The notes under the pieces were generated by a model. It searched no databases. It was not told the origin of the DNA and was given only the letters and a program-made list of their open reading frames with translations. A stretch of DNA of 64,000 nucleotides from Capillidium heterosporum (lineage: Eukaryota > Entomophthoromycota > Entomophthoromycetes > Entomophthorales > Capillidiaceae). Location: NCBI GenBank assembly GCA_016630905.1, contig WBMQ01000006.1, positions 1,612,001-1,676,000 on the forward strand, given 5' to 3'. This document shows positions 1 to 64,000 of this stretch, piece by piece (positions within the stretch are counted from its first letter, which is position 1; every line of letters starts with the position of its first letter). Both the position numbers and the translations under genes were made by a program.

Positions 1-33
1 ATATAGCATTACCTATTACTTTTATTTAGTACA

Positions 34-582
34 TCAAATTTTATAAATTTGTTTAGCGTTAGTGTTCAAGGGAGGGTTCATTTCACTATTTGAAGATTTT
101 CTATCGCTTTTACTACACCTTTGGACAAACAGATCTTTAACTCGCAACTTGGGGGAAGATTCATTTGGCACATCAGAACTTTCCAGCTCGGGCAAAAATT
201 GATTTACCTTTACCTTGGCAAGTTTGGATTCTTTAGTAGATGGGTCGTATGTTGCAACTTTTGGACTTTGAATTTTACCTAGGCTAGAACTTGTGTCAAC
301 AAAGTTACTTAATAGGGACCTTTTTCGTTTGGGCCTCATTTCTTCTTTTATGTCGAAATCAACAAAGCTGCATGGACCTTCTACCAAAAAGTCGGTATCA
401 CCTTCCAAGTTGGGCTTTATATCGTAAGTTCGGTTGCCTACTATTATTAAGTCTTTGTCTATGTTAATTGAAATTTTGGTACCGGTCTCCAAACTTCGCT
501 TGAACTCATCTTCTACTATCTTGTCGACTTTGAAGGTACCTACTCTTTCATTAGTACCATTTCTTGGTGCATTTGATTTCAT
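34..582 (-). CDS. Unrecognised basic protein, 182 aa
   Basis: Open frame from ATG at 582 to a stop at 34; single exon as read. The first ~75 residues look ordered (beta-prone hydrophobic alternation, with the phrase NRTYDIKP around residues 51-58); the rest is rich in Ser, Lys and Pro with a basic RPKRKR patch near residue 85 that could be a nuclear localisation signal. No signal peptide or membrane segment. The NRTYDIKP stretch is faintly reminiscent of the N-terminal domain of ELL-associated factor (EAF), but the match is too short to claim. It is divergent from the zinc-cluster gene to its right across 1.5 kb. Real gene likely because codon use resembles its neighbours; an upstream exon cannot be excluded. 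Confidence 0.5.
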   Translation of the reverse strand: MKSNAPRNGTNERVGTFKVDKIVEDEFKRSLETGTKISINIDKDLIIVGNRTYDIKPNLEGDTDFLVEGPCSFVDFDIKEEMRPKRKRSLLSNFVDTSSSLGKIQSPKVATYDPSTKESKLAKVKVNQFLPELESSDVPNESSPKLRVKDLFVQRCSKSDRKSSNSEMNPPLNTNAKQIYKI

Positions 583-2091
583 TGTTTTGGCGAGGCTTGA
601 AAGTACTGTGAAAATTTTCTTTTGGCAGTTGATAAGCTTGCAAAGTTCAAATTTGCAGTTTATTCAAGGGTTTGAACTGGAATTGGTTTGCCAATGAAAG
701 TATTGGTATTTAGTGCTTATTGGTGTTGCTATTAAAAGTGGCTATAAAGTTACAAATTTGTATCTAGCTTTTCAGATCACTTTAAATAATCTTATAATTC
801 CAAATCCTTTGTCTTTTAACTAAAGATTTTACTTACATTAGTGTGTAGTTAATTCGAAACATTTTATATATTTTTATTCATATATCTACCACCTATTCAG
901 CACAGTTGAGTTCAGAGTTGGATCTGTTATTATCAACTCAGCTTTTTAACTTTTAGATATATTTTTTATCATTATAGGTAGGGTACATATTTTCGACCCA
1001 GCTTTGACTTTAATTTAGTTCAGTAGTTCGAGTTGTCAAAGCAAATAGAATTAAATCAGACAACTACTTGGACATTTGTCTTTAACTGTTATGAGAACAT
1101 CATAGCTGATAATACAAAAATCGACCTATTTATATAGAAAAGAAGTATAGATATAGGTAGGATATTCGTTTACTAACTTAGTACGGATGTCGACAAAACA
1201 ATATATATACTTCGATGCCATAGTTGAATTGGGAATCAACCCATCGATTTAAATACTATAAGATCGAATACTAGTAATTAGAGTACTTATATCGACTTAA
1301 GATATACAGATGATGTTGATATAATCAATTTATCTCGATGTCTAATTATATAATTGCTAGTAAACATAAAATCTATAAATAAACTGCTTTCAGCAATATT
1401 TTATATATGTATTTTGCAAAAGTAAGGCTATAGCTAATTTTAAATGTGTTATGGTACTTGGAAACTAGGGATTGATAATATGAAAAGCCTTTATATATGT
1501 CAAAGCATGCATATTTGTATTTATTTAGATTATACGATTTTTAGTAAACGAGGTTTATTGTGCATTTATAAAAGCTTATAGTTGCAATAAGTAAATTCTA
1601 TTAATAGCATTTTGAAAAATAGATCTAATATTTAATGAAACATAGTAGAATGCCATCCAAGTAGTTGGAAATCAAAATTTTCCGATGGTATATTTGTATG
1701 CACTTCAATAAAGTATACCCTTAAATTTACACTAAACTAAATTAGGTGTATAAAATGTAAAATTTAAATTACACGATAAATGGATTTCCAAATCACTTGT
1801 TCTTATAGTTTGGATATTTCTACAAGTTCAATTGCAGCAGTTTATACAATTTACCTGAACAGAGTAGTATGCAAGTTTCAAATGACGTCAATTTAGTGCC
1901 ACCCATGGATATTGATTGGCTCCCTAGACCGACTAGTAGCAACTATTGAATATCTATAACCAACTCCTAAGTTTTAGAGTTGGCCACCAATAAAAGGCTC
2001 CTACATTACAACATGGAGCGTATTATTTCTGACAAATCCATTTTATACTGAACTGAATACTTTGATCCCACCATCTTTTAACTTGGCGACA
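583..2091. other. Intergenic, shared upstream region of two divergent genes
   Basis: AT-rich, with many stops in all frames and no convincing gene. It must hold the promoters of the basic protein on the left and the zinc-cluster regulator on the right. A TAAAAGG-type element lies about 100 bases before the regulator's ATG. Confidence 0.6.
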
Positions 2092-3939
2092 ATGACCAAC
2101 AAACTCATTTCAGCCTTACGACCAACCGACACCAACTTAGTTATAAAGGGTAAGCCTAAACGGCGAACACGTGGCGATAAACCTAGAGGACCTAAACCCA
2201 AAGTATGTGACTACTGTCAGCTTCGTAAAGTCAAATGTAGTCGCGATTTACCTAGATGCAAACTTTGTGAGAAACTTAACCGACCTTGCACCTACGACCG
2301 CAGTGGTTTTGACGAGTCTCAAGTCAATAGTAGTATAGTTCGAACCCGTGACTCCAACAACTCTGGACAACTAGTTACTAAAAAATTGATTTTAAATAGT
2401 AAAGAAGTAGCCCTCATGCGTAACATCTTACAGTACTCAGTACTACTTTCCAAACGCTCCCACCTAATGGTAGATTGTAATGGCTCCTACCTCTATATCG
2501 GGCCTTCCATAGCTATCAACTACTTCACCTCCAATTCCAAAGTACTTTCCTCGTTGTCGGCACCTTTCATCCACAAAATCGAGCCCATCTCTAAAAATCC
2601 CAACTTACCTATAGAGATGTCGACCTCTTTAACTTTGCAACTTGTTGAACTGTACTTTGCCTACCTCAACCAATTCTATCCTGTAGTCGACCCTACTGCC
2701 TTTTACTCGCAATTGAACCGTAAAAGTAAAGATGTCACGTTCCTAGCTCTACTCAACGTAGTTTGCTTGTCTGGAGCCTCTTACTATCCCAACCGTACTT
2801 TAGGTAGGCTGATCTCCATTATTTTAGCTAAAAGAGTACGGTACTACTTGAAGAAAATTTACTTGAAGCCTTGTATCACCTCCATCCAAGCTTGCTTACT
2901 GGCATCTTACCACATCAACGTATGTTCGGACGACTCGGTTATTGAAGCTGCTTTTTTCATATTAGGCACAGCCAAGGCAATGGCAATCCAACTTGGCTTC
3001 CACAACGTCTCCAATAAAATAGATGACAAGGACCGTAACTTGATGCGTAAGATCTGGTGGCTTATTGTATGTGCCGAAATCCTCATCTCCCAGTGTTTTG
3101 GTAGGCCATTGTTCGAAAAGTCACCCATCCCCAGCTCGTCGGAACCGTTCCAACCTTTACCTTCGGTAAACTTTGCCTTCCAGAACCTTTTCATTGCTCC
3201 AGTAGTTTTAAGTTTGAAACCAGAGCATTGCCCTCAGTTTTTCCACCAATTTTGTATATATATATTGTTCCTCAAAGGCCGTATCGAACTTCGTGACGAG
3301 TTTGAACCTTTCGATATGAACCCCTACCTGCCTGAACGTTGGGATTCAAGTAGTACGTTGACGCTGAAGTTAATCTGCCCTTACTTTAACTCTAGTATGA
3401 AGGTTGAGCTGCAAGCTATACAGTGGTACCTCAATATGCCGGAGTTTTCGTCCAATATCCGCAGGACGAAGCATATCTTTTTACCCCGTTCTAAAGATAT
3501 CCACTTTTCTACGTTGGCAGTTTTTTTCTTTTCGTTCCTTATCGATCTCAACAAGCCCTTTTTATACCTACAGCAACCTATCCCGACCACACCACCCCTT
3601 GGACAGAAGTTGGACATCCCCGATTACTTAAGTTACTCACCGTTAGGTAAATGCGTTATCGCTTGCTTCTTTGGCTGTCAAGTCTTTATCAACAGTGAGG
3701 ATATTTTATTTGAAGTAGGCATACCTTACGTATGGTACTGCGCCATTCAATTTACATTTTTCTTCCTGTTGATATACAACAGTTTGCCTAAAGGGCATTG
3801 GTTTAGTGGACCGGCTAAACGCAACGCTTTGTTTCTATTTGGCAAGTTCGAGAAGAACGCCGACCGGTGGGCCATTATCCGAGACTCTTACTTCTTTTTG
3901 CAACCTTTTATTGAGGCTTTGAAGGCTGAGGTTGTGTAG
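2092..3939 (+). CDS. Zn2Cys6 transcription factor, 615 aa
   Basis: Probable nuclear DNA-binding regulator. The first ATG of the long open frame is at 2092; the frame extends 30 bases further upstream only from a TTG. A basic segment (residues ~21-37) precedes a canonical zinc cluster C-x2-C-x6-C-x6-C-x2-C-x6-C with cysteines at about residues 39, 42, 49, 56, 59 and 66. The middle region (from about residue 180: LVELYFAYLNQFYPVVDP) has the look of the fungal-specific transcription factor domain (PF04082), with the typical aromatic and small-residue helices. Single exon. Targets are unknown; it is separated from the nearest P450 gene by the homeodomain gene, so a pathway-specific role is only a guess. 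Confidence 0.93.
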   Translation: MTNKLISALRPTDTNLVIKGKPKRRTRGDKPRGPKPKVCDYCQLRKVKCSRDLPRCKLCEKLNRPCTYDRSGFDESQVNSSIVRTRDSNNSGQLVTKKLILNSKEVALMRNILQYSVLLSKRSHLMVDCNGSYLYIGPSIAINYFTSNSKVLSSLSAPFIHKIEPISKNPNLPIEMSTSLTLQLVELYFAYLNQFYPVVDPTAFYSQLNRKSKDVTFLALLNVVCLSGASYYPNRTLGRLISIILAKRVRYYLKKIYLKPCITSIQACLLASYHINVCSDDSVIEAAFFILGTAKAMAIQLGFHNVSNKIDDKDRNLMRKIWWLIVCAEILISQCFGRPLFEKSPIPSSSEPFQPLPSVNFAFQNLFIAPVVLSLKPEHCPQFFHQFCIYILFLKGRIELRDEFEPFDMNPYLPERWDSSSTLTLKLICPYFNSSMKVELQAIQWYLNMPEFSSNIRRTKHIFLPRSKDIHFSTLAVFFFSFLIDLNKPFLYLQQPIPTTPPLGQKLDIPDYLSYSPLGKCVIACFFGCQVFINSEDILFEVGIPYVWYCAIQFTFFFLLIYNSLPKGHWFSGPAKRNALFLFGKFEKNADRWAIIRDSYFFLQPFIEALKAEVV

Positions 3940-4568
3940 TTGGATTTTTGAATTAGTAAAATTTTATTTATTTGGCTTTGTATATGTTAAATCAATTTTT
4001 TTGTGCATACTATAAGATTTATGTGATCTTCAATACAATAGATAATCAGTTAGATATCGATGAGGTGAATTTTAATTGAAAGTTTATCAGCTATGGTTAT
4101 TTTATTTGCCTAGTACAATATATTGTATAAAATACATGTACCTTTCAATTTTATGTATTTTACTACGGGTAGATGCGAGTTTTATATCTCCACATACGAC
4201 TACCTTGCTAGAGCTACCATCGGGTAACTTTGATACCTCTATCAATTCTACTACTAAATATAAAATGGGCTGTGGTTACTAGTTTTAGATTATTAGTTGA
4301 GAGTTAATAAAAGTATAGATATTGACGATTTCTACACCAACAGCTTCGTTTGGAGATTGGCTCCTATTGAACCATTGTACTTTTGAATATATTTACAATA
4401 GAGTTATGAAACTAAAAAATATACTTTGTCAAATAACTTCCCTAATGTTAGGTAAAGGGTGTTATAGCATGTGTGTTGGATTGAAAGATGAGAAATAAAG
4501 ATAATCAAAAGAATACTTGACAAACATTTTAATACACAATGGAACTAAGTATACAAACTAGATAACAG
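3940..4568. other. Intergenic between convergent genes
   Basis: The 3' flanks of the zinc-cluster gene (+) and homeodomain gene (-) meet here. AT-rich; apart from the tiny candidate reading frame at 4136 nothing coding is evident. Confidence 0.6.
4136..4282 (+). CDS. Possible small secreted peptide, 48 aa
   Basis: A short ATG-initiated frame. The N-terminus (MYLSILCILL...) is hydrophobic and signal-peptide-like and is followed by a Ser/Thr-rich tail ending in KMGCGY. It lies in the 3' flank of the zinc-cluster gene, has no obvious promoter and could easily be chance. Listed because size and N-terminus fit a small secreted peptide. Confidence 0.15.
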   Translation: MYLSILCILLRVDASFISPHTTTLLELPSGNFDTSINSTTKYKMGCGY

Positions 4569-5189
4569 CTAAATGGTTTTGAAATATTTTCTATCATACG
4601 TGTCGTAAAAGAACTGGTTAGAGCTAGGATTAGGCGATTGAACGACCAAACTACCATTCAGAAGTGGCGTACCGCTCATACAGTTACTTGAACTGTCAAA
4701 AGGAAGTTGAGGTACGCTTTGGTTGTTCAAGTCGTAGTTGAATATCCTTGAGAAGGTCTGGCTTTCAAAGTTCATACAATGCCGCTTGATGTTCAAGCTT
4801 TGCCGCTTGTTTTGGAACCAAATTTGAACCGATCGAGGCTCCATACCTAATTGTAACCCTAGTTTGTTGCGCAAATGGGTAGTAGGGAAGCAGGTTGTTT
4901 GGAAGATCTGCTCCAAGACTTTGATTTGGGTTGCGCTAGCTCGCTTACGTCTTGGCCGTTCGGGGCTGTAGTCTATTTGGCTTTGGTTGGTGCTTAAAGG
5001 TTCAGTCTTGAAACTTTCGAGATCAGGTAAGCACTTGGGTGGCGTACTGCATAATATACTGCTTAAAGCAAAGTCACCCTGTCCATGAAACATCTGGTCG
5101 GTCTTATCGAGCTCTTTGGCATCAGTGTTGAGGATAAAGTCCAACTTGCAGCTCTTATTCCTTGGTTGTGTATGCGATTCCTCCAACAT
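4569..5189 (-). CDS. Homeodomain transcription factor, 206 aa
   Basis: Nuclear DNA-binding protein. Homeodomain at about residues 80-138: a basic N-terminal arm (RPRRKR), helix 1 with LEQIF, and a recognition helix with VQIWFQNKRQ (W124, F125, N127, R129). It has the usual 60-residue spacing and no TALE insertion. Flanks are low-complexity Ser/Asn/Gln-rich, as in fungal homeodomain regulators such as the Phx1/Pho2/Yox1 group; I cannot assign an orthologue. Start is the ATG at 5189, about 50 bases downstream of a TATATAA element. Convergent with the zinc-cluster gene. Confidence 0.92.
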   Translation of the reverse strand: MLEESHTQPRNKSCKLDFILNTDAKELDKTDQMFHGQGDFALSSILCSTPPKCLPDLESFKTEPLSTNQSQIDYSPERPRRKRASATQIKVLEQIFQTTCFPTTHLRNKLGLQLGMEPRSVQIWFQNKRQSLNIKRHCMNFESQTFSRIFNYDLNNQSVPQLPFDSSSNCMSGTPLLNGSLVVQSPNPSSNQFFYDTYDRKYFKTI

Positions 5190-7113
5190 AGTTTTAACTT
5201 GGATTGTGCTATGATATAAATGTTGTTGGACACTTCAACTTATATAAGTTTAGTTGTAGATTTTCTCCACAATTTGATTTACCAAACAAGCAAATGGCTA
5301 TGAATTTCAGTTACGATTGGAGACTATCGCAGCTATTAGAATGAAGTGATCAACAGCACCTAATTGCCGCTAAATTTTGGTAATAAAAGTAACGATTTAT
5401 TTCCGCATTTGATTGAGAAGCGTTAAACAGATGTTGCGACCTCTACTCTATTTCCTACATTAAAAGTGATGGCAAATGTAAATTAAAATCCATAGTTTAA
5501 GTAGGTTGAAGTGTTACCTAACCCCCATTCTAAACTTCCTAGTTGATTCTGTAGCCCCATAGGACTAAATAGGTTGCCATCCTAAACTCGTCTAAACTTC
5601 TGTATGGGCTCCAATAAAGCTATCCAGGTAAACATACCTACCTTTATGTAAAATTTACCAATAGCGGTGTTGACTATTGTTTTTAACTATTCAATTCATT
5701 AAAATATTTGGCCATTATTTCGTTGCAAATTCCCTAGCTATGTAAAATCTTATAAATTGAATAGCAAAGATCAACCTATCGACAACCTAAGTTCGATATC
5801 CTCCACATTACTTCTTTATTCTGGTTCAATATTGATTGCTTGGTGTGTTTTCAGCAAATATTTAAAGGCTGGGTAGTTGTACTTCCATAAGTTAAATATC
5901 CACTAATTTTTGGATCGTAATAATCTCATTGGATGCAGCTATATAAGATTGAAAAAAACACTTTAAATATTGTGGAGAAGGCTTCAAAAGTTGTAAGTTG
6001 AAATTCTATTGCAATATTCTATGATCGACCTGATAATCGTGGAAATAATTTGAAATTTGTTGTGGTGTAGCAATAACAGACCTCTCGAATCGTGTATATC
6101 GCCTAAATATGTCCAAAAGACGCTATTGTTCAGAATTATAGTAATTCCAGTCTATGAAATTTAAGTTTTGGCAGTATCGGCTATATACCAAAACTAGAAA
6201 TGGCAAATTACATGTTGCGTTTTACAACATAAACCACTCTAATTTTCTATTGTCGTTCTTGTAGAGTGGAGTGCAGCTTAAATTTTATATTGGAATCTAA
6301 GAAGATCTCATAATTTATGGGCTATCGCTTGATAAATTTGAGGCTGTAGGTGTTGATTATCGACCATGTTCCACTATAAAATATTGGAAATGTGATACCA
6401 ATGTAAATCTCCAAGTATCGGAAAACTGGAATTATATTTTGAGCTGTAAAGGGTATCTAGCAATTATAAATTTATGTTCTACTTGGAAACGGTATGTTTA
6501 AAAGTTATAGGATATGAAACTGTTGATTGAGATGTTGGAGTCCAATCAAGTTTCAGATGGGAGTACCATTCCCAATTTGGAAAATATTATGGTTTGAAAA
6601 TTTATACATTACAAAACTTACTATAGAGGAATCTAATATAGATTAGCTATATAGAAAATCTGTATAGTCTTGTATTTGTAAATCGGTTGACTATTTAGCT
6701 AATAGGCTGGTCAAAAAATCGACCAGCTTATCGATGAGATGGGTAAACTTTCAATGAGACGCACTTAGGATAAGATGTATTTGCAATTTAGCCTCATCTT
6801 TAACGTACTTTGAAATGTAGAAATGGATAGCTTGCTAAAAGTTCAAGTCACTACTTTCTAAAATATATACGATTTACTTGCAATATATTACTAAGTCAGC
6901 CCTCTCAAAACAGAAATGTATGTGCGTAGAGAATCCATCAAGCATGTTCTAAGTAACAAACCAAAAGGAAAGAATTGAAGAGCCAAATAAAGGGCTTACG
7001 AGACTAAATAAACTCTCCCTTAAAAATAAATTAGATAGAAAGTAGTACACTTACTAGAATTTATTAAGTTTGATTAGTAGAATAAAGAATATCAGCATCA
7101 ACTGGAATGGACT
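5190..7113. other. Intergenic, upstream of the homeodomain gene and downstream of P450 copy A
   Basis: About 1.9 kb of AT-rich sequence with no supported gene, RNA or repeat. The last ~55 bases before P450 copy A's stop still resemble the 3' flank of copy B. Confidence 0.5.
5238..5248 (-). promoter_or_regulatory. TATA-like element of the homeodomain gene
   Basis: TTATATAA (palindromic) about 50-58 bases before the ATG, the same spacing as TATA-like elements before several other genes here. Confidence 0.4.
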
Positions 7114-8716
7114 TCACATCCAACTCAACCTCCTGGGTTGGAACCACATGCTTTGACTCTTAGGTTTCAGTATAGGGTCAGCTCTTGGTATCGGATCCGC
7201 TTTGGGATCAACTAGGTCCATATCGAATTTACTGAATATTGATGCTAAAGTTAATGTTACTTCCATCATGGCCAAACTATGGGATGTTAGTTTCTTTGGT
7301 TTGGTAGAAGGCTTACTGGTTCCCCGAACAGGCTCTGGGTCCCAAGTAGAATGGTAGATACGAGCCCTTCTGTAGTGGTAGGCAGCTTTGCTTGGTGTTG
7401 GGCAGCCACCGCTCCGGTACAAAGGAGTTGGGATCGCTCCAGATGTGGGGAGACCTATGGATGGCGTAGCTGGATACTCCAACTGTAGTCTATAAATCAG
7501 TCCAACTTGGTTAGTATGGTTTCAACATGGGGTTGACTTACATTTCCAGGCAGAAAGTACCCCAAGATGCTTTTCCCAGTGCTAGGCACCGATTTCAACC
7601 CAATCCCAGAAATCGCCGGTAGCAGTCGCATACTCTCTTTGATACATGCGTTCAAGTAAGGCAGCCTCTCGTTGCACAGCTTCAAACTAAACTCCTTGTA
7701 GTCCTGGCCACGAAACGCCGACTGGATCTCCTCGATGACTTTGGCCTTCGATTTAGGGTTGGTGGCTAGGTGGTACAGCACCCACAGGATGCTGTTTGCT
7801 GTGGATTCGGTACCGGCCAACAGTATGATGACTGCTTCGGCAATAACTTGGTCCTTATCCAAAGTCATGCCAGTTTCGGGATCGGTCGCATCCAGGTACC
7901 CTTTGAGCAGGGGGCTGTAGGCCAAGGTGTTTTCGACACCAACCAGCTTGTCGATGGCATCGGAGATGTAGGTGCGGATCTTCTCGTTGTAGGGGTTCTT
8001 GAACAGCTTTAGGATGGGGAAGGCTAAGCCTAGCAGCGTCAGGTTGAATCCTTTGACCATCCATTCGACGATGGGGTGGCCATCCATCTTCTGCATGTTG
8101 AAGCTCTGCCCGAAAGTCAGCCTGCCAACGACATCGTACCCTAGATAATGGAGTCTGTGGAACCCTTCGAACTTCTCGTCGGCATCCACCGACCTGTCGA
8201 TCTGCTGCAGCAGCTCGGTAATCTCGTTGTCGAGCATCAGCTGCTCGAACCCGTTCTTCTCCATGCTCTTCAAGTTCAGGCTGGGTGCCAGCTGTCTAGA
8301 TCGCATCTTGTGGAACTCTCGGTTTTGGGTTGAAAACACATTCTCTCCCAAAACAGAAAAGAGCTGGTAGTTGTCGGCTTTGTTGAAGGTGTATCCCGAC
8401 ATGATTTCGTAGGCGGCGTCGGCATCTACAACAATAACGGTTGTCCATCCAGCTCGGAATATCTTGCCGTACTTGAGGTGGTAGTCCAAAAGGTCGAGGT
8501 GGTTGGATCCTTGGACAATAGTTAGCTGGAATAAAAAGGGGAAGAGTTGGAGTGACAGTGGTCCGGGGATTTCCTTCAACGGGCTGAAGTAAATGCTGTA
8601 GATAACCTAGGTTTCGCAATTGGTTAGCATGTATTTAAAAGCAAAGCAAAGCTTACGTTGATGGCCCAGTAGAGGATTAGTGAAATTAGCACTGCAGCTA
8701 ATATTAGGAGAATCAT
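7114..8716 (-). CDS. Cytochrome P450, copy A, 486 aa, four exons
   Basis: Heme-thiolate monooxygenase, membrane anchored. Exons read right to left: 8657-8716, 7542-8606, 7317-7489, 7114-7276; introns of 50, 52 and 40 nt with GTAAG donors, TAG/CTAG acceptors and CTAAC branch motifs. Exon 1 encodes a hydrophobic anchor (MILLILAAVLISLILYW). Then: proline hinge (IPGP), I-helix AGTES (residues 284-288), ExxR as ESMR (344-347), PERW (400-403) and the heme loop FYLGPRACSG with Cys429. All catalytic landmarks are present and the length is normal, so it should be functional. Substrate and CYP family cannot be told. It differs from copy B at five residues, all in the last ~36; the rest of the protein is identical. 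A TATAAAA lies ~55 bases before the ATG. Confidence 0.95.
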
Positions 8717-8769
8717 TTTGATGTCGTTTATAATTTTGGCAATACTTTAGCTAAGGCCTAGCTGCCACC

Positions 8770-8776
8770 TTTTATA
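8770..8776 (-). promoter_or_regulatory. TATA box of P450 copy A
   Basis: TATAAAA on the minus strand, ~55 bases upstream of the ATG; the same element stands at the same distance before copy B although the surrounding promoter has diverged. Confidence 0.55.
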
Positions 8777-9477
8777 CCTAAATGCAAGGCATTGGATAAT
8801 TTTCGTATTTTTCCGACTTTAGGATGTAGAACAGGTATGGTGTTGGACAAAAACCGGTTGAACACTGTAGGAACATTTAATACCTTTATATAATTGTCCC
8901 AAAATTTCATTTTGTTGTAGTTCAGCCTAAGTATTATACAGCTTTGAGGCTCTTATGTAATACTATTTTTATAAATAGCGGCGGCATATGGCTATATTAC
9001 AAGTTTACTATTTGAGTTTGCTATTTAGGATAAACATAACATAATTATATAAGTTTACTTTATGCAAATTAAATTTTGTTGTTTATTACTAAAACGCAGT
9101 ACACTGTAATATCTACTGTTCACTCCTGATGAATATGCATGGTATTTATGCCACGTATTCTTTGTATTTTATGTTTCCTCAGTATAAACACACTACTATG
9201 TACACAAAATCGATATATGCTCTATACTTATACTTGAGCTATATACCTTAACCATTATTCAATTCTAGTTTGAAAACCCTATTCCCAAACAACTAGTTTT
9301 AACTTTTATCAGTTTAGATCGAATTACTAACCAACTCGCCCAAGGCAAATTAAGTCGGATAAATCCTTATATTGCTGGCTAGGTCGTTCAACCAAAATGT
9401 CGTCATCTCATATCTAATTTAAAACGAAAGCTATCCATTTGTAATCCTTTAAGTCGAATTGGATTTATTTCCAATTG

Positions 9478-9615
9478 ATGGCTGCCAACAAACCAACAGT
9501 TGGAATTTGGGCCTTTAGTTGGCTTAAATACTTGGCTCTTGGCCTTGTAGGGTAAATGTTGATTGAAATCCATGATACCAGGTTCTCCCCAAGCATAACT
9601 AATTCAGAACTTTAG
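9478..9615 (+). pseudogene. Protein-like frame interrupted by one stop
   Basis: ATG followed by 25 open codons (MAANKPTVGIW...), then TAA immediately followed by ATG and 19 further codons in the same frame to TAG. Composition is protein-like but too short to identify. Could be chance. Confidence 0.25.
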
Positions 9616-10129
9616 GTTTAAAGAAAGAAATAGCCTATCGTTATTGGAATGATAGGTAGTTAGATCATTCCTGTAATTAATATTCTGAATGAAATTCCAA
9701 ACTGGTATCGTAAATTTCAAGCTAATTGATAGGATTGTGCCAAAGTTTCCTTGAGAAAGGTTTGTTTAAAATCCATCATCTTGTTACCCTTGGAAATAAT
9801 TTGCTATAGGTGGCTATTTTTCATGTTGCACTTGTCGTGTCGGTAATTTTCACCAAAATATTTATCAATCTTTTCAAATCTATTGGCTATGATTTCTGAC
9901 ACGACACAAGCGACATGAGCAAACTCAATCGATACTAATTTTCTCTAGAAACTTGATAAGGATTCGTCATCCCTCTTCGACTCTTTACTACCTCTGACTA
10001 ATTATCCCGGCTTAAAAGCCAGTTTCAGCCACAATAAGACAAATCATCCATGATGGGTAAAAGTTTAGATGAGGGAATTTAAGGAGATGTATTCCATTTG
10101 AATAACTGTCCATACTAGGTATTTAATAG

Positions 10130-10330
10130 CGATGCCCTATATATTGCTTTAAAATAAGCTCCTGGTTTGCTACATTAGGAAATTCAATGTGGAATCTTGC
10201 TACCAACGACAAGCTCAAGGCACATAGTTTGATAAGCTTTATGAAACGACTCTTGGAATAAATGTAAGCTCCAAGATGGGGCACAACGGGTAAGTTTACA
10301 TCGCTATCATCTTTGGTTCACCAACTGTAA
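10130..10330 (+). pseudogene. Protein-like frame interrupted by stops
   Basis: 43 open codons, including ATNDKLKAHSLISFMKRLLE, end at TAA; the next codon is ATG, then TAA, then 21 more open codons in the same frame. Family not recognised; likely a decayed coding fragment. Confidence 0.3.
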
Positions 10331-12302
10331 ATAGGATTAGTCTTATATTCGAAGCTAACTTCGCCATTTGTAAGTTAAGAAAATCAAACTAGGCTTGGTG
10401 GTTATTTCGCCATGTATAAGAGCACTTCCTAGATTTACATCCACCTTACGAATGGAGTTGCTACCTTTACAAGCTAGATGTAAGTCAAATGTGGCCTATA
10501 GAGATTCAATCCAAATTGTGCTTTAAACTAAGGACTAGGTTCATTAAGCTTTTATGCATTTGAAGTATAAGAATCTACTATCACAACAAAAGCATCCCTA
10601 CCTATTTTTAAAAAAATGGAGGCTCAATCCGATGCAGGTTTAAATAGTTTTGTAATCCTATATGCCTTCCAAAATTTGAAAACTGGAGTGACGTTTGATT
10701 ATGTGATATCCTAGTAGGTATTTAAAAGCTGTATATGCGTTGTATAGCTCTGTAAAATAAGCAGCATTTATGTTTACCATCTTTTAAAACTTTAGGTTAC
10801 AACTGGCTTAAATAATATATCAGTTCAAAGTAACTTGGTAGAAAGTTGAACTTCTAGCTCATAGGTACTTGGGTTCCGACAATTGGAAATTGATTATTTG
10901 GTTAGCAAGAGTAACGTTGTAGGTATTACATGAGCCAGTTCAACTAGTACAAAGAATGGGATCTACCTCCATTTATGCTGTTGTAATAAAATTCAAGTCG
11001 ACATCCAGCTTAAGAGGATAAAAACATATGTGATATAATTGTGTATCTAAGCTAATAGCTATTGCAAAGAAATTGGACATTCGACTACTAATGTCAAGTT
11101 GTGTAACTGCTAGTCAGCTAACTTTGACATGATTAATAAACAGGTTCTTGTTAATATGCCTAGCTGCTATGTAAAGGTACAGTTCATTCTTATTCTTTCT
11201 GATAAAATTCGAGCTGATGGTAGTATCGGTGTTGACCTTGAATGATTTATAGAAGCCAAGTATATTGGATATAAATATATGTCCTTATTAGTAATCTACT
11301 AAAAAAGGTAATGTTTAGTTGTGGATATTTTTGTCGTGTCTAATTGGTATCCAACTTTTATATATTAGTAACCAATCTCTTTACTATTATAAACTGTATG
11401 TTTTTTGGAAAGAGGTTAGTAAAAGTTGGTAATACGAATAACTTGCAAATTAAATTCTGGCTAAATGCTTAGGAATTTTTTAAAAGCTATCACTTTAGCC
11501 TTGAAGATCTCGATCTAATTTGGTGCAAATTTGATTTATTCAAGTGGCCTTGAATTTACCATTTTGCCTAAACTTAGGTATAAATGGAAGTTTTCTGCGA
11601 TACCTAGAGGTCCATGCTAAAAGTTTACTCTTCTTTTCCTGATTTGTCTAATTTTTTAAGCCCTAAAGTACGATAAGGACAATTCGGCGTTAACTTTAAG
11701 TTGCATTGATGGGATGGAAGGTCCACTAGCCACAAACTTTTAGATGGGTATACACATCTAATATGGTGTCATTTTCGCTCTAAAAGTCGTTACCTTGCCT
11801 GTCAATTTGGGATGTAAAGTTAAATTTATAGAGCGTTGCCTTGAATGATAGTTTTTTAAAAGATGATGGATTGGCCTATACTAGACGTACTACCATCAAG
11901 CTATTCACTAAAATCAAAGCTTCATCTGCCCTAGTACAGATATATTATTTATAATGTTTCGATACCTACGAGTTAGAGTAGGAACTTTGGAGTGTGCTTG
12001 CACTAGACGGCCAGCAACCTAAACTTGAGTATTGGATCAAACGTTAACAACTGAAACATAAACATAATAGCATAGTAGGCTTTTCATCGTAAAACTACAT
12101 ATCCTTAGGTACAGCCTAACTGAAATATCCCTTTACTCTAGGCTTTATTCCAATACTTTCAAACCTGCTTTTATATTCTACAGCCCAAATGGTATGGTAG
12201 TGAACTTTACCGGCGCAAAGTACCTTCCTATTAATGAATTAATGATGAGTGTCCTCTGTATTTGAAAATCGGTAAGTGCACAAAGGCAGCGTCGTTATAA
12301 CT

Positions 12303-12473
12303 GATGATCGGAGCAGTTATCCAACTAAATACTCGGCTGAGATGCTATGGAAGGGGATGGAAAAATTCCGATCTCTGAAGTCAAAAGTAGAGTGAGCTGA
12401 CAACTTTGATACCTTGAAAGTATTAAAGACGCCAGTAAGCCAAAGGCTTCAGTTCAAAGAAAGCTGGAGGTGA
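12303..12473 (+). pseudogene. Protein-like frame interrupted by one TGA
   Basis: 30 codons (containing SAEMLWKGMEKFRSLKSK), TGA, then 25 codons (ADNFDTLKVLKTPVSQRL...) to another TGA in the same frame. Charged, helix-like composition; unidentified. Confidence 0.35.
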
Positions 12474-13000
12474 GATTGAGGTCAAAGTTGAAGTTATCTA
12501 CTGCCAAAGTTTTAGTAAATGTAATGTGGAACCGACAGCCTATAGCTTTATCCAAATTGATATCGTATACTTCTATTTAGAATTAAAAGGGCTTTAGAGC
12601 TTATATAGTTGAAGCAAGCTAATTCAGTTTAGCTATAGTACGACCATCTATCAGTTTGAACTTTGAATGAGCTCTTGAAGTTTGATAGTGCAAATAGAAG
12701 TATATAGCAAGACTTGAATATCGATTAGGCGGGCTAATTAGTTAGCTGCTGTAAACTTTTATCAATTGAAAAATACTGGTTTGATAACCTGACCAGAGAG
12801 CATGGGTAGGGGCTCCATAATCTATCTATTAAGCCGTCGTTGCCTTCAAAAGTCCTTATAGCGAACCTATATTTTTTACAAAGTTGTAGCTTGTATCCCT
12901 TTTACGTCAAATCGAACTCAGAACTTGAAGTTGAAAAAGGAGTATATAGCACTACGAAAGGAATTACAACTTACAACCACATAGAAGTGTAGTTTCCTAG

Positions 13001-13252
13001 ATAGATACAAATGACTCTTTGTATATCAGCTTGTTCCTATACAACAAAGGCATCAAAGTAAATTGAAAAGCTTTTGTGGGTTTGAGGGCGGTCCAGGCCT
13101 TAGATCTTCTATCAAATTTGAATCCAAATTTCCAAAATTTATTATCGATACCAAAAAATCTTTGTTTGAATTGCTTTGTAGATTGAAACAAAGGGAGGCT
13201 TCTGGTCTAGACGCAACAAACTTGTTATAGAGGCAAGGGTAGAATCTTCTAA
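13001..13252 (+). pseudogene. Protein-like frame with three internal stops
   Basis: 83 codons with TGA, TGA and TAG inside one frame; longest piece contains LRAVQALDLLSNLNPNFQNLL. The opposite strand has a 64-codon open frame at 12997-13191 with no recognisable domain. Only one strand can be the original coding strand; I favour plus but weakly. Confidence 0.25.
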
Positions 13253-13647
13253 TTAAAAGGTGGATCTAAAATCAAATAGGATACTAAATGACTATACGAA
13301 ATATTTCATATACAGCTGTGGTAGGCTTTCTTCAAAGCAAGCCAAAAAATTGCTGGATAGGAATCATGTCTAATTGAATTTGGAGTTGGTCCACAAGCAA
13401 GGAGACCACAGAAAGTTTTAGTCTGCTCCAGACATAATTAACTTCAATTCTAGCTTCTTACTGCCGACAAATTAGTGTGGAACTGATTCGAGAATGCTGA
13501 GGTTAATTGCTATTTAAAGTAATGGAAGCAAAGGGAAATTTAGCCAATCTAAATTTCATATAAGGACAGTGGCCCAACCTGATCTAGGATCAGGTATAGA
13601 TCCAAGTAGGTTTTGGCATTCGGAAGTTATTGATTTCAACAAAAAAG

Positions 13648-13654
13648 TATAAAA
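13648..13654 (+). promoter_or_regulatory. TATA box of P450 copy B
   Basis: TATAAAA ~55 bases before the ATG, matching the position in copy A. Confidence 0.55.
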
Positions 13655-13707
13655 GAAGGTGGCTAGACCTTAGCTAAAATTCTGCCAAAATTACAAACGA
13701 CATCAAA

Positions 13708-15310
13708 ATGATTCTCCTAATATTAGCTGCAGTGCTAATTTCACTAATCCTCTACTGGGCCATCAACGTAAGCTTTGCTTTGCTTTTAAATACATGCTAA
13801 CCAATTGCGAAACCTAGGTTATCTACAGCATTTACTTCAGCCCGTTGAAGGAAATCCCCGGACCACTGTCACTCCAACTCTTCCCCTTTTTATTCCAGCT
13901 AACTATTGTCCAAGGATCCAACCACCTCGACCTTTTGGACTACCACCTCAAGTACGGCAAGATATTCCGAGCTGGATGGACAACCGTTATTGTTGTAGAT
14001 GCCGACGCCGCCTACGAAATCATGTCGGGATACACCTTCAACAAAGCCGACAACTACCAGCTCTTTTCTGTTTTGGGAGAGAATGTGTTTTCAACCCAAA
14101 ACCGAGAGTTCCACAAGATGCGATCTAGACAGCTGGCACCCAGCCTGAACTTGAAGAGCATGGAGAAGAACGGGTTCGAGCAGCTGATGCTCGACAACGA
14201 GATTACCGAGCTGCTGCAGCAGATCGACAGGTCGGTGGATGCCGACGAGAAGTTCGAAGGGTTCCACAGACTCCATTATCTAGGGTACGATGTCGTTGGC
14301 AGGCTGACTTTCGGGCAGAGCTTCAACATGCAGAAGATGGATGGCCACCCCATCGTCGAATGGATGGTCAAAGGATTCAACCTGACGCTGCTAGGCTTAG
14401 CCTTCCCCATCCTAAAGCTGTTCAAGAACCCCTACAACGAGAAGATCCGCACCTACATCTCCGATGCCATCGACAAGCTGGTTGGTGTCGAAAACACCTT
14501 GGCCTACAGCCCCCTGCTCAAAGGGTACCTGGATGCGACCGATCCCGAAACTGGCATGACTTTGGATAAGGACCAAGTTATTGCCGAAGCAGTCATCATA
14601 CTGTTGGCCGGCACCGAATCCACAGCAAACAGCATCCTGTGGGTGCTGTACCACCTAGCCACCAACCCTAAATCGAAGGCCAAAGTCATCGAGGAGATCC
14701 AGTCGGCGTTTCGTGGCCAGGACTACAAGGAGTTTAGTTTGAAGCTGTGCAACGAGAGGCTGCCTTACTTGAACGCATGTATCAAAGAGAGTATGCGACT
14801 GCTACCGGCGATTTCTGGGATTGGGTTGAAATCGGTGCCTAGCACTGGGAAAAGCATCTTGGGGTACTTTCTGCCTGGAAATGTAAGTCAACCCCATGTT
14901 GAAACCATACTAACCAAGTTGGACTGATTTATAGACTACAGTTGGAGTATCCAGCTACGCCATCCATAGGTCTCCCCACATCTGGAGCGATCCCAACTCC
15001 TTTGTACCGGAGCGGTGGCTGCCCAACACCAAGCAAAGCTGCCTACCACTACAGAAGGGCTCGTATCTACCATTCTACTTGGGACCCAGAGCCTGTTCGG
15101 GGAACCAGTAAGCCTTCTACCAAACCAAAGAAACTAACATCCCATAGTTTGGCCATGATGGAAGTAACATTAACTTTAGCATCAATATTCAGTAAATTCG
15201 ATATGGACTTAGCTGATCCCAAAGCAGATCCAATGCCGAGAGCAAACCCTATATTGAAACCCAAAAGTCAAAGTATGCTGTTCCAACCCAGGAGGTTGGG
15301 TTGGATGTGA
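13708..15310 (+). CDS. Cytochrome P450, copy B, 486 aa, four exons
   Basis: Same architecture as copy A: exons 13708-13767, 13818-14882, 14935-15107 and 15148-15310. Spliced frame is intact. The introns are placed by GT/AG plus CTAAC branch sequences and by continuity of the P450 motifs: AGTES in the I-helix, ESMR, PERW, and the heme-binding FYLGPRACSG followed by NHLAMMEV across the third intron. The coding sequence from exon 1 to the start of exon 4 differs from copy A by a single silent change that I could find (glycine GGC here, GGT in copy A, at 14612/7812). After residue ~450 the copies suddenly differ at five amino acids. Divergent from copy A and convergent with the asteroid-like gene. 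Confidence 0.95.
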
Positions 15311-15889
15311 AATCTGTTCTAGATGATGTTGATATTCCTTGTTCTACTAATAAACCTTAATTATGTATATTTTAGCTTTCTATGTCTTTAATAAGCTTTA
15401 TTAGTAAAGAGAACTATTGGTCTTGCTATACTCTCCTACTTGGATATTTAGCCCTATAATTATATGTTTATCACTTGTAATTGTGTTGGATAAGTACTTG
15501 TTTAGCGTACGGTTTTCCTCTTTAGTATACTATACATAAATGGTTCTAAGCTAGTACTTGCTCAATTTCTTATTGAAAGGAGGTAGCTTTAGCTTTGGAT
15601 GAGTTTGCCTATAACTATTTTAAAAAGGTTAGCTTGATGCACTTGGACTCCAAAGTCATCCCATTCATCAGTTTCGGTATCAAGTTTATTTAATTCATAA
15701 GCCATCAGTCGACTTTCCTTCAAATTCACTTTATTATAAACAGTGTGACTAATTGAATATACAAATGCTAGGATCTTCCTTTATTAGAATTAGTCAGAAT
15801 ATGTACATGTACCTTTCCACCTTGGAAGACTAACCAATTATTCCAGTTCATCCTTAGAAAAATTTATATTTCCAACTACAAACACAAAT
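15311..15889. other. Intergenic between convergent genes
   Basis: 3' flanks of P450 copy B and the asteroid-like gene; nothing else seen. Confidence 0.6.
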
Positions 15890-17879
15890 TTACTTGAGCA
15901 TAGGATCAGTATAACTAACGGCTTGCCTGTAATCTTGGAAAACATCCTCGACATCTAAACCCATGATCTCTTGCAGATACACATGCACGTTCGATCGACT
16001 CGATTTGCATCGACCAATAACTTTAACACACTCTAAAAATAAGGGCACATCCAAGAATTGATGCACTTTCAACTGGGATAGATGAGCAAAATCGAATAAT
16101 GCTAAAAACGATTCGAAGGATAGCAGTGTGATCTGCATTAAATTAGGGAACTTGAGATAGCTGAGGTTGGGTTTTTTGCTAGCAGCAGTAGGGAAGAAGC
16201 TAGCTTTGTTATTCTTTAGCAAGGCATGCATCAGCCAGTACCCTTGGATTGAATAGGTTAAATCGCGAATTGAGAAGTAGGAGTGGTTATAGGTGATTAT
16301 AGAGATGATTATAGCTAAAATCAAGGCAAAGTCGCTAGATAAATCAATCCATCCTGAAAGAGGTCTTGACAAGGGGCTTAGAGATCTGACCACTCAAGAA
16401 TCTGAGCAGAAAGATGTAGTTGTGGATATGGGTATGTGGTCCATTGGCCTTGGTATACAGCATCTGCTGTAATTTGATGACCTGCTTCAACGGTGTACCT
16501 CGGAAGTAGGTAGCAGCTGTCAACGGCTCAACTAATGTCATATAATTCCTACTGGGGTAGAAGCAACGTATTGAGTGTTGCAAAGCGGGAATAAATAATC
16601 CATTGGAGGGTGGGCAGGTAGCTATGTGAAAGAGTTGAAACCGATGTCGATTACTAAGTAACCAAGCTGATGGACTGGACAAGCTGCACGCTTCCACAAG
16701 TGGTGAACCAAAGAAGTGGCCTTGGGTTAGTATAGCCAGGTTGCGGTAGTTGAGGTGACCACGCTTGTAAGCTTCACGGACCCTACGTTCGATAGGAACT
16801 GGTAATATAGATAGAAACTTAAAGTTATCTTGAGGATCCTGCTTTGGAACTTGGTAGCTGTTTATGGAGATACAAACTAAATCTAAATCATGGGACGATA
16901 GTTTGAAATCTTGTTCAAGACGTTGCAGGACATCATCCTCGTCGATGGCTATGCAGCACTTACCTACGTACTCTAAGGCTAGTTTTATTGAATCGACATT
17001 TTTGCCATTGTTGGGTAAGTTAAGGGCTCGTTTCAATAGCTTGGCATTGAACAGATTCCTAGTTTTGTCGTTTCCTATCAGTGTTGCTACCAAGGGCATG
17101 TGATCAATGCGCACCCCTAAAAACTTGGCAACTTGAAATTTAAAGTAGCAGGGCATAAGATATGTCAGGCTTAACTTACCTTGATCTCGTACGATCATAG
17201 CTTCTTCGTAACTCAGACAGTCGGCTAGCGCCTTGAGGACTTGTGAGGCTCCCTTCAAGCAGTTGAGATCAATGTAACCACTTGGTATGTCGTAGATTAA
17301 GAAGTCGGAGTCGATACCTAAAATTGAGGCGTTCAGCTTATTGGCTAAATAAACTATTGTATTATCGGCTTCCGAAAAAGCCATAACAACAGATTGATTC
17401 AATTCTTGCAACGTCTCTACAAATAACCTTTCACATAAAAGGGGCTTAACTATAAAGTAGTGGGGACGTTGATATTCACTAAAATATTCATCGTTGTTGA
17501 TAGCTTCCTTTAACTTTAGTAACTTGTCGTCAAACCTTTGCATAATTGTAGCTTCTTTGGACTCGTCACTAACTCCATCAAAAACCCATATAACGACTCC
17601 TTTACCTTGTAAAATAGTTTTCTTATCTTGTTCAAATTTAGTTATACCATTCCAGCCTACCATCAAGTTGATCATAAAGATATAGCTTTGTATAATTAGT
17701 TTGAGTTTTATATAGTCGCCAGTACTGGACCAGTTGCAATGGTGGTTGTAGATGAAATAAATAAGAGCAGCCACGTCAACTATCAAGTTGTATTGGTTTT
17801 TTCCATCCAAGGAAAATAGTTTGTCCTGAGGTCGGTACCCTTTCCTCTTTAGATAGCTGGTTAGACCACGTACTCCCAT
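15890..17879 (-). CDS. Asteroid-like XPG/PIN-fold protein, ~650 aa
   Basis: Starts MGVRGLTSYLKRKGYRP, the N-terminal signature of asteroid-type proteins, relatives of the XPG/FEN1 nucleases. Acidic metal-site candidates: IVDVAALIYF near residue 35, SEADNTIVYLAN near 170 and IDSDFLIYDIP near 195. A nucleic-acid role is inferred; nuclease activity is unproven for this subgroup. The frame is in two parts, 16391-17879 and 15890-16353. They join if a 37-nt intron (16354-16390, donor GTCAGA, acceptor TTTCAG) is removed; a donor three bases upstream (GTGGTC, 40 nt) also keeps frame. Both donors are weak, so a frameshift is the alternative. The C-terminal part is hydrophobic and helical with no domain I recognise. 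Confidence 0.8.
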
Positions 17880-18516
17880 TTTCTTCTGTCAAAGATGCAT
17901 TTGTTGGATAGATTTTGAATTTGACTATTCTTGCTTTTGTTTTTGTGATTTGATGCTTTTGTTTTTGATTTGCATAATTGAAGCCAATGGTTGATGGTAC
18001 TGTAAATTTGAAATTAAAAGTTTAGTTATTATAATTTCAAGTATTAAACAAAAATCGAAAGTTAAAAAGTGATAGAAAGAACTATAATTACAGGTTATTG
18101 CAACTGTAAATAGTAAAGTCAAGTTAAAATAAGTATATAAATTGGGTAAACTCGATTATATAGCCATTTAGATATGTTATTAATATAACAACCTTGGTCG
18201 TTACAATCCTTATCACCAGTCATAGACTTGATCCTTTTTCTTTGTGTTGCTTTTCTTTACCAACTTTCTATATTCCAATTTCCCAATTCGTAGCCATTTT
18301 TAGTTACAAATCTATCCTATATATCAAACTTTCTTGGTTACTTTCTTTTTCTTAGCTTTAACCATAACCTAGGTGCTCTGACCATCAGCAGCATAGCATC
18401 TAATAGTTGTAAATTCACCAGTAGCTATTACTTACCATCAGGCTCCATTTGCTAGCCCTCAAATAAAAATTTATTCTTTAGAAAACATCTTATATTTATA
18501 AACGTAGTGCCACTAT
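17880..18516. other. Intergenic upstream of the asteroid-like gene
   Basis: T- and C-rich plus strand from about 18230. A 65-codon open frame on the minus strand is low-complexity and not convincing. Confidence 0.5.
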
Positions 18517-18938
18517 ATGGTCTATCCTTCTTATCCTCTTAGCCTCTTACTACCTTCTGACTATCTTAGCTATTCTTGGGTCACATCTTCTTTGAGTAGT
18601 TAATGTTGCTAATTCTATTAGCTCTTATGGGCTGGCTTTTACCTATCAGCCAACATCCACTTTTGACCCTACTACTGCAGCACCTACCTCTATCCAGCCA
18701 CTATCTAATAGATCTCCTTCTGCTGAATCCAGTCTATACTCAAGTCTCAATCCGTTCCCTCAATACCCTCCTAGACTTGGGACTTGACCGCCATCTTATA
18801 GGTTCTCTTAATAATGTATATCCTCTACCTTGCTATCCATTCTGCCATTCGGAAAGCTTAAACCTTTGTTATCAATGTAGTGGTAGGCATTGGCTCTGCT
18901 TTCTTAACCTATCACATCATATGCTCACAATATGATAT
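18517..18938 (+). pseudogene. Possible decayed Ser/Pro/Tyr-rich coding region
   Basis: Three protein-like pieces follow one another in successive reading frames: 18517 on (MVYPSYPLSLLLPSDYLSYS), 18626 on (YGLAFTYQPTSTFDPTTAAP and more Ser/Pro/Gln), and from about 18780 a Cys-rich piece (PCYPFCHSESLNLCYQC) ending at 18938. Such a composition resembles the low-complexity part of a fungal regulator followed by a possible metal-binding segment. No intron pair I tried restored one frame, so decay is the simplest reading. Identity unknown. Confidence 0.35.
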
Positions 18939-19305
18939 CGTCATTAGTTGGATCCAACAGCACCTCCCTAAACCTTACAGAGAGTATTAGCTTTTAAATA
19001 TTTAAAACTATAAAATAAAGTTTAACTAAACCAATATTTATTTTTATTTTATGCAATATTTCTACGTTTCACTGAATTTTATTTGTATATACCATTACTT
19101 AGATTAGCTTGAAGTTTATAAAATACACTATTCTACAATATCCTAAAATTTATTGAGAATTTGTACCAAAGTAACTAGAGTATGCTGGCTTAAGCTCAAT
19201 TTATCAAAGTGCAGTTCCAAACTGGATAGAAATAAAGGGGATTATTATTTTTGAAAGCCTTTTAAATAGCAATAAATATAAGAATCGTAAAGAGCATCAA
19301 AAAGA
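18939..19305. other. Intergenic, AT-rich
   Basis: Nothing supported. Confidence 0.5.
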
Positions 19306-20350
19306 ATGACCAATTCAAGTAGTTTAGATACAAAAGCCAACTTACATCAACCAATTTGTGGATGCTTTATAGAGCTGCAGGATACACGCACTATTTTGAT
19401 CCAAGTTCCAGTTAAAGAGATCTACTAGCAGCTTGAGTTCAAAGGTTTCAAGGTTCAAAAGGCAGTTATAATCGCTTTAGGATACAGGCATGTTAAGAAA
19501 GGAAGTATGTATACAGTACTGAGAGAAACGATGGTTGATAAGATTCTAGCTACCTATATAAATGTTCAGAAGGTGGCTATATTTGTATACGGTGATGCTT
19601 TTGCTACGTTGCTTTACAGAAAAAGGGATGATGTTTGTGAATTTATCTAAAAGTTGCAAGGAATTGACAGTAGTCATGTCTTTAAACTTGGCCAAGTTAA
19701 GCTTACAGTTAAAAAGAAAGTTAGACAATACCTCGTTGAGTTCTTACTTTTGATAAAATCGACCAAAGGCCTGTTGGATGATGCTTTTGACTTTGGAATT
19801 TTAGCTGAAATCAAGGATACCTTCGAGACCTGGTGCAACAACAAATCCCAATAGCGGTTACTAACTTTTTTACATTGCTGGAACCACCGTAAAGACTTTG
19901 TACATCGCTAGATGTCAACCAAGAATACCTACCAGGATCTTGTCACTGAAATCAAGGATCCCGAGGCTTTCATAACCCAGTACTTGAGCATCAAAATCAA
20001 CCAGTTCATCAACATCAAGTCTAACATACTCGCCAAATTCTACTTTGGCAACTGATATTCTACGATTCCAATGTAAGCCAGCATTAGTCCGATTATTCAA
20101 GATGACCATCGAAGGTCTATAGATGCCTACTGATGCACCCTTCAATACCCAGCCGGAAAAGTTATATATGATCATTGTTGGCAAGTACTTGGATGCACAT
20201 TTCTATCAGAACTTTGATTCTGCTAAGCTATACCAGTGGCTACCCTATCCTAGACTACTTACCAGCTGAGTTTGGACTTGTAAGTTAGATTTGACGCCTC
20301 ACAACCTGTAGATGGATAGTTTGATTGGAAACAGTCTATTTGAAATGTAG
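19306..20350 (+). pseudogene. Decayed protein gene, about 345 codons
   Basis: From ATG 19306 a single frame stays protein-like for 183 codons with only two internal stops (TAG about codon 39, TAA about codon 115), reaching TAG at 19852. The same frame continues past it (RLLTFLHCWNHRKDFVHR, TAG, then MSTKNTYQDLVTEIKDPEAF...). Near 20050 the coding look shifts by one base and continues (FQCKPALVRLFKMTIEG, TAG ATG, PEKLYMIIVGKYLDAHFYQN...) to TAG at 20348. The family is not recognised; no zinc or transposase motif seen. Intermediate density of stops points to a moderately old pseudogene. Open pieces within it can look like small genes but are not. Confidence 0.6.
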
Positions 20351-20556
20351 GTATTGGTTCGAGTTGACCCAGGCTGACAAGTTTCCGAAAATTTAGGCTT
20401 TAGGTGCCTTGTCTACATATTACAATTTCTAAACATACATATACGCTACTTGATTTTTGGATTTTATTAAATACATATGGTAGGTTAGCAAACTGAATAT
20501 AATTCCAACAAGAAACACCAGATTACTTCAAATTTTAAAACAGGTAAAAAATTATT

Positions 20557-22841
20557 TTATTCCTCTTCTTCCTCACTCTTCAATAACAGTTTGAACTGAT
20601 CCCTCAACCAAACTAAATCCTCCTTCGCCAACTTCTTCTCGGCCTCTAGCACCAATTTGCTCATTTGGTTGACCTTGCCTTCTCTATGTAAAAACTTGAG
20701 GTACTCCAACCAGTCTTCTACCAAATTGAATTGGTTCAAAAGGTTCTGGTAAATCTTTACGATGAGGCCGAAGCTGTTTTGAGATAACGTCTTCTCCTGC
20801 TTGTCGAAAAGGGATTTGAAGGTGTCTTGGTTGTTGTTGTTTAGCTTGACCTTCTTGGATTTGGTTGTCAACTCCTGCTGGATGGTGTCATGGTAAATGA
20901 GCTCTTGGTCGATCCAACACTTGTAGAATTGAGAGGTTAGAGAGATAAGATTGGATAACCTAGTTTTTGAAAAGATGTTAGAGGTGATAAATAAATTGGT
21001 GAGGGATTACTTTCTTTCCAATTGGCGGACTGCTTCAATATCCTTAAACTGGAAGGTTAGCTCCACACATTTGGTGAAAATCAGGTTCTTGATCTCGTCT
21101 CTACTCTCCTTGTCGGTTTCCGTCTTGGGAGAAGCACTCGAGTGTAGCTTTCTCAGGCATTCCTAGGTATAAGATTTAAACAACCGATTTAAAAGGTATA
21201 AGGGTTACTGTAGTAAATTCCATTAGGCTATCGTAGTTCGATTCGGGATTCTCGTTATCGATGGTGTTGGTAATTAAATCCAAATAAAGCTGCCACAGCG
21301 ACAGATCAAAGATATTGTTGGAGCTCAGTCGCTGTAAACCTTCTTGTAGGAGTTTAACCCGCAACTTATCTATAATGAACATTAGTATCAATATTTCTCA
21401 TAAAATATGCTTACCATCGTCCAAAAGATAATAATACAACGTGTAAAGTTCTGATACTAGAGGGTATTTATCAACTGCAAACTTGACCACCTTCAAAGCT
21501 AAAACAATAAAGTTAGTAAGTTCAAAAGCAGGTAGAAAAGAAAATCACCGTTGGTAGTGTCGTCCAACTCTCGCTTCAAAAACTTGCAGTATTCCAGATA
21601 GAACTCCACCTGTAGCGGCTTCTTTAAAGTTTGACTGTAGAACTTGGCAAAGTTTTGCTTCAATTTGAGTCTCAAATACTCTTTCTGCATAATAGGACAT
21701 TAGTCATTAGTACCTCTAATCTCTAAAATATGCTTACCAGATTGGGTTCCTCGGTTTGCTCCATCCGATCTAACAAGAATTTGATGAGGTAATGGCACAG
21801 TCCTTCAATCTTATCGTTGATGATGTAGCTTTCGTACTCGGCGATACAGTTCTTCAACTCCTTCAGATATTCCTTGCTCTCAACATCAGGAAGTTTAAGT
21901 GAGATAGATAAATTTAAAACTTCGGGTTCGGTACCGAACTCCTCTTTTAAGTTCTCCAAGACAAAATCCATGCCCTCCACATTGCCAAACTCCTTGTAGA
22001 TATTGAAGAAGTCAATACGCAACTGAACATCTTTTCCAATGGTTTGGGTCGCATGCTGGTAGATCAGTTGGGGGATTTTACCTTGTAACAATGGGTCGGT
22101 AGTACTCAATTCTTTCAAAGCTTTATCATCGATGGTGTCACCAGCATCCTCAATACCGTTCAACTCCAACAATATATCTCCTCCCTCTGCATTCCCTCCC
22201 TCCTTCTCTTCATCACCACCTTCAAGGCTGTCCAAGTTTAACACTTTCCTTCGTAGCATCAGCTTGTTGAGATAGGTCAACTCCAGCCTAAAGTATTCTA
22301 ACCACAGCTCCTTCTTTTCCTTGTTGATACGGATACCTCTTTGCAGTATTGACCTGCAGGCTTCCATATTCAGGTTGTTGAAGAACTCGTAATTAGCGGC
22401 GGTTATCCACAATATAGTTGAAGTGGGCAACAAACGCAGACTTTTGATCAAGGCTTTGTTGACGACACTCTTGGACTTTTGGCTCTTGGCGAAGGTTATG
22501 TACTGCAACCACAAGTTGACATCCCCTTTGAATTTAAACAGAGCACGCTCGAACAAATTGAAGATGTGACGTTGGATACTAAAGTCTCCCAAAGTTGGCT
22601 TCTTACCTTTAGGTACCAAACGTAATGTACGCTTCCTTCTCAACTCCTCCAAGTTGAGTTCGTAGGTCAAGTAGTTGAGGTAGTCGATCTTCTTGGTAGG
22701 TTTGGAGTTTACTAGGTACTCAAACTGCTTGCGCTTTTTGAGGATGGCTTTGACTTCGACTTCAGTGAATATGTTTTTCTTGGACAGGTCGTTGAAGCTG
22801 GAGACCATCAACTCCAATCGCTCTTGGATTTTTTCGGCCAT
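20557..22841 (-). CDS. UTP6: UTP6, U3 snoRNP / SSU processome protein, 679 aa
   Basis: Nucleolar component of the small-subunit processome needed for 18S pre-rRNA processing. Six exons, right to left: 21738-22841, 21549-21684, 21415-21498, 21209-21369, 21011-21162, 20557-20959; introns of 46-53 nt, spliced frame intact. The N-terminus (MAEKIQERLELMVSSFNDLS, then a KAILKKRKQFEY motif) is the UTP6 signature, followed by HAT helical repeats (RHIFNLFERALFKF, LWLQYITFAK, ILWITAANYEFF, LWLEYFRLEL). An acidic Gly/Glu insertion lies near residue 210. C-terminal HAT-like repeats (DWLEYLKFLHREGK) end in five glutamates. Longer than budding-yeast Utp6 and nearer to the animal protein in length. Single start candidate at 22841. 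Confidence 0.93.
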
Positions 22842-23478
22842 GTTAATCTATCGTCTCTATACTATACTTTTCTGTAGGTTGGGTGCCTCTATACGTCTAT
22901 ACGAAGCTTTGATGTCTATAACAAGCTTGAAACTTTTTGATTTAGTTTTGGTTTTAGCTTGGAAAATTTTTGCTTGTTCATTCTAGCCTAAACTATCTAA
23001 ATATATTCACTAAACCCTTGTAGAAAGTTGCCCATCAAAAATTAGCCAATAATATTTATTCATAGTATTACTTATTGTTGAAATAGTTTACTACACCCCA
23101 TTTTACACATTCTTAACACAGAATATTTTTGATTCAAGTAGTGCAAAATATTCAGCAAACTAACTTTAGGAATAGCTTACTATTACTGGCTAAGCTAATT
23201 GTCTGTAAAGGTATACCACTATTTGAGTCCAAAAAGGCTACCAAGCTTTAGTTCAAAGATTTAAGCAAGAAACTAAAGGACAGCAGCGAACTTGGTATCT
23301 TCTCAGCCTCTTTACAGTAAAAATATTGGCTTGGTATCAAGTACTCTACATATTTGGTTTATTGAAAAATCAAGTAAATCTATAAAAATATAACAGTTCT
23401 AATCAATAGTGTATACATATTTATTAAACACATATGTTAAATAGAAATAGTAAAAGCTATACAGAGTGCATAGTTTAC
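22842..23478. other. Intergenic, upstream of UTP6 and downstream of the aminopeptidase
   Basis: Contains the interrupted reading frame listed at 23117; otherwise AT-rich and unremarkable. Confidence 0.5.
23117..23320 (+). pseudogene. Protein-like frame with one internal TAG
   Basis: 44 open codons (LLLLAKLIVCKGIPLFESKK near the end), TAG, then 22 more (FKDLSKKLKDSSELGIFSAS) to TAA in the same frame. Unidentified coding remnant. Confidence 0.3.
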
Positions 23479-24567
23479 TTAAGCTTTGGTAGCAGGCTCA
23501 GCCAGCTCAATGACAAAACCAAGACCGATCTTTACGAACTCAGAGACGTGGTCGTAGTTGACAAACTGGGTGGTATCTTGGGGAGTATGGAGTCGGTTGT
23601 TAGTGACATCTTCGAAGGGCATGGCTGACTTGTAGCCAGACCTGTTATAGGAAGCATGGTCCGAACATCCGTAACCGCACTGACCGTTGAACCACTTGTA
23701 GGTACAGAAGTTATCGACCATCAATCTAACGAATTGAGTCAGAGTGGGGTCGGTGTAATCGGTTAAAATCTTGATACGCTTGCTTTGGTTGTATCCAGTC
23801 ATATCAAGCTGCAACATACCGACGACATTTACTTTCTGAGAGGCGTAGGCCTGAGCGATAGCCTGGGATCCACGAAGACCAACTTCTTCAGCCGAGAAGA
23901 ACTGGAACTCTACGGTACGGCGGGGTCGGAAGTTGGATTTGGCAAGAATTCTAAGGACTTCCAAGACCGAGGTAGTACCGGAGCCGTCATCATCGGCACC
24001 AGGAGCGACACCACCGGATGGGTTGTTCAAGTTGATGGAGTCCATGTGGGCGCCGATGACAACTACTTCCGATTTGAGATCGGTACCTTCGATCCTAGCG
24101 ATGACAGAAGATTGAGCCCAAGTGTGCTTGTACAGGCTGGCTGAGAAGGGTCCTGTGTAACCGGCAGCGGCCTTCTTGACTTCTTCCAAAAGGAAGTTGG
24201 AGGCCTGTACACCGTAAGTTGAAGTGTAGTAACGGTTGTAGATGGCCGAATAGCTGGACAGGAACTTGGACATAACCGATTTGTCGATGAGCGAGATGGC
24301 ACTCTTGACGACGGCAGGGTAAGATACCTTGGTGGGGATGGCGGTGGCGGCCCGTTCATTTGGTTGAAACTTTGATTCATTCTGGTGGTCTGTGATATCA
24401 AAGAAGTGTTTGCGGTTACGGATGAGGTCTAGGACTTCATTTTCGGTTAGCCATACTGGAGCAGTCTTCTCACTGAGCTGGATCAACCGTCTTTCGGCTT
24501 GGGGGATGGAGTTGGCACTGATTACCGAGATGGCAAGGAAGGTTAATAAAGTGGTGAAGGCACGCAT
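23479..24567 (-). CDS. Secreted leucine aminopeptidase, M28 family, 362 aa
   Basis: Extracellular or vacuolar zinc aminopeptidase of the M28E (fungal LAP1) type, releasing N-terminal residues from peptides. Start chosen at ATG 24567 (MRAFTTLLTFLAISVISANS, a clean signal peptide); upstream in frame there is only a TTG. A propeptide of roughly 60 residues follows. The di-zinc site is complete: GAHMDS (H174), GADDDGSG (Asp cluster 192-194), SAEEVG (catalytic E227, ligand E228), LQLDMTGY (D255) and NRLHTPQD (H327). Cysteines 288, 297 and 301 are placed for disulfides near the active site, as in secreted members. Intronless, with a TATATAA about 50 bases upstream. High GC for the region, consistent with strong expression. 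Confidence 0.95.
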   Translation of the reverse strand: MRAFTTLLTFLAISVISANSIPQAERRLIQLSEKTAPVWLTENEVLDLIRNRKHFFDITDHQNESKFQPNERAATAIPTKVSYPAVVKSAISLIDKSVMSKFLSSYSAIYNRYYTSTYGVQASNFLLEEVKKAAAGYTGPFSASLYKHTWAQSSVIARIEGTDLKSEVVVIGAHMDSINLNNPSGGVAPGADDDGSGTTSVLEVLRILAKSNFRPRRTVEFQFFSAEEVGLRGSQAIAQAYASQKVNVVGMLQLDMTGYNQSKRIKILTDYTDPTLTQFVRLMVDNFCTYKWFNGQCGYGCSDHASYNRSGYKSAMPFEDVTNNRLHTPQDTTQFVNYDHVSEFVKIGLGFVIELAEPATKA

Positions 24568-24613
24568 TGTCTGTTTATTCAACTTTTAGTTTTTGCTAAT
24601 CTCACTACAGGGC

Positions 24614-24620
24614 TTATATA
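24614..24620 (-). promoter_or_regulatory. TATA box of the aminopeptidase gene
   Basis: TATATAA on the minus strand ~50 bases before the ATG. Confidence 0.5.
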
Positions 24621-25638
24621 CTTGGATATATGTTTATAAATGGTAAAGGAACCACCAAAATTTAGCTATCTAGCTCTGGCATGCGACTTTGTGACTTGGG
24701 CTTGTGAGTTTATTTACCCCTCGACTTTTGCTGAATCAAATAATGTTATTTTTGATACTTTGATTTGAAGAACTCTGTCAAGTACTCCCCAATCAGCTGC
24801 TGTACACCGCAAGTACATATACTGTAGTCACATATATCTTTACTCCTCATTGTGACGCCAATGGACAAACTTTTAGTTGGCTAAATAGCTAAATTTAGGA
24901 TTCAGATGTACTTGTGATCAATAGTGTGTATCAACAGAAAATAGGGATGATAGCTCATAAGTCTGATGAAATTCGCAAAGATAAATATGAACCGCCTCAA
25001 ATCGATGTACCTCATAAGTTCCAAATAAATTGTATAATGGCCTATTGTTTTGATTATTTTATAGCACAGCTAATTTGGAATTTTGAAAGCATCCTTTTGA
25101 GAAGGATCCTACACTTGTAAAGTGTCGTATACAATGCAAGAGAATTGGGTACAATGTCAGTAGTATGTTGATAAGTATCATATGCCAGTAAATACGATTA
25201 GTACCTGTGTTTATATAGACTTATTGTTGAATTTTCGTTTAAGGCTAACTTTTGAATCAATCACCAGCAGCAAGCAAACTAGTACTGGTATGATCAAGGT
25301 TTGAGATCTCAAATCTTCATAACGAATTTATACAATATATCGGTACTTTATAATAGTATAGGCTCAATAAACAGCAAAAGTCACAATGTCAAATAGCAAG
25401 TAGATTCACCAATTCTATAGTAGCAGAATCTATTCATTTGGCGGGAAAGTCCCGCATGTTATTATCTACAAAACTTGTTGGATAGTGACTTTAACAATTT
25501 TCAGACCCTAAAATGAGAATTCTTTCTTTCTTATCTAACATACTTTTTAAGTAAAGCGCTGTATATTTTAAGTATAAATATATATTCTAAAGTAGGTATT
25601 TTATTTAATCAAATAATAATTGCCGTGGCGGTAATTAA

Positions 25639-25796
25639 CAAGGACCTAGACCAGTGATATACAGCCTTATATATGTATTAATATTAGCATAGTAAACTTT
25701 CAATATACTTTATTAGAGCATGCCAATATTTTAGAATTTAGCATGCATATATAGGCACACTCACAAAATGTTGAATATCACTGGCTTAGACCTTTT
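25639..25796. mobile_element. Small terminal-inverted-repeat element (MITE-like), copy 1
   Basis: About 155 bp bounded by inverted ends: the left has AGACCAGTGATATACA and the right, read on the other strand, AAGCCAGTGATATTCA. No coding capacity. The right end (ACTCACAAAATGTTGAATAT...) is also found in direct orientation at 27403. The size and ends fit a non-autonomous DNA transposon; target-site duplication unclear. Confidence 0.5.
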
Positions 25797-26296
25797 GAGC
25801 ATCAAGTAGTATGAATGAGAATTTAGGAGCTATACTCCTCTAGTTTAATTGTCTAATACTAGTGAAGCGGAATAGGCCACCCAAAACAACATAATTGAGG
25901 GAAAACCAGCTGTTGATTAACTTATAGCTTATCATCAGCCTTTTGAGCTTAAAGCATCAGAGCTAACTCCATACAGATGTATAATCCAAGGTATAATATT
26001 CAGGATATAAATATTGTAAATAGCCATTAAGGTATCGATAAAGACAGCATTTTAGAGTAACTCAGATATCTGAAGAAACTAGGATGGCTTATAAAAACTA
26101 AAAGAAGTAAAGTACGATGCTTGGCTTTACATCGATAATAGAACCATTTATCATTATATATGTCTGAACATTTTTTAATATTTACATTATAAGCAAATAA
26201 TTTTATTAGTACTTATGGTAAGCCATGAGCTGATCCAGTATTCACATATACATACAACATAAGTGTGGTCTAATTGTTAGAGATAATCAATCGTAA

Positions 26297-26560
26297 GTCG
26301 ATTTACATTCCGTTCAAAAGGTCAAGCTTGTTCTTGGTTCTCAATATATTGGAAACCATCTACTTTTGATGGTAAACGCCTGCTTCTACTGAAATTCCAA
26401 GTCTACCTGTGACAATGAGAAGGGTGAAGCCAAGGTAAGATTCACTGAAGCCCTATATACCTATATGTATCGTTTAAAAGATTTCCATTACCAGAAGAGT
26501 CAAATCGTTTTGAACAAGATAAACAAGCTACAAGAGGCTAAAGAAAATAGTCACCGATAG
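26297..26560 (+). pseudogene. Coding remnant with one internal TGA
   Basis: 31 open codons (VKLVLGSQYIGNHLLLMVNA), TGA, then 55 codons of charged helical sequence (VRFTEALYTYMYRLKDFHYQ, IVLNKINKLQEAKENS) ending at TAG. Strongly protein-like on this strand; family unknown. Confidence 0.4.
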
Positions 26561-27333
26561 AGAGATCTCTATCATAACAAGGGTTTACGTTTATAGGTTC
26601 ATCGTTTATAGATACTCAAAGAAGAAATGATGGGCTGTTTATAGTTAATAAGACTATACAAGCATCGTTGATAAAAAATATTGGGAATTTGGTTGTACAA
26701 TTTAACTTTAAACATGTAAGCATCACTACCAATTGATTATATATATGGTTTTGCTTTAGAACTCGCCATTGAAGTCAAGAACTACATAATGGAGTAGGGA
26801 GTTGAAAATATAGGATCCTATGCTTAAGCATTGAGCCATTAAAGTATCTACAGATTACTGTAACTAAAAGTTGGATGCACCAAATACACTTCTTATTTTT
26901 TACAAGAGTTAATGATGCATTACTTAATCAGAGTATAGCCTGTAGAATTTTCATTATAAAGTCTTGCAAGTAAGGAAATACAACTGGTATACTTCCATAA
27001 ACTATATACTATTTTAATCTAAATTAGTGGTGTTTAATCTAGTGGGCATATCCACGTTTGCATAATAAAATTTTAATAAAATATTAAAACATGCCAGCAG
27101 TTTACCTCTACTATTCAGACACATAATAAAGGCGATGTTTTACAATCGACCAAAAGACGCATATTTGAGCTATATGTGAAGAACACTATATGCAATGAAA
27201 TATTAATTGACTACATATATGCTGTATTGCATTTAAATTAAAATAGCATGAACCTTCTAGTGTCTTATGGAGCTTTTCTCTGATATAGTCTATAGGATTG
27301 TAAGAATAGTACCTTCAAACCACCATTCAAATT

Positions 27334-27443
27334 TGAATATAAACCAGTGAGTGAGACTCGTTGTTCAAGTATTAGGGGTTAAAGTTTGTTGTGCAAGTAT
27401 GGATGTACTCACAAAAGGTTGAATGTCACTGGTCTATATTAAG
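27334..27443. mobile_element. Small terminal-inverted-repeat element (MITE-like), copy 2
   Basis: About 110 bp. Left end AATATAAACCAGTGA and right end, reverse complemented, AATATAGACCAGTGA. Shares the right-end sequence ACTCACAAAA-GTTGAAT-TCACTGG with copy 1, in the same orientation, but is about 45 bp shorter internally. Confidence 0.5.
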
Positions 27444-27997
27444 AACGCCGGTTCATAATTAGAATGGAATACAAAATATGAAGTTTTTGTATGCTTCCTA
27501 GGTATAAACTGCAACAGCCATTGGCAATAAAATCTATATAATTCATAATGGTGTATTAGAAATCATCGCTTTTCAAATTTTGATATCGGTTTGATGGATT
27601 ATATATTGAGGATTAAAATGCACAATATATCAATGCGATAAGTTGCAAGATATATAGGGAAGGTAGGTAATCTATATACATTACGTAAAATGGATGTCCA
27701 AAGTCTAGGCTTAACGGTGGTATTACCGTACCATGGATAGTTTATAGGTATCCGACCACCGACACATCTTGGTTTATGTTAAAGTAATTACACTTGCATT
27801 AATAATAAGCCATGTCTATTATTATTATATATATGGTGCTTCCTGTGTTGAATACAGCTGTTATTTAAATTGGTAGAATACCTTCGCTGGTATGTGTATA
27901 GCTTATGCCGGTGCTTGAGTTGTACACAAAACAGGTAAGCTTACACCTTCATGTGCGTACCACGATTCGAATTTGATCTATATAGGAAATGCACTAA

Positions 27998-28301
27998 ATT
28001 CGAACAGCAGGTCATTGTCTAGACCTGCAAGGTAGCCTGCAGCTTACGGAACTTCCAATGCATTTTATCTCAGAGTACAAAGATGTTGCTATATTTAAAT
28101 AAGTCGGAGTATGACATGAGACTAAAGGAGCCTAATCCTATAGCTGCCTATTTTATCTCGTATGACACCTTGACCCCTGACTTTGTTCTAAAAAGAACCC
28201 TAAGAGATAGGTTATCTACATTTTCATACCAAAAGTACGTGTGCACCAACTTGACTAAACAAGTTAAACTAAACTCCGACTTTTCCATCAAGATAAGTTG
28301 A
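27998..28301 (+). pseudogene. Coding remnant with a frame shift
   Basis: 34 open codons from 27998 (CLDLQGSLQLTELPMHFISE, then YKDVAIFK) end in TAA at 28100; an overlapping frame from ATG 28083 runs 72 codons to 28301 (KEPNPIAAYFISYDTLTPDF). Together they read like one protein with a frame change. Not identified. The 72-codon frame could alternatively be a genuine small gene, but nothing supports it. Confidence 0.3.
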
Positions 28302-28456
28302 TCCTGACTCATAACCTCTAAAGTACTCAAAATTTTTATGGAATCAATCAACTTGCTGATTCATTACACCTTACAAGCTAAAATTAGCTAATCAAATGAC
28401 TACAATTATAGATTGTGCTGCATAATCTTCTTTTTGAACGATTTGTAGGATTTGGG

Positions 28457-28463
28457 TATAAAA
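28457..28463 (+). promoter_or_regulatory. TATA box of the first ZIP gene
   Basis: TATAAAA ~60 bases before the ATG. Confidence 0.5.
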
Positions 28464-28518
28464 GTGGCAGGCGCCCAACTCAATTTCATCGCTCACTCAA
28501 TTCCAACAGTTTCAAAAA

Positions 28519-29706
28519 ATGAAAGTTCAAATCAAAAGTCTTACCTTCCTCCTCATCGTCCTATCCCTTATCGCAACCGCCAAGTCGGAATCAAGCGTCA
28601 TCCAAGCTACCACTGCCAATACCCCCAACAAGGACAACCTAGTAGTCCTACAAAGACGTCACGGTAACCATGGGGCTAGCGATCACGACCACGATCATGA
28701 CCATGATGAACATGACCATGACCACGACCATGACCATGAATCCCAAGGAAGCATGCCCTCCACCTGCGGAAATATCGAAGAAATTGTAGACTACGACCTA
28801 CCCCTCCACATTGGCGCTATCTTCATCGTGCTTGTAGTTGGCTCAGTTGGGTGTTTATTGACCGCAACCGCCAAGTCCTTACCTTTTGTCAAGCTTTCTC
28901 CCTTTATCATCGACATAGGACGCCATTTTGGTACCGGTGTTATTATCTCAACTGCTTTCATCCACATGTTGATGGCCTCGATCTCCAACCTAACTTCTCC
29001 TTGCGCCCCCGAAGCCTTCCAAAAGTACATCTCCTTCGGCCCTTTGATCGCCATGTTGGCTGGGTTCGCCATGCACCTCATCGAGATGATCGTTCTTTCC
29101 AACGCTATAACAACTTGCTCGACCAACGTCTCTCAGGAATTTGACATACCGAGGAAAATTGAAGCACCCTCTCACAGCAACCCTGAACACGAGCACAACC
29201 ACACTCACTTCATAATGGTAACCGAAAGGAAAATTTCAACTTACATCCTCGAATTCGGCATCCTTGCCCACTCTGTCTTCATTGGGTTGTCTCTAGGTGT
29301 ATCTTCTGGCAAGGAGTTCACTTCGCTGCTAGTAGCTATTTGCTTCCATCAGTTCTTCGAAGGCATCGGTATTGGTGCCCGAATCGCTGAACTCGAATTT
29401 AGCTCCAAATTGCACCCCACTCTTATGATCATATTCTTTTCAATTACTACTTCCTTTGGTATGGCCATTGGAGTTGGTATTCACTCTAGCTACTCGGCCA
29501 CCTCTACCACCTCTTTGGTAGTTCAAGGTGTATTCGACGCTATATCTGCCGGTATTTTAATATACACCGGTTTCGTCGACCTTATGGGCAAAGAGATGAG
29601 CATTACCTCTGAGTTTGGCCGCAAGCCTTGGTCTTCCAAGATCTTCTACCTACTTGCTCTGTACCTTGGGGCCGCCGTCATGGCCATCATCGGTGTTTGG
29701 GCTTAG
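28519..29706 (+). CDS. ZIP-family zinc transporter, 395 aa
   Basis: Plasma- or vacuolar-membrane metal importer moving Zn2+ (possibly Fe2+) into the cytosol. N-terminal signal-like segment (residues 1-22), then an extracytoplasmic His/Asp-rich tract (residues 48-73, DHDHDHDH repeats) that probably captures zinc. About eight membrane segments follow. The cytosolic loop carries a second metal-binding stretch (HEHNHTHF near 224-231). The binuclear centre motifs are intact: TM4 ILAHSVFIGLSLG (H251) and TM5 CFHQFFEGIGIG (H277, E281). Intronless with an ATG at 28519. Convergent paralogue at 31033. No Zap1-type site (ACCTTNAAGGT) was seen upstream. Confidence 0.95.
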   Translation: MKVQIKSLTFLLIVLSLIATAKSESSVIQATTANTPNKDNLVVLQRRHGNHGASDHDHDHDHDEHDHDHDHDHESQGSMPSTCGNIEEIVDYDLPLHIGAIFIVLVVGSVGCLLTATAKSLPFVKLSPFIIDIGRHFGTGVIISTAFIHMLMASISNLTSPCAPEAFQKYISFGPLIAMLAGFAMHLIEMIVLSNAITTCSTNVSQEFDIPRKIEAPSHSNPEHEHNHTHFIMVTERKISTYILEFGILAHSVFIGLSLGVSSGKEFTSLLVAICFHQFFEGIGIGARIAELEFSSKLHPTLMIIFFSITTSFGMAIGVGIHSSYSATSTTSLVVQGVFDAISAGILIYTGFVDLMGKEMSITSEFGRKPWSSKIFYLLALYLGAAVMAIIGVWA

Positions 29707-31032
29707 TTCTCATCAGTTTCATCAGTTTTAGTGTTCAAATAAATATTTCATTTTTAACTTGTCTATGTATATTTTTTACTATAGACACAATCTTATTGAC
29801 TTTCAATTTAAACATCTATATTTAAGAGATGTTCTGTAAGGTTACCTATCCTGCCCAAAACAGATTCTTGTAATTTATCCCAATAACTTCTCCATAAATC
29901 AATGTACTTTGCAGAATTCTCAAGCTATAAAGTAAAAAGTAGGGTGACTACCCGCAAATGCCAAATGGTTTCAAAAGATAACTATATCGAGCACTACAGC
30001 TCTTCCAAGTTCAAACGCGGATTGACAGTTTGATATCAAAGATTTTAAGCGAGCTATTATGCCATAATTGGTACTATTGCTTCAATTTAGAACAGCAAAC
30101 CTGTCACTAGGCGAGTGTCTATTGATACTGAACCCGACATTTCTATAACCCTTGTAAAAATATAGTAAAAGTACCTTGATTGTAGAGTGGGGAACTCGCC
30201 ACTATTCTATTACTTTTATCACCTGTTCAGGACAAGGTACCTTTTAGCAAACCTTTGCCAGCCAATCAGAGCTTTCAAACCAAGGTCATCCATCTTCAAG
30301 CTTACTAAATTTATGGATAGACCAATGAAATCTTTGTTGAGGAGCAGTAAAGGGTTTCGGATTTCAGGCACTTTTGGCAAGAGAACTTTACACAAAGTTT
30401 ACGGTTGTTGAAGGGATACGAAGTAGATAAATTGAATGGGCAACCGGTTTTATCACAAATCTGTGATGAAGGGTGGTCGCCAAAACTAGATGGCTTTGTA
30501 CAACATACTTGTACTCAGGTTGCTAATATATCCATATGAAACATCGTATATTATTGAAAGTACCGAAGTATGTTTTAGGTTCAAGTTATCTAAACATCAG
30601 CACCTCAATATACCGATATGAAAATTGAATTCCCGGATACGAGCTGTATTTTGTGGATGAAGCACGTACATATTACCAAATTATACTATATGGGATACTA
30701 TAAATGGGAAAATTGGTATAAGGTTGGTCCGCTTATACATATATCTATAGCAGTAGCATCCTAGTGAAAAGAGGTTTAGCCCGTAACAGTAGGTTGAAAT
30801 GTGTCAGTTGTACATATTTGGCCTCTGATAATCAATCTCCGAGTATTCTTTGTAACAATACCCGAAGTTATAAATTTTTAGTTCTGTATAGCTATATTTT
30901 TCATTCAAAGTGCCGATTTTTATTGTGGTGCATCATAGATTGTATTGTTAGGATATGTCTATATAAAGTAAAAGCTATAGAAACTGTAGATACATAGAGT
31001 TAAAAGACAAGGTTTATTTATACTAGCTGCAT
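29707..31032. other. Intergenic between convergent ZIP genes
   Basis: AT-rich; carries a clear coding remnant at 30186 and weaker protein-like pieces near 29950-30100 on the same strand, perhaps parts of one dead gene. Confidence 0.5.
30186..30539 (+). pseudogene. Dead gene remnant, 117 codons with three stops
   Basis: One frame: 41 codons (ELATILLLLSPVQDKVPFSK...), TAA, short gap with TAG, TNEIFVEEQ, TAA, then 60 open codons (RVSDFRHFWQENFTQSLRLL, GYEVDKLNGQPVLSQICDEG, ...) to TGA. The last 60 codons look like real protein. Family unknown. Confidence 0.45.
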
Positions 31033-32238
31033 CTAGGCCCAAATACCAATGATCGCCATCGAGACAGCTCCAAGGTACAAGGCCACTAGATAAGTCAGGC
31101 GTACTTGCCAAGGTTTATTTCCAAATTCTGAGGAGCAACTCATCTCCCTCCCTAGCAAGTCCACTAAACCGGTATATATTAAAATACCGGCAGATATGGC
31201 GTCAAACACTCCTTGAACTACTATAGATCCCGCAGAGGTGCTAGAATAAGTGGAATGTACGAGTATGCCTAGTACAACCCCTAGCGGTGTTGTTACTGAG
31301 AATGATAAGGTCATGAGTAAAGCATGGGACTTGGAGATGTTTCTAAGGTCAGCTATCCTGGCTCCCAACCCAATACCTTCGAAAAACTGGTGGAAACTTA
31401 TGGCAATTAAGAGTGGTGAAAAAGCTTCACCATAGGTTACTCCAAGGGATAAGCCTACGAAAATGGAATGGGCTATGATGCCAAATTCTAAGATGTAGGT
31501 GGAAAGTTTTCGCTCTGCGTTTAAGAACATATGAGAATGAGGATGGGAATGGGGATGAGAATGAGAATGATTGTGGGAGGTAATATCGAAGGTATCGTAA
31601 CATACTCGGTCGTCCGTTTTCTTATTGAATATACTTTTATCTTTACTTTTAAAATGAAGCATTATTTGAAGCTCGATCAGATGCATAGCGAATATCGACA
31701 ACATAGTAATTAAAGGACCAAATGCTGAGTAGCTTTGGAAGACCTGGGGAGCACATTCAGAAGTTAAGTTCTCTATAGAGCCCATCAGCATGTGGATGAA
31801 AGCGGTGGATATTATGACTCCGGACCCAAAGTGACGTCCTATACCGATGAAGATCTCGGGCAATTTTACAAAGTAATTTGTTCTTGCCATCGATGTCAAC
31901 GTACAACCAATGAAGCTGACTAGGAATACTAGTAAAACTGCGACTATATGTATTGACATGTCGTAAGTGGACCCTTCATCAACCGAACCACAGACATCAC
32001 TTATATCAGCTTTAGAAATGAGGTTGGTAGTGTTGGCAACGTTCTTAATTGGAGTTTTGGCAGTTTTTGTTACAACGCTTTCATCAATAGAAGAATTTAT
32101 TCTTGATGGACTTTCGGTCTGGGTCCGATAGTATTGAGTAGTATTGACTGAGTTTAACTTGTCAGACATAGGTGAGCTTAAAGTAGTACATCCCAAAAGT
32201 TGTAGTATCAAAAGGAAGGCGAAGCTGTGGAAGTTCAT
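31033..32238 (-). CDS. ZIP-family zinc transporter, 401 aa
   Basis: Paralogue of the gene at 28519, sharing long stretches (HFGSGVIISTAFIHMLMGSI, FHQFFEGIGLGARIADL, VVQGVFDAISAGILIYTGLV). Signal-like N-terminus (MNFHSFAFLLILQLLGC), about eight membrane segments, intact metal site (IIAHSIFVGLSLG and FHQFFEG). It lacks the long N-terminal His/Asp tract; instead the cytosolic loop has a strong His ladder (HNHSHSHPHSHPHSH). The extracytoplasmic N-region is Ser/Thr/Asn-rich. This trade of histidine-rich regions suggests different zinc affinity or regulation between the two. Intronless, ATG at 32238. Confidence 0.95.
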   Translation of the reverse strand: MNFHSFAFLLILQLLGCTTLSSPMSDKLNSVNTTQYYRTQTESPSRINSSIDESVVTKTAKTPIKNVANTTNLISKADISDVCGSVDEGSTYDMSIHIVAVLLVFLVSFIGCTLTSMARTNYFVKLPEIFIGIGRHFGSGVIISTAFIHMLMGSIENLTSECAPQVFQSYSAFGPLITMLSIFAMHLIELQIMLHFKSKDKSIFNKKTDDRVCYDTFDITSHNHSHSHPHSHPHSHMFLNAERKLSTYILEFGIIAHSIFVGLSLGVTYGEAFSPLLIAISFHQFFEGIGLGARIADLRNISKSHALLMTLSFSVTTPLGVVLGILVHSTYSSTSAGSIVVQGVFDAISAGILIYTGLVDLLGREMSCSSEFGNKPWQVRLTYLVALYLGAVSMAIIGIWA

Positions 32239-32842
32239 TTTTTGTTATCATTAATTTATAGGACAGGAACTTATTTATATACTATCTGAATGAACTATTC
32301 ACTTGCAAAGCTAGGTAGTTTCTATGTTTTTACAGTCGGATACATTGCGGTGAACATTACCTAATAGAGTCGAGCTCAACTTCAAAAAAAGTTAAATTGA
32401 ATGAGTACCATCCCGGTTATTGTTATCTGCGCATAGTTTAAATTTAGCACCTGATTAAATCATAACAGCTGAAAGAAGTTTCCACACGACCCATGTCTAA
32501 GGTTTACCCGGTCTTCAATTTGATCTATTTATAAGGGTATCATGCGACCTTAACTCCCATCAATTTATTGGAAAGTGGATATGCACTGGAATGAGTACCT
32601 TACAGGTTACCGATATAGAACTATGGTGCAATTTGTTGGAAATATGAGCCAACTTTATCGCTAGGAATTACTAATTCAACTTCGATACCAAACCCCCTTT
32701 TATGTGTACGGATAAAGGCTGTGCTGCGTAAAGCCTAGATGAAGTGTCACATATCTATCCCAACCAACCTTTTTAAAAGGGATGGTAAGCACCTCAGCAG
32801 AAATTTGTACTTTACTTTTTTTTAATTTTTATACGGGAAAAA
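32239..32842. other. Intergenic, divergent promoters of ZIP2 and the Ecl1-like gene
   Basis: AT-rich; a TATTTATA-type element lies about 35-40 bases before the ZIP ATG and TTTTTAAAAGG about 70 bases before the Ecl1-like ATG. Confidence 0.45.
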
Positions 32843-33250
32843 ATGGATACTAACTGGTGCACTATATGCTCGAAGCACATTGACTTTTCCGATAATTCCC
32901 TATACTGCAGTATGGAATGCTATGCAATGGATTTAGCACTTGAAGGTAGTGCTCCACCTACTTCTATTCCTTCAGTTACTTCAACTCCATCTACCTGTTC
33001 CCCCAACTGTTCATCTAACCCGTCTCCAACTATTGATTATCGTTACCGTCCCGCATTGTCCCCATATTTTACTATAAACTTGAACAAAGCCCCATCTACT
33101 CCTACTCCTTCGAGTGCTTCAACTTCCTCCACCTGCTCGTCCATCAAGTTACCAACTGCTGACTACTGTCCTAAACTATCCCCAACTGTCTATATAGACT
33201 TGAACAAGATTTCACCACCCAACTTTTCGCTGGGACCTTCCCGTATCTGA
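32843..33250 (+). CDS. Ecl1-like zinc-binding protein, 135 aa
   Basis: The N-terminus WCTICSKHIDFSDNSLYCSM has four metal-ligand cysteines (6, 9, 22, 26) in the C-x2-C...LYCS-x2-C pattern of the fungal Ecl1 family, small regulators linked to chronological lifespan and nutrient or metal stress. The rest is Ser/Thr/Pro-rich and contains an internal duplication: STCS...DYRYRPALSPYFTINLNK and STCS...DYCPKLSPTVYIDLNK. Adjacent to two zinc transporters, fitting a role in zinc response, though this is inference. Single exon; ATG at 32843. Confidence 0.75.
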   Translation: MDTNWCTICSKHIDFSDNSLYCSMECYAMDLALEGSAPPTSIPSVTSTPSTCSPNCSSNPSPTIDYRYRPALSPYFTINLNKAPSTPTPSSASTSSTCSSIKLPTADYCPKLSPTVYIDLNKISPPNFSLGPSRI

Positions 33251-34124
33251 ATTTGAAGATTTGGTAACCTTGGTCTAGTATATTTATATAGCCTTCGATA
33301 TAGGCTAACTTTGTTGCAAATAAAACTTTAGCATTATTCTTATTTACCGTTGTAGTAGTATTGTATAAATGTTGGAAGCTTTTGAATAGATTTATTATAA
33401 AATATTAACTTATATATACTTTAAATTCTATTATAGTAAAGCTTTATTGAATATTATTAGCTACAAATCCTTTATCAACTTCACTTGATAAGAGCCATCA
33501 CCATAAAGACATGCCACCCTAACTTTATTTAATGGCACTTTTAGCATATAAACTTATAAACTAAAAATGCCCATTAAATAAGATCAAAATAGCATGTTAT
33601 TACAAACACATCTTTAGTATACATTTAGTAAAATTTTAAATGATACGATATAGCCATGTCACTATTACCTACACAACATGTAATGGAATTCTATTAATTA
33701 TGGAATATATAGTAAAGTGTCCAAAAAATTCAAAATATATACTTTTACACTCTTGCCAAAGCTTCTACAACAATTGTTCGAACCATAACAACCTAATTAG
33801 ACTACTGTTATTTGACTTTAACAGCTATACTTTCGATAGTATCTTCATAAGGCCTTAACTATGAGTTTCACGCTTGATAAATTTTGGCAAAGCTTACATC
33901 GAAAAGTACATATATGTGATGATTAAAATTGATAACTCAAGCTAGAATTCTAATAAATAGCAAAATACCTAAGCTTATAGCTTATTGCCAATCTTTTGAA
34001 GGAACCAAACCGTTCAAACGGTAGCTACTTTAATAATACTTTGGTATAAATTATTGTGTTTAAAAACATAAGAAACCCGAGTACAGTAAAGTAAAATCTA
34101 AAAAGCATAATCTATATATCTTTA
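33251..34124. other. Intergenic between convergent genes
   Basis: AT-rich 3' flanks of the Ecl1-like gene and MTG1. A 72-codon open frame at 33640 has no domain and AT-driven composition; not called. Confidence 0.6.
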
Positions 34125-35386
34125 TTAAAACTTTGGCTTCGGCATCAACTCTTTCTTAGCTTTGATTTTCTCCAACCGCTCCTTGATCTTCAACTTCTTC
34201 TTTTCCTGCTTCGAAGTGTTGACTTTATATTCAGACCCTTCAGCAACCTTATTATCCAGGTATTGGTAAAAGTGACTGAACCCGGTCTCAGATATATCAT
34301 CTAAAACCATATGTCCCAACTTACCAGCTCTAAACCGTTTAAGTATGTAGTGACAGGTTCGAACTACATCCACCTGACCCCCAGTAGAAAGTTGCCCGGT
34401 ACTGCGTCCTACTTTTTCCAAGAGTTGATGGACATCATCTGTCTCTATACCAAACGTATCTACGTACGTCTTTAAGTTTTGGGTATTAAGTACGTACAGA
34501 AGGTAATCGACAAGTAACTCTTCATCGGCTACGTGGTCTTTAATACCTCCTACGTCAAGTCAAATTTAATAAATTGGTATAAGGGAAATGACTTACCGGT
34601 CAAAGCCACCTTTAAAGAAGTTATAGGGTCGGGGATATGTGGGATCATGACGCCTACAAAAAGGTATATAAATGAAATGTATATGAGATAATTAAATTTA
34701 CCTGGAGTATCAACTAAATAAACGTTTGGATTTTCTAAAACTTTTATGGTGGATCCAACCGATCTAGTTATCCCAGGTTGTGCTCCTACCTTGACCGCCT
34801 TACCTATTCAAAGTTTAAGCCGAATGAAATTCGAAATAAATTACCTTTGTTTAAACCAACCCGTCTCAAAGCATTTATTAAAGATGACTTTCCTACGTTT
34901 GGCATACCCACAACCATAACGTTGAGGAAAGGATACTTTAGGCTATCACTGGACACTATGTCTTAAAACTGTAAAGTTAATCGTCAATTTGGCTTCATTT
35001 AAAATAAACAAATTAAAGTGTGAAAATGTACCTTTTGTTATGTTCAAAATCTTTTTGAGGTTGTTTTCATTTATAGCCGAAGTGAACATAACTTCATCTG
35101 GGCAGTATTTTTTCAAATTATCTTTGACGGGCTTGATGTATTTGCTGGGTATTAAGTCCATCTTGTTGTATAATATGAGCCTCTTGAGTTTCTTACTCTT
35201 GCGAACTAGATGCTCTAAACTTAAATTTATGGAACTGAGAGGTATTCTGCTATCTCGAACCTCTATAACTAAGTCGATAGTCTTCAACTTGGTCTCCATA
35301 ATCTTTATGCCTTTCGACATATGACCTGGGAACCAGTTGATACTTCGGTTCAATGTGAAGCTCGTTCGTAAGCCAGGTATACTCAT
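34125..35386 (-). CDS. MTG1: MTG1, mitochondrial ribosome-assembly GTPase, 351 aa
   Basis: Circularly permuted GTPase of the YlqF/MTG1 family acting in mitochondrial large-subunit assembly. Five exons, right to left: 35032-35386, 34845-34961, 34702-34803, 34597-34653, 34125-34549. N-terminus INWFPGHMSKGIKIME then IEVRDSRIPLS; G motifs appear in permuted order: NKMD (G4), GMPNVGKSS (G1), GAQPGITRSV (G2 region), DTPG (G3). C-terminal ANTAR-like helical region and Lys-rich tail. All joins keep frame. The first intron (70 nt) must use an AAG acceptor because the nearby CAG would bring in a stop. Confidence 0.93.
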
Positions 35387-36033
35387 GGTCGACGTATTTA
35401 AATGTAAGGTTGTGTTCTAGTAGTCTGGTGTCTAATTCCTGTTGAGTTTAAAGGTAGCTGCCTCTTCTAATTCTGTATGAGCTCTGAGCTGATAAAAAGT
35501 AAAAGTTTGATCAAAACGCAGTCTTTATCAGTCAGTTTGAAAACCAAATTTTTTGGATGTGAAAAGTTCAATCTAAAAGCCATCCTATACCTTTCAGTAA
35601 AGGTATACAGGTCTTTGATTTTGATGAGTTTTAAAGCTTATATATATAAGCTATATCAATTATTTGAGAGATCCAACTTTGATTGAATATGTAAACATAG
35701 CCTTTCATCTTAAAGGAAGTCTGTAGGGAATTTGCTGAAATTTGGGCCCAAAGTAATATATCAAACTTTAATAGATAAAATTTATCGTTTGTATTCACCA
35801 AAAATATACATTCTTAAATTTATTAAATGTCCGAGATAAATAGCAAATACTTACAAGTAGTTTATACTAGTTAAATTTAGAAAAAATCAGCTAAAATAAT
35901 AATATATACAAGAGAAATAGTGGCTATATACATTTGATAATAGGATAAAGATACTCTACGAGGTTACTCAAAGATCAACTGATTAGCTTGTAGCTAACCT
36001 ATGAAAATATAAAAGTATCCAAGAAACAGCAAA
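35387..36033. other. Intergenic
   Basis: Upstream of MTG1 and downstream of the second Zn2Cys6 gene. Holds one small open frame listed at 35477; otherwise AT-rich. Confidence 0.5.
35477..35686 (+). CDS. Possible small protein, 69 aa
   Basis: ATG-initiated frame divergent from MTG1, 90 bases away. Sequence is lysine/leucine/serine-rich (SELIKSKSLIKTQSLSVSL...), without a recognisable domain. May be a coding remnant like others in this window. Confidence 0.2.
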   Translation: MSSELIKSKSLIKTQSLSVSLKTKFFGCEKFNLKAILYLSVKVYRSLILMSFKAYIYKLYQLFERSNFD

Positions 36034-37857
36034 CTAATACATGTTATTAAACTCATCACCCAAGTCGAGTTTTTCAGCCCTAGCTAGCAACAAAGTCATG
36101 TGTAAGCATTCGTAGCCTAAAGCGTAGTAAACTTTCATGTGGTTAAGAATCCTCAAGACGGCTTTGACATTCTCTAGAGACCGTTTGGAAACTTGACGAT
36201 CCTTAGATTTGATGTTGCGGATCTGGTAAAAGGCAGCACCACCCAAAGCTGGAAACCGGTAGGTCATGCCACTAAAGTAGATGTCATTGCCAAGGGCCAG
36301 TCCGGCCTCAATGGTGTTGTTAGATGCCGCTGTAGCTTTGGATTCGAAGTAGGCTTTCACTTTAATATCCTTGATCTTATTGAAGGTTTGGTACATGCAC
36401 AGTAAGGTCGAGTTACACATGAGCCTCAAGTTCAAAACGAAGGCTGCAACCACCCTTTCGGACCACTTTCCTTTCGTACGTGTTAGTCTTTCGAACTGGT
36501 GACTGACTTTACTGCTCCATAATTCTAAATGGCTCGCTGATGCTTCCGCCAAAAGGTACATTTCGCTCACCTTACTCTCGGGTATAATTTCGGTAAATTT
36601 AAACTTTCGCATGATCAGATATATGAGTTGGCAAAATTGTGATAGTAATTGAGTGTAGAGGCAAGAACACATCATTGTGAGTCTATAGCTTTCGTCGTCT
36701 TCACCTTCCAGGATATCCATGGAGTTGAATTTGGGATGCGGACGTTTGGTAAACCGAAACTCGTGGCCCAAGGGACTGTTCATGCCGAACCCATATAGCT
36801 TATCCAGTATGTGGCACCACCACCAGATGCGATTGCGTAGCTCTTTAGTCTCAGCGTCGGTATCTGAGGGCGGGTCATGATCCAAACCTAAGCAGTAGGT
36901 CATCCTGATGGCGTGGCCCAGATTGAAAAATCCTTTATTAAAGTTCTTGGGATTGTGTTGGAAGTTGGCCATGATCAGCAGTGCACTGACTGTATCCAAA
37001 CTACAGGTGGCATACACCTCCTTCAACGATTGCATTGAACGGTCGGAGAACCAATCCCTTACCCTGTCGGAAACCTGGGGTAAGTACCCGCAGCCTACTG
37101 AGCAGATTATGTTGGTCAGTACTTGAGAATGACTTTTCAAATTTTCGACTACTGACCTTCGGTTGACGACGGGGAGGTAGGGATGGTTAAACTTGAAGTA
37201 GGATTGGATACAAGTGTCACGTATCGAAGCTGCCGTCAACTTATCCTGTAGATGTTGGAGATCTACCAAATTGGTTATCGGCGGTAACGTAGCTGGGCTA
37301 TGTGATTTACGGTTTTGGAACATCTGATTCAAGTCGCTGGGCTTGGAGATGTGCACTACGTACATAGTCATAAATCTGCCCATTGGACTTATACCGTAGT
37401 AGTCCATACCCCCAGTTGTTGACACGTAGACTCTTTGGTTGTTGTCGACAATTGAACTGTTGAATAGCATCGTTATCATACCGAACTTGGTGTTGAAATA
37501 CTCTAAAGCTACGCTAGTTTTAGTTCCTGTTTTTGCAATAAAGTTGGGCTTATAAACTATCATGCCACCATTATCTAAACTTACTTTATGGTTGAAATTC
37601 TTACTAGGTTGAATTTGAGAATCACCTTGCCTGTCAAAATTCTTATCGTTAATAAAGTCGCCTACATTCTTTATCTTAAATCTACCTAGTTTCAACTTGG
37701 GGGTCGACCTCTGACGTCTTGGGCTAGGTAAAAAATTGTAGCTACATAGGCAGTTGGAAATTAAACATTGCGAACAAGATGGTTGGTACTTGTTGCAATA
37801 CTTCTTCCTCCGTCTACAAGTGTCGCACGAGTACTTTGCAAAATTGCCACCTTTCAT
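36034..37857 (-). CDS. Zn2Cys6 transcription factor, 607 aa
   Basis: N-terminal zinc cluster C-x2-C-x6-C-x6-C-x2-C-x6-C at residues 11, 14, 21, 28, 31 and 38 (CDTCRRRKKYC...), with an extra Cys at 36. It is followed by a basic linker (PSPRRQRSTPKLKLGRFKIK). The middle homology region contains YFKFNHPYLPVVNRRSVVEN and the NRIWWWCHILDKLYGFGMNS motif typical of the fungal-specific transcription factor domain (PF04082). Single exon, ATG at 37857. Only the zinc cluster and this domain are shared with the regulator at 2092, so they are distant relatives. Targets unknown. Confidence 0.93.
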   Translation of the reverse strand: MKGGNFAKYSCDTCRRRKKYCNKYQPSCSQCLISNCLCSYNFLPSPRRQRSTPKLKLGRFKIKNVGDFINDKNFDRQGDSQIQPSKNFNHKVSLDNGGMIVYKPNFIAKTGTKTSVALEYFNTKFGMITMLFNSSIVDNNQRVYVSTTGGMDYYGISPMGRFMTMYVVHISKPSDLNQMFQNRKSHSPATLPPITNLVDLQHLQDKLTAASIRDTCIQSYFKFNHPYLPVVNRRSVVENLKSHSQVLTNIICSVGCGYLPQVSDRVRDWFSDRSMQSLKEVYATCSLDTVSALLIMANFQHNPKNFNKGFFNLGHAIRMTYCLGLDHDPPSDTDAETKELRNRIWWWCHILDKLYGFGMNSPLGHEFRFTKRPHPKFNSMDILEGEDDESYRLTMMCSCLYTQLLSQFCQLIYLIMRKFKFTEIIPESKVSEMYLLAEASASHLELWSSKVSHQFERLTRTKGKWSERVVAAFVLNLRLMCNSTLLCMYQTFNKIKDIKVKAYFESKATAASNNTIEAGLALGNDIYFSGMTYRFPALGGAAFYQIRNIKSKDRQVSKRSLENVKAVLRILNHMKVYYALGYECLHMTLLLARAEKLDLGDEFNNMY

Positions 37858-38941
37858 ACATAAATATCTATTCTTGAGCTGAAGCTCTATCTTGTCTAGT
37901 CGGTAATTAAATATGCCAGTTGCTTAGAGTGCTATAAATTCGATTCCCCATAGTGTAATATCAATGACCTCAAATTGGCTGTACAAAATGTAAACCAAGT
38001 TAATGCTATTCTAAATTGGATGCTGCTTAGATGTTGATCGGTTCCAAAAACCCAGCCTATAGTCTGTAGTTCAAGCCAAGTGTAATTTGCTTTGGTTGGA
38101 CTAAAGCTTTCCTGATGGAATATAAACGGCAAACCCTTAACAACAGCAATTATCCATATTTTAGGAAAATCTCAAATTATAAGCTGGTTGAGATTGGACT
38201 TTTCCATTAAAAGTAGTCAACTAACAATGTATAGATCCTATTATAGTAAGAAGGTACTGTAGTGGAACAGTAATGTGCGCGATTCCTAAAAAGTGCGGCT
38301 TTCAGATGGATGGAGATCAAGTATTCTATGTACGTTTGTCAACGGAGACCTATAAATTTCTGTAAATAATACTATTTTACTGCTAAACTCATAGTTTAGT
38401 GCAAATTTAATTGAATTCTACAAAATGAGCTGAGCAATAGGAGTGATATCTTTGAGCTAAAATACTGGGTGCTTTAAATTTGAGTACCATAAGGCTTCTA
38501 ACTTTGGCTATAGTTTCTTTACCTACTAATAATTCATATCTTGCTGTTTATAATATGTTGTAGCTTAGCCTATCTAAGACTTCTTGAATGACTTTATGAA
38601 GCTTTTGATAGCACTAAAGGAATGTTGAAAATTCTATAGCTGGATTTTCGATGTGTCTTGTACAAAGTAGAAACAGGCTGTAATTTCAACTAATACTATT
38701 AGGACTCGGTAAGTAATCAAATGATTTATATTTATCATCACATAGTTATATATTAAATATAAAACTATATTTGCAAACACCAAGATGAATAGCTGTAGAA
38801 AATAGATGAGTTAAAAAATAAACCAACGAGTGCAGCTGTTAAACTTGATAGGTATCAAGTCTAATAAAGCTCGCTTAGCTTGAGAGCGATTATTTAATCT
38901 AAAAACATTCCTGATTGAAATCTTGTCATGCCATATTCCTA
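37858..38941. other. Intergenic
   Basis: Upstream of the zinc-cluster gene, downstream of MTHFR. Contains an ATG-less protein-like frame (37932-38171, minus); the rest is AT-rich. Confidence 0.5.
37932..38171 (-). pseudogene. Protein-like open frame without a start codon
   Basis: 79 open codons with no methionine, e.g. ESFSPTKANYTWLELQTIGW followed by VFGTDQHLSS..., ending at TAG. It lies just upstream of and on the same strand as the zinc-cluster gene but is not needed for it. Either a coding remnant or an exon of something I could not assemble. Confidence 0.3.
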
Positions 38942-41037
38942 CTATAAACCGAGAACTTGTATCAAATCCTTGAACAGTTTCTCCATCTCTCCTTTGAACT
39001 CATTGTCAACAACGTTTACCAGTACGTACTCCTTCTGCAGCTGTCCGATGATCTGGTGGCTTACATCCTTGGGATCGAAAAGGTGTCGCCAAGCATCCAG
39101 TCTTACAAACAGCTCCGAAGCAAAGGCGACGAAAGAGTTGGGTTCAATCTTAGTAGGCTGGACGACCTCGCGACGGTTGAATATTCCCCACGTCACCGTA
39201 GTTGAAGAAAGCTGGCTGTCTTTATCTAAAGTGGCGTTGGATTGGAATTGAGCCTAAGCGAAACGCAAAAGGATTAATACAGCTTTGAGAAAGGTAAATT
39301 ACATCAGAGTCAACGATCATGTAGGTGAATCTACCATCACTACCGTCAAAGTGTTGCGAAAGGAGTTGCACTTTGTTTTTTGGAACCAAGAACTCCAAGA
39401 AAGCCTACACGCGAATTAGTAAAAGAATGGAATGAAAATTACTTTCTGGTAAAGGTATCCTACAGCATCCCTCTTTATAGTGGGTCCCCAGCCAAACTTA
39501 GGGTGGTTGGATGGTACCGAATCAAAAGCTGGCTGTGAAGCCAAACTGAAATATCCGTTCGAATTTAGAACCTTGAGATAAGGTAGCAAAGGCTCGATCT
39601 CGACATCCCAATCGAAGGCGTCGCACCAGGGTAGCACATCCAGCGTCTTATCGAGGAAGCGTAGACATAACTTACTGATATCTTCAATAGATGTTGGTTG
39701 ACCCCAAAGTACTAGTGCTTGGTCGGGCTAAGCTGGATATTAGAGTTGGTTAATAATTGGAGCATATTACCCTGACTTGAAGGCCTGGTCCATAGCCATC
39801 GATTTCACCGTAAGCTACAAAAATTAACAAATGCTAAAAACATTTGGTTACCTGGTGAGGCTGCATCACCAAATCTGCCGTTAGGGAACTCATCCCAGGT
39901 CATGAGGTTGTGGTTTATAGCCTTCTTTTCCAAGATTTTACGCCCTTCCTCACCTACGATACCGTCAATTTTGCTGGCATCCTCACTTTGAGCCCAACCC
40001 AAGCTTTCAACGACCGAGGTGACCGATTTCTCCAGATTCAACGTACAAAAGTGGCAGGCACTAAGCCCATCCCTACCTACCTTGGCCAAAACCTGCTTAA
40101 TTGCTTTTGAAGTTAGCTCGACACCCAAAGCCTTGACTGCGGCGTCATCAGCCCTAACTTTATCTAATTCAGCAAAGATATCTTCGGGTACGCTGACTTT
40201 TGTCAAGTTTATTAGCCTCCTAAAGGCGTTGTAGTTCTGCAGCAGCATGAAAGTTGGGATAATCGGGACTTCAATACCTGATTTGCGAACCAAGTCGTAC
40301 CAACTCAAGTATTTTTGGGTATCAAAGAAGAACTGGGTAAATATAAAGTCGGCACCCGCTTCTAATTTGAGTTTCAAGTAGGCAAGATCAGTTTCCAAAT
40401 CTTTGGATTCAGGATGGCCTTCAGGATAGCCTATATAAAAAGTTACAACCAAAGTCCATTTTGTAAAAATTACCAGCAACACCGACACAAAAGTAATCGC
40501 CAAACTTCTCTTTGATAAATTTGACCAATTGGTTGGCATGCTGGAATTCGACCTTGTCTTCTTCTACCTGTGAACCTTCCTCTTTAGAAGTAAAGTACTC
40601 TTCGTTCCTAGGTGGGTCCCCTCGCAGTGCTAATAAATTGCGAATTCCCATAGCTTTGCACTCTTCTAAAACTTTTAAAAGTAACTTAGGATCCTCAAAG
40701 TTGGTACAGGTCAAATGGAGGCAGGTCGTCAAGTTGAGCTCGGCTTGACAGTACTGAGCTAACTGCAAACTGGCATTGGAAGTCGAGCCACCAGCACCGT
40801 AGGTTATGCTAACAAAGCTTGGACTTAGCGAGCTGGACAGGCGTTGGATACGCGACTGTAGGTTGGTGTATCCCTATTCAGCAATAAATTAGTTGAAGCC
40901 AGCTTTTATATTTTATAGTTTGATTTTAAACAACTTACCAGCTCGGTCTTGGGTGGGAAGAACTCCAAGGAGATATGGGGATGGTCCACTGGAGTTGAGT
41001 TGGCCCTCTTCAATATATCGGTTAACTTGGTACTCAT
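38942..41037 (-). CDS. MET13: Methylenetetrahydrofolate reductase, 606 aa, seven exons
   Basis: Reduces 5,10-methylene-THF to 5-methyl-THF for methionine synthesis; FAD enzyme, cytosolic. Exons right to left: 40939-41037, 40474-40873, 39852-40430, 39771-39814, 39443-39727, 39303-39404, 38942-39253. Catalytic barrel: HISLEFFPPKTE with catalytic Glu25, TYGAGGST, LTCTN, LALRGDPP, YPEGHPES, DFIFTQFFFD. The C-terminal half (QALVLWGQPTSIEDI, GWGPTIKRDAVGYLYQK, TVTWGIFNRREVVQPT) matches the eukaryotic regulatory domain that binds S-adenosylmethionine. All joins keep frame; introns are 37-65 nt, the shortest 39815-39851. Fungi often have two such genes (MET12, MET13); the choice of MET13 rather than MET12 is tentative. 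Confidence 0.93.
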
Positions 41038-42533
41038 ACGATTGCTATTTATTTTTATCTTTATCTTTGAGTTTTGGAAAAGACTGTTGAAAGTTGGGGC
41101 ACTTGTAATAGAAAGGTAGGTTACTGCTAGATTCCCAAGAATAAGTTCAAACTTTTGGAAAGTAAATTTCTAATTTTGCAACTACACCCGTTCGCTTTTA
41201 TTATATGCATCTATCTAATAAACTTGTAATGGAAAGTGTAGTAAATATCCGAACGGGGGTAATGGATTAAATTACAAGTATGCTTGTAGTGATATATAAT
41301 TGATTTGGCTGGTCAAAGGGGTTGCTACTTGGATTCGATTATCGTTTATATAGATTTGATAGCTATCTAGATATAAGTATTTGGGTGAGATATATTAATT
41401 CTTTACAAATAATCGATTATTTCTCTCCAATAGTAAAGATAATATGCATCTAAAAATTCTATGCTCAAGCACTGAATTATAATGATTCTAAAATGTATAG
41501 ATTCATAAACGTGATTTATGGATTTTATTAACAGTTTATGATACTCGATAAACTATAAAGTATCGTAAATGTATGTAGGCCTTTGAGGAAACCCTACAGA
41601 CTAATGCTTGTAAACCATAAATGCCTGAAAGAAAAGGCAAAGCTCTCATATAAATGAGATCTAGAAACAGTAACATTGTATTTGGAATATAATCTAATTG
41701 TGGTTGTTTAAATATTGATTTGTAGTAGAAATATGTCCAATAACCACTGTTTTAGATAAAGATTGTACATTTTATCAAACATAAACTTTGATTCTAAGCA
41801 ACTTATTCGATAAGAAGCTCTCTAAAAGCAATGATAAGGCCATATAGTGATGAATTTATGACAGGTTAGTAAACTAAAGTAACTAGTCTTCTATTGTATC
41901 TTGTAACTGCAAGGAGACGCAATTACAGCAAGATATAAATGAATGGATTTTGAAAAGTAGAAATGCGATAAAAATTTAGAAAGAATGCATTTAATTTAAG
42001 TACATCAAGTAATGAATATTGAAGCTAAAGAGCCTTATGGACTACAAACTAGAGTTTCAACATATCTGATAATGATTCCATTTAAAATTGGGCATGTTCT
42101 ACGTTACGAATTGAATTGCCTATACCTGAAAATAAACTGACATAGAAGGATATATCATGTAGAGATATAACTCACATGTAAAAATATATAAATACCTCAG
42201 ATTGATTCATAGTTCAAGTATTTAAAAGTAGCTCTTATTTATTGGAAAATCTATATCCCAATATAAAGTTCACTACCATGTTTTCTAGGTTCCTATTCCG
42301 CCCTCATCTCAAATTGAACAGTTACTCCTTTTCGTTTGCCCAACTTGTCATCAGTTTCTGGGATTGAAACATTGGCAATAAAAGGATGCAAATAGCCAAT
42401 TATTTTAAAATCTGGGGAATCTAATTTGACTGTTGATGCTATATTTGGAAGGATAGGATGCATCAGAATTAAAGTTCAACAGAACAGAGCTTGAATTTAA
42501 TTTGTTCACTTTTGGAGCTGATATAGAATTAAG
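41038..42533. other. Intergenic, divergent upstream regions of MTHFR and GRASP genes
   Basis: 1.5 kb of AT-rich sequence. No gene, repeat or RNA recognised. Confidence 0.6.
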
Positions 42534-44252
42534 ATGGGTGCTAACCAATCAACCGATGCCAATGCCAATTTATCTGTAGCACCCAACTCACATAGGAGAT
42601 CGGGTAGCGATGCTTTATTCTTTGCTGGAGGGAACGGGATTGACTTGTCGGCTCTCCATGGGTTCCATGTATTGAAGGTAATTTAAGTTTCATGACTATA
42701 TTCTTTCACTATATCTACAGGTTATATTTAACAAAAAATGTTCCTTTTTACTTTGAATAGATTAAACCCAATTCACCTGCCGAAATAGCAGGACTATCCC
42801 CCTATTTTGACTTTATAGTTGCAGTTGACGGGCAAACTACGGTATCCTTTACAACCCATTTATAAATGCTAAAACTTCAGATAGATTGACAATTTGCAAG
42901 ATTTTGCCTCTGTAGTTTCCAAGTTTGTCGATAAGGAACTTTTGGTTACCGTGTTTTCGTTGAAGACTCGACGCCCTAGAGGTAACTATTCTTTTTGGAA
43001 AATGTTTTAATGAAATGTAGACATTAAAATTAAGCCGCATATCGGATGGGGAACTCAGGGAAATAAGGACGGATTGTTAGGTAATCATTTAGTACATGTT
43101 GACATTTAAATTGGGTTTTGTTAGGATGTAGTGTCAGATACTCGACTATTGAGGCAGGATTAGAATGCGTCTGGCATATCTTGGTAAATTTTTAAACTTT
43201 TCATTAGTTTTACTAACCTTTATTTTTAGGAAATCCACCCCCGATCCCCAGCTGAACGTGGTGGGTTACAGGCCTTTAGTGACTACATCGTTGGATGCGA
43301 GTACAAAAACTTGGAGGTTGAAAACGATTTTTATGACCTGATCGCTGAGCACGAGGGCAAACTGTTATCCCTTTTGGTCTACAATGTCGAATGGGACTCG
43401 ATCCGTGAAGTGCTTATCCTACCCAAGCCAGACTGGGGCGGCGATGGCTTGCTGGGCTGTGGCGTTGGTTACGGCTTACTGCATAGGATACCAATCCAAG
43501 AACCTGCTGCCGCCAAACGTAATGTATTATCTCCACCAGATATGCCGATTACCTCCCCTGTGACCGATGCCCGCGTACTACCTGAACATAAGCCTGAGCC
43601 GGAAGTTATAACTGCTGCAGCTACCGAAGCATTGGAGCTTAGTTCACCCCACCTTGAACAAATCGACATCTCCTCCCCAATTTCACAATCGCTCCCCAAG
43701 GCCGAGGTACCAGCTATCAAGATCGAAAGCGAGGAACACGATGAGCATGAGGAAGTAGATATTTCGGATGAAAATACTGCAAAGGATGACTTGAAGGATG
43801 AACCTGAGACGGCTTTATCGGCTGGCCTCAACCACCTTGAACTTACCGATTCAGCTGAGGCCGAGAAGCAAATCCAACCCGATACTATCGAAAAGGATAA
43901 AGATGTTGCTCGTGACGAACCGGTAGAAGAGGAAGCTAAATCCACCAACGGAACATCACATCTGGAAGAGCCAATCAACAGTTCAGTTGAAGTCGAATCC
44001 AAACATGAGGATAAAATTCTAGCTACGGCCGCAGCTGAACCTAGCGACTTGAAAGTTGCAAATGGTACCGATGAAGTTATAGACAGCGTACAAGACGAGC
44101 TGGACGAGGCTGATATCGAAGACAACGAGGATGGTGATAAATCGGAAGAGACTGACGTTGAAGTTACAGAATCAACTCAACCTTCAGTTAAGTCTGGCCC
44201 CAATGAACCTTTAGTTCATGAGAGCAACGTCAACACCGAAGTCAAGGGATAA
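42534..44252 (+). CDS. GRH1: GRASP-family Golgi protein, 487 aa, six exons
   Basis: Golgi reassembly stacking protein (Grh1/GRASP65 type), peripheral on early Golgi and ER exit membranes, acting in membrane tethering and unconventional secretion. Exons: 42534-42677, 42761-42841, 42885-42981, 43021-43080, 43125-43183, 43230-44252; the spliced frame is intact. Starts MGANQS, a good N-myristoylation context (Gly2, Ser6). Two PDZ-like repeats: HGFHVLKIKPNSPAEIAGLS...DFIVAVDG and CVWHILEIHPRSPAERGGLQ...DYIVGCE, followed by GDGLLGCGVGYGLLHRIP. From about residue 215 the tail is long, Glu/Asp-rich and low-complexity. The gene symbol is by family, not by synteny. Confidence 0.92.
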
Positions 44253-44547
44253 TTTTATTTTAAAACAGTTGTTGAGTATACTCGATTTGAACTTTGTATA
44301 GGGTTGATGGTTTTTATACCTCTGTAAGCAGAGTTGTAAATGATAAAGTTTTATTTAAATGATGGCTATTGGATATATTTTTAGTATAGACTTATTGTTA
44401 TTAATGATACTATTGGTATTAACTATTTAATTATTTTTGGTTAATATGGGTATAGCAGGGAAGAAAGGTAGCATATATCCTACCTATCTATCAGCCAAAC
44501 CTAGATCACCATCGTTCAGTATAAAGTTGAATGACAGTAGAATTAAA

Positions 44548-45222
44548 TCACTTATACTCCACCCATTTGTCAAATAAATCTAGGTTTCCATCGTTCGCCC
44601 TAAAAGGAGAACAGTAGTAGGTCAACAGCTGATCTACAAACATCTTGGACAGCTCCTTATCCAAAAAATTGGATAGTTTACATTCTAAATCGTGGGGCGT
44701 ATCCACTTGTAACTTTAGGGTTTGCAATATCAAGTTATAAAGGGGGTCGGTGATGGGCAGATTCAAATATATTAGTAAGGCTTCTAGCTCTCGTGTGATG
44801 AAGGGGGCTAAAGTATGTACGTTGTCACTTATCGAGTTGAATGGAGATATCGATGTTATAGACTTTAGCTTTTTGGAAGCTTTGTCAGAAAGGTTAGCCT
44901 CCAGTTTGTAGATGTACACTAGGCTGCGACTCATGGCATCTTTATTACTTTCCATGTTGAAGTTGGTTAGGACATCGGCTCGATCTGCTTCAATGTAGGT
45001 GATGAGTTTGGGACACAGTAGCTTGTAGAGCTTCGTCATCAGCTGGTCTATCGATGCACGACATAGTGGACATCCCTTGGCTGGATTTAAGCTTAAATAC
45101 ATCTTTATACAGTTGATACAAAAGACATGCTGGCAGGGGATTAGGTGGATGCGGTTGTCGTTGGTGGCGCCTAAACATATACTACATTCGTAGCCTAAGA
45201 TGTCGTCGATTATCAAAGTCAT
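44548..45222 (-). CDS. RING-finger protein, 224 aa
   Basis: N-terminal C3HC4 RING at residues 13-54: C13, C16 (CSIC), C30, H32 (CQHVF), C35, C38 (CINC), C51, C54 (CPLC). Likely E3 ubiquitin ligase. The remaining 165 residues are helical with no recognised domain or membrane segment. ATG at 45222. Convergent with the GRASP gene (295 bases apart) and divergent from PAM16 (189 bases). Confidence 0.88.
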   Translation of the reverse strand: MTLIIDDILGYECSICLGATNDNRIHLIPCQHVFCINCIKMYLSLNPAKGCPLCRASIDQLMTKLYKLLCPKLITYIEADRADVLTNFNMESNKDAMSRSLVYIYKLEANLSDKASKKLKSITSISPFNSISDNVHTLAPFITRELEALLIYLNLPITDPLYNLILQTLKLQVDTPHDLECKLSNFLDKELSKMFVDQLLTYYCSPFRANDGNLDLFDKWVEYK

Positions 45223-45411
45223 TGTGTTGAGTTTGTTGATGGAGAAGAGAAAACTGCCACCTTTATATTTTTGCCGCTTGAGGTTTATACTCGAGCATAG
45301 CGACTATGATTGGCCAATTGCTAAGCACTCAGTCAAAATACTTTTTGCTTCCAAGTTGATTTTCCAAACAAAGGTTTGCTTAGAAGAATTATAGAATCGA
45401 ATCGAAAATAA
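45223..45411. promoter_or_regulatory. Compact bidirectional promoter, RING gene / PAM16
   Basis: Only 189 bases separate the two divergent ATGs. A TATAAAG-type element on the minus strand (near 45262) lies ~40 bases before the RING ATG; none is obvious for PAM16. A shared control region is implied by spacing alone. Confidence 0.5.
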
Positions 45412-45919
45412 ATGTCGGGAAGAAACATAGCACAGATATTGATAACCGGTACCCAGATTATTGGCAAAGCTTTCGTTGAAGCCTACAAAGTTGCAGCTGC
45501 AAGTAAGTTTTTGTTTTTTATATATGTATATTTAGTGATATTTAGGTGCCGCTAAACAAAGCTCTCAAAATGCCATTAAAGATGACGCTGATGCTAAGTC
45601 GAAGAAGTTGGGTATAACTTTAGATGAAGCTTGTCAAATTTTAAACGTTGAGAAGTCGACACCGTTAGAGAAGACTTTGGAGGTAACCTTTGTATAAATT
45701 TGTTTCTTTACTAATGTGATTCATGTTTTATTTTTATTGTAGCGATACCAAACTCTGTTCAAGTTAAACGACCCTAAAACTGGAGGTTCCTTTTACTTGC
45801 AGTCCAAAATATTTAGGGCTAAGGAACGTATCGAATTAGAATTACAGAAAGAGGACGTTGAAAGTAAAGGACAAGAGAATGAGGCTAAGGTCGAGGATAA
45901 AGATAATAAAAGTAACTAA
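45412..45919 (+). CDS. PAM16: PAM16/TIM16, mitochondrial import motor subunit, 134 aa
   Basis: J-like protein of the TIM23 import motor that anchors and restrains Pam18/Tim14 at the matrix face of the inner membrane. Three exons: 45412-45502, 45546-45682, 45743-45919. N-terminal hydrophobic targeting helix ([20 protein letters not shown]); J-like domain at residues 53-108 including [10 protein letters not shown] and [18 protein letters not shown], then [12 protein letters not shown], with the degenerate HPD region normal for this family. The tail is Glu/Lys-rich. Too split into exons to be seen as one frame, but splicing is unambiguous. Confidence 0.94.
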
Positions 45920-47391
45920 ACATTGTTGACCATATATCTTTTGTTATTAATTGTGTTTTTATTGCTCAGTAACTAATTAAGTCTCTTGATTGTAAAGTAA
46001 ATTTTACAATTGATTAGTAAAATATTTTAATCAAAGTTACTGCTAGTCACACATGTAAGTTTTAACGATTATTTAGAATTTTTAGTTAAAGGTATGCAGT
46101 TAGGGTTTAAATATAAATGTATATTTTACAGCATAGAGTGCAGACAGTAAGAATATCCATCTGTTCAAAGTATTGATAATTCATTCGATAGCTTTAAAAA
46201 CTTGGGTACTTTATCTTCATAGTAGTTATGAAGCTTTATGTTGGGTTACTATTAGTGCTAAGATGTTGAAGGAGATAGAGGCTATATATTTAGCTAGCCT
46301 GTAATTATATCAACAGTTGAGAGTAAAGGCAAAATTCATCAGCCTGATAAGATGCAGTACATATTCAGAAATACTTTTCGAAGATATATAAAGGTAGGAG
46401 TTTATAAGCTTATCGAAATTTAATCGTCAGTCTACTCTAGAAAATTTTAAAAGGTACTAGCAAGGTATGTTAGTAAACCTTTATCTAGGCTTGATTTATT
46501 ATACTTTGATGGTTAAACAATCCAAGAAGATCACCTTTTAAATGATGGTGGAGTGTATGTAACAGAGTTATACACATATATAGGACTATTTGTTCCGAAA
46601 AATGTATTTATATTCAAAATATCAACCTAAACATAAGGAAAATACCTTTGCAGATAACAATATGAGTCAAGAAGTTCATTTGAGACTAGAAGTATATTCA
46701 AATACATATAATTTATAGTATCTCCCTGAAGGGAGCTAGTTATATGCATTTTCAAAGCACAGTGTTTAGACATAGTCGTTCATACTTTGGTAGCAACTAT
46801 AAAAAGAATTCATTTAGATAGCTTGCTATATGCCCCTCTAACAATAGCAGCCTGTCAAGTAATAAAGCAGATTTACACTATTTATTTGGACATCGTTTAT
46901 TAGTAATTGTGACTAGCTAGTAAATTAGTCTTAAAAACATCGTGCAATTATATGGCAATACTTCAAGAATTTATCCATTTCCCGACTTTCTACCACTTTG
47001 GAGAAAATACATATTGGGTAATTTTTAAAAGGAAATTGTAGGTTCCATATTAACTGCATCATAACTAAAACTTGCAACTATGTTCTAGGGCACCCAGTTT
47101 GGAATATACATGGGTATTCTTTTGAAAAAGCTATCTCGTTTATTAGCTTCCAATAGACAAAAATTGGACATAGTGAACTACAAAAAGCCCATACCTCACA
47201 CCCTATTATAAAAATCTACTGTATCACTTTAAAATATAATACACGGCCAAAGTTTATACATATCAAATGTTTAAAGAGCGAGTTGTGAATTTTATTATCT
47301 TTTCAAAAAGAAAAGGTGTTGAGTGATTTTGGAGATTCTAAGACGCTAGAGAAAGCTTTTAAACAATAATGTGCATAATAAAATAGAAACG
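45920..47391. other. Intergenic
   Basis: 1.5 kb between PAM16 and the 3' end of the second homeodomain gene. AT-rich, nothing recognised. Confidence 0.6.
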
Positions 47392-48892
47392 TTAGTACCA
47401 GGAACCGTTGCTGAAACTTTGGTGCTGCTGGTTCCGCCACATGGCCGCGGTCGCTGAGTTACTGGTACGCATCTCGTTGCTATTTACAAAGGCACCGCCG
47501 CCAAACGAGGAGGAGAAAGAGCCGGGTCCAGGTGACTGGTTTTTGAGTGAGTTGTTGAAAGAAGAGTTCAGGAAGGTATTGATGGCGTTGGCGTTCATGT
47601 GGTGGTTGTGGGGGATGTCAATACCCATTCTAGGTTGGGAGGAGAAAGTCGTCTCGCTGGCTATCGGGTTGTACATGTTGATGGACGCGTTCTGCTGCAT
47701 GCCAAAGTTCTGCATACTGACTTGGATCTGGGAAGACAGGTCTGCTTGCGTGACATCACGTACGTTGAAGGTGTTGAACGAGTTCATCGGTTGGTTGGTG
47801 AAGGATGCTTGTTCGGTGAAGCTACGGCCGTTACTATTATATGTCGAGTTGAAGGAGTTTTGGAAGCCAGAGTTGAGGTTGTTTTGGCCGTTGAAGGAGT
47901 TTTGGGTCGTGTTGAATTGGTCCATAAGTAGCGGGTCGAAGCTAGAGAGGTTTATATTGTTGTGCTTGTCGTTAGATAGGTAAGGGGGAGGGATGTTGTT
48001 TGGGGGACTCGTGTTACTGTTGGGGCAGTTACAGCATCCATTAGCCCTATAGGAGTTTTGGCTTTGGTTGGGTTGGTAGCTGGGGTAGCTCTTCTCGGCG
48101 TCGTTGATAGCTGATTGTCCGAAACCTTGACTTAGTTCAAAAGAACCGTTAGCTAAAAACTCAGGGAAGGGATTGGTCTTATCGTCGAGACTATAGGAAG
48201 CAGCTCCCTGGCCTTACTCCTTGATTTATATTGTCGGTGCGTACATTGTTTGGAATATTGCGAGAGCTGAAAGTGGCGAAGCTACTGTTGGCATTCTTGC
48301 TATCGAAACTCATGTTGCGTTCTACCTGCCAGGGCCCTGGGGCCATCAACTTTTCGGTGAAGGAGTTTAACTTTTGTGCTATTACTCGCTTTGGTCGATC
48401 GGTGTAGCTAGTAGAGACTTGGTTGAGTAGCATGGAGGCACCAGGCGGACATGGAGTACGACTTTGTGCATGGGCTGAGAACAAAAGTGCCTTGTCGTCG
48501 ATACCATCTTGTGGGTTACTTCCAAACGAGAAGCTGTTTTGTGGAGGGTGGAATGGAGAGTAGGAAGGGGGGTGGTCAGATAGCCCAGCATATCTGTTTG
48601 AGTCGACCGAGTTCATGGTGCTGTACATTGGAGTTCCTCCCTCCTTTATACCGCCGGCGTTACTGCGATCCTTAACTCTTCGGTTTTGGAACCATACCTG
48701 AACTGTACGAAGTTCCAAGCCGACTTTTTCACCAAGCTCCGTCATCATCTCCTTTAGTGGTTTTGAATTGAACTGATACAAACGCTCAAGCTCGAAAAGC
48801 TGTTCGTCGTTGAACTTTGTTCTTGGCCTAGCACCAGAGGCTGGCTTTTCCACCTTGCTGGCGCCTGAGAAGCCGGTATCCTGTTTAAGCAT
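47392..48892 (-). CDS. Homeodomain transcription factor, 487 aa
   Basis: Homeodomain near the N-terminus, residues ~20-78 (ARPRTKFNDEQLFELERLYQ... then LELRTVQVWFQNRRVKDR). The long C-terminal region is Asn/Ser/Gln/Pro-rich, typical of fungal activation domains. Two frames, 48245-48892 and 47392-48207, join in phase on removing a 37-nt intron (48208-48244, donor GTACGC, acceptor GCCAG). The intron has no clear branch motif, but its size matches another intron in this window; a frameshift is the alternative. Without the join the first part would stop at residue 233. A Cys-pair motif (CCNCPN) occurs in the C-terminal part. No sequence similarity to the other homeodomain protein outside the domain. 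Confidence 0.88.
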
Positions 48893-49930
48893 CCTTATTA
48901 ATTAATTATAGTCGATATCGATATAGTAGTTGGTGAAGTAGATATAAAGGTTGAAAAGGTTTTGAACCAGAGCAAAAGCAAACTTTTGTGAAGATGGGAA
49001 TGAGTAATAAAAACTTGCTTGGCAAAAGGGTACAAACCGGTAGCAAATGGGAAGCCTCCAACTTGATCCACCATTACAAGTAGCAATTGTAATAAGGGCT
49101 AATTGCCGGGTCAAATTTCCTAATAAGCAGCTTTTCAGTAGTTTATTACGCAAGCTATATTAGCCCTCCTCACAATTTATACTTTGACAAAGTATAGTTG
49201 AGCAATACATTGCCGATTCAAAGTTTACTCCGACTTTACTGATAAAGCTTGTTGGTCCTTGTAAAAAGTGAATCCATTTATCCTTGAAGCCAATGTAGAA
49301 CCCCAACAAGGATATAGCCAATGGGCAGCAGCAAAAGCATGAGGAAGGGCATCTCATTAGCTGGCATTTTCAACTGGATGCTCACGAGTTGAGCACAATG
49401 TTTTGTCAGCTACTCAGCTCCAAATCCAGGGAATACGCTAAAAATAGATTCGCGGATAGATAGCAAATTAGCTCCGAGAATAAGTTGCAAATTTAGAAGC
49501 GAGTACCAAAGTTTCAGATAATCTTCAAAGTATTCCAGTAGCGATATCCCTAAAAGGGCTTGTAACTTGCTCCTACACAAACTTATTCACCGCCCTCCAC
49601 CGCTTACCTGAAGGAAGAATTTGATGTACTTTTAAAAGGGAGATGGAAATAGGAACCTAGGGCGCTGCCCCGAGCACGCTAAAGGGGATCTTAAAGTGAC
49701 GCAGGCTTCTAGTAGTGAGCAGCTTCATACACCCGTTAAAATGTCTAATTTGTCATACGATCAAGTAATAAAATATATTGAATTCCTAATTAAGCTATCC
49801 CTTTAAGTTTCTACACTCATAAGCAGGGGTCTAGACGGCTAAGTTCTAAATTGGTCCTTTACCTTTCGGAATTGGAAAAAAGAAATTTGCCTTTTTAATT
49901 GGTTCAATGAGAACAAGAAAGATGTCGCAA
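48893..49930. other. Upstream region of the second homeodomain gene
   Basis: About 1 kb, less AT-rich than other gaps. Contains short open frames on the minus strand (48902-49153, 49160-49357) that probably belong to the 5' leader; the one peptide I would mention is at 49278. Confidence 0.45.
49278..49367 (-). CDS. Possible tiny membrane peptide, 29 aa
   Basis: ATG to stop encoding a short polar start (MPANEM) and one strong hydrophobic segment (PFLMLLLLPIGYILVGVL), the form of a single-span micropeptide. It could equally be an upstream open reading frame in the leader of the homeodomain gene. An overlapping 65-codon frame in another phase exists. Confidence 0.2.
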   Translation of the reverse strand: MPANEMPFLMLLLLPIGYILVGVLHWLQG

Positions 49931-50139
49931 TTTTTGAAGTTAGTATTGCGGATTATTAATTGAATATTGAAACTATTTGACTATATATTTAGATCTAAAA
50001 ATACTTGATACTATAAAATAGATATTTTTAAGATATAAGATAACTTTTATTCTTTGATAACTTATAGCTAATAATTTTTTTAATATTATAAAAATTATTT
50101 TAAATTTATAAACTATTAGAATTTTTTAATTAATAATAA

Positions 50140-50560
50140 AAATTAAATATTTAACTATTAGCTTAAACTTTTAGTTAATTAGATTTAATTAAACTTAATA
50201 AATCCTTTAGTATAAAATATACTATATATATTGTTGGTTAGTTACCTTTATTAAGTATTTAATTATTAGTTTGGACTTTTAGTTAAATAAATTTAACTAA
50301 ACTTAGTAATTTTTTTAGTATAAAACATAATATATATTGTATTATAGGCTGACTAATATAGATATAGTAACTACTTTACAATTAAATCTAATATAAAGGC
50401 TTTATTTTTATAATACTTTTAGCTAAGAATCTTTAAAATATTATAATTAATATAATTTAAATTTAAAAACTCTTTTTTTCTTTATTGATAAAAACAATTT
50501 AAAAACTTTTTTTTTACTTTTTTATTATTTTTTTATTTATTTAATAGTTTATTATTTATT
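50140..50560 (+). repeat. LTR-like family B, two nested strongly mutated copies
   Basis: A partial B copy (about 50145-50231) is interrupted by a second B copy starting TGTTGGTTAG at 50232. Both align with the copy at 51764 (e.g. CTTTAGTATAAAATATA, GGCTGACTAATATAGATA) with heavy A/T enrichment. Confidence 0.5.
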
Positions 50561-50597
50561 TATTTGTTTATCCTTTTATTTTTATTTATTTATTTTT

Positions 50598-51763
50598 TAT
50601 TAGAAAATATCTATAAAAAATGTTTACTAACTAGGGTTAACTAGGGAGTAATAGTAGCTAAGACTTTATAAAAGCTAAGAATATTAACTATAAAGCTATA
50701 TAAAAAGAAGGCTTATATTTATAGCCTAATCTAAAAATAGTAGGCAAATAAAAATACTTTAAAAATAGCTATTAAGCTAAAAAGTATAATTAAGTTTATT
50801 AGTGTTAGGAAATATCTACCACAAATACTTACTAGCAGAAGTCAACTAGGCAGTAATAGTAGCTAGTACTCTATAAAGGCTAAGGAAGTTGATACAAAAG
50901 TTATACAAAAAGGATAATTATGCCTAGAGTTGGATCTAAAGGCAGTGAGTAGATAGAACTACTCTAACTATAGCCACAAGACTAAGGAATGTAGTTAAAT
51001 CCATTGTTTATCTTAAGTTTTCAGATTCAGTTCAGTTTAGGTTATTAATTCAGTTTAGGTTGTTAATTCAGGTCAGGTTAATGCAACTTTTAGTCTTAGA
51101 GGAATGCAAATTATCAGTTCTCAATTATACTATGCAAGGAGTCTATACTATGCTAATAGTAAAAGAAAATATCAAATGTTCAATATGTTTATTTAATAAT
51201 TACTTGATTTACTACTAAGTTTACTATAGGCTTTATATAGATGATTTGTTTTTAGTAGTAAATGTTCCAAATATTCATTTAGTGTTTTTGGGAAATAATC
51301 ATAATTGTTAAGAAGTATAAGGAATGAGATATAGTAATTATAGGATTAATTACCTGATTCCTGTTATAAAGGCATTTCTAAACTTGAATTTGGTTTATAA
51401 GTGAAACTATAGCTAATCTAGAAATATTTTCTTACAATTAGTTTAAAAGAGTTTTAAGGTTTAGTTCAGATCAATTTGGTTTAGTTCTATTGTTTAGTTT
51501 AGATTAGTATAACTCTTTATTATAAAAGAATACTAATTATCAGTTTTATATTATACTATACAGAGAGTTTATACTATGCTAATAGCAAAAGAAATACTAA
51601 ATGATTTAATACATTTATTTAAATATAACTTAACTTACTACTAAGTTTATTATAAGCCTTATATAAATAATTTGTCTTTAGTAATTAATACTTGAAATAC
51701 TAGTAATTAATGTTTTTTCTAATCTATCAATAACATTATTCTTCTTGTTTTCTAAGTATTTAT
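50598..51763 (+). repeat. LTR-like family A copy split by a nested insertion
   Basis: Two segments, 50598-50802 and 51437-51763, are collinear with the minus-strand copy at 53020-53569 and are separated by the solo LTR at 50803. Confidence 0.6.
50803..51436 (+). mobile_element. Nested solo LTR, family A, with 5-bp target duplication
   Basis: Starts TGTTAGGAAATATC and ends TTTCTTACA (TG...CA). Directly flanked by ATTAG at 50798-50802 and ATTAG at 51437-51441, a 5-bp target-site duplication typical of LTR retrotransposons. About 634 bp, no internal genes, so a solo LTR. Sequence is AT-shifted relative to the copy near 53.5 kb. Confidence 0.65.
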
Positions 51764-52196
51764 TGTTGGCTGGTTGTTTTTGCTAAGTGTCTAACCACTA
51801 GCTAGAACTTTTAGTTAATTAGATTTGGCTAAACTTAGTGAGTCCTTTAGTATAGGATATAATATGTATATTATATTATAAATTAACTAATATAGATACA
51901 GTTAATTCCTCTACAACTAATAAAAGTACTAAAAATTCTCAATTCCTAAAAAACCATTAGTTAAGAACCTTTTAATATTTAATAAAATTAATCCAACTTA
52001 ATATACAATCTTAAAACCTTAAAGACCTCAAACTATGAAATACTAAAATCTTTTGTATTTTTTAAATTCTTAATTCTTAGAAAAACCTCTTCCTTTTTCC
52101 TATATAAAAGGTACAATATATATATTGTCAACTTAGCTCTTCAGCTGAGTTGTAGAGTAATCATCAATTTATATTATTTTTCATAGTTAGCTTACA
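51764..52196 (+). mobile_element. LTR-like family B copy
   Basis: Starts TGTTGGCTGG and can end at TTAGCTTACA (TG...CA), about 433 bp. Contains TATATAAAAGG near 52110, a plausible LTR promoter. It interrupts the end of the split A copy; the target duplication is not clean. Confidence 0.5.
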
Positions 52197-52435
52197 TTTT
52201 ATACTATGTTCTGACAATGTGCTTTAGGTTATAAACTTTATCTCTCACTGAAGACTCACTTTAATTACTAGATGACCAGTTTTACTATACTAATCAGCTG
52301 TACAAATCATTGGATCTGAACTTTAAGGGTGGACTACTACAACCAGAACACATGTCTACCCCCTTGCAGAAGAAATATCCACTTACATATTGGTAAGTTA
52401 TGACTATCCCCAAAGCTATGATATATATATTATAC

Positions 52436-52781
52436 CTTTCAGACAGGAAAAAAGAAGGGTTTCTTCAGAGGATTAAGGAATTAGAGAATATAAAGGATTT
52501 TGGATTTTGTGGTTTGAGGTCTTTAAGGTTCTAAGATTGTATATTGAGTTGGATTAGCTTTATTAAACATTAAAAGGTTCTTAGCTAATGATTTTTCAGG
52601 AATTGAGAATTTTTAGTACTTTCATTGGTTGTAGAGGAATCAACTGTATCTATATTAGTCAGCCTACAATACAATACATATATTATGTTCCATGCCAAAG
52701 GACTTACTAAGTTTGGCTAAACCCAATCAACTGGAAGTTCTAGCTAGTAGTTAGACACTTAGCAAGGGCGACCAGCCAACA
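52436..52781 (-). mobile_element. LTR-like family B copy, opposite strand
   Basis: Reverse complement aligns with 51764-52115 throughout, with higher GC (e.g. CTTCCAGTTGATTGGG here where 51764's copy has CTTTTAGTTAATTAGA). Flanked by inverted copies of one ~60-bp sequence (52370-52435 and 52787-52850). Confidence 0.55.
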
Positions 52782-53019
52782 TATATTATAGCTTTAGAGA
52801 TAGTCATAACTTACTAATATGTAAGTAGATATTTTTTTTATAAGGAGGTTATAAGGAAATCCTTTTAATCAGCTGTAACTTTACTTAATAACTAAAATTC
52901 AATTTTATATTTTAAATACATAGATTACCAATTTAGCATTAATCCTAGCAATACTAAAAGTTCTTTTTTCTTTAGTATGAATTAAGCATTTTATTTAGCA
53001 TTGACTGTCTTTAAATCAA

Positions 53020-53569
53020 TCTTGTCATTTCTGGGGTTAATAATAAATGCCTAAAAAACAAGAGGAATAGTATTACTGATAAATTAGGGAAAATATCAAT
53101 TACCAGTACTTAAAGGACCAACTACTAAGAACAAGTCACCTATATAAGACCCATAGTAAACTTAGTAAAAGGTTAAGTTATATTTAAATAAATGTATTGA
53201 ATCATTTGATATTTCTTCTGCTATTGGCATAGTATAGACTCCCTGCATAGTATAATATAAAACTGATAATCGGCATTTCTTGACAGTAAAGAGTTGCACT
53301 GATCTGAACTGAATGATAGAATTGAACTGAATTGATCTAAACTAAACCCTAGAACCCTCCTAAACTAATGAACCCAACTGTGCTTCTTAGCCTAATAGCT
53401 ACCCTTAGAGTATTCCTATCTGTCTACTGTCTCTGGATTAGGCTACAAGCACAAGCCTCCTCCTTATATAGCCTTATAGTTAACATTCTTAGCCTTTATG
53501 GAGTCCTGGCTACTATTGCTCTCTAGCTAACCCCAGCTAGTGAATATTCCTTGTAAACATTTCCTAACA
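53020..53569 (-). mobile_element. LTR-like family A copy, opposite strand
   Basis: Read on the minus strand it starts TGTTAGGAAATG at 53569 and aligns with both A copies on the left. It retains more GC and is the best copy for a consensus. Flanked by inverted copies of a ~150-bp sequence (about 52855-53005 and 53582-53735). Confidence 0.55.
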
Positions 53570-54015
53570 GTAGTTAATGCTAAATAAAATACTTAATTTA
53601 TACTAAAAAAAGAATTTTTAGTATTACTAGGATTAATACTAAACTGGTAATTTATATATCTAAAATATAAAACTAAATTCTAGTTATTAAGTAAAGCTAT
53701 AGCTAATTAAAAGTATTTTTTTATAAAAATAATAGTATATATTTATAGTATATGTAAGGTCCAAGGGGGTACCGTTGAATCCAACTAATGATGGTGTCAT
53801 AATGGGAGCATATGACATGTAAGGTTGGGACAGTAGAACCAATGCCAACTACAGCATTGGTAATATGAATCACCCAAAGGAGGTAAGTTCAAAGGGAAGC
53901 AAAGAAAGTTTGAATGGAGTGAGCTAAGAGGGTATAGAAGTCAAACCACATATTCGCACAATCTAATAACTAAAAGGCTGACCAGGAACAATACTTTATT
54001 TGTAGACGAAACAGA

Positions 54016-54115
54016 ATCAGGCTGTTAGAGACAGCTATGGCAAAGGAAACAGATCAGGCTGTCAGAGACAGCTATGGCAAGGGAAACAAATCAGGCTATC
54101 ACAACAGCTATAGTT
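54016..54115 (+). repeat. Short tandem repeat, 37-bp unit, about 2.6 copies
   Basis: Unit begins ATCAGGCTGT and includes GAGACAGCTATGGCAA; second copy differs by single transitions, third is partial. Confidence 0.75.
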
Positions 54116-54176
54116 GATGGTTGAGATCAAGAGGTGAGTAACAGCTATTTAGAAAATAGCAAAGTGGAACGTTGTT

Positions 54177-54230
54177 AAGATACCAGCCTTCAATAGCATT
54201 CCAAGGGTTTAAATACCCTTTTGGTATCTT
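54177..54230. other. Foldback / potential hairpin
   Basis: Outer arms AAGATACC and GGTATCTT and an inner pair AAGGGT/ACCCTT around TTTAAA make a 54-base imperfect foldback. Function unknown. Confidence 0.4.
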
Positions 54231-54479
54231 GGCAATACTTGCTGAATATCCAAATCCCGATATCAAAATGCTATGCTGGTAATAGCTGGAGTTTCTAACT
54301 TATAGCTGAGATTACAAATATGGGAAATTGTCAAGAATATCTAATAAATAGAACAGATTTCTGTTTGAAACTAGATATAAATGGAAAGTAGAAAATCGAA
54401 GATTGGTAAGGGAAAGAAAATAGTATAGTATGCAAAGAAAGTTAGTCGATGACCTTAGATTAGGAATTGTAACAACCAG

Positions 54480-54870
54480 AGTTGTTATAGTATATACTAA
54501 AAAGGTAGTAGTAGTAAAATATGAGAAGGAAGATAGTATATACCTTTAGTGTATATTAGAAAGATAGTAGCAGCAGTAGAAAGCAAGAAGTAGTATATAG
54601 TATACACTTCTAGTATATATTAAAAAGGTATAACAGCAAGAACAAAGAGATAAAATATAGTATATACCTCCAATGTATACTAAAAAGGTATAATAGCAAG
54701 AATAGCAAAACAGAATATAGTATATACCTCTGATATATACTAAAAAGGTATAACAGTAAGGATAGTAAGACAACATACAGTATATACCTATAGTGTACAC
54801 TACAGAAGTACAACAGTAAGAAGAGTAGAGGGGTAAGAATGACCACTTACATGGTCACTACAGAAGTACA
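54480..54870 (+). repeat. Satellite zone 0: decayed, AT-rich units
   Basis: About six units of ~58-62 bp with core AGTATATACC...TATATACT and tail AAAAAGGTATAACAGCAAG. They correspond to the 56-bp units at right with G-to-A and C-to-T changes (GTGTACACC to GTATATACC). Units become more like the intact repeat toward the right. Confidence 0.8.
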
Positions 54871-55815
54871 ACAGCACAGCCAGGAAGACTAGACCAGTGT
54901 ACACCTTGGTGTACACTAAGAAGTACAACAGCACAGCCAGAAGAGAAGACCAGTGTACACCTAGGTGTACACTAAGAAGTACAACAGCACAGCCAGAAGA
55001 GAAGACCAGTGTACACCTAGGTGTACACTAAGAAGTACAACAGCACAGCCAGAAGAGAAGACCAGTGTACACCTAGGTGTACACTAAGAAGTACAACAGC
55101 ACAGCCAGAAGAGAAGACCAGTGTACACCTAGGTGTACACTAAGAAGTACAACAGCACAGCCAGAAGAGAAGACCAGTGTACACCTAGGTGTACACTAAG
55201 AAGTACAACAGCACAGCCAGAAGAGAAGACCAGTGTACACCTAGGTGTACACTAAGAAGTACAACAGCACAGCCAGAAGAGAAGACCAGTGTACACCTAG
55301 GTGTACACTAAGAAGTACAACAGCACAGCCAGAAGAGAAGACCAGTGTACACCTAGGTGTACACTAAGAAGTACAACAGCACAGCCAGAAGAGAAGACCA
55401 GTGTACACCTAGGTGTACACTAAGAAGTACAACAGCACAGCCAGAAGAGAAGACCAGTGTACACCTAGGTGTACACTAAGAAGTACAACAGCACAGCCAG
55501 AAGAGAAGACCAGTGTACACCTAGGTGTACACTAAGAAGTACAACAGCACAGCCAGAAGAGAAGACCAGTGTACACCTAGGTGTACACTAAGAAGTACAA
55601 CAGCACAGCCAGAAGAGAAGACCAGTGTACACCTAGGTGTACACTAAGAAGTACAACAGCACAGCCAGAAGAGAAGACCAGTGTACACCTAGGTGTACAC
55701 TAAGAAGTACAACAGCACAGCCAGAAGAGAAGACCAGTGTACACCTAGGTGTACACTAAGAAGTACAACAGCACAGCCAGAAGAGAAGACCAGTGTACAC
55801 CTAGGTGTACACTAA
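54871..55815 (+). repeat. Satellite zone 1: 56-bp units, about 17 copies
   Basis: Nearly identical head-to-tail units whose core GTGTACACCTAGGTGTACAC is a perfect 20-base palindrome, followed by TAAGAAGTACAACAGCACAG and CCAGAAGAGAAGACCA. The first unit has CTTGG instead of CTAGG. Confidence 0.97.
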
Positions 55816-58800
55816 GAGGTAGAGGTGGCAGCAGCAAGAACAGCGAACAAGTAGAGTGTACACCTTCGGTGTACACTAAGAGGTGGCAGCAGCAAGAACA
55901 GCGAACAAGTAGAGTGTACACCTTCGGTGTACACTAAGAGGTAGAGGTGGCAGCAGCAAGAACAGCGAACAAGTAGAGTGTACACCTTCGGTGTACACTA
56001 AGAGGTAGAGGTGGCAGCAGCAAGAACAGCGAACAAGTAGAGTGTACACCTTCGGTGTACACTAAGAGGTGGCAGCAGCAAGAACAGCGAACAAGTAGAG
56101 TGTACACCTTCGGTGTACACTAAGAGGTGGCAGCAGCAAGAACAGCGAACAAGTAGAGTGTACACCTTCGGTGTACACTAAGAGGTGGCAGCAGCAAGAA
56201 CAGCGAACAAGTAGAGTGTACACCTTCGGTGTACACTAAGAGGTAGAGGTGGCAGCAGCAAGAACAGCGAACAAGTAGAGTGTACACCTTCGGTGTACAC
56301 TAAGAGGTGGCAGCAGCAAGAACAGCGAACAAGTAGAGTGTACACCTTCGGTGTACACTAAGAGGTAGAGGTGGCAGCAGCAAGAACAGCGAACAAGTAG
56401 AGTGTACACCTTCGGTGTACACTAAGAGGTGGCAGCAGCAAGAACAGCGAACAAGTAGAGTGTACACCTTCGGTGTACACTAAGAGGTGGCAGCAGCAAG
56501 AACAGCGAACAAGTAGAGTGTACACCTTCGGTGTACACTAAGAGGTAGAGGTGGCAGCAGCAAGAACAGCGAACAAGTAGAGTGTACACCTTCGGTGTAC
56601 ACTAAGAGGTAGAGGTGGCAGCAGCAAGAACAGCGAACAAGTAGAGTGTACACCTTCGGTGTACACTAAGAGGTAGAGGTGGCAGCAGCAAGAACAGCGA
56701 ACAAGTAGAGTGTACACCTTCGGTGTACACTAAGAGGTGGCAGCAGCAAGAACAGCGAACAAGTAGAGTGTACACCTTCGGTGTACACTAAGAGGTAGAG
56801 GTGGCAGCAGCAAGAACAGCGAACAAGTAGAGTGTACACCTTCGGTGTACACTAAGAGGTGGCAGCAGCAAGAACAGCGAACAAGTAGAGTGTACACCTT
56901 CGGTGTACACTAAGAGGTGGCAGCAGCAAGAACAGCGAACAAGTAGAGTGTACACCTTCGGTGTACACTAAGAGGTACAAGAGCAAGAACAGCGAACAAG
57001 TAGAGTGTACACCTTCGGTGTACACTAAGAGGTGGCAGCAGCAAGAACAGCGAACAAGTAGAGTGTACACCTTCGGTGTACACTAAGAGGTAGAGGTGGC
57101 AGCAGCAAGAACAGCGAACAAGTAGAGTGTACACCTTCGGTGTACACTAAGAGGTAGAGGTGGCAGCAGCAAGAACAGCGAACAAGTAGAGTGTACACCT
57201 TCGGTGTACACTAAGAGGTAGAGGTGGCAGCAGCAAGAACAGCGAACAAGTAGAGTGTACACCTTCGGTGTACACTAAGAGGTAGAGGTGGCAGCAGCAA
57301 GAACAGCGAACAAGTAGAGTGTACACCTTCGGTGTACACTAAGAGGTAGAGGTGGCAGCAGCAAGAACAGCGAACAAGTAGAGTGTACACCTTCGGTGTA
57401 CACTAAGAGGTAGAGGTGGCAGCAGCAAGAACAGCGAACAAGTAGAGTGTACACCTTCGGTGTACACTAAGAGGTAGAGGTGGCAGCAGCAAGAACAGCG
57501 AACAAGTAGAGTGTACACCTTCGGTGTACACTAAGAGGTACAAGAGCAAGAACAGCGAACAAGTAGAGTGTACACCTTCGGTGTACACTAAGAGGTAGAG
57601 GTGGCAGCAGCAAGAACAGCGAACAAGTAGAGTGTACACCTTCGGTGTACACTAAGAGGTAGAGGTGGCAGCAGCAAGAACAGCGAACAAGTAGAGTGTA
57701 CACCTTCGGTGTACACTAAGAGGTAGAGGTGGCAGCAGCAAGAACAGCGAACAAGTAGAGTGTACACCTTCGGTGTACACTAAGAGGTAGAGGTGGCAGC
57801 AGCAAGAACAGCGAACAAGTAGAGTGTACACCTTCGGTGTACACTAAGAGGTAGAGGTGGCAGCAGCAAGAACAGCGAACAAGTAGAGTGTACACCTTCG
57901 GTGTACACTAAGAGGTAGAGGTGGCAGCAGCAAGAACAGCGAACAAGTAGAGTGTACACCTTCGGTGTACACTAAGAGGTGGCAGCAGCAAGAACAGCGA
58001 ACAAGTAGAGTGTACACCTTCGGTGTACACTAAGAGGTACAAGAGCAAGAACAGCGAACAAGTAGAGTGTACACCTTCGGTGTACACTAAGAGGTGGCAG
58101 CAGCAAGAACAGCGAACAAGTAGAGTGTACACCTTCGGTGTACACTAAGAGGTAGAGGTGGCAGCAGCAAGAACAGCGAACAAGTAGAGTGTACACCTTC
58201 GGTGTACACTAAGAGGTAGAGGTGGCAGCAGCAAGAACAGCGAACAAGTAGAGTGTACACCTTCGGTGTACACTAAGAGGTACAAGAGCAAGAACAGCGA
58301 ACAAGTAGAGTGTACACCTTCGGTGTACACTAAGAGGTGGCAGCAGCAAGAACAGCGAACAAGTAGAGTGTACACCTTCGGTGTACACTAAGAGGTAGAG
58401 GTGGCAGCAGCAAGAACAGCGAACAAGTAGAGTGTACACCTTCGGTGTACACTAAGAGGTAGAGGTGGCAGCAGCAAGAACAGCGAACAAGTAGAGTGTA
58501 CACCTTCGGTGTACACTAAGAGGTAGAGGTGGCAGCAGCAAGAACAGCGAACAAGTAGAGTGTACACCTTCGGTGTACACTAAGAGGTAGAGGTGGCAGC
58601 AGCAAGAACAGCGAACAAGTAGAGTGTACACCTTCGGTGTACACTAAGAGGTACAAGAGCAAGAACAGCGAACAAGTAGAGTGTACACCTTCGGTGTACA
58701 CTAAGAGGTAGAGGTGGCAGCAGCAAGAACAGCGAACAAGTAGAGTGTACACCTTCGGTGTACACTAAGAGGTAGAGGTGGCAGCAGCAAGAACAGCGAA

Positions 58801-61800
58801 CAAGTAGAGTGTACACCTTCGGTGTACACTAAGAGGTAGAGGTGGCAGCAGCAAGAACAGCGAACAAGTAGAGTGTACACCTTCGGTGTACACTAAGAGG
58901 TACAAGAGCAAGAACAGCGAACAAGTAGAGTGTACACCTTCGGTGTACACTAAGAGGTAGAGGTGGCAGCAGCAAGAACAGCGAACAAGTAGAGTGTACA
59001 CCTTCGGTGTACACTAAGAGGTACAAGAGCAAGAACAGCGAACAAGTAGAGTGTACACCTTCGGTGTACACTAAGAGGTAGAGGTGGCAGCAGCAAGAAC
59101 AGCGAACAAGTAGAGTGTACACCTTCGGTGTACACTAAGAGGTAGAGGTGGCAGCAGCAAGAACAGCGAACAAGTAGAGTGTACACCTTCGGTGTACACT
59201 AAGAGGTAGAGGTGGCAGCAGCAAGAACAGCGAACAAGTAGAGTGTACACCTTCGGTGTACACTAAGAGGTACAAGAGCAAGAACAGCGAACAAGTAGAG
59301 TGTACACCTTCGGTGTACACTAAGAGGTAGAGGTGGCAGCAGCAAGAACAGCGAACAAGTAGAGTGTACACCTTCGGTGTACACTAAGAGGTAGAGGTGG
59401 CAGCAGCAAGAACAGCGAACAAGTAGAGTGTACACCTTCGGTGTACACTAAGAGGTAGAGGTGGCAGCAGCAAGAACAGCGAACAAGTAGAGTGTACACC
59501 TTCGGTGTACACTAAGAGGTAGAGGTGGCAGCAGCAAGAACAGCGAACAAGTAGAGTGTACACCTTCGGTGTACACTAAGAGGTAGAGGTGGCAGCAGCA
59601 AGAACAGCGAACAAGTAGAGTGTACACCTTCGGTGTACACTAAGAGGTAGAGGTGGCAGCAGCAAGAACAGCGAACAAGTAGAGTGTACACCTTCGGTGT
59701 ACACTAAGAGGTAGAGGTGGCAGCAGCAAGAACAGCGAACAAGTAGAGTGTACACCTTCGGTGTACACTAAGAGGTAGAGGTGGCAGCAGCAAGAACAGC
59801 GAACAAGTAGAGTGTACACCTTCGGTGTACACTAAGAGGTAGAGGTGGCAGCAGCAAGAACAGCGAACAAGTAGAGTGTACACCTTCGGTGTACACTAAG
59901 AGGTAGAGGTGGCAGCAGCAAGAACAGCGAACAAGTAGAGTGTACACCTTCGGTGTACACTAAGAGGTAGAGGTGGCAGCAGCAAGAACAGCGAACAAGT
60001 AGAGTGTACACCTTCGGTGTACACTAAGAGGTAGAGGTGGCAGCAGCAAGAACAGCGAACAAGTAGAGTGTACACCTTCGGTGTACACTAAGAGGTAGAG
60101 GTGGCAGCAGCAAGAACAGCGAACAAGTAGAGTGTACACCTTCGGTGTACACTAAGAGGTAGAGGTGGCAGCAGCAAGAACAGCGAACAAGTAGAGTGTA
60201 CACCTTCGGTGTACACTAAGAGGTAGAGGTGGCAGCAGCAAGAACAGCGAACAAGTAGAGTGTACACCTTCGGTGTACACTAAGAGGTGGCAGCAGCAAG
60301 AACAGCGAACAAGTAGAGTGTACACCTTCGGTGTACACTAAGAGGTACAAGAGCAAGAACAGCGAACAAGTAGAGTGTACACCTTCGGTGTACACTAAGA
60401 GGTAGAGGTGGCAGCAGCAAGAACAGCGAACAAGTAGAGTGTACACCTTCGGTGTACACTAAGAGGTAGAGGTGGCAGCAGCAAGAACAGCGAACAAGTA
60501 GAGTGTACACCTTCGGTGTACACTAAGAGGTGGCAGCAGCAAGAACAGCGAACAAGTAGAGTGTACACCTTCGGTGTACACTAAGAGGTAGAGGTGGCAG
60601 CAGCAAGAACAGCGAACAAGTAGAGTGTACACCTTCGGTGTACACTAAGAGGTAGAGGTGGCAGCAGCAAGAACAGCGAACAAGTAGAGTGTACACCTTC
60701 GGTGTACACTAAGAGGTAGAGGTGGCAGCAGCAAGAACAGCGAACAAGTAGAGTGTACACCTTCGGTGTACACTAAGAGGTGGCAGCAGCAAGAACAGCG
60801 AACAAGTAGAGTGTACACCTTCGGTGTACACTAAGAGGTAGAGGTGGCAGCAGCAAGAACAGCGAACAAGTAGAGTGTACACCTTCGGTGTACACTAAGA
60901 GGTAGAGGTGGCAGCAGCAAGAACAGCGAACAAGTAGAGTGTACACCTTCGGTGTACACTAAGAGGTAGAGGTGGCAGCAGCAAGAACAGCGAACAAGTA
61001 GAGTGTACACCTTCGGTGTACACTAAGAGGTAGAGGTGGCAGCAGCAAGAACAGCGAACAAGTAGAGTGTACACCTTCGGTGTACACTAAGAGGTGGCAG
61101 CAGCAAGAACAGCGAACAAGTAGAGTGTACACCTTCGGTGTACACTAAGAGGTAGAGGTGGCAGCAGCAAGAACAGCGAACAAGTAGAGTGTACACCTTC
61201 GGTGTACACTAAGAGGTAGAGGTGGCAGCAGCAAGAACAGCGAACAAGTAGAGTGTACACCTTCGGTGTACACTAAGAGGTAGAGGTGGCAGCAGCAAGA
61301 ACAGCGAACAAGTAGAGTGTACACCTTCGGTGTACACTAAGAGGTAGAGGTGGCAGCAGCAAGAACAGCGAACAAGTAGAGTGTACACCTTCGGTGTACA
61401 CTAAGAGGTAGAGGTGGCAGCAGCAAGAACAGCGAACAAGTAGAGTGTACACCTTCGGTGTACACTAAGAGGTGGCAGCAGCAAGAACAGCGAACAAGTA
61501 GAGTGTACACCTTCGGTGTACACTAAGAGGTAGAGGTGGCAGCAGCAAGAACAGCGAACAAGTAGAGTGTACACCTTCGGTGTACACTAAGAGGTGGCAG
61601 CAGCAAGAACAGCGAACAAGTAGAGTGTACACCTTCGGTGTACACTAAGAGGTAGAGGTGGCAGCAGCAAGAACAGCGAACAAGTAGAGTGTACACCTTC
61701 GGTGTACACTAAGAGGTAGAGGTGGCAGCAGCAAGAACAGCGAACAAGTAGAGTGTACACCTTCGGTGTACACTAAGAGGTGGCAGCAGCAAGAACAGCG

Positions 61801-64000
61801 AACAAGTAGAGTGTACACCTTCGGTGTACACTAAGAGGTAGAGGTGGCAGCAGCAAGAACAGCGAACAAGTAGAGTGTACACCTTCGGTGTACACTAAGA
61901 GGTAGAGGTGGCAGCAGCAAGAACAGCGAACAAGTAGAGTGTACACCTTCGGTGTACACTAAGAGGTAGAGGTGGCAGCAGCAAGAACAGCGAACAAGTA
62001 GAGTGTACACCTTCGGTGTACACTAAGAGGTGGCAGCAGCAAGAACAGCGAACAAGTAGAGTGTACACCTTCGGTGTACACTAAGAGGTAGAGGTGGCAG
62101 CAGCAAGAACAGCGAACAAGTAGAGTGTACACCTTCGGTGTACACTAAGAGGTGGCAGCAGCAAGAACAGCGAACAAGTAGAGTGTACACCTTCGGTGTA
62201 CACTAAGAGGTAGAGGTGGCAGCAGCAAGAACAGCGAACAAGTAGAGTGTACACCTTCGGTGTACACTAAGAGGTAGAGGTGGCAGCAGCAAGAACAGCG
62301 AACAAGTAGAGTGTACACCTTCGGTGTACACTAAGAGGTAGAGGTGGCAGCAGCAAGAACAGCGAACAAGTAGAGTGTACACCTTCGGTGTACACTAAGA
62401 GGTAGAGGTGGCAGCAGCAAGAACAGCGAACAAGTAGAGTGTACACCTTCGGTGTACACTAAGAGGTAGAGGTGGCAGCAGCAAGAACAGCGAACAAGTA
62501 GAGTGTACACCTTCGGTGTACACTAAGAGGTAGAGGTGGCAGCAGCAAGAACAGCGAACAAGTAGAGTGTACACCTTCGGTGTACACTAAGAGGTAGAGG
62601 TGGCAGCAGCAAGAACAGCGAACAAGTAGAGTGTACACCTTCGGTGTACACTAAGAGGTAGAGGTGGCAGCAGCAAGAACAGCGAACAAGTAGAGTGTAC
62701 ACCTTCGGTGTACACTAAGAGGTAGAGGTGGCAGCAGCAAGAACAGCGAACAAGTAGAGTGTACACCTTCGGTGTACACTAAGAGGTAGAGGTGGCAGCA
62801 GCAAGAACAGCGAACAAGTAGAGTGTACACCTTCGGTGTACACTAAGAGGTAGAGGTGGCAGCAGCAAGAACAGCGAACAAGTAGAGTGTACACCTTCGG
62901 TGTACACTAAGAGGTAGAGGTGGCAGCAGCAAGAACAGCGAACAAGTAGAGTGTACACCTTCGGTGTACACTAAGAGGTAGAGGTGGCAGCAGCAAGAAC
63001 AGCGAACAAGTAGAGTGTACACCTTCGGTGTACACTAAGAGGTAGAGGTGGCAGCAGCAAGAACAGCGAACAAGTAGAGTGTACACCTTCGGTGTACACT
63101 AAGAGGTAGAGGTGGCAGCAGCAAGAACAGCGAACAAGTAGAGTGTACACCTTCGGTGTACACTAAGAGGTAGAGGTGGCAGCAGCAAGAACAGCGAACA
63201 AGTAGAGTGTACACCTTCGGTGTACACTAAGAGGTAGAGGTGGCAGCAGCAAGAACAGCGAACAAGTAGAGTGTACACCTTCGGTGTACACTAAGAGGTA
63301 GAGGTGGCAGCAGCAAGAACAGCGAACAAGTAGAGTGTACACCTTCGGTGTACACTAAGAGGTAGAGGTGGCAGCAGCAAGAACAGCGAACAAGTAGAGT
63401 GTACACCTTCGGTGTACACTAAGAGGTAGAGGTGGCAGCAGCAAGAACAGCGAACAAGTAGAGTGTACACCTTCGGTGTACACTAAGAGGTAGAGGTGGC
63501 AGCAGCAAGAACAGCGAACAAGTAGAGTGTACACCTTCGGTGTACACTAAGAGGTAGAGGTGGCAGCAGCAAGAACAGCGAACAAGTAGAGTGTACACCT
63601 TCGGTGTACACTAAGAGGTAGAGGTGGCAGCAGCAAGAACAGCGAACAAGTAGAGTGTACACCTTCGGTGTACACTAAGAGGTAGAGGTGGCAGCAGCAA
63701 GAACAGCGAACAAGTAGAGTGTACACCTTCGGTGTACACTAAGAGGTAGAGGTGGCAGCAGCAAGAACAGCGAACAAGTAGAGTGTACACCTTCGGTGTA
63801 CACTAAGAGGTAGAGGTGGCAGCAGCAAGAACAGCGAACAAGTAGAGTGTACACCTTCGGTGTACACTAAGAGGTAGAGGTGGCAGCAGCAAGAACAGCG
63901 AACAAGTAGAGTGTACACCTTCGGTGTACACTAAGAGGTAGAGGTGGCAGCAGCAAGAACAGCGAACAAGTAGAGTGTACACCTTCGGTGTACACTAAGA
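55816..64000 (+). repeat. Satellite zone 2: 64-bp units with 58- and 57-bp variants
   Basis: Roughly 130 units to the window edge, so the true array is longer. Each unit has a 10-bp inverted repeat (AGTGTACACC and its complement) around TTC, then TAAGAGGTAGAGGTGGCAGC and AGCAAGAACAGCGAACAAGT. The 58-bp variant lacks one AGAGGT. Nine 57-bp units, found only between ~56975 and ~60345, have GTACAAGAGC in place of the GGTAGAGGTGGCAGCAGC part. After the last 58-bp unit (~62150) all units are 64 bp. Open frames through the array are by-products of the repeat. Confidence 0.97.

Follow-up and report, generated by a model that had tools for sequence, protein, structure and literature searches.

A hairpin-bearing satellite array in Capillidium heterosporum and related arrays at other contig right ends

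Layout of the array in the window

The distal part of the window (the whole stretch of 64,000 nucleotides of Capillidium heterosporum contig C41 that was analyzed) is occupied by a tandem array, which begins at about 54,490, fills the window to 64,000, and goes on for 544 b more to the end of the contig, with noisy sequence in the final ~75 b. Genes and repeat elements lie on the proximal side of the array, as they do in contig C1, and the flank is AT-rich (18 to 23% GC at 50 to 52 kb). In protein searches meant to place the organism, an M28 peptidase matched Neoconidiobolus thromboides with 65% identity across 92% of the query, and an XPG-like protein had no match at 1e-10. The features are as follows.

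53734..53752, + strand: AT-rich left portion of the first hairpin unit, which is decayed and is separated from its remainder by the solo-LTR-like element
53753..54489, + strand: solo-LTR-like element of 737 bp, not satellite, inserted at the array edge, with 5-bp direct repeats GTATA on both sides
54490..54895, + strand: decayed proximal stratum of ~60-bp AT-rich units with imperfect hairpins (74 to 79% matches)
54896..55813, + strand: stratum A, 56-bp units on the 22-bp palindrome AGTGTACACCTAGGTGTACACT, with 16 exact hairpins from 54,952
55792..55854, + strand: junction unit of 63 bp, a type-A hairpin (old palindrome) followed by a type-B (new) spacer
55855..64000, + strand: stratum B, 131 hairpins AGTGTACACC-TTC-GGTGTACACT, extending 544 b to the contig end

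A tandem-repeat scan found AT-rich ~60-bp units at 54,535 to 54,822 (74 to 79% matches), 56-bp units at 54,856 to 55,821 (17.2 copies, 99% matches), and ~64-bp units at 55,792 to 64,000 (131.4 copies, 95% matches). An earlier note on this DNA had described a hairpin-bearing tandem array with about 150 hairpins. The array is real, and we counted 147 perfect hairpins, with start positions from 54,952 to 63,974. Most of these (131) have a 10-bp stem, AGTGTACACC paired with GGTGTACACT, around the loop TTC, and in the remaining 16 units the stem lies within a perfect 22-bp palindrome; one additional hairpin, with the loop TT, is found just upstream of the 16 exact ones. The note had also placed a palindrome in every unit, but not all units carry the core, because the most proximal ones have decayed. 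The proposed core, GTGTACAC, does occur in the window units, although it is only part of the 10-bp stem or of the 22-bp palindrome.

As a control, mononucleotide shuffling of five units gave a perfect inverted repeat of at least 8 bp (loop of 2 to 4) in 0 to 16 of 20,000 shuffles per unit. The single-strand DNA fold had z values of -2.7 to -6.6 in five units.

A sharp switch of unit type had been reported near 55815, and it was borne out by the single junction unit at 55,792; the switch from A to B falls within sequence common to both unit types. Both of the reported unit types with different tails exist, and we reinterpret them as two strata of one array. Unit length in stratum B is 64 bp in 98 units, 58 bp in 23, and 57 bp in 9, and the final 28 intervals in the window are each 64 bp. 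The suggestion that three units approach a nucleosome repeat (168 or 192 bp) is not supported, nor is nucleosome phasing, because unit lengths are mixed (56, 57, 58, and 64 bp), with 57 or 58 bp in 32 of 146 units.

The array start had been put at 54,480, a position near the end of the solo-LTR-like element, which interrupts the first decayed unit. Removal of the element and one target copy restores a decayed hairpin unit, followed by an AAAAAGG spacer. Contig C41 has a second solo-LTR-like copy at its left end (piece positions 589 to 1284), which is 696 bp long and has TATAG on both sides.

Proximal units are decayed by C>T/G>A changes, and distal units are uniform. At four array edges these changes made up 47 of 63, 67 of 77, 30 of 48, and 45 of 77 substitutions, the second count being that of the window (54,480 to 54,860), scored against a hand-composed composite unit. 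We infer that the proximal units are the older ones and that the distal side has been renewed. Uniformity within arrays and the sharp unit switch fit upkeep by recombination, without proving it.

A family of arrays at contig right ends

The earlier note had raised the question of recurrence at other ends. In an assembly of 44 contigs, 14 of the 35 right ends seen stop inside a related array, all in one polarity, and the window array is one member of a hairpin-satellite family at contig ends. Among contigs longer than 0.5 Mb, 13 of 15 have such a right end; C2 and C6, each over 1 Mb, have a right end that lacks one. The units are built to one plan, with a hairpin of 7 to 11 bp and a loop of 0 to 4 bases, then a purine-rich spacer of 34 to 43 bp (purine fraction 0.74 to 0.94 in 15 representative spacers). 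The paired stem, the purine-rich spacer, and the polarity are common to the ends. The earlier note's sequence is not the family core, because GTGTACAC belongs to the stem used at 3 of 14 ends and the other 11 have different stems.

Each end has its own type, as all 14 units can be told from one another by stem, loop, or spacer. A genome-wide search with the C41 core type gave 155 matches; the 100 that were listed all fall in C41, whose array has 155 hairpins. Similarly, the C43 stem had 108 genome-wide matches, with the 100 among the matches listed all in C43, and all 98 genome-wide matches to the C32 unit fell in C32. The family relationship shows at the proximal edges: the query 54,480 to 54,860 matched the array edges of C38, C19, C44, C4, C1, and C43 at 67 to 79% identity (best E value, 4e-33), all on the + strand. 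By eye, the C1 and C4 arrays are directly adjoined by the same proximal repeat element, which in the window is found outside the array, ~0.17 kb from its first decayed unit.

We consider it very improbable that the arrays are an assembly artifact of collapsed or invented contig-end repeats. Consensus noise does grow toward contig ends, and array length is unreliable, but an assembler would have difficulty producing fourteen different unit types together with strata in order, decayed edges, and an edge element with its target duplication. Comparison of the window and of eight loci with Rfam gave no family that reached the gathering score. An rDNA spacer is not supported, as no rRNA match was present in the window or in the eight scanned loci.

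Judged by the spacer after the stem, all 14 arrays are in + orientation, with the purine-rich strand running 5' to 3' toward the contig end, and the spacer pattern occurred 471 times forward and once in reverse across the genome (1 and 0 for a reversed-pattern control). One alternative is that these are centromeric satellites, with the assembly breaking at every centromere core and dyad symmetry marking CENP-A chromatin. Centromeric satellites often have short dyad symmetries, according to the excerpted text of PMC8997354, and the hairpin-capable short inverted repeat per unit expected of that class is present here as the 147 perfect hairpins; moreover, the arrays are contig specific, terminate the assembly, and have the AT-rich flank noted above. 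However, a one-directional internal array predicts both orientations, and the 14-of-14 bias has a two-sided chance of 1.2e-4 if contigs are assumed to be randomly oriented. The two arms of a chromosome should also have a common type, whereas the 14 ends differ. Only a mirror-symmetric centromere would fit, and we regard a centromeric origin as improbable. The caution of the earlier note about a role was justified, and a terminal role, subtelomeric or telomeric, is now favored over a centromeric one.

The status of these contig ends as chromosome ends is nonetheless inferred, and a terminal model must explain the left ends. No tandem repeat of 54 to 67 bp was found by TRF in the first 700 b of the 35 readable left ends (seven further ends are all N, and C43 and C44 were left out of the scan). 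Assembly loss would have to account for this: FALCON-like assemblers drop the first read of a contig, which may be the reason for left ends without arrays.

Paired changes in the hairpin stems

We took one exact unit from each of the 14 ends and compared the innermost eight stem pairs. Watson-Crick pairing was found in 110 of 112 pairs, against 61.9 +- 5.9 when arms were swapped between ends (maximum of 93 in 100,000 trials). The arms had been chosen by eye as inverted repeats, a choice for which the swap controls only in part, and the set comprises 12 distinct stems, with C4 and C23 counted apart though their 5' arm is common; the set excludes every proximal unit, including two that are strongly decayed and keep 3 of 10 pairs each. 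A broader by-eye set of 23 units, four strings of which (C12, C23, C42, and the C19 end) are not exact in the noisy contig ends, gave 188 of 222 pairs versus 113.7 +- 7.1, and an 18-unit subset gave 157 of 172 versus 92.6 +- 7.0. A minimum spanning tree of the 14 stems has 24 base-pair changes, which is not a proven lower bound, and six of its links are single-pair steps.

Exceptions to perfect pairing occur. The C19 stem is perfect across 7 bp only (no exact matches over 8), with A.A at the eighth pair, and the C23 stem has an A.A mismatch at both places where it was seen; perfect pairing is therefore not strictly required. The decayed proximal units with 3 of 10 pairs belong to C19 and C44, and two proximal C4 units have one or two inner mismatches. 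Loops show no conservation among ends. Within one array, the hairpin is steadier than the spacer: in the C1 array up to piece position 6800, the onset of consensus noise beyond which deviating hairpins occur, 137 of 137 hairpins are identical and 136 spacers fall into 23 versions. Across the full C1 array, the main hairpin form is exact in 165 of the 177 inverted repeats found.

Because the arms nearly always match while their letters differ among ends, it appears to be the fold rather than the sequence that is kept, through either selection or repair. The strongest competitor to a maintained terminal hairpin, and a quite possible one if somewhat short of an even prospect, is an ordinary subtelomeric satellite with a telomerase-made telomere just beyond, in which a hairpin without a role would be perfected by template switching and spread by homogenization. 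Such a mutational origin requires no selection, and half-changed stems are known (the A.A of C23 and the two proximal C4 units). The proximal element beside the C1 and C4 arrays and near that of the window looks subtelomere-like by eye, and a distal telomere could be unassembled, since the contigs stop within arrays. On the other hand, the 24-change spanning tree with few half-changed terminal stems is much to ask of repair bias alone, and the telomere searches below also weigh against this possibility.

Terminal models and comparison with known systems

Four consecutive TTAGGG repeats had no match in the 29.5-Mb assembly, and a relaxed search (18 bases of TTAGGG, at most two mismatches) gave nine scattered matches versus four for the control. 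TRF found no telomere-like short-period array in the 35 readable left ends or in 35 right ends of 160 to 700 b, and the short G-rich end repeat that marks a standard fungal telomere does not appear in assembled sequence. Six-frame searches, in which introns break genes, returned no match to profiles for the telomerase RBD, the TERT C-terminal region, or POT1 (PF12009, PF21399, and PF02765). The positive control PF08640 was found in the same genome, but the TERT and POT1 profiles had no fungal control; in control genomes, two of the three matched nowhere and the third only below the cutoff, in Lactococcus. Absence of TERT and POT1 cannot be claimed, given fast divergence, intron-broken genes, and weak control matches. 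Titles and abstract openings (one listing, best 15 of 2,591) held no description of telomeres in Conidiobolus-like fungi, which, with no TTAGGG array in the assembly, makes the telomere question directly testable.

These results leave some room for the arrays to be the telomeres themselves, as complex repeats maintained by recombination without telomerase, which we think unlikely. The share of long contigs with arrays, the telomere-like strand polarity, the missing TTAGGG array, and the unmatched profiles beside a detected control family would all fit, and Chironomus, with satellite telomeres of ca. 350 bp, offers a precedent (PMC9498494, in excerpt). However, the gene searches are weakened as described, a different telomere motif is possible, and, since all 14 contigs end within an array, further sequence may lie beyond. 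A bolder version, also doubtful, is that nuclear chromosomes end in telomerase-free hairpin-satellite caps whose only conserved "code" is a paired stem and an outward purine-rich strand, so that each end's sequence would have evolved under selection for the fold alone.

The explanation that we consider probable is that these are terminal or subtelomeric satellites, each specific to its end, with renewal by recombination on the distal side and a hairpin maintained through paired changes. Every chromosome end would have its own unit version, and new versions would spread distally by unequal exchange, conversion, or break-induced copying within the array, while older ones would remain proximally and decay through C>T changes. 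Stems would change mostly by whole base pairs, in both arms at once. This would be either because the chromosome end needs a folded hairpin or cruciform, in its DNA structure or in a transcript, or because hairpin-templated repair transfers a change from arm to arm before the unit is amplified. The array would most likely serve its chromosome end as a buffer and cap-proximal block and as a recombination substrate that keeps the end long.

Chironomus telomeric satellites have end-specific subfamilies. The complex telomeres of Chironomus and Anopheles resemble the present arrays in their long end arrays, units much longer than a telomerase repeat, and upkeep by homologous recombination (excerpts of PMC9498494 and PMC7694509). 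Unlike them, ours are in a fungus, have units of 55 to 65 bp, carry in each unit a hairpin whose stem covaries between ends, and may or may not be physically terminal. Centromeric satellites of the Kasinathan and Henikoff type are likewise tandem, with short inverted repeats and predicted hairpins or cruciforms, but position and polarity here indicate chromosome ends, and compensated stem changes between arrays are absent from the excerpted description of such satellites (PMC8997354). Fungal telomere repeats listed in the excerpt of PMC8305976 include TTAGGG, 16-bp, and 23-bp forms and nothing like hairpin satellites. Fungal subtelomeric tandem repeats share a location near contig ends, a proximal element at some ends, and homogenization; unlike those, our arrays have no adjoining telomere repeat that we could find, a hairpin stem with paired changes, and one type per end.

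Helitrons have a hairpin before a CTRR end, and in satellites derived from them a hairpin, with a short conserved stretch after it, likewise recurs in tandem. That identity was rejected here: there is no common CTRR end, the bases after the stem being mostly non-CTRR and variable by eye (CAGGG in C1 and CAGAA in C4). Finally, satellite DNA is usually thought free to diverge between chromosomes. Here, a satellite family has diverged in its letters with the inverted repeat kept by paired changes, and, starting at the old edge, its strata can be followed outward. If selection is responsible, this would be evidence for a working DNA or RNA hairpin at chromosome ends; if repair is responsible, the family would be a natural record of hairpin-templated mutation of unusual clarity.

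Architecture of the array and its flank

The assembly comprises 29.5 Mb in 44 contigs (C1 to C44), of which C41 carries the window at 1,612,001-1,676,000. Tandem units fill ~54,490-64,000 of the window, and the same units occupy the final 544 bases of the contig. Three successive unit types can be distinguished:

Stratum 1, innermost: AT-rich units of ~60 bp, decayed
Stratum 2, next outward: 56-bp units, each built on a perfect 22-bp palindrome
Stratum 3, outermost: 57/58/64-bp units around AGTGTACACC-TTC-GGTGTACACT

An array of about 150 hairpin units with a sharp change of unit type, as described in the earlier note, was borne out on both counts. The window holds 147 perfect hairpins, separated by 146 intervals of 64 bp (98), 58 bp (23), 56 bp (15), 57 bp (9), and 63 bp (1), and the final 28 intervals are all 64 bp. 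The single 63-bp interval is the junction unit to which the switch is confined, joining the old palindrome to the new spacer. A solo-LTR-like element of 737 bp, flanked by 5-bp repeats, interrupts the first decayed unit and so places the original start of the array slightly further left, at ~53,734. The inverted repeats exceed chance expectation: for each of five units tested, a repeat of at least 8 bp with a loop of 2-4 bases arose in 0-16 of 20,000 shuffles, and single-strand DNA folding of five units gave z-scores of -2.7 to -6.6.

On the gene side, the window encodes an M28 peptidase with 65% identity to its counterpart in Neoconidiobolus thromboides FSU 785; going by this one protein, the fungus is probably related to Conidiobolus, among the early-diverging fungi. 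Other matches among the 10 ORFs scanned were two Zn-cluster regulators, a P450, Utp6, a ZIP transporter, GRASP, a RING finger, and a homeodomain. There is also a 1.7-kb inverted duplication (7063-8777 and 13647-15361, 98% complementary, 4.9 kb between), each copy carrying a P450 ORF with an identical translation. Between genes and array lies an AT-rich stretch (50001-53369; 18-29% GC in 50,001-53,000) that includes two long inverted-repeat pairs at 51,437-53,369. A repeat element at 53400-53570, preceding the first decayed unit by ~0.17 kb, is shared with two other sequence pieces (L010:6960-7257, in C1, and L055:1-108) and directly adjoins the C1 and C4 arrays, as if common to chromosome ends. 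By eye, the C1 copy resembles the right arm of an element whose ends are long and inverted.

Distribution and polarity of the family

Used as a DNA query, the decayed edge matched near the right ends of C38, C19, C44, C4, C1, and C43, always on the + strand and at 67-79% identity. The earlier note had asked whether the array recurs at other chromosome ends. In a survey of the right ends of 35 of the 44 contigs, mostly over the final 160-180 bases, related hairpin arrays reached the contig stop in 14 (C1, C3, C4, C5, C7, C12, C19, C23, C32, C38, C41, C42, C43, and C44). Among the 15 contigs longer than 0.5 Mb, only C2 and C6 lack a right-end array, and the C2 end overlaps the small contig C21. 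No tandem repeat of 54-67 bp was seen in the first 700 bases of the 35 readable left ends (of 42). Left-end arrays could have been lost if the assembler behaved like one that omits the read with which a contig begins. Alternatively, if the submitters oriented contigs by their arrays, left ends would be genuinely array-free, and polarity relative to the array would be unaffected.

All 14 arrays share one orientation (two-sided chance 1.2e-4, assuming random contig orientation). A spacer pattern had 471 forward matches and 1 reverse match genome-wide, against 1 and 0 for a reversed-pattern control. Across 15 representative spacers, purines make up 74-94% of the strand whose 5' to 3' direction leads to the end. 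A one-directional internal array would be met from both sides, giving both orientations; the uniform orientation therefore indicates that the arrays face outward, and it speaks against a simple centromere.

Unit types are largely particular to one end in the three searched genome-wide. The C41 core type had 155 matches, all in C41 among the 100 listed, and the C41 array has 155 hairpins; the C43 stem had 108, all in C43 among the 100 listed; and all 98 matches to the C32 unit were in C32. One stem is common to C41, C1, and C12, with differing spacers or loops. Between the decayed edge and main array of C1 (L010:7776-8019) lies a 67-bp unit with two hairpins, GTGTCCACC-TTC-GGTGGACAC and GTAGTGGC..GCCACTAC.

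Some other contigs share terminal sequences of different kinds. Three small GC-rich contigs have the inverted terminal sequence TCAAAAGGGTGGGG... in common (L040, L049, and L052, bases 1-700 of C28, C37, and C40; also L086, L090, and L091), and C28 by eye begins with a 64-bp palindrome of it; these may come from a linear plasmid or from linear mitochondrial DNA whose ends are hairpin-like. C10 and C13 (L022 and L025, bases 1-10000 of each) start identically over 7.7 kb at 99% identity, and C20 and C29 likewise share their first 0.7 kb, representing either assembly bubbles or two haplotypes.

Paired changes in the stems and proposed renewal of the arrays

Taking the innermost stem pairs of one exact terminal unit per end, we found 110 of 112 to be Watson-Crick, the exceptions being A.A pairs in C23 and C19. 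Dealing the 3' arms among the 14 ends gave a mean of 61.9 (SD 5.9; maximum 93 in 100,000), and with identical stems merged to 12 the comparison was 94 of 96 against 50.8 (SD 5.6; maximum 80); the arms had been selected as inverted repeats, a bias that swapping those same arms only partly removes. All four pair types are represented at pair position 5 and again at position 8, where one A.A is added. A minimum spanning tree of 14 stems, proximal ones included, contained 24 base-pair changes, with six single-pair links. Neighbouring units of C4 carry GCATACACC, GTATACACC, and GTATGCACC (in the third, a C.A adjoins the loop), and the end of C4 carries GTAAGCACC; at every step one pair is altered in both arms.

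Half-changed stems also occur, in two proximal C4 units with one or two inner mismatches and in the 58-bp-period C23 array (3088991-3102674; 98 places listed), where the A.A mismatch stood in both places read. This half-changed stem seems to have spread, which fits both repair plus drift and weak selection. In C1, proximal to the judged onset of consensus noise, 137 of 137 hairpins were identical and 136 spacers fell into 23 versions, some of the rare ones possibly consensus errors; past that point hairpins deviate along with spacers. In C19 and C44, the proximal units most affected by decay retain pairing at just 3 of 10 positions. C>T/G>A changes made up 47/63, 67/77, 30/48, and 45/77 of the differences from a composite unit at four edges. 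For the seven of 14 array edges read, proximal and terminal types differ in C41, C1, C38, C4, and C19, and agree past the decayed edge in C43 and C44. From the strata we infer distal renewal that leaves proximal fossils.

The arrays probably make up the outermost part of every chromosome end, where recombination would lengthen them and make them uniform. The hairpin may be kept either through use of the fold or through hairpin-templated repair that restores it repeatedly.

Relation to telomeres and known repeat systems

Four consecutive TTAGGG copies occur nowhere in the assembly, and sequences close to three copies turn up only as isolated, scattered hits. Profiles for two telomerase domains and POT1 gave no hit, which is weak evidence given that introns break genes and that these families lacked validation in control genomes; an equivalent search with a control profile did recover the expected gene. 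All 14 arrays are still running where their contigs stop. That the arrays are themselves the telomeres appears unlikely, at a probability that is small but appreciable.

Among the titles and abstract openings listed, in a coverage outside which most subscription papers lie, nothing concerned such arrays or Conidiobolus-like telomeres. Centromeric dyad-symmetry satellites, as presented in PMC8997354, resemble these arrays in having one hairpin per unit; they differ in that the polarity here argues against a simple centromere. In their presumed mode of working, the arrays come closest to the chromosome ends of Chironomus and Anopheles, which consist of complex repeats (PMC9498494); terminality and upkeep of this kind are putative for the arrays here.
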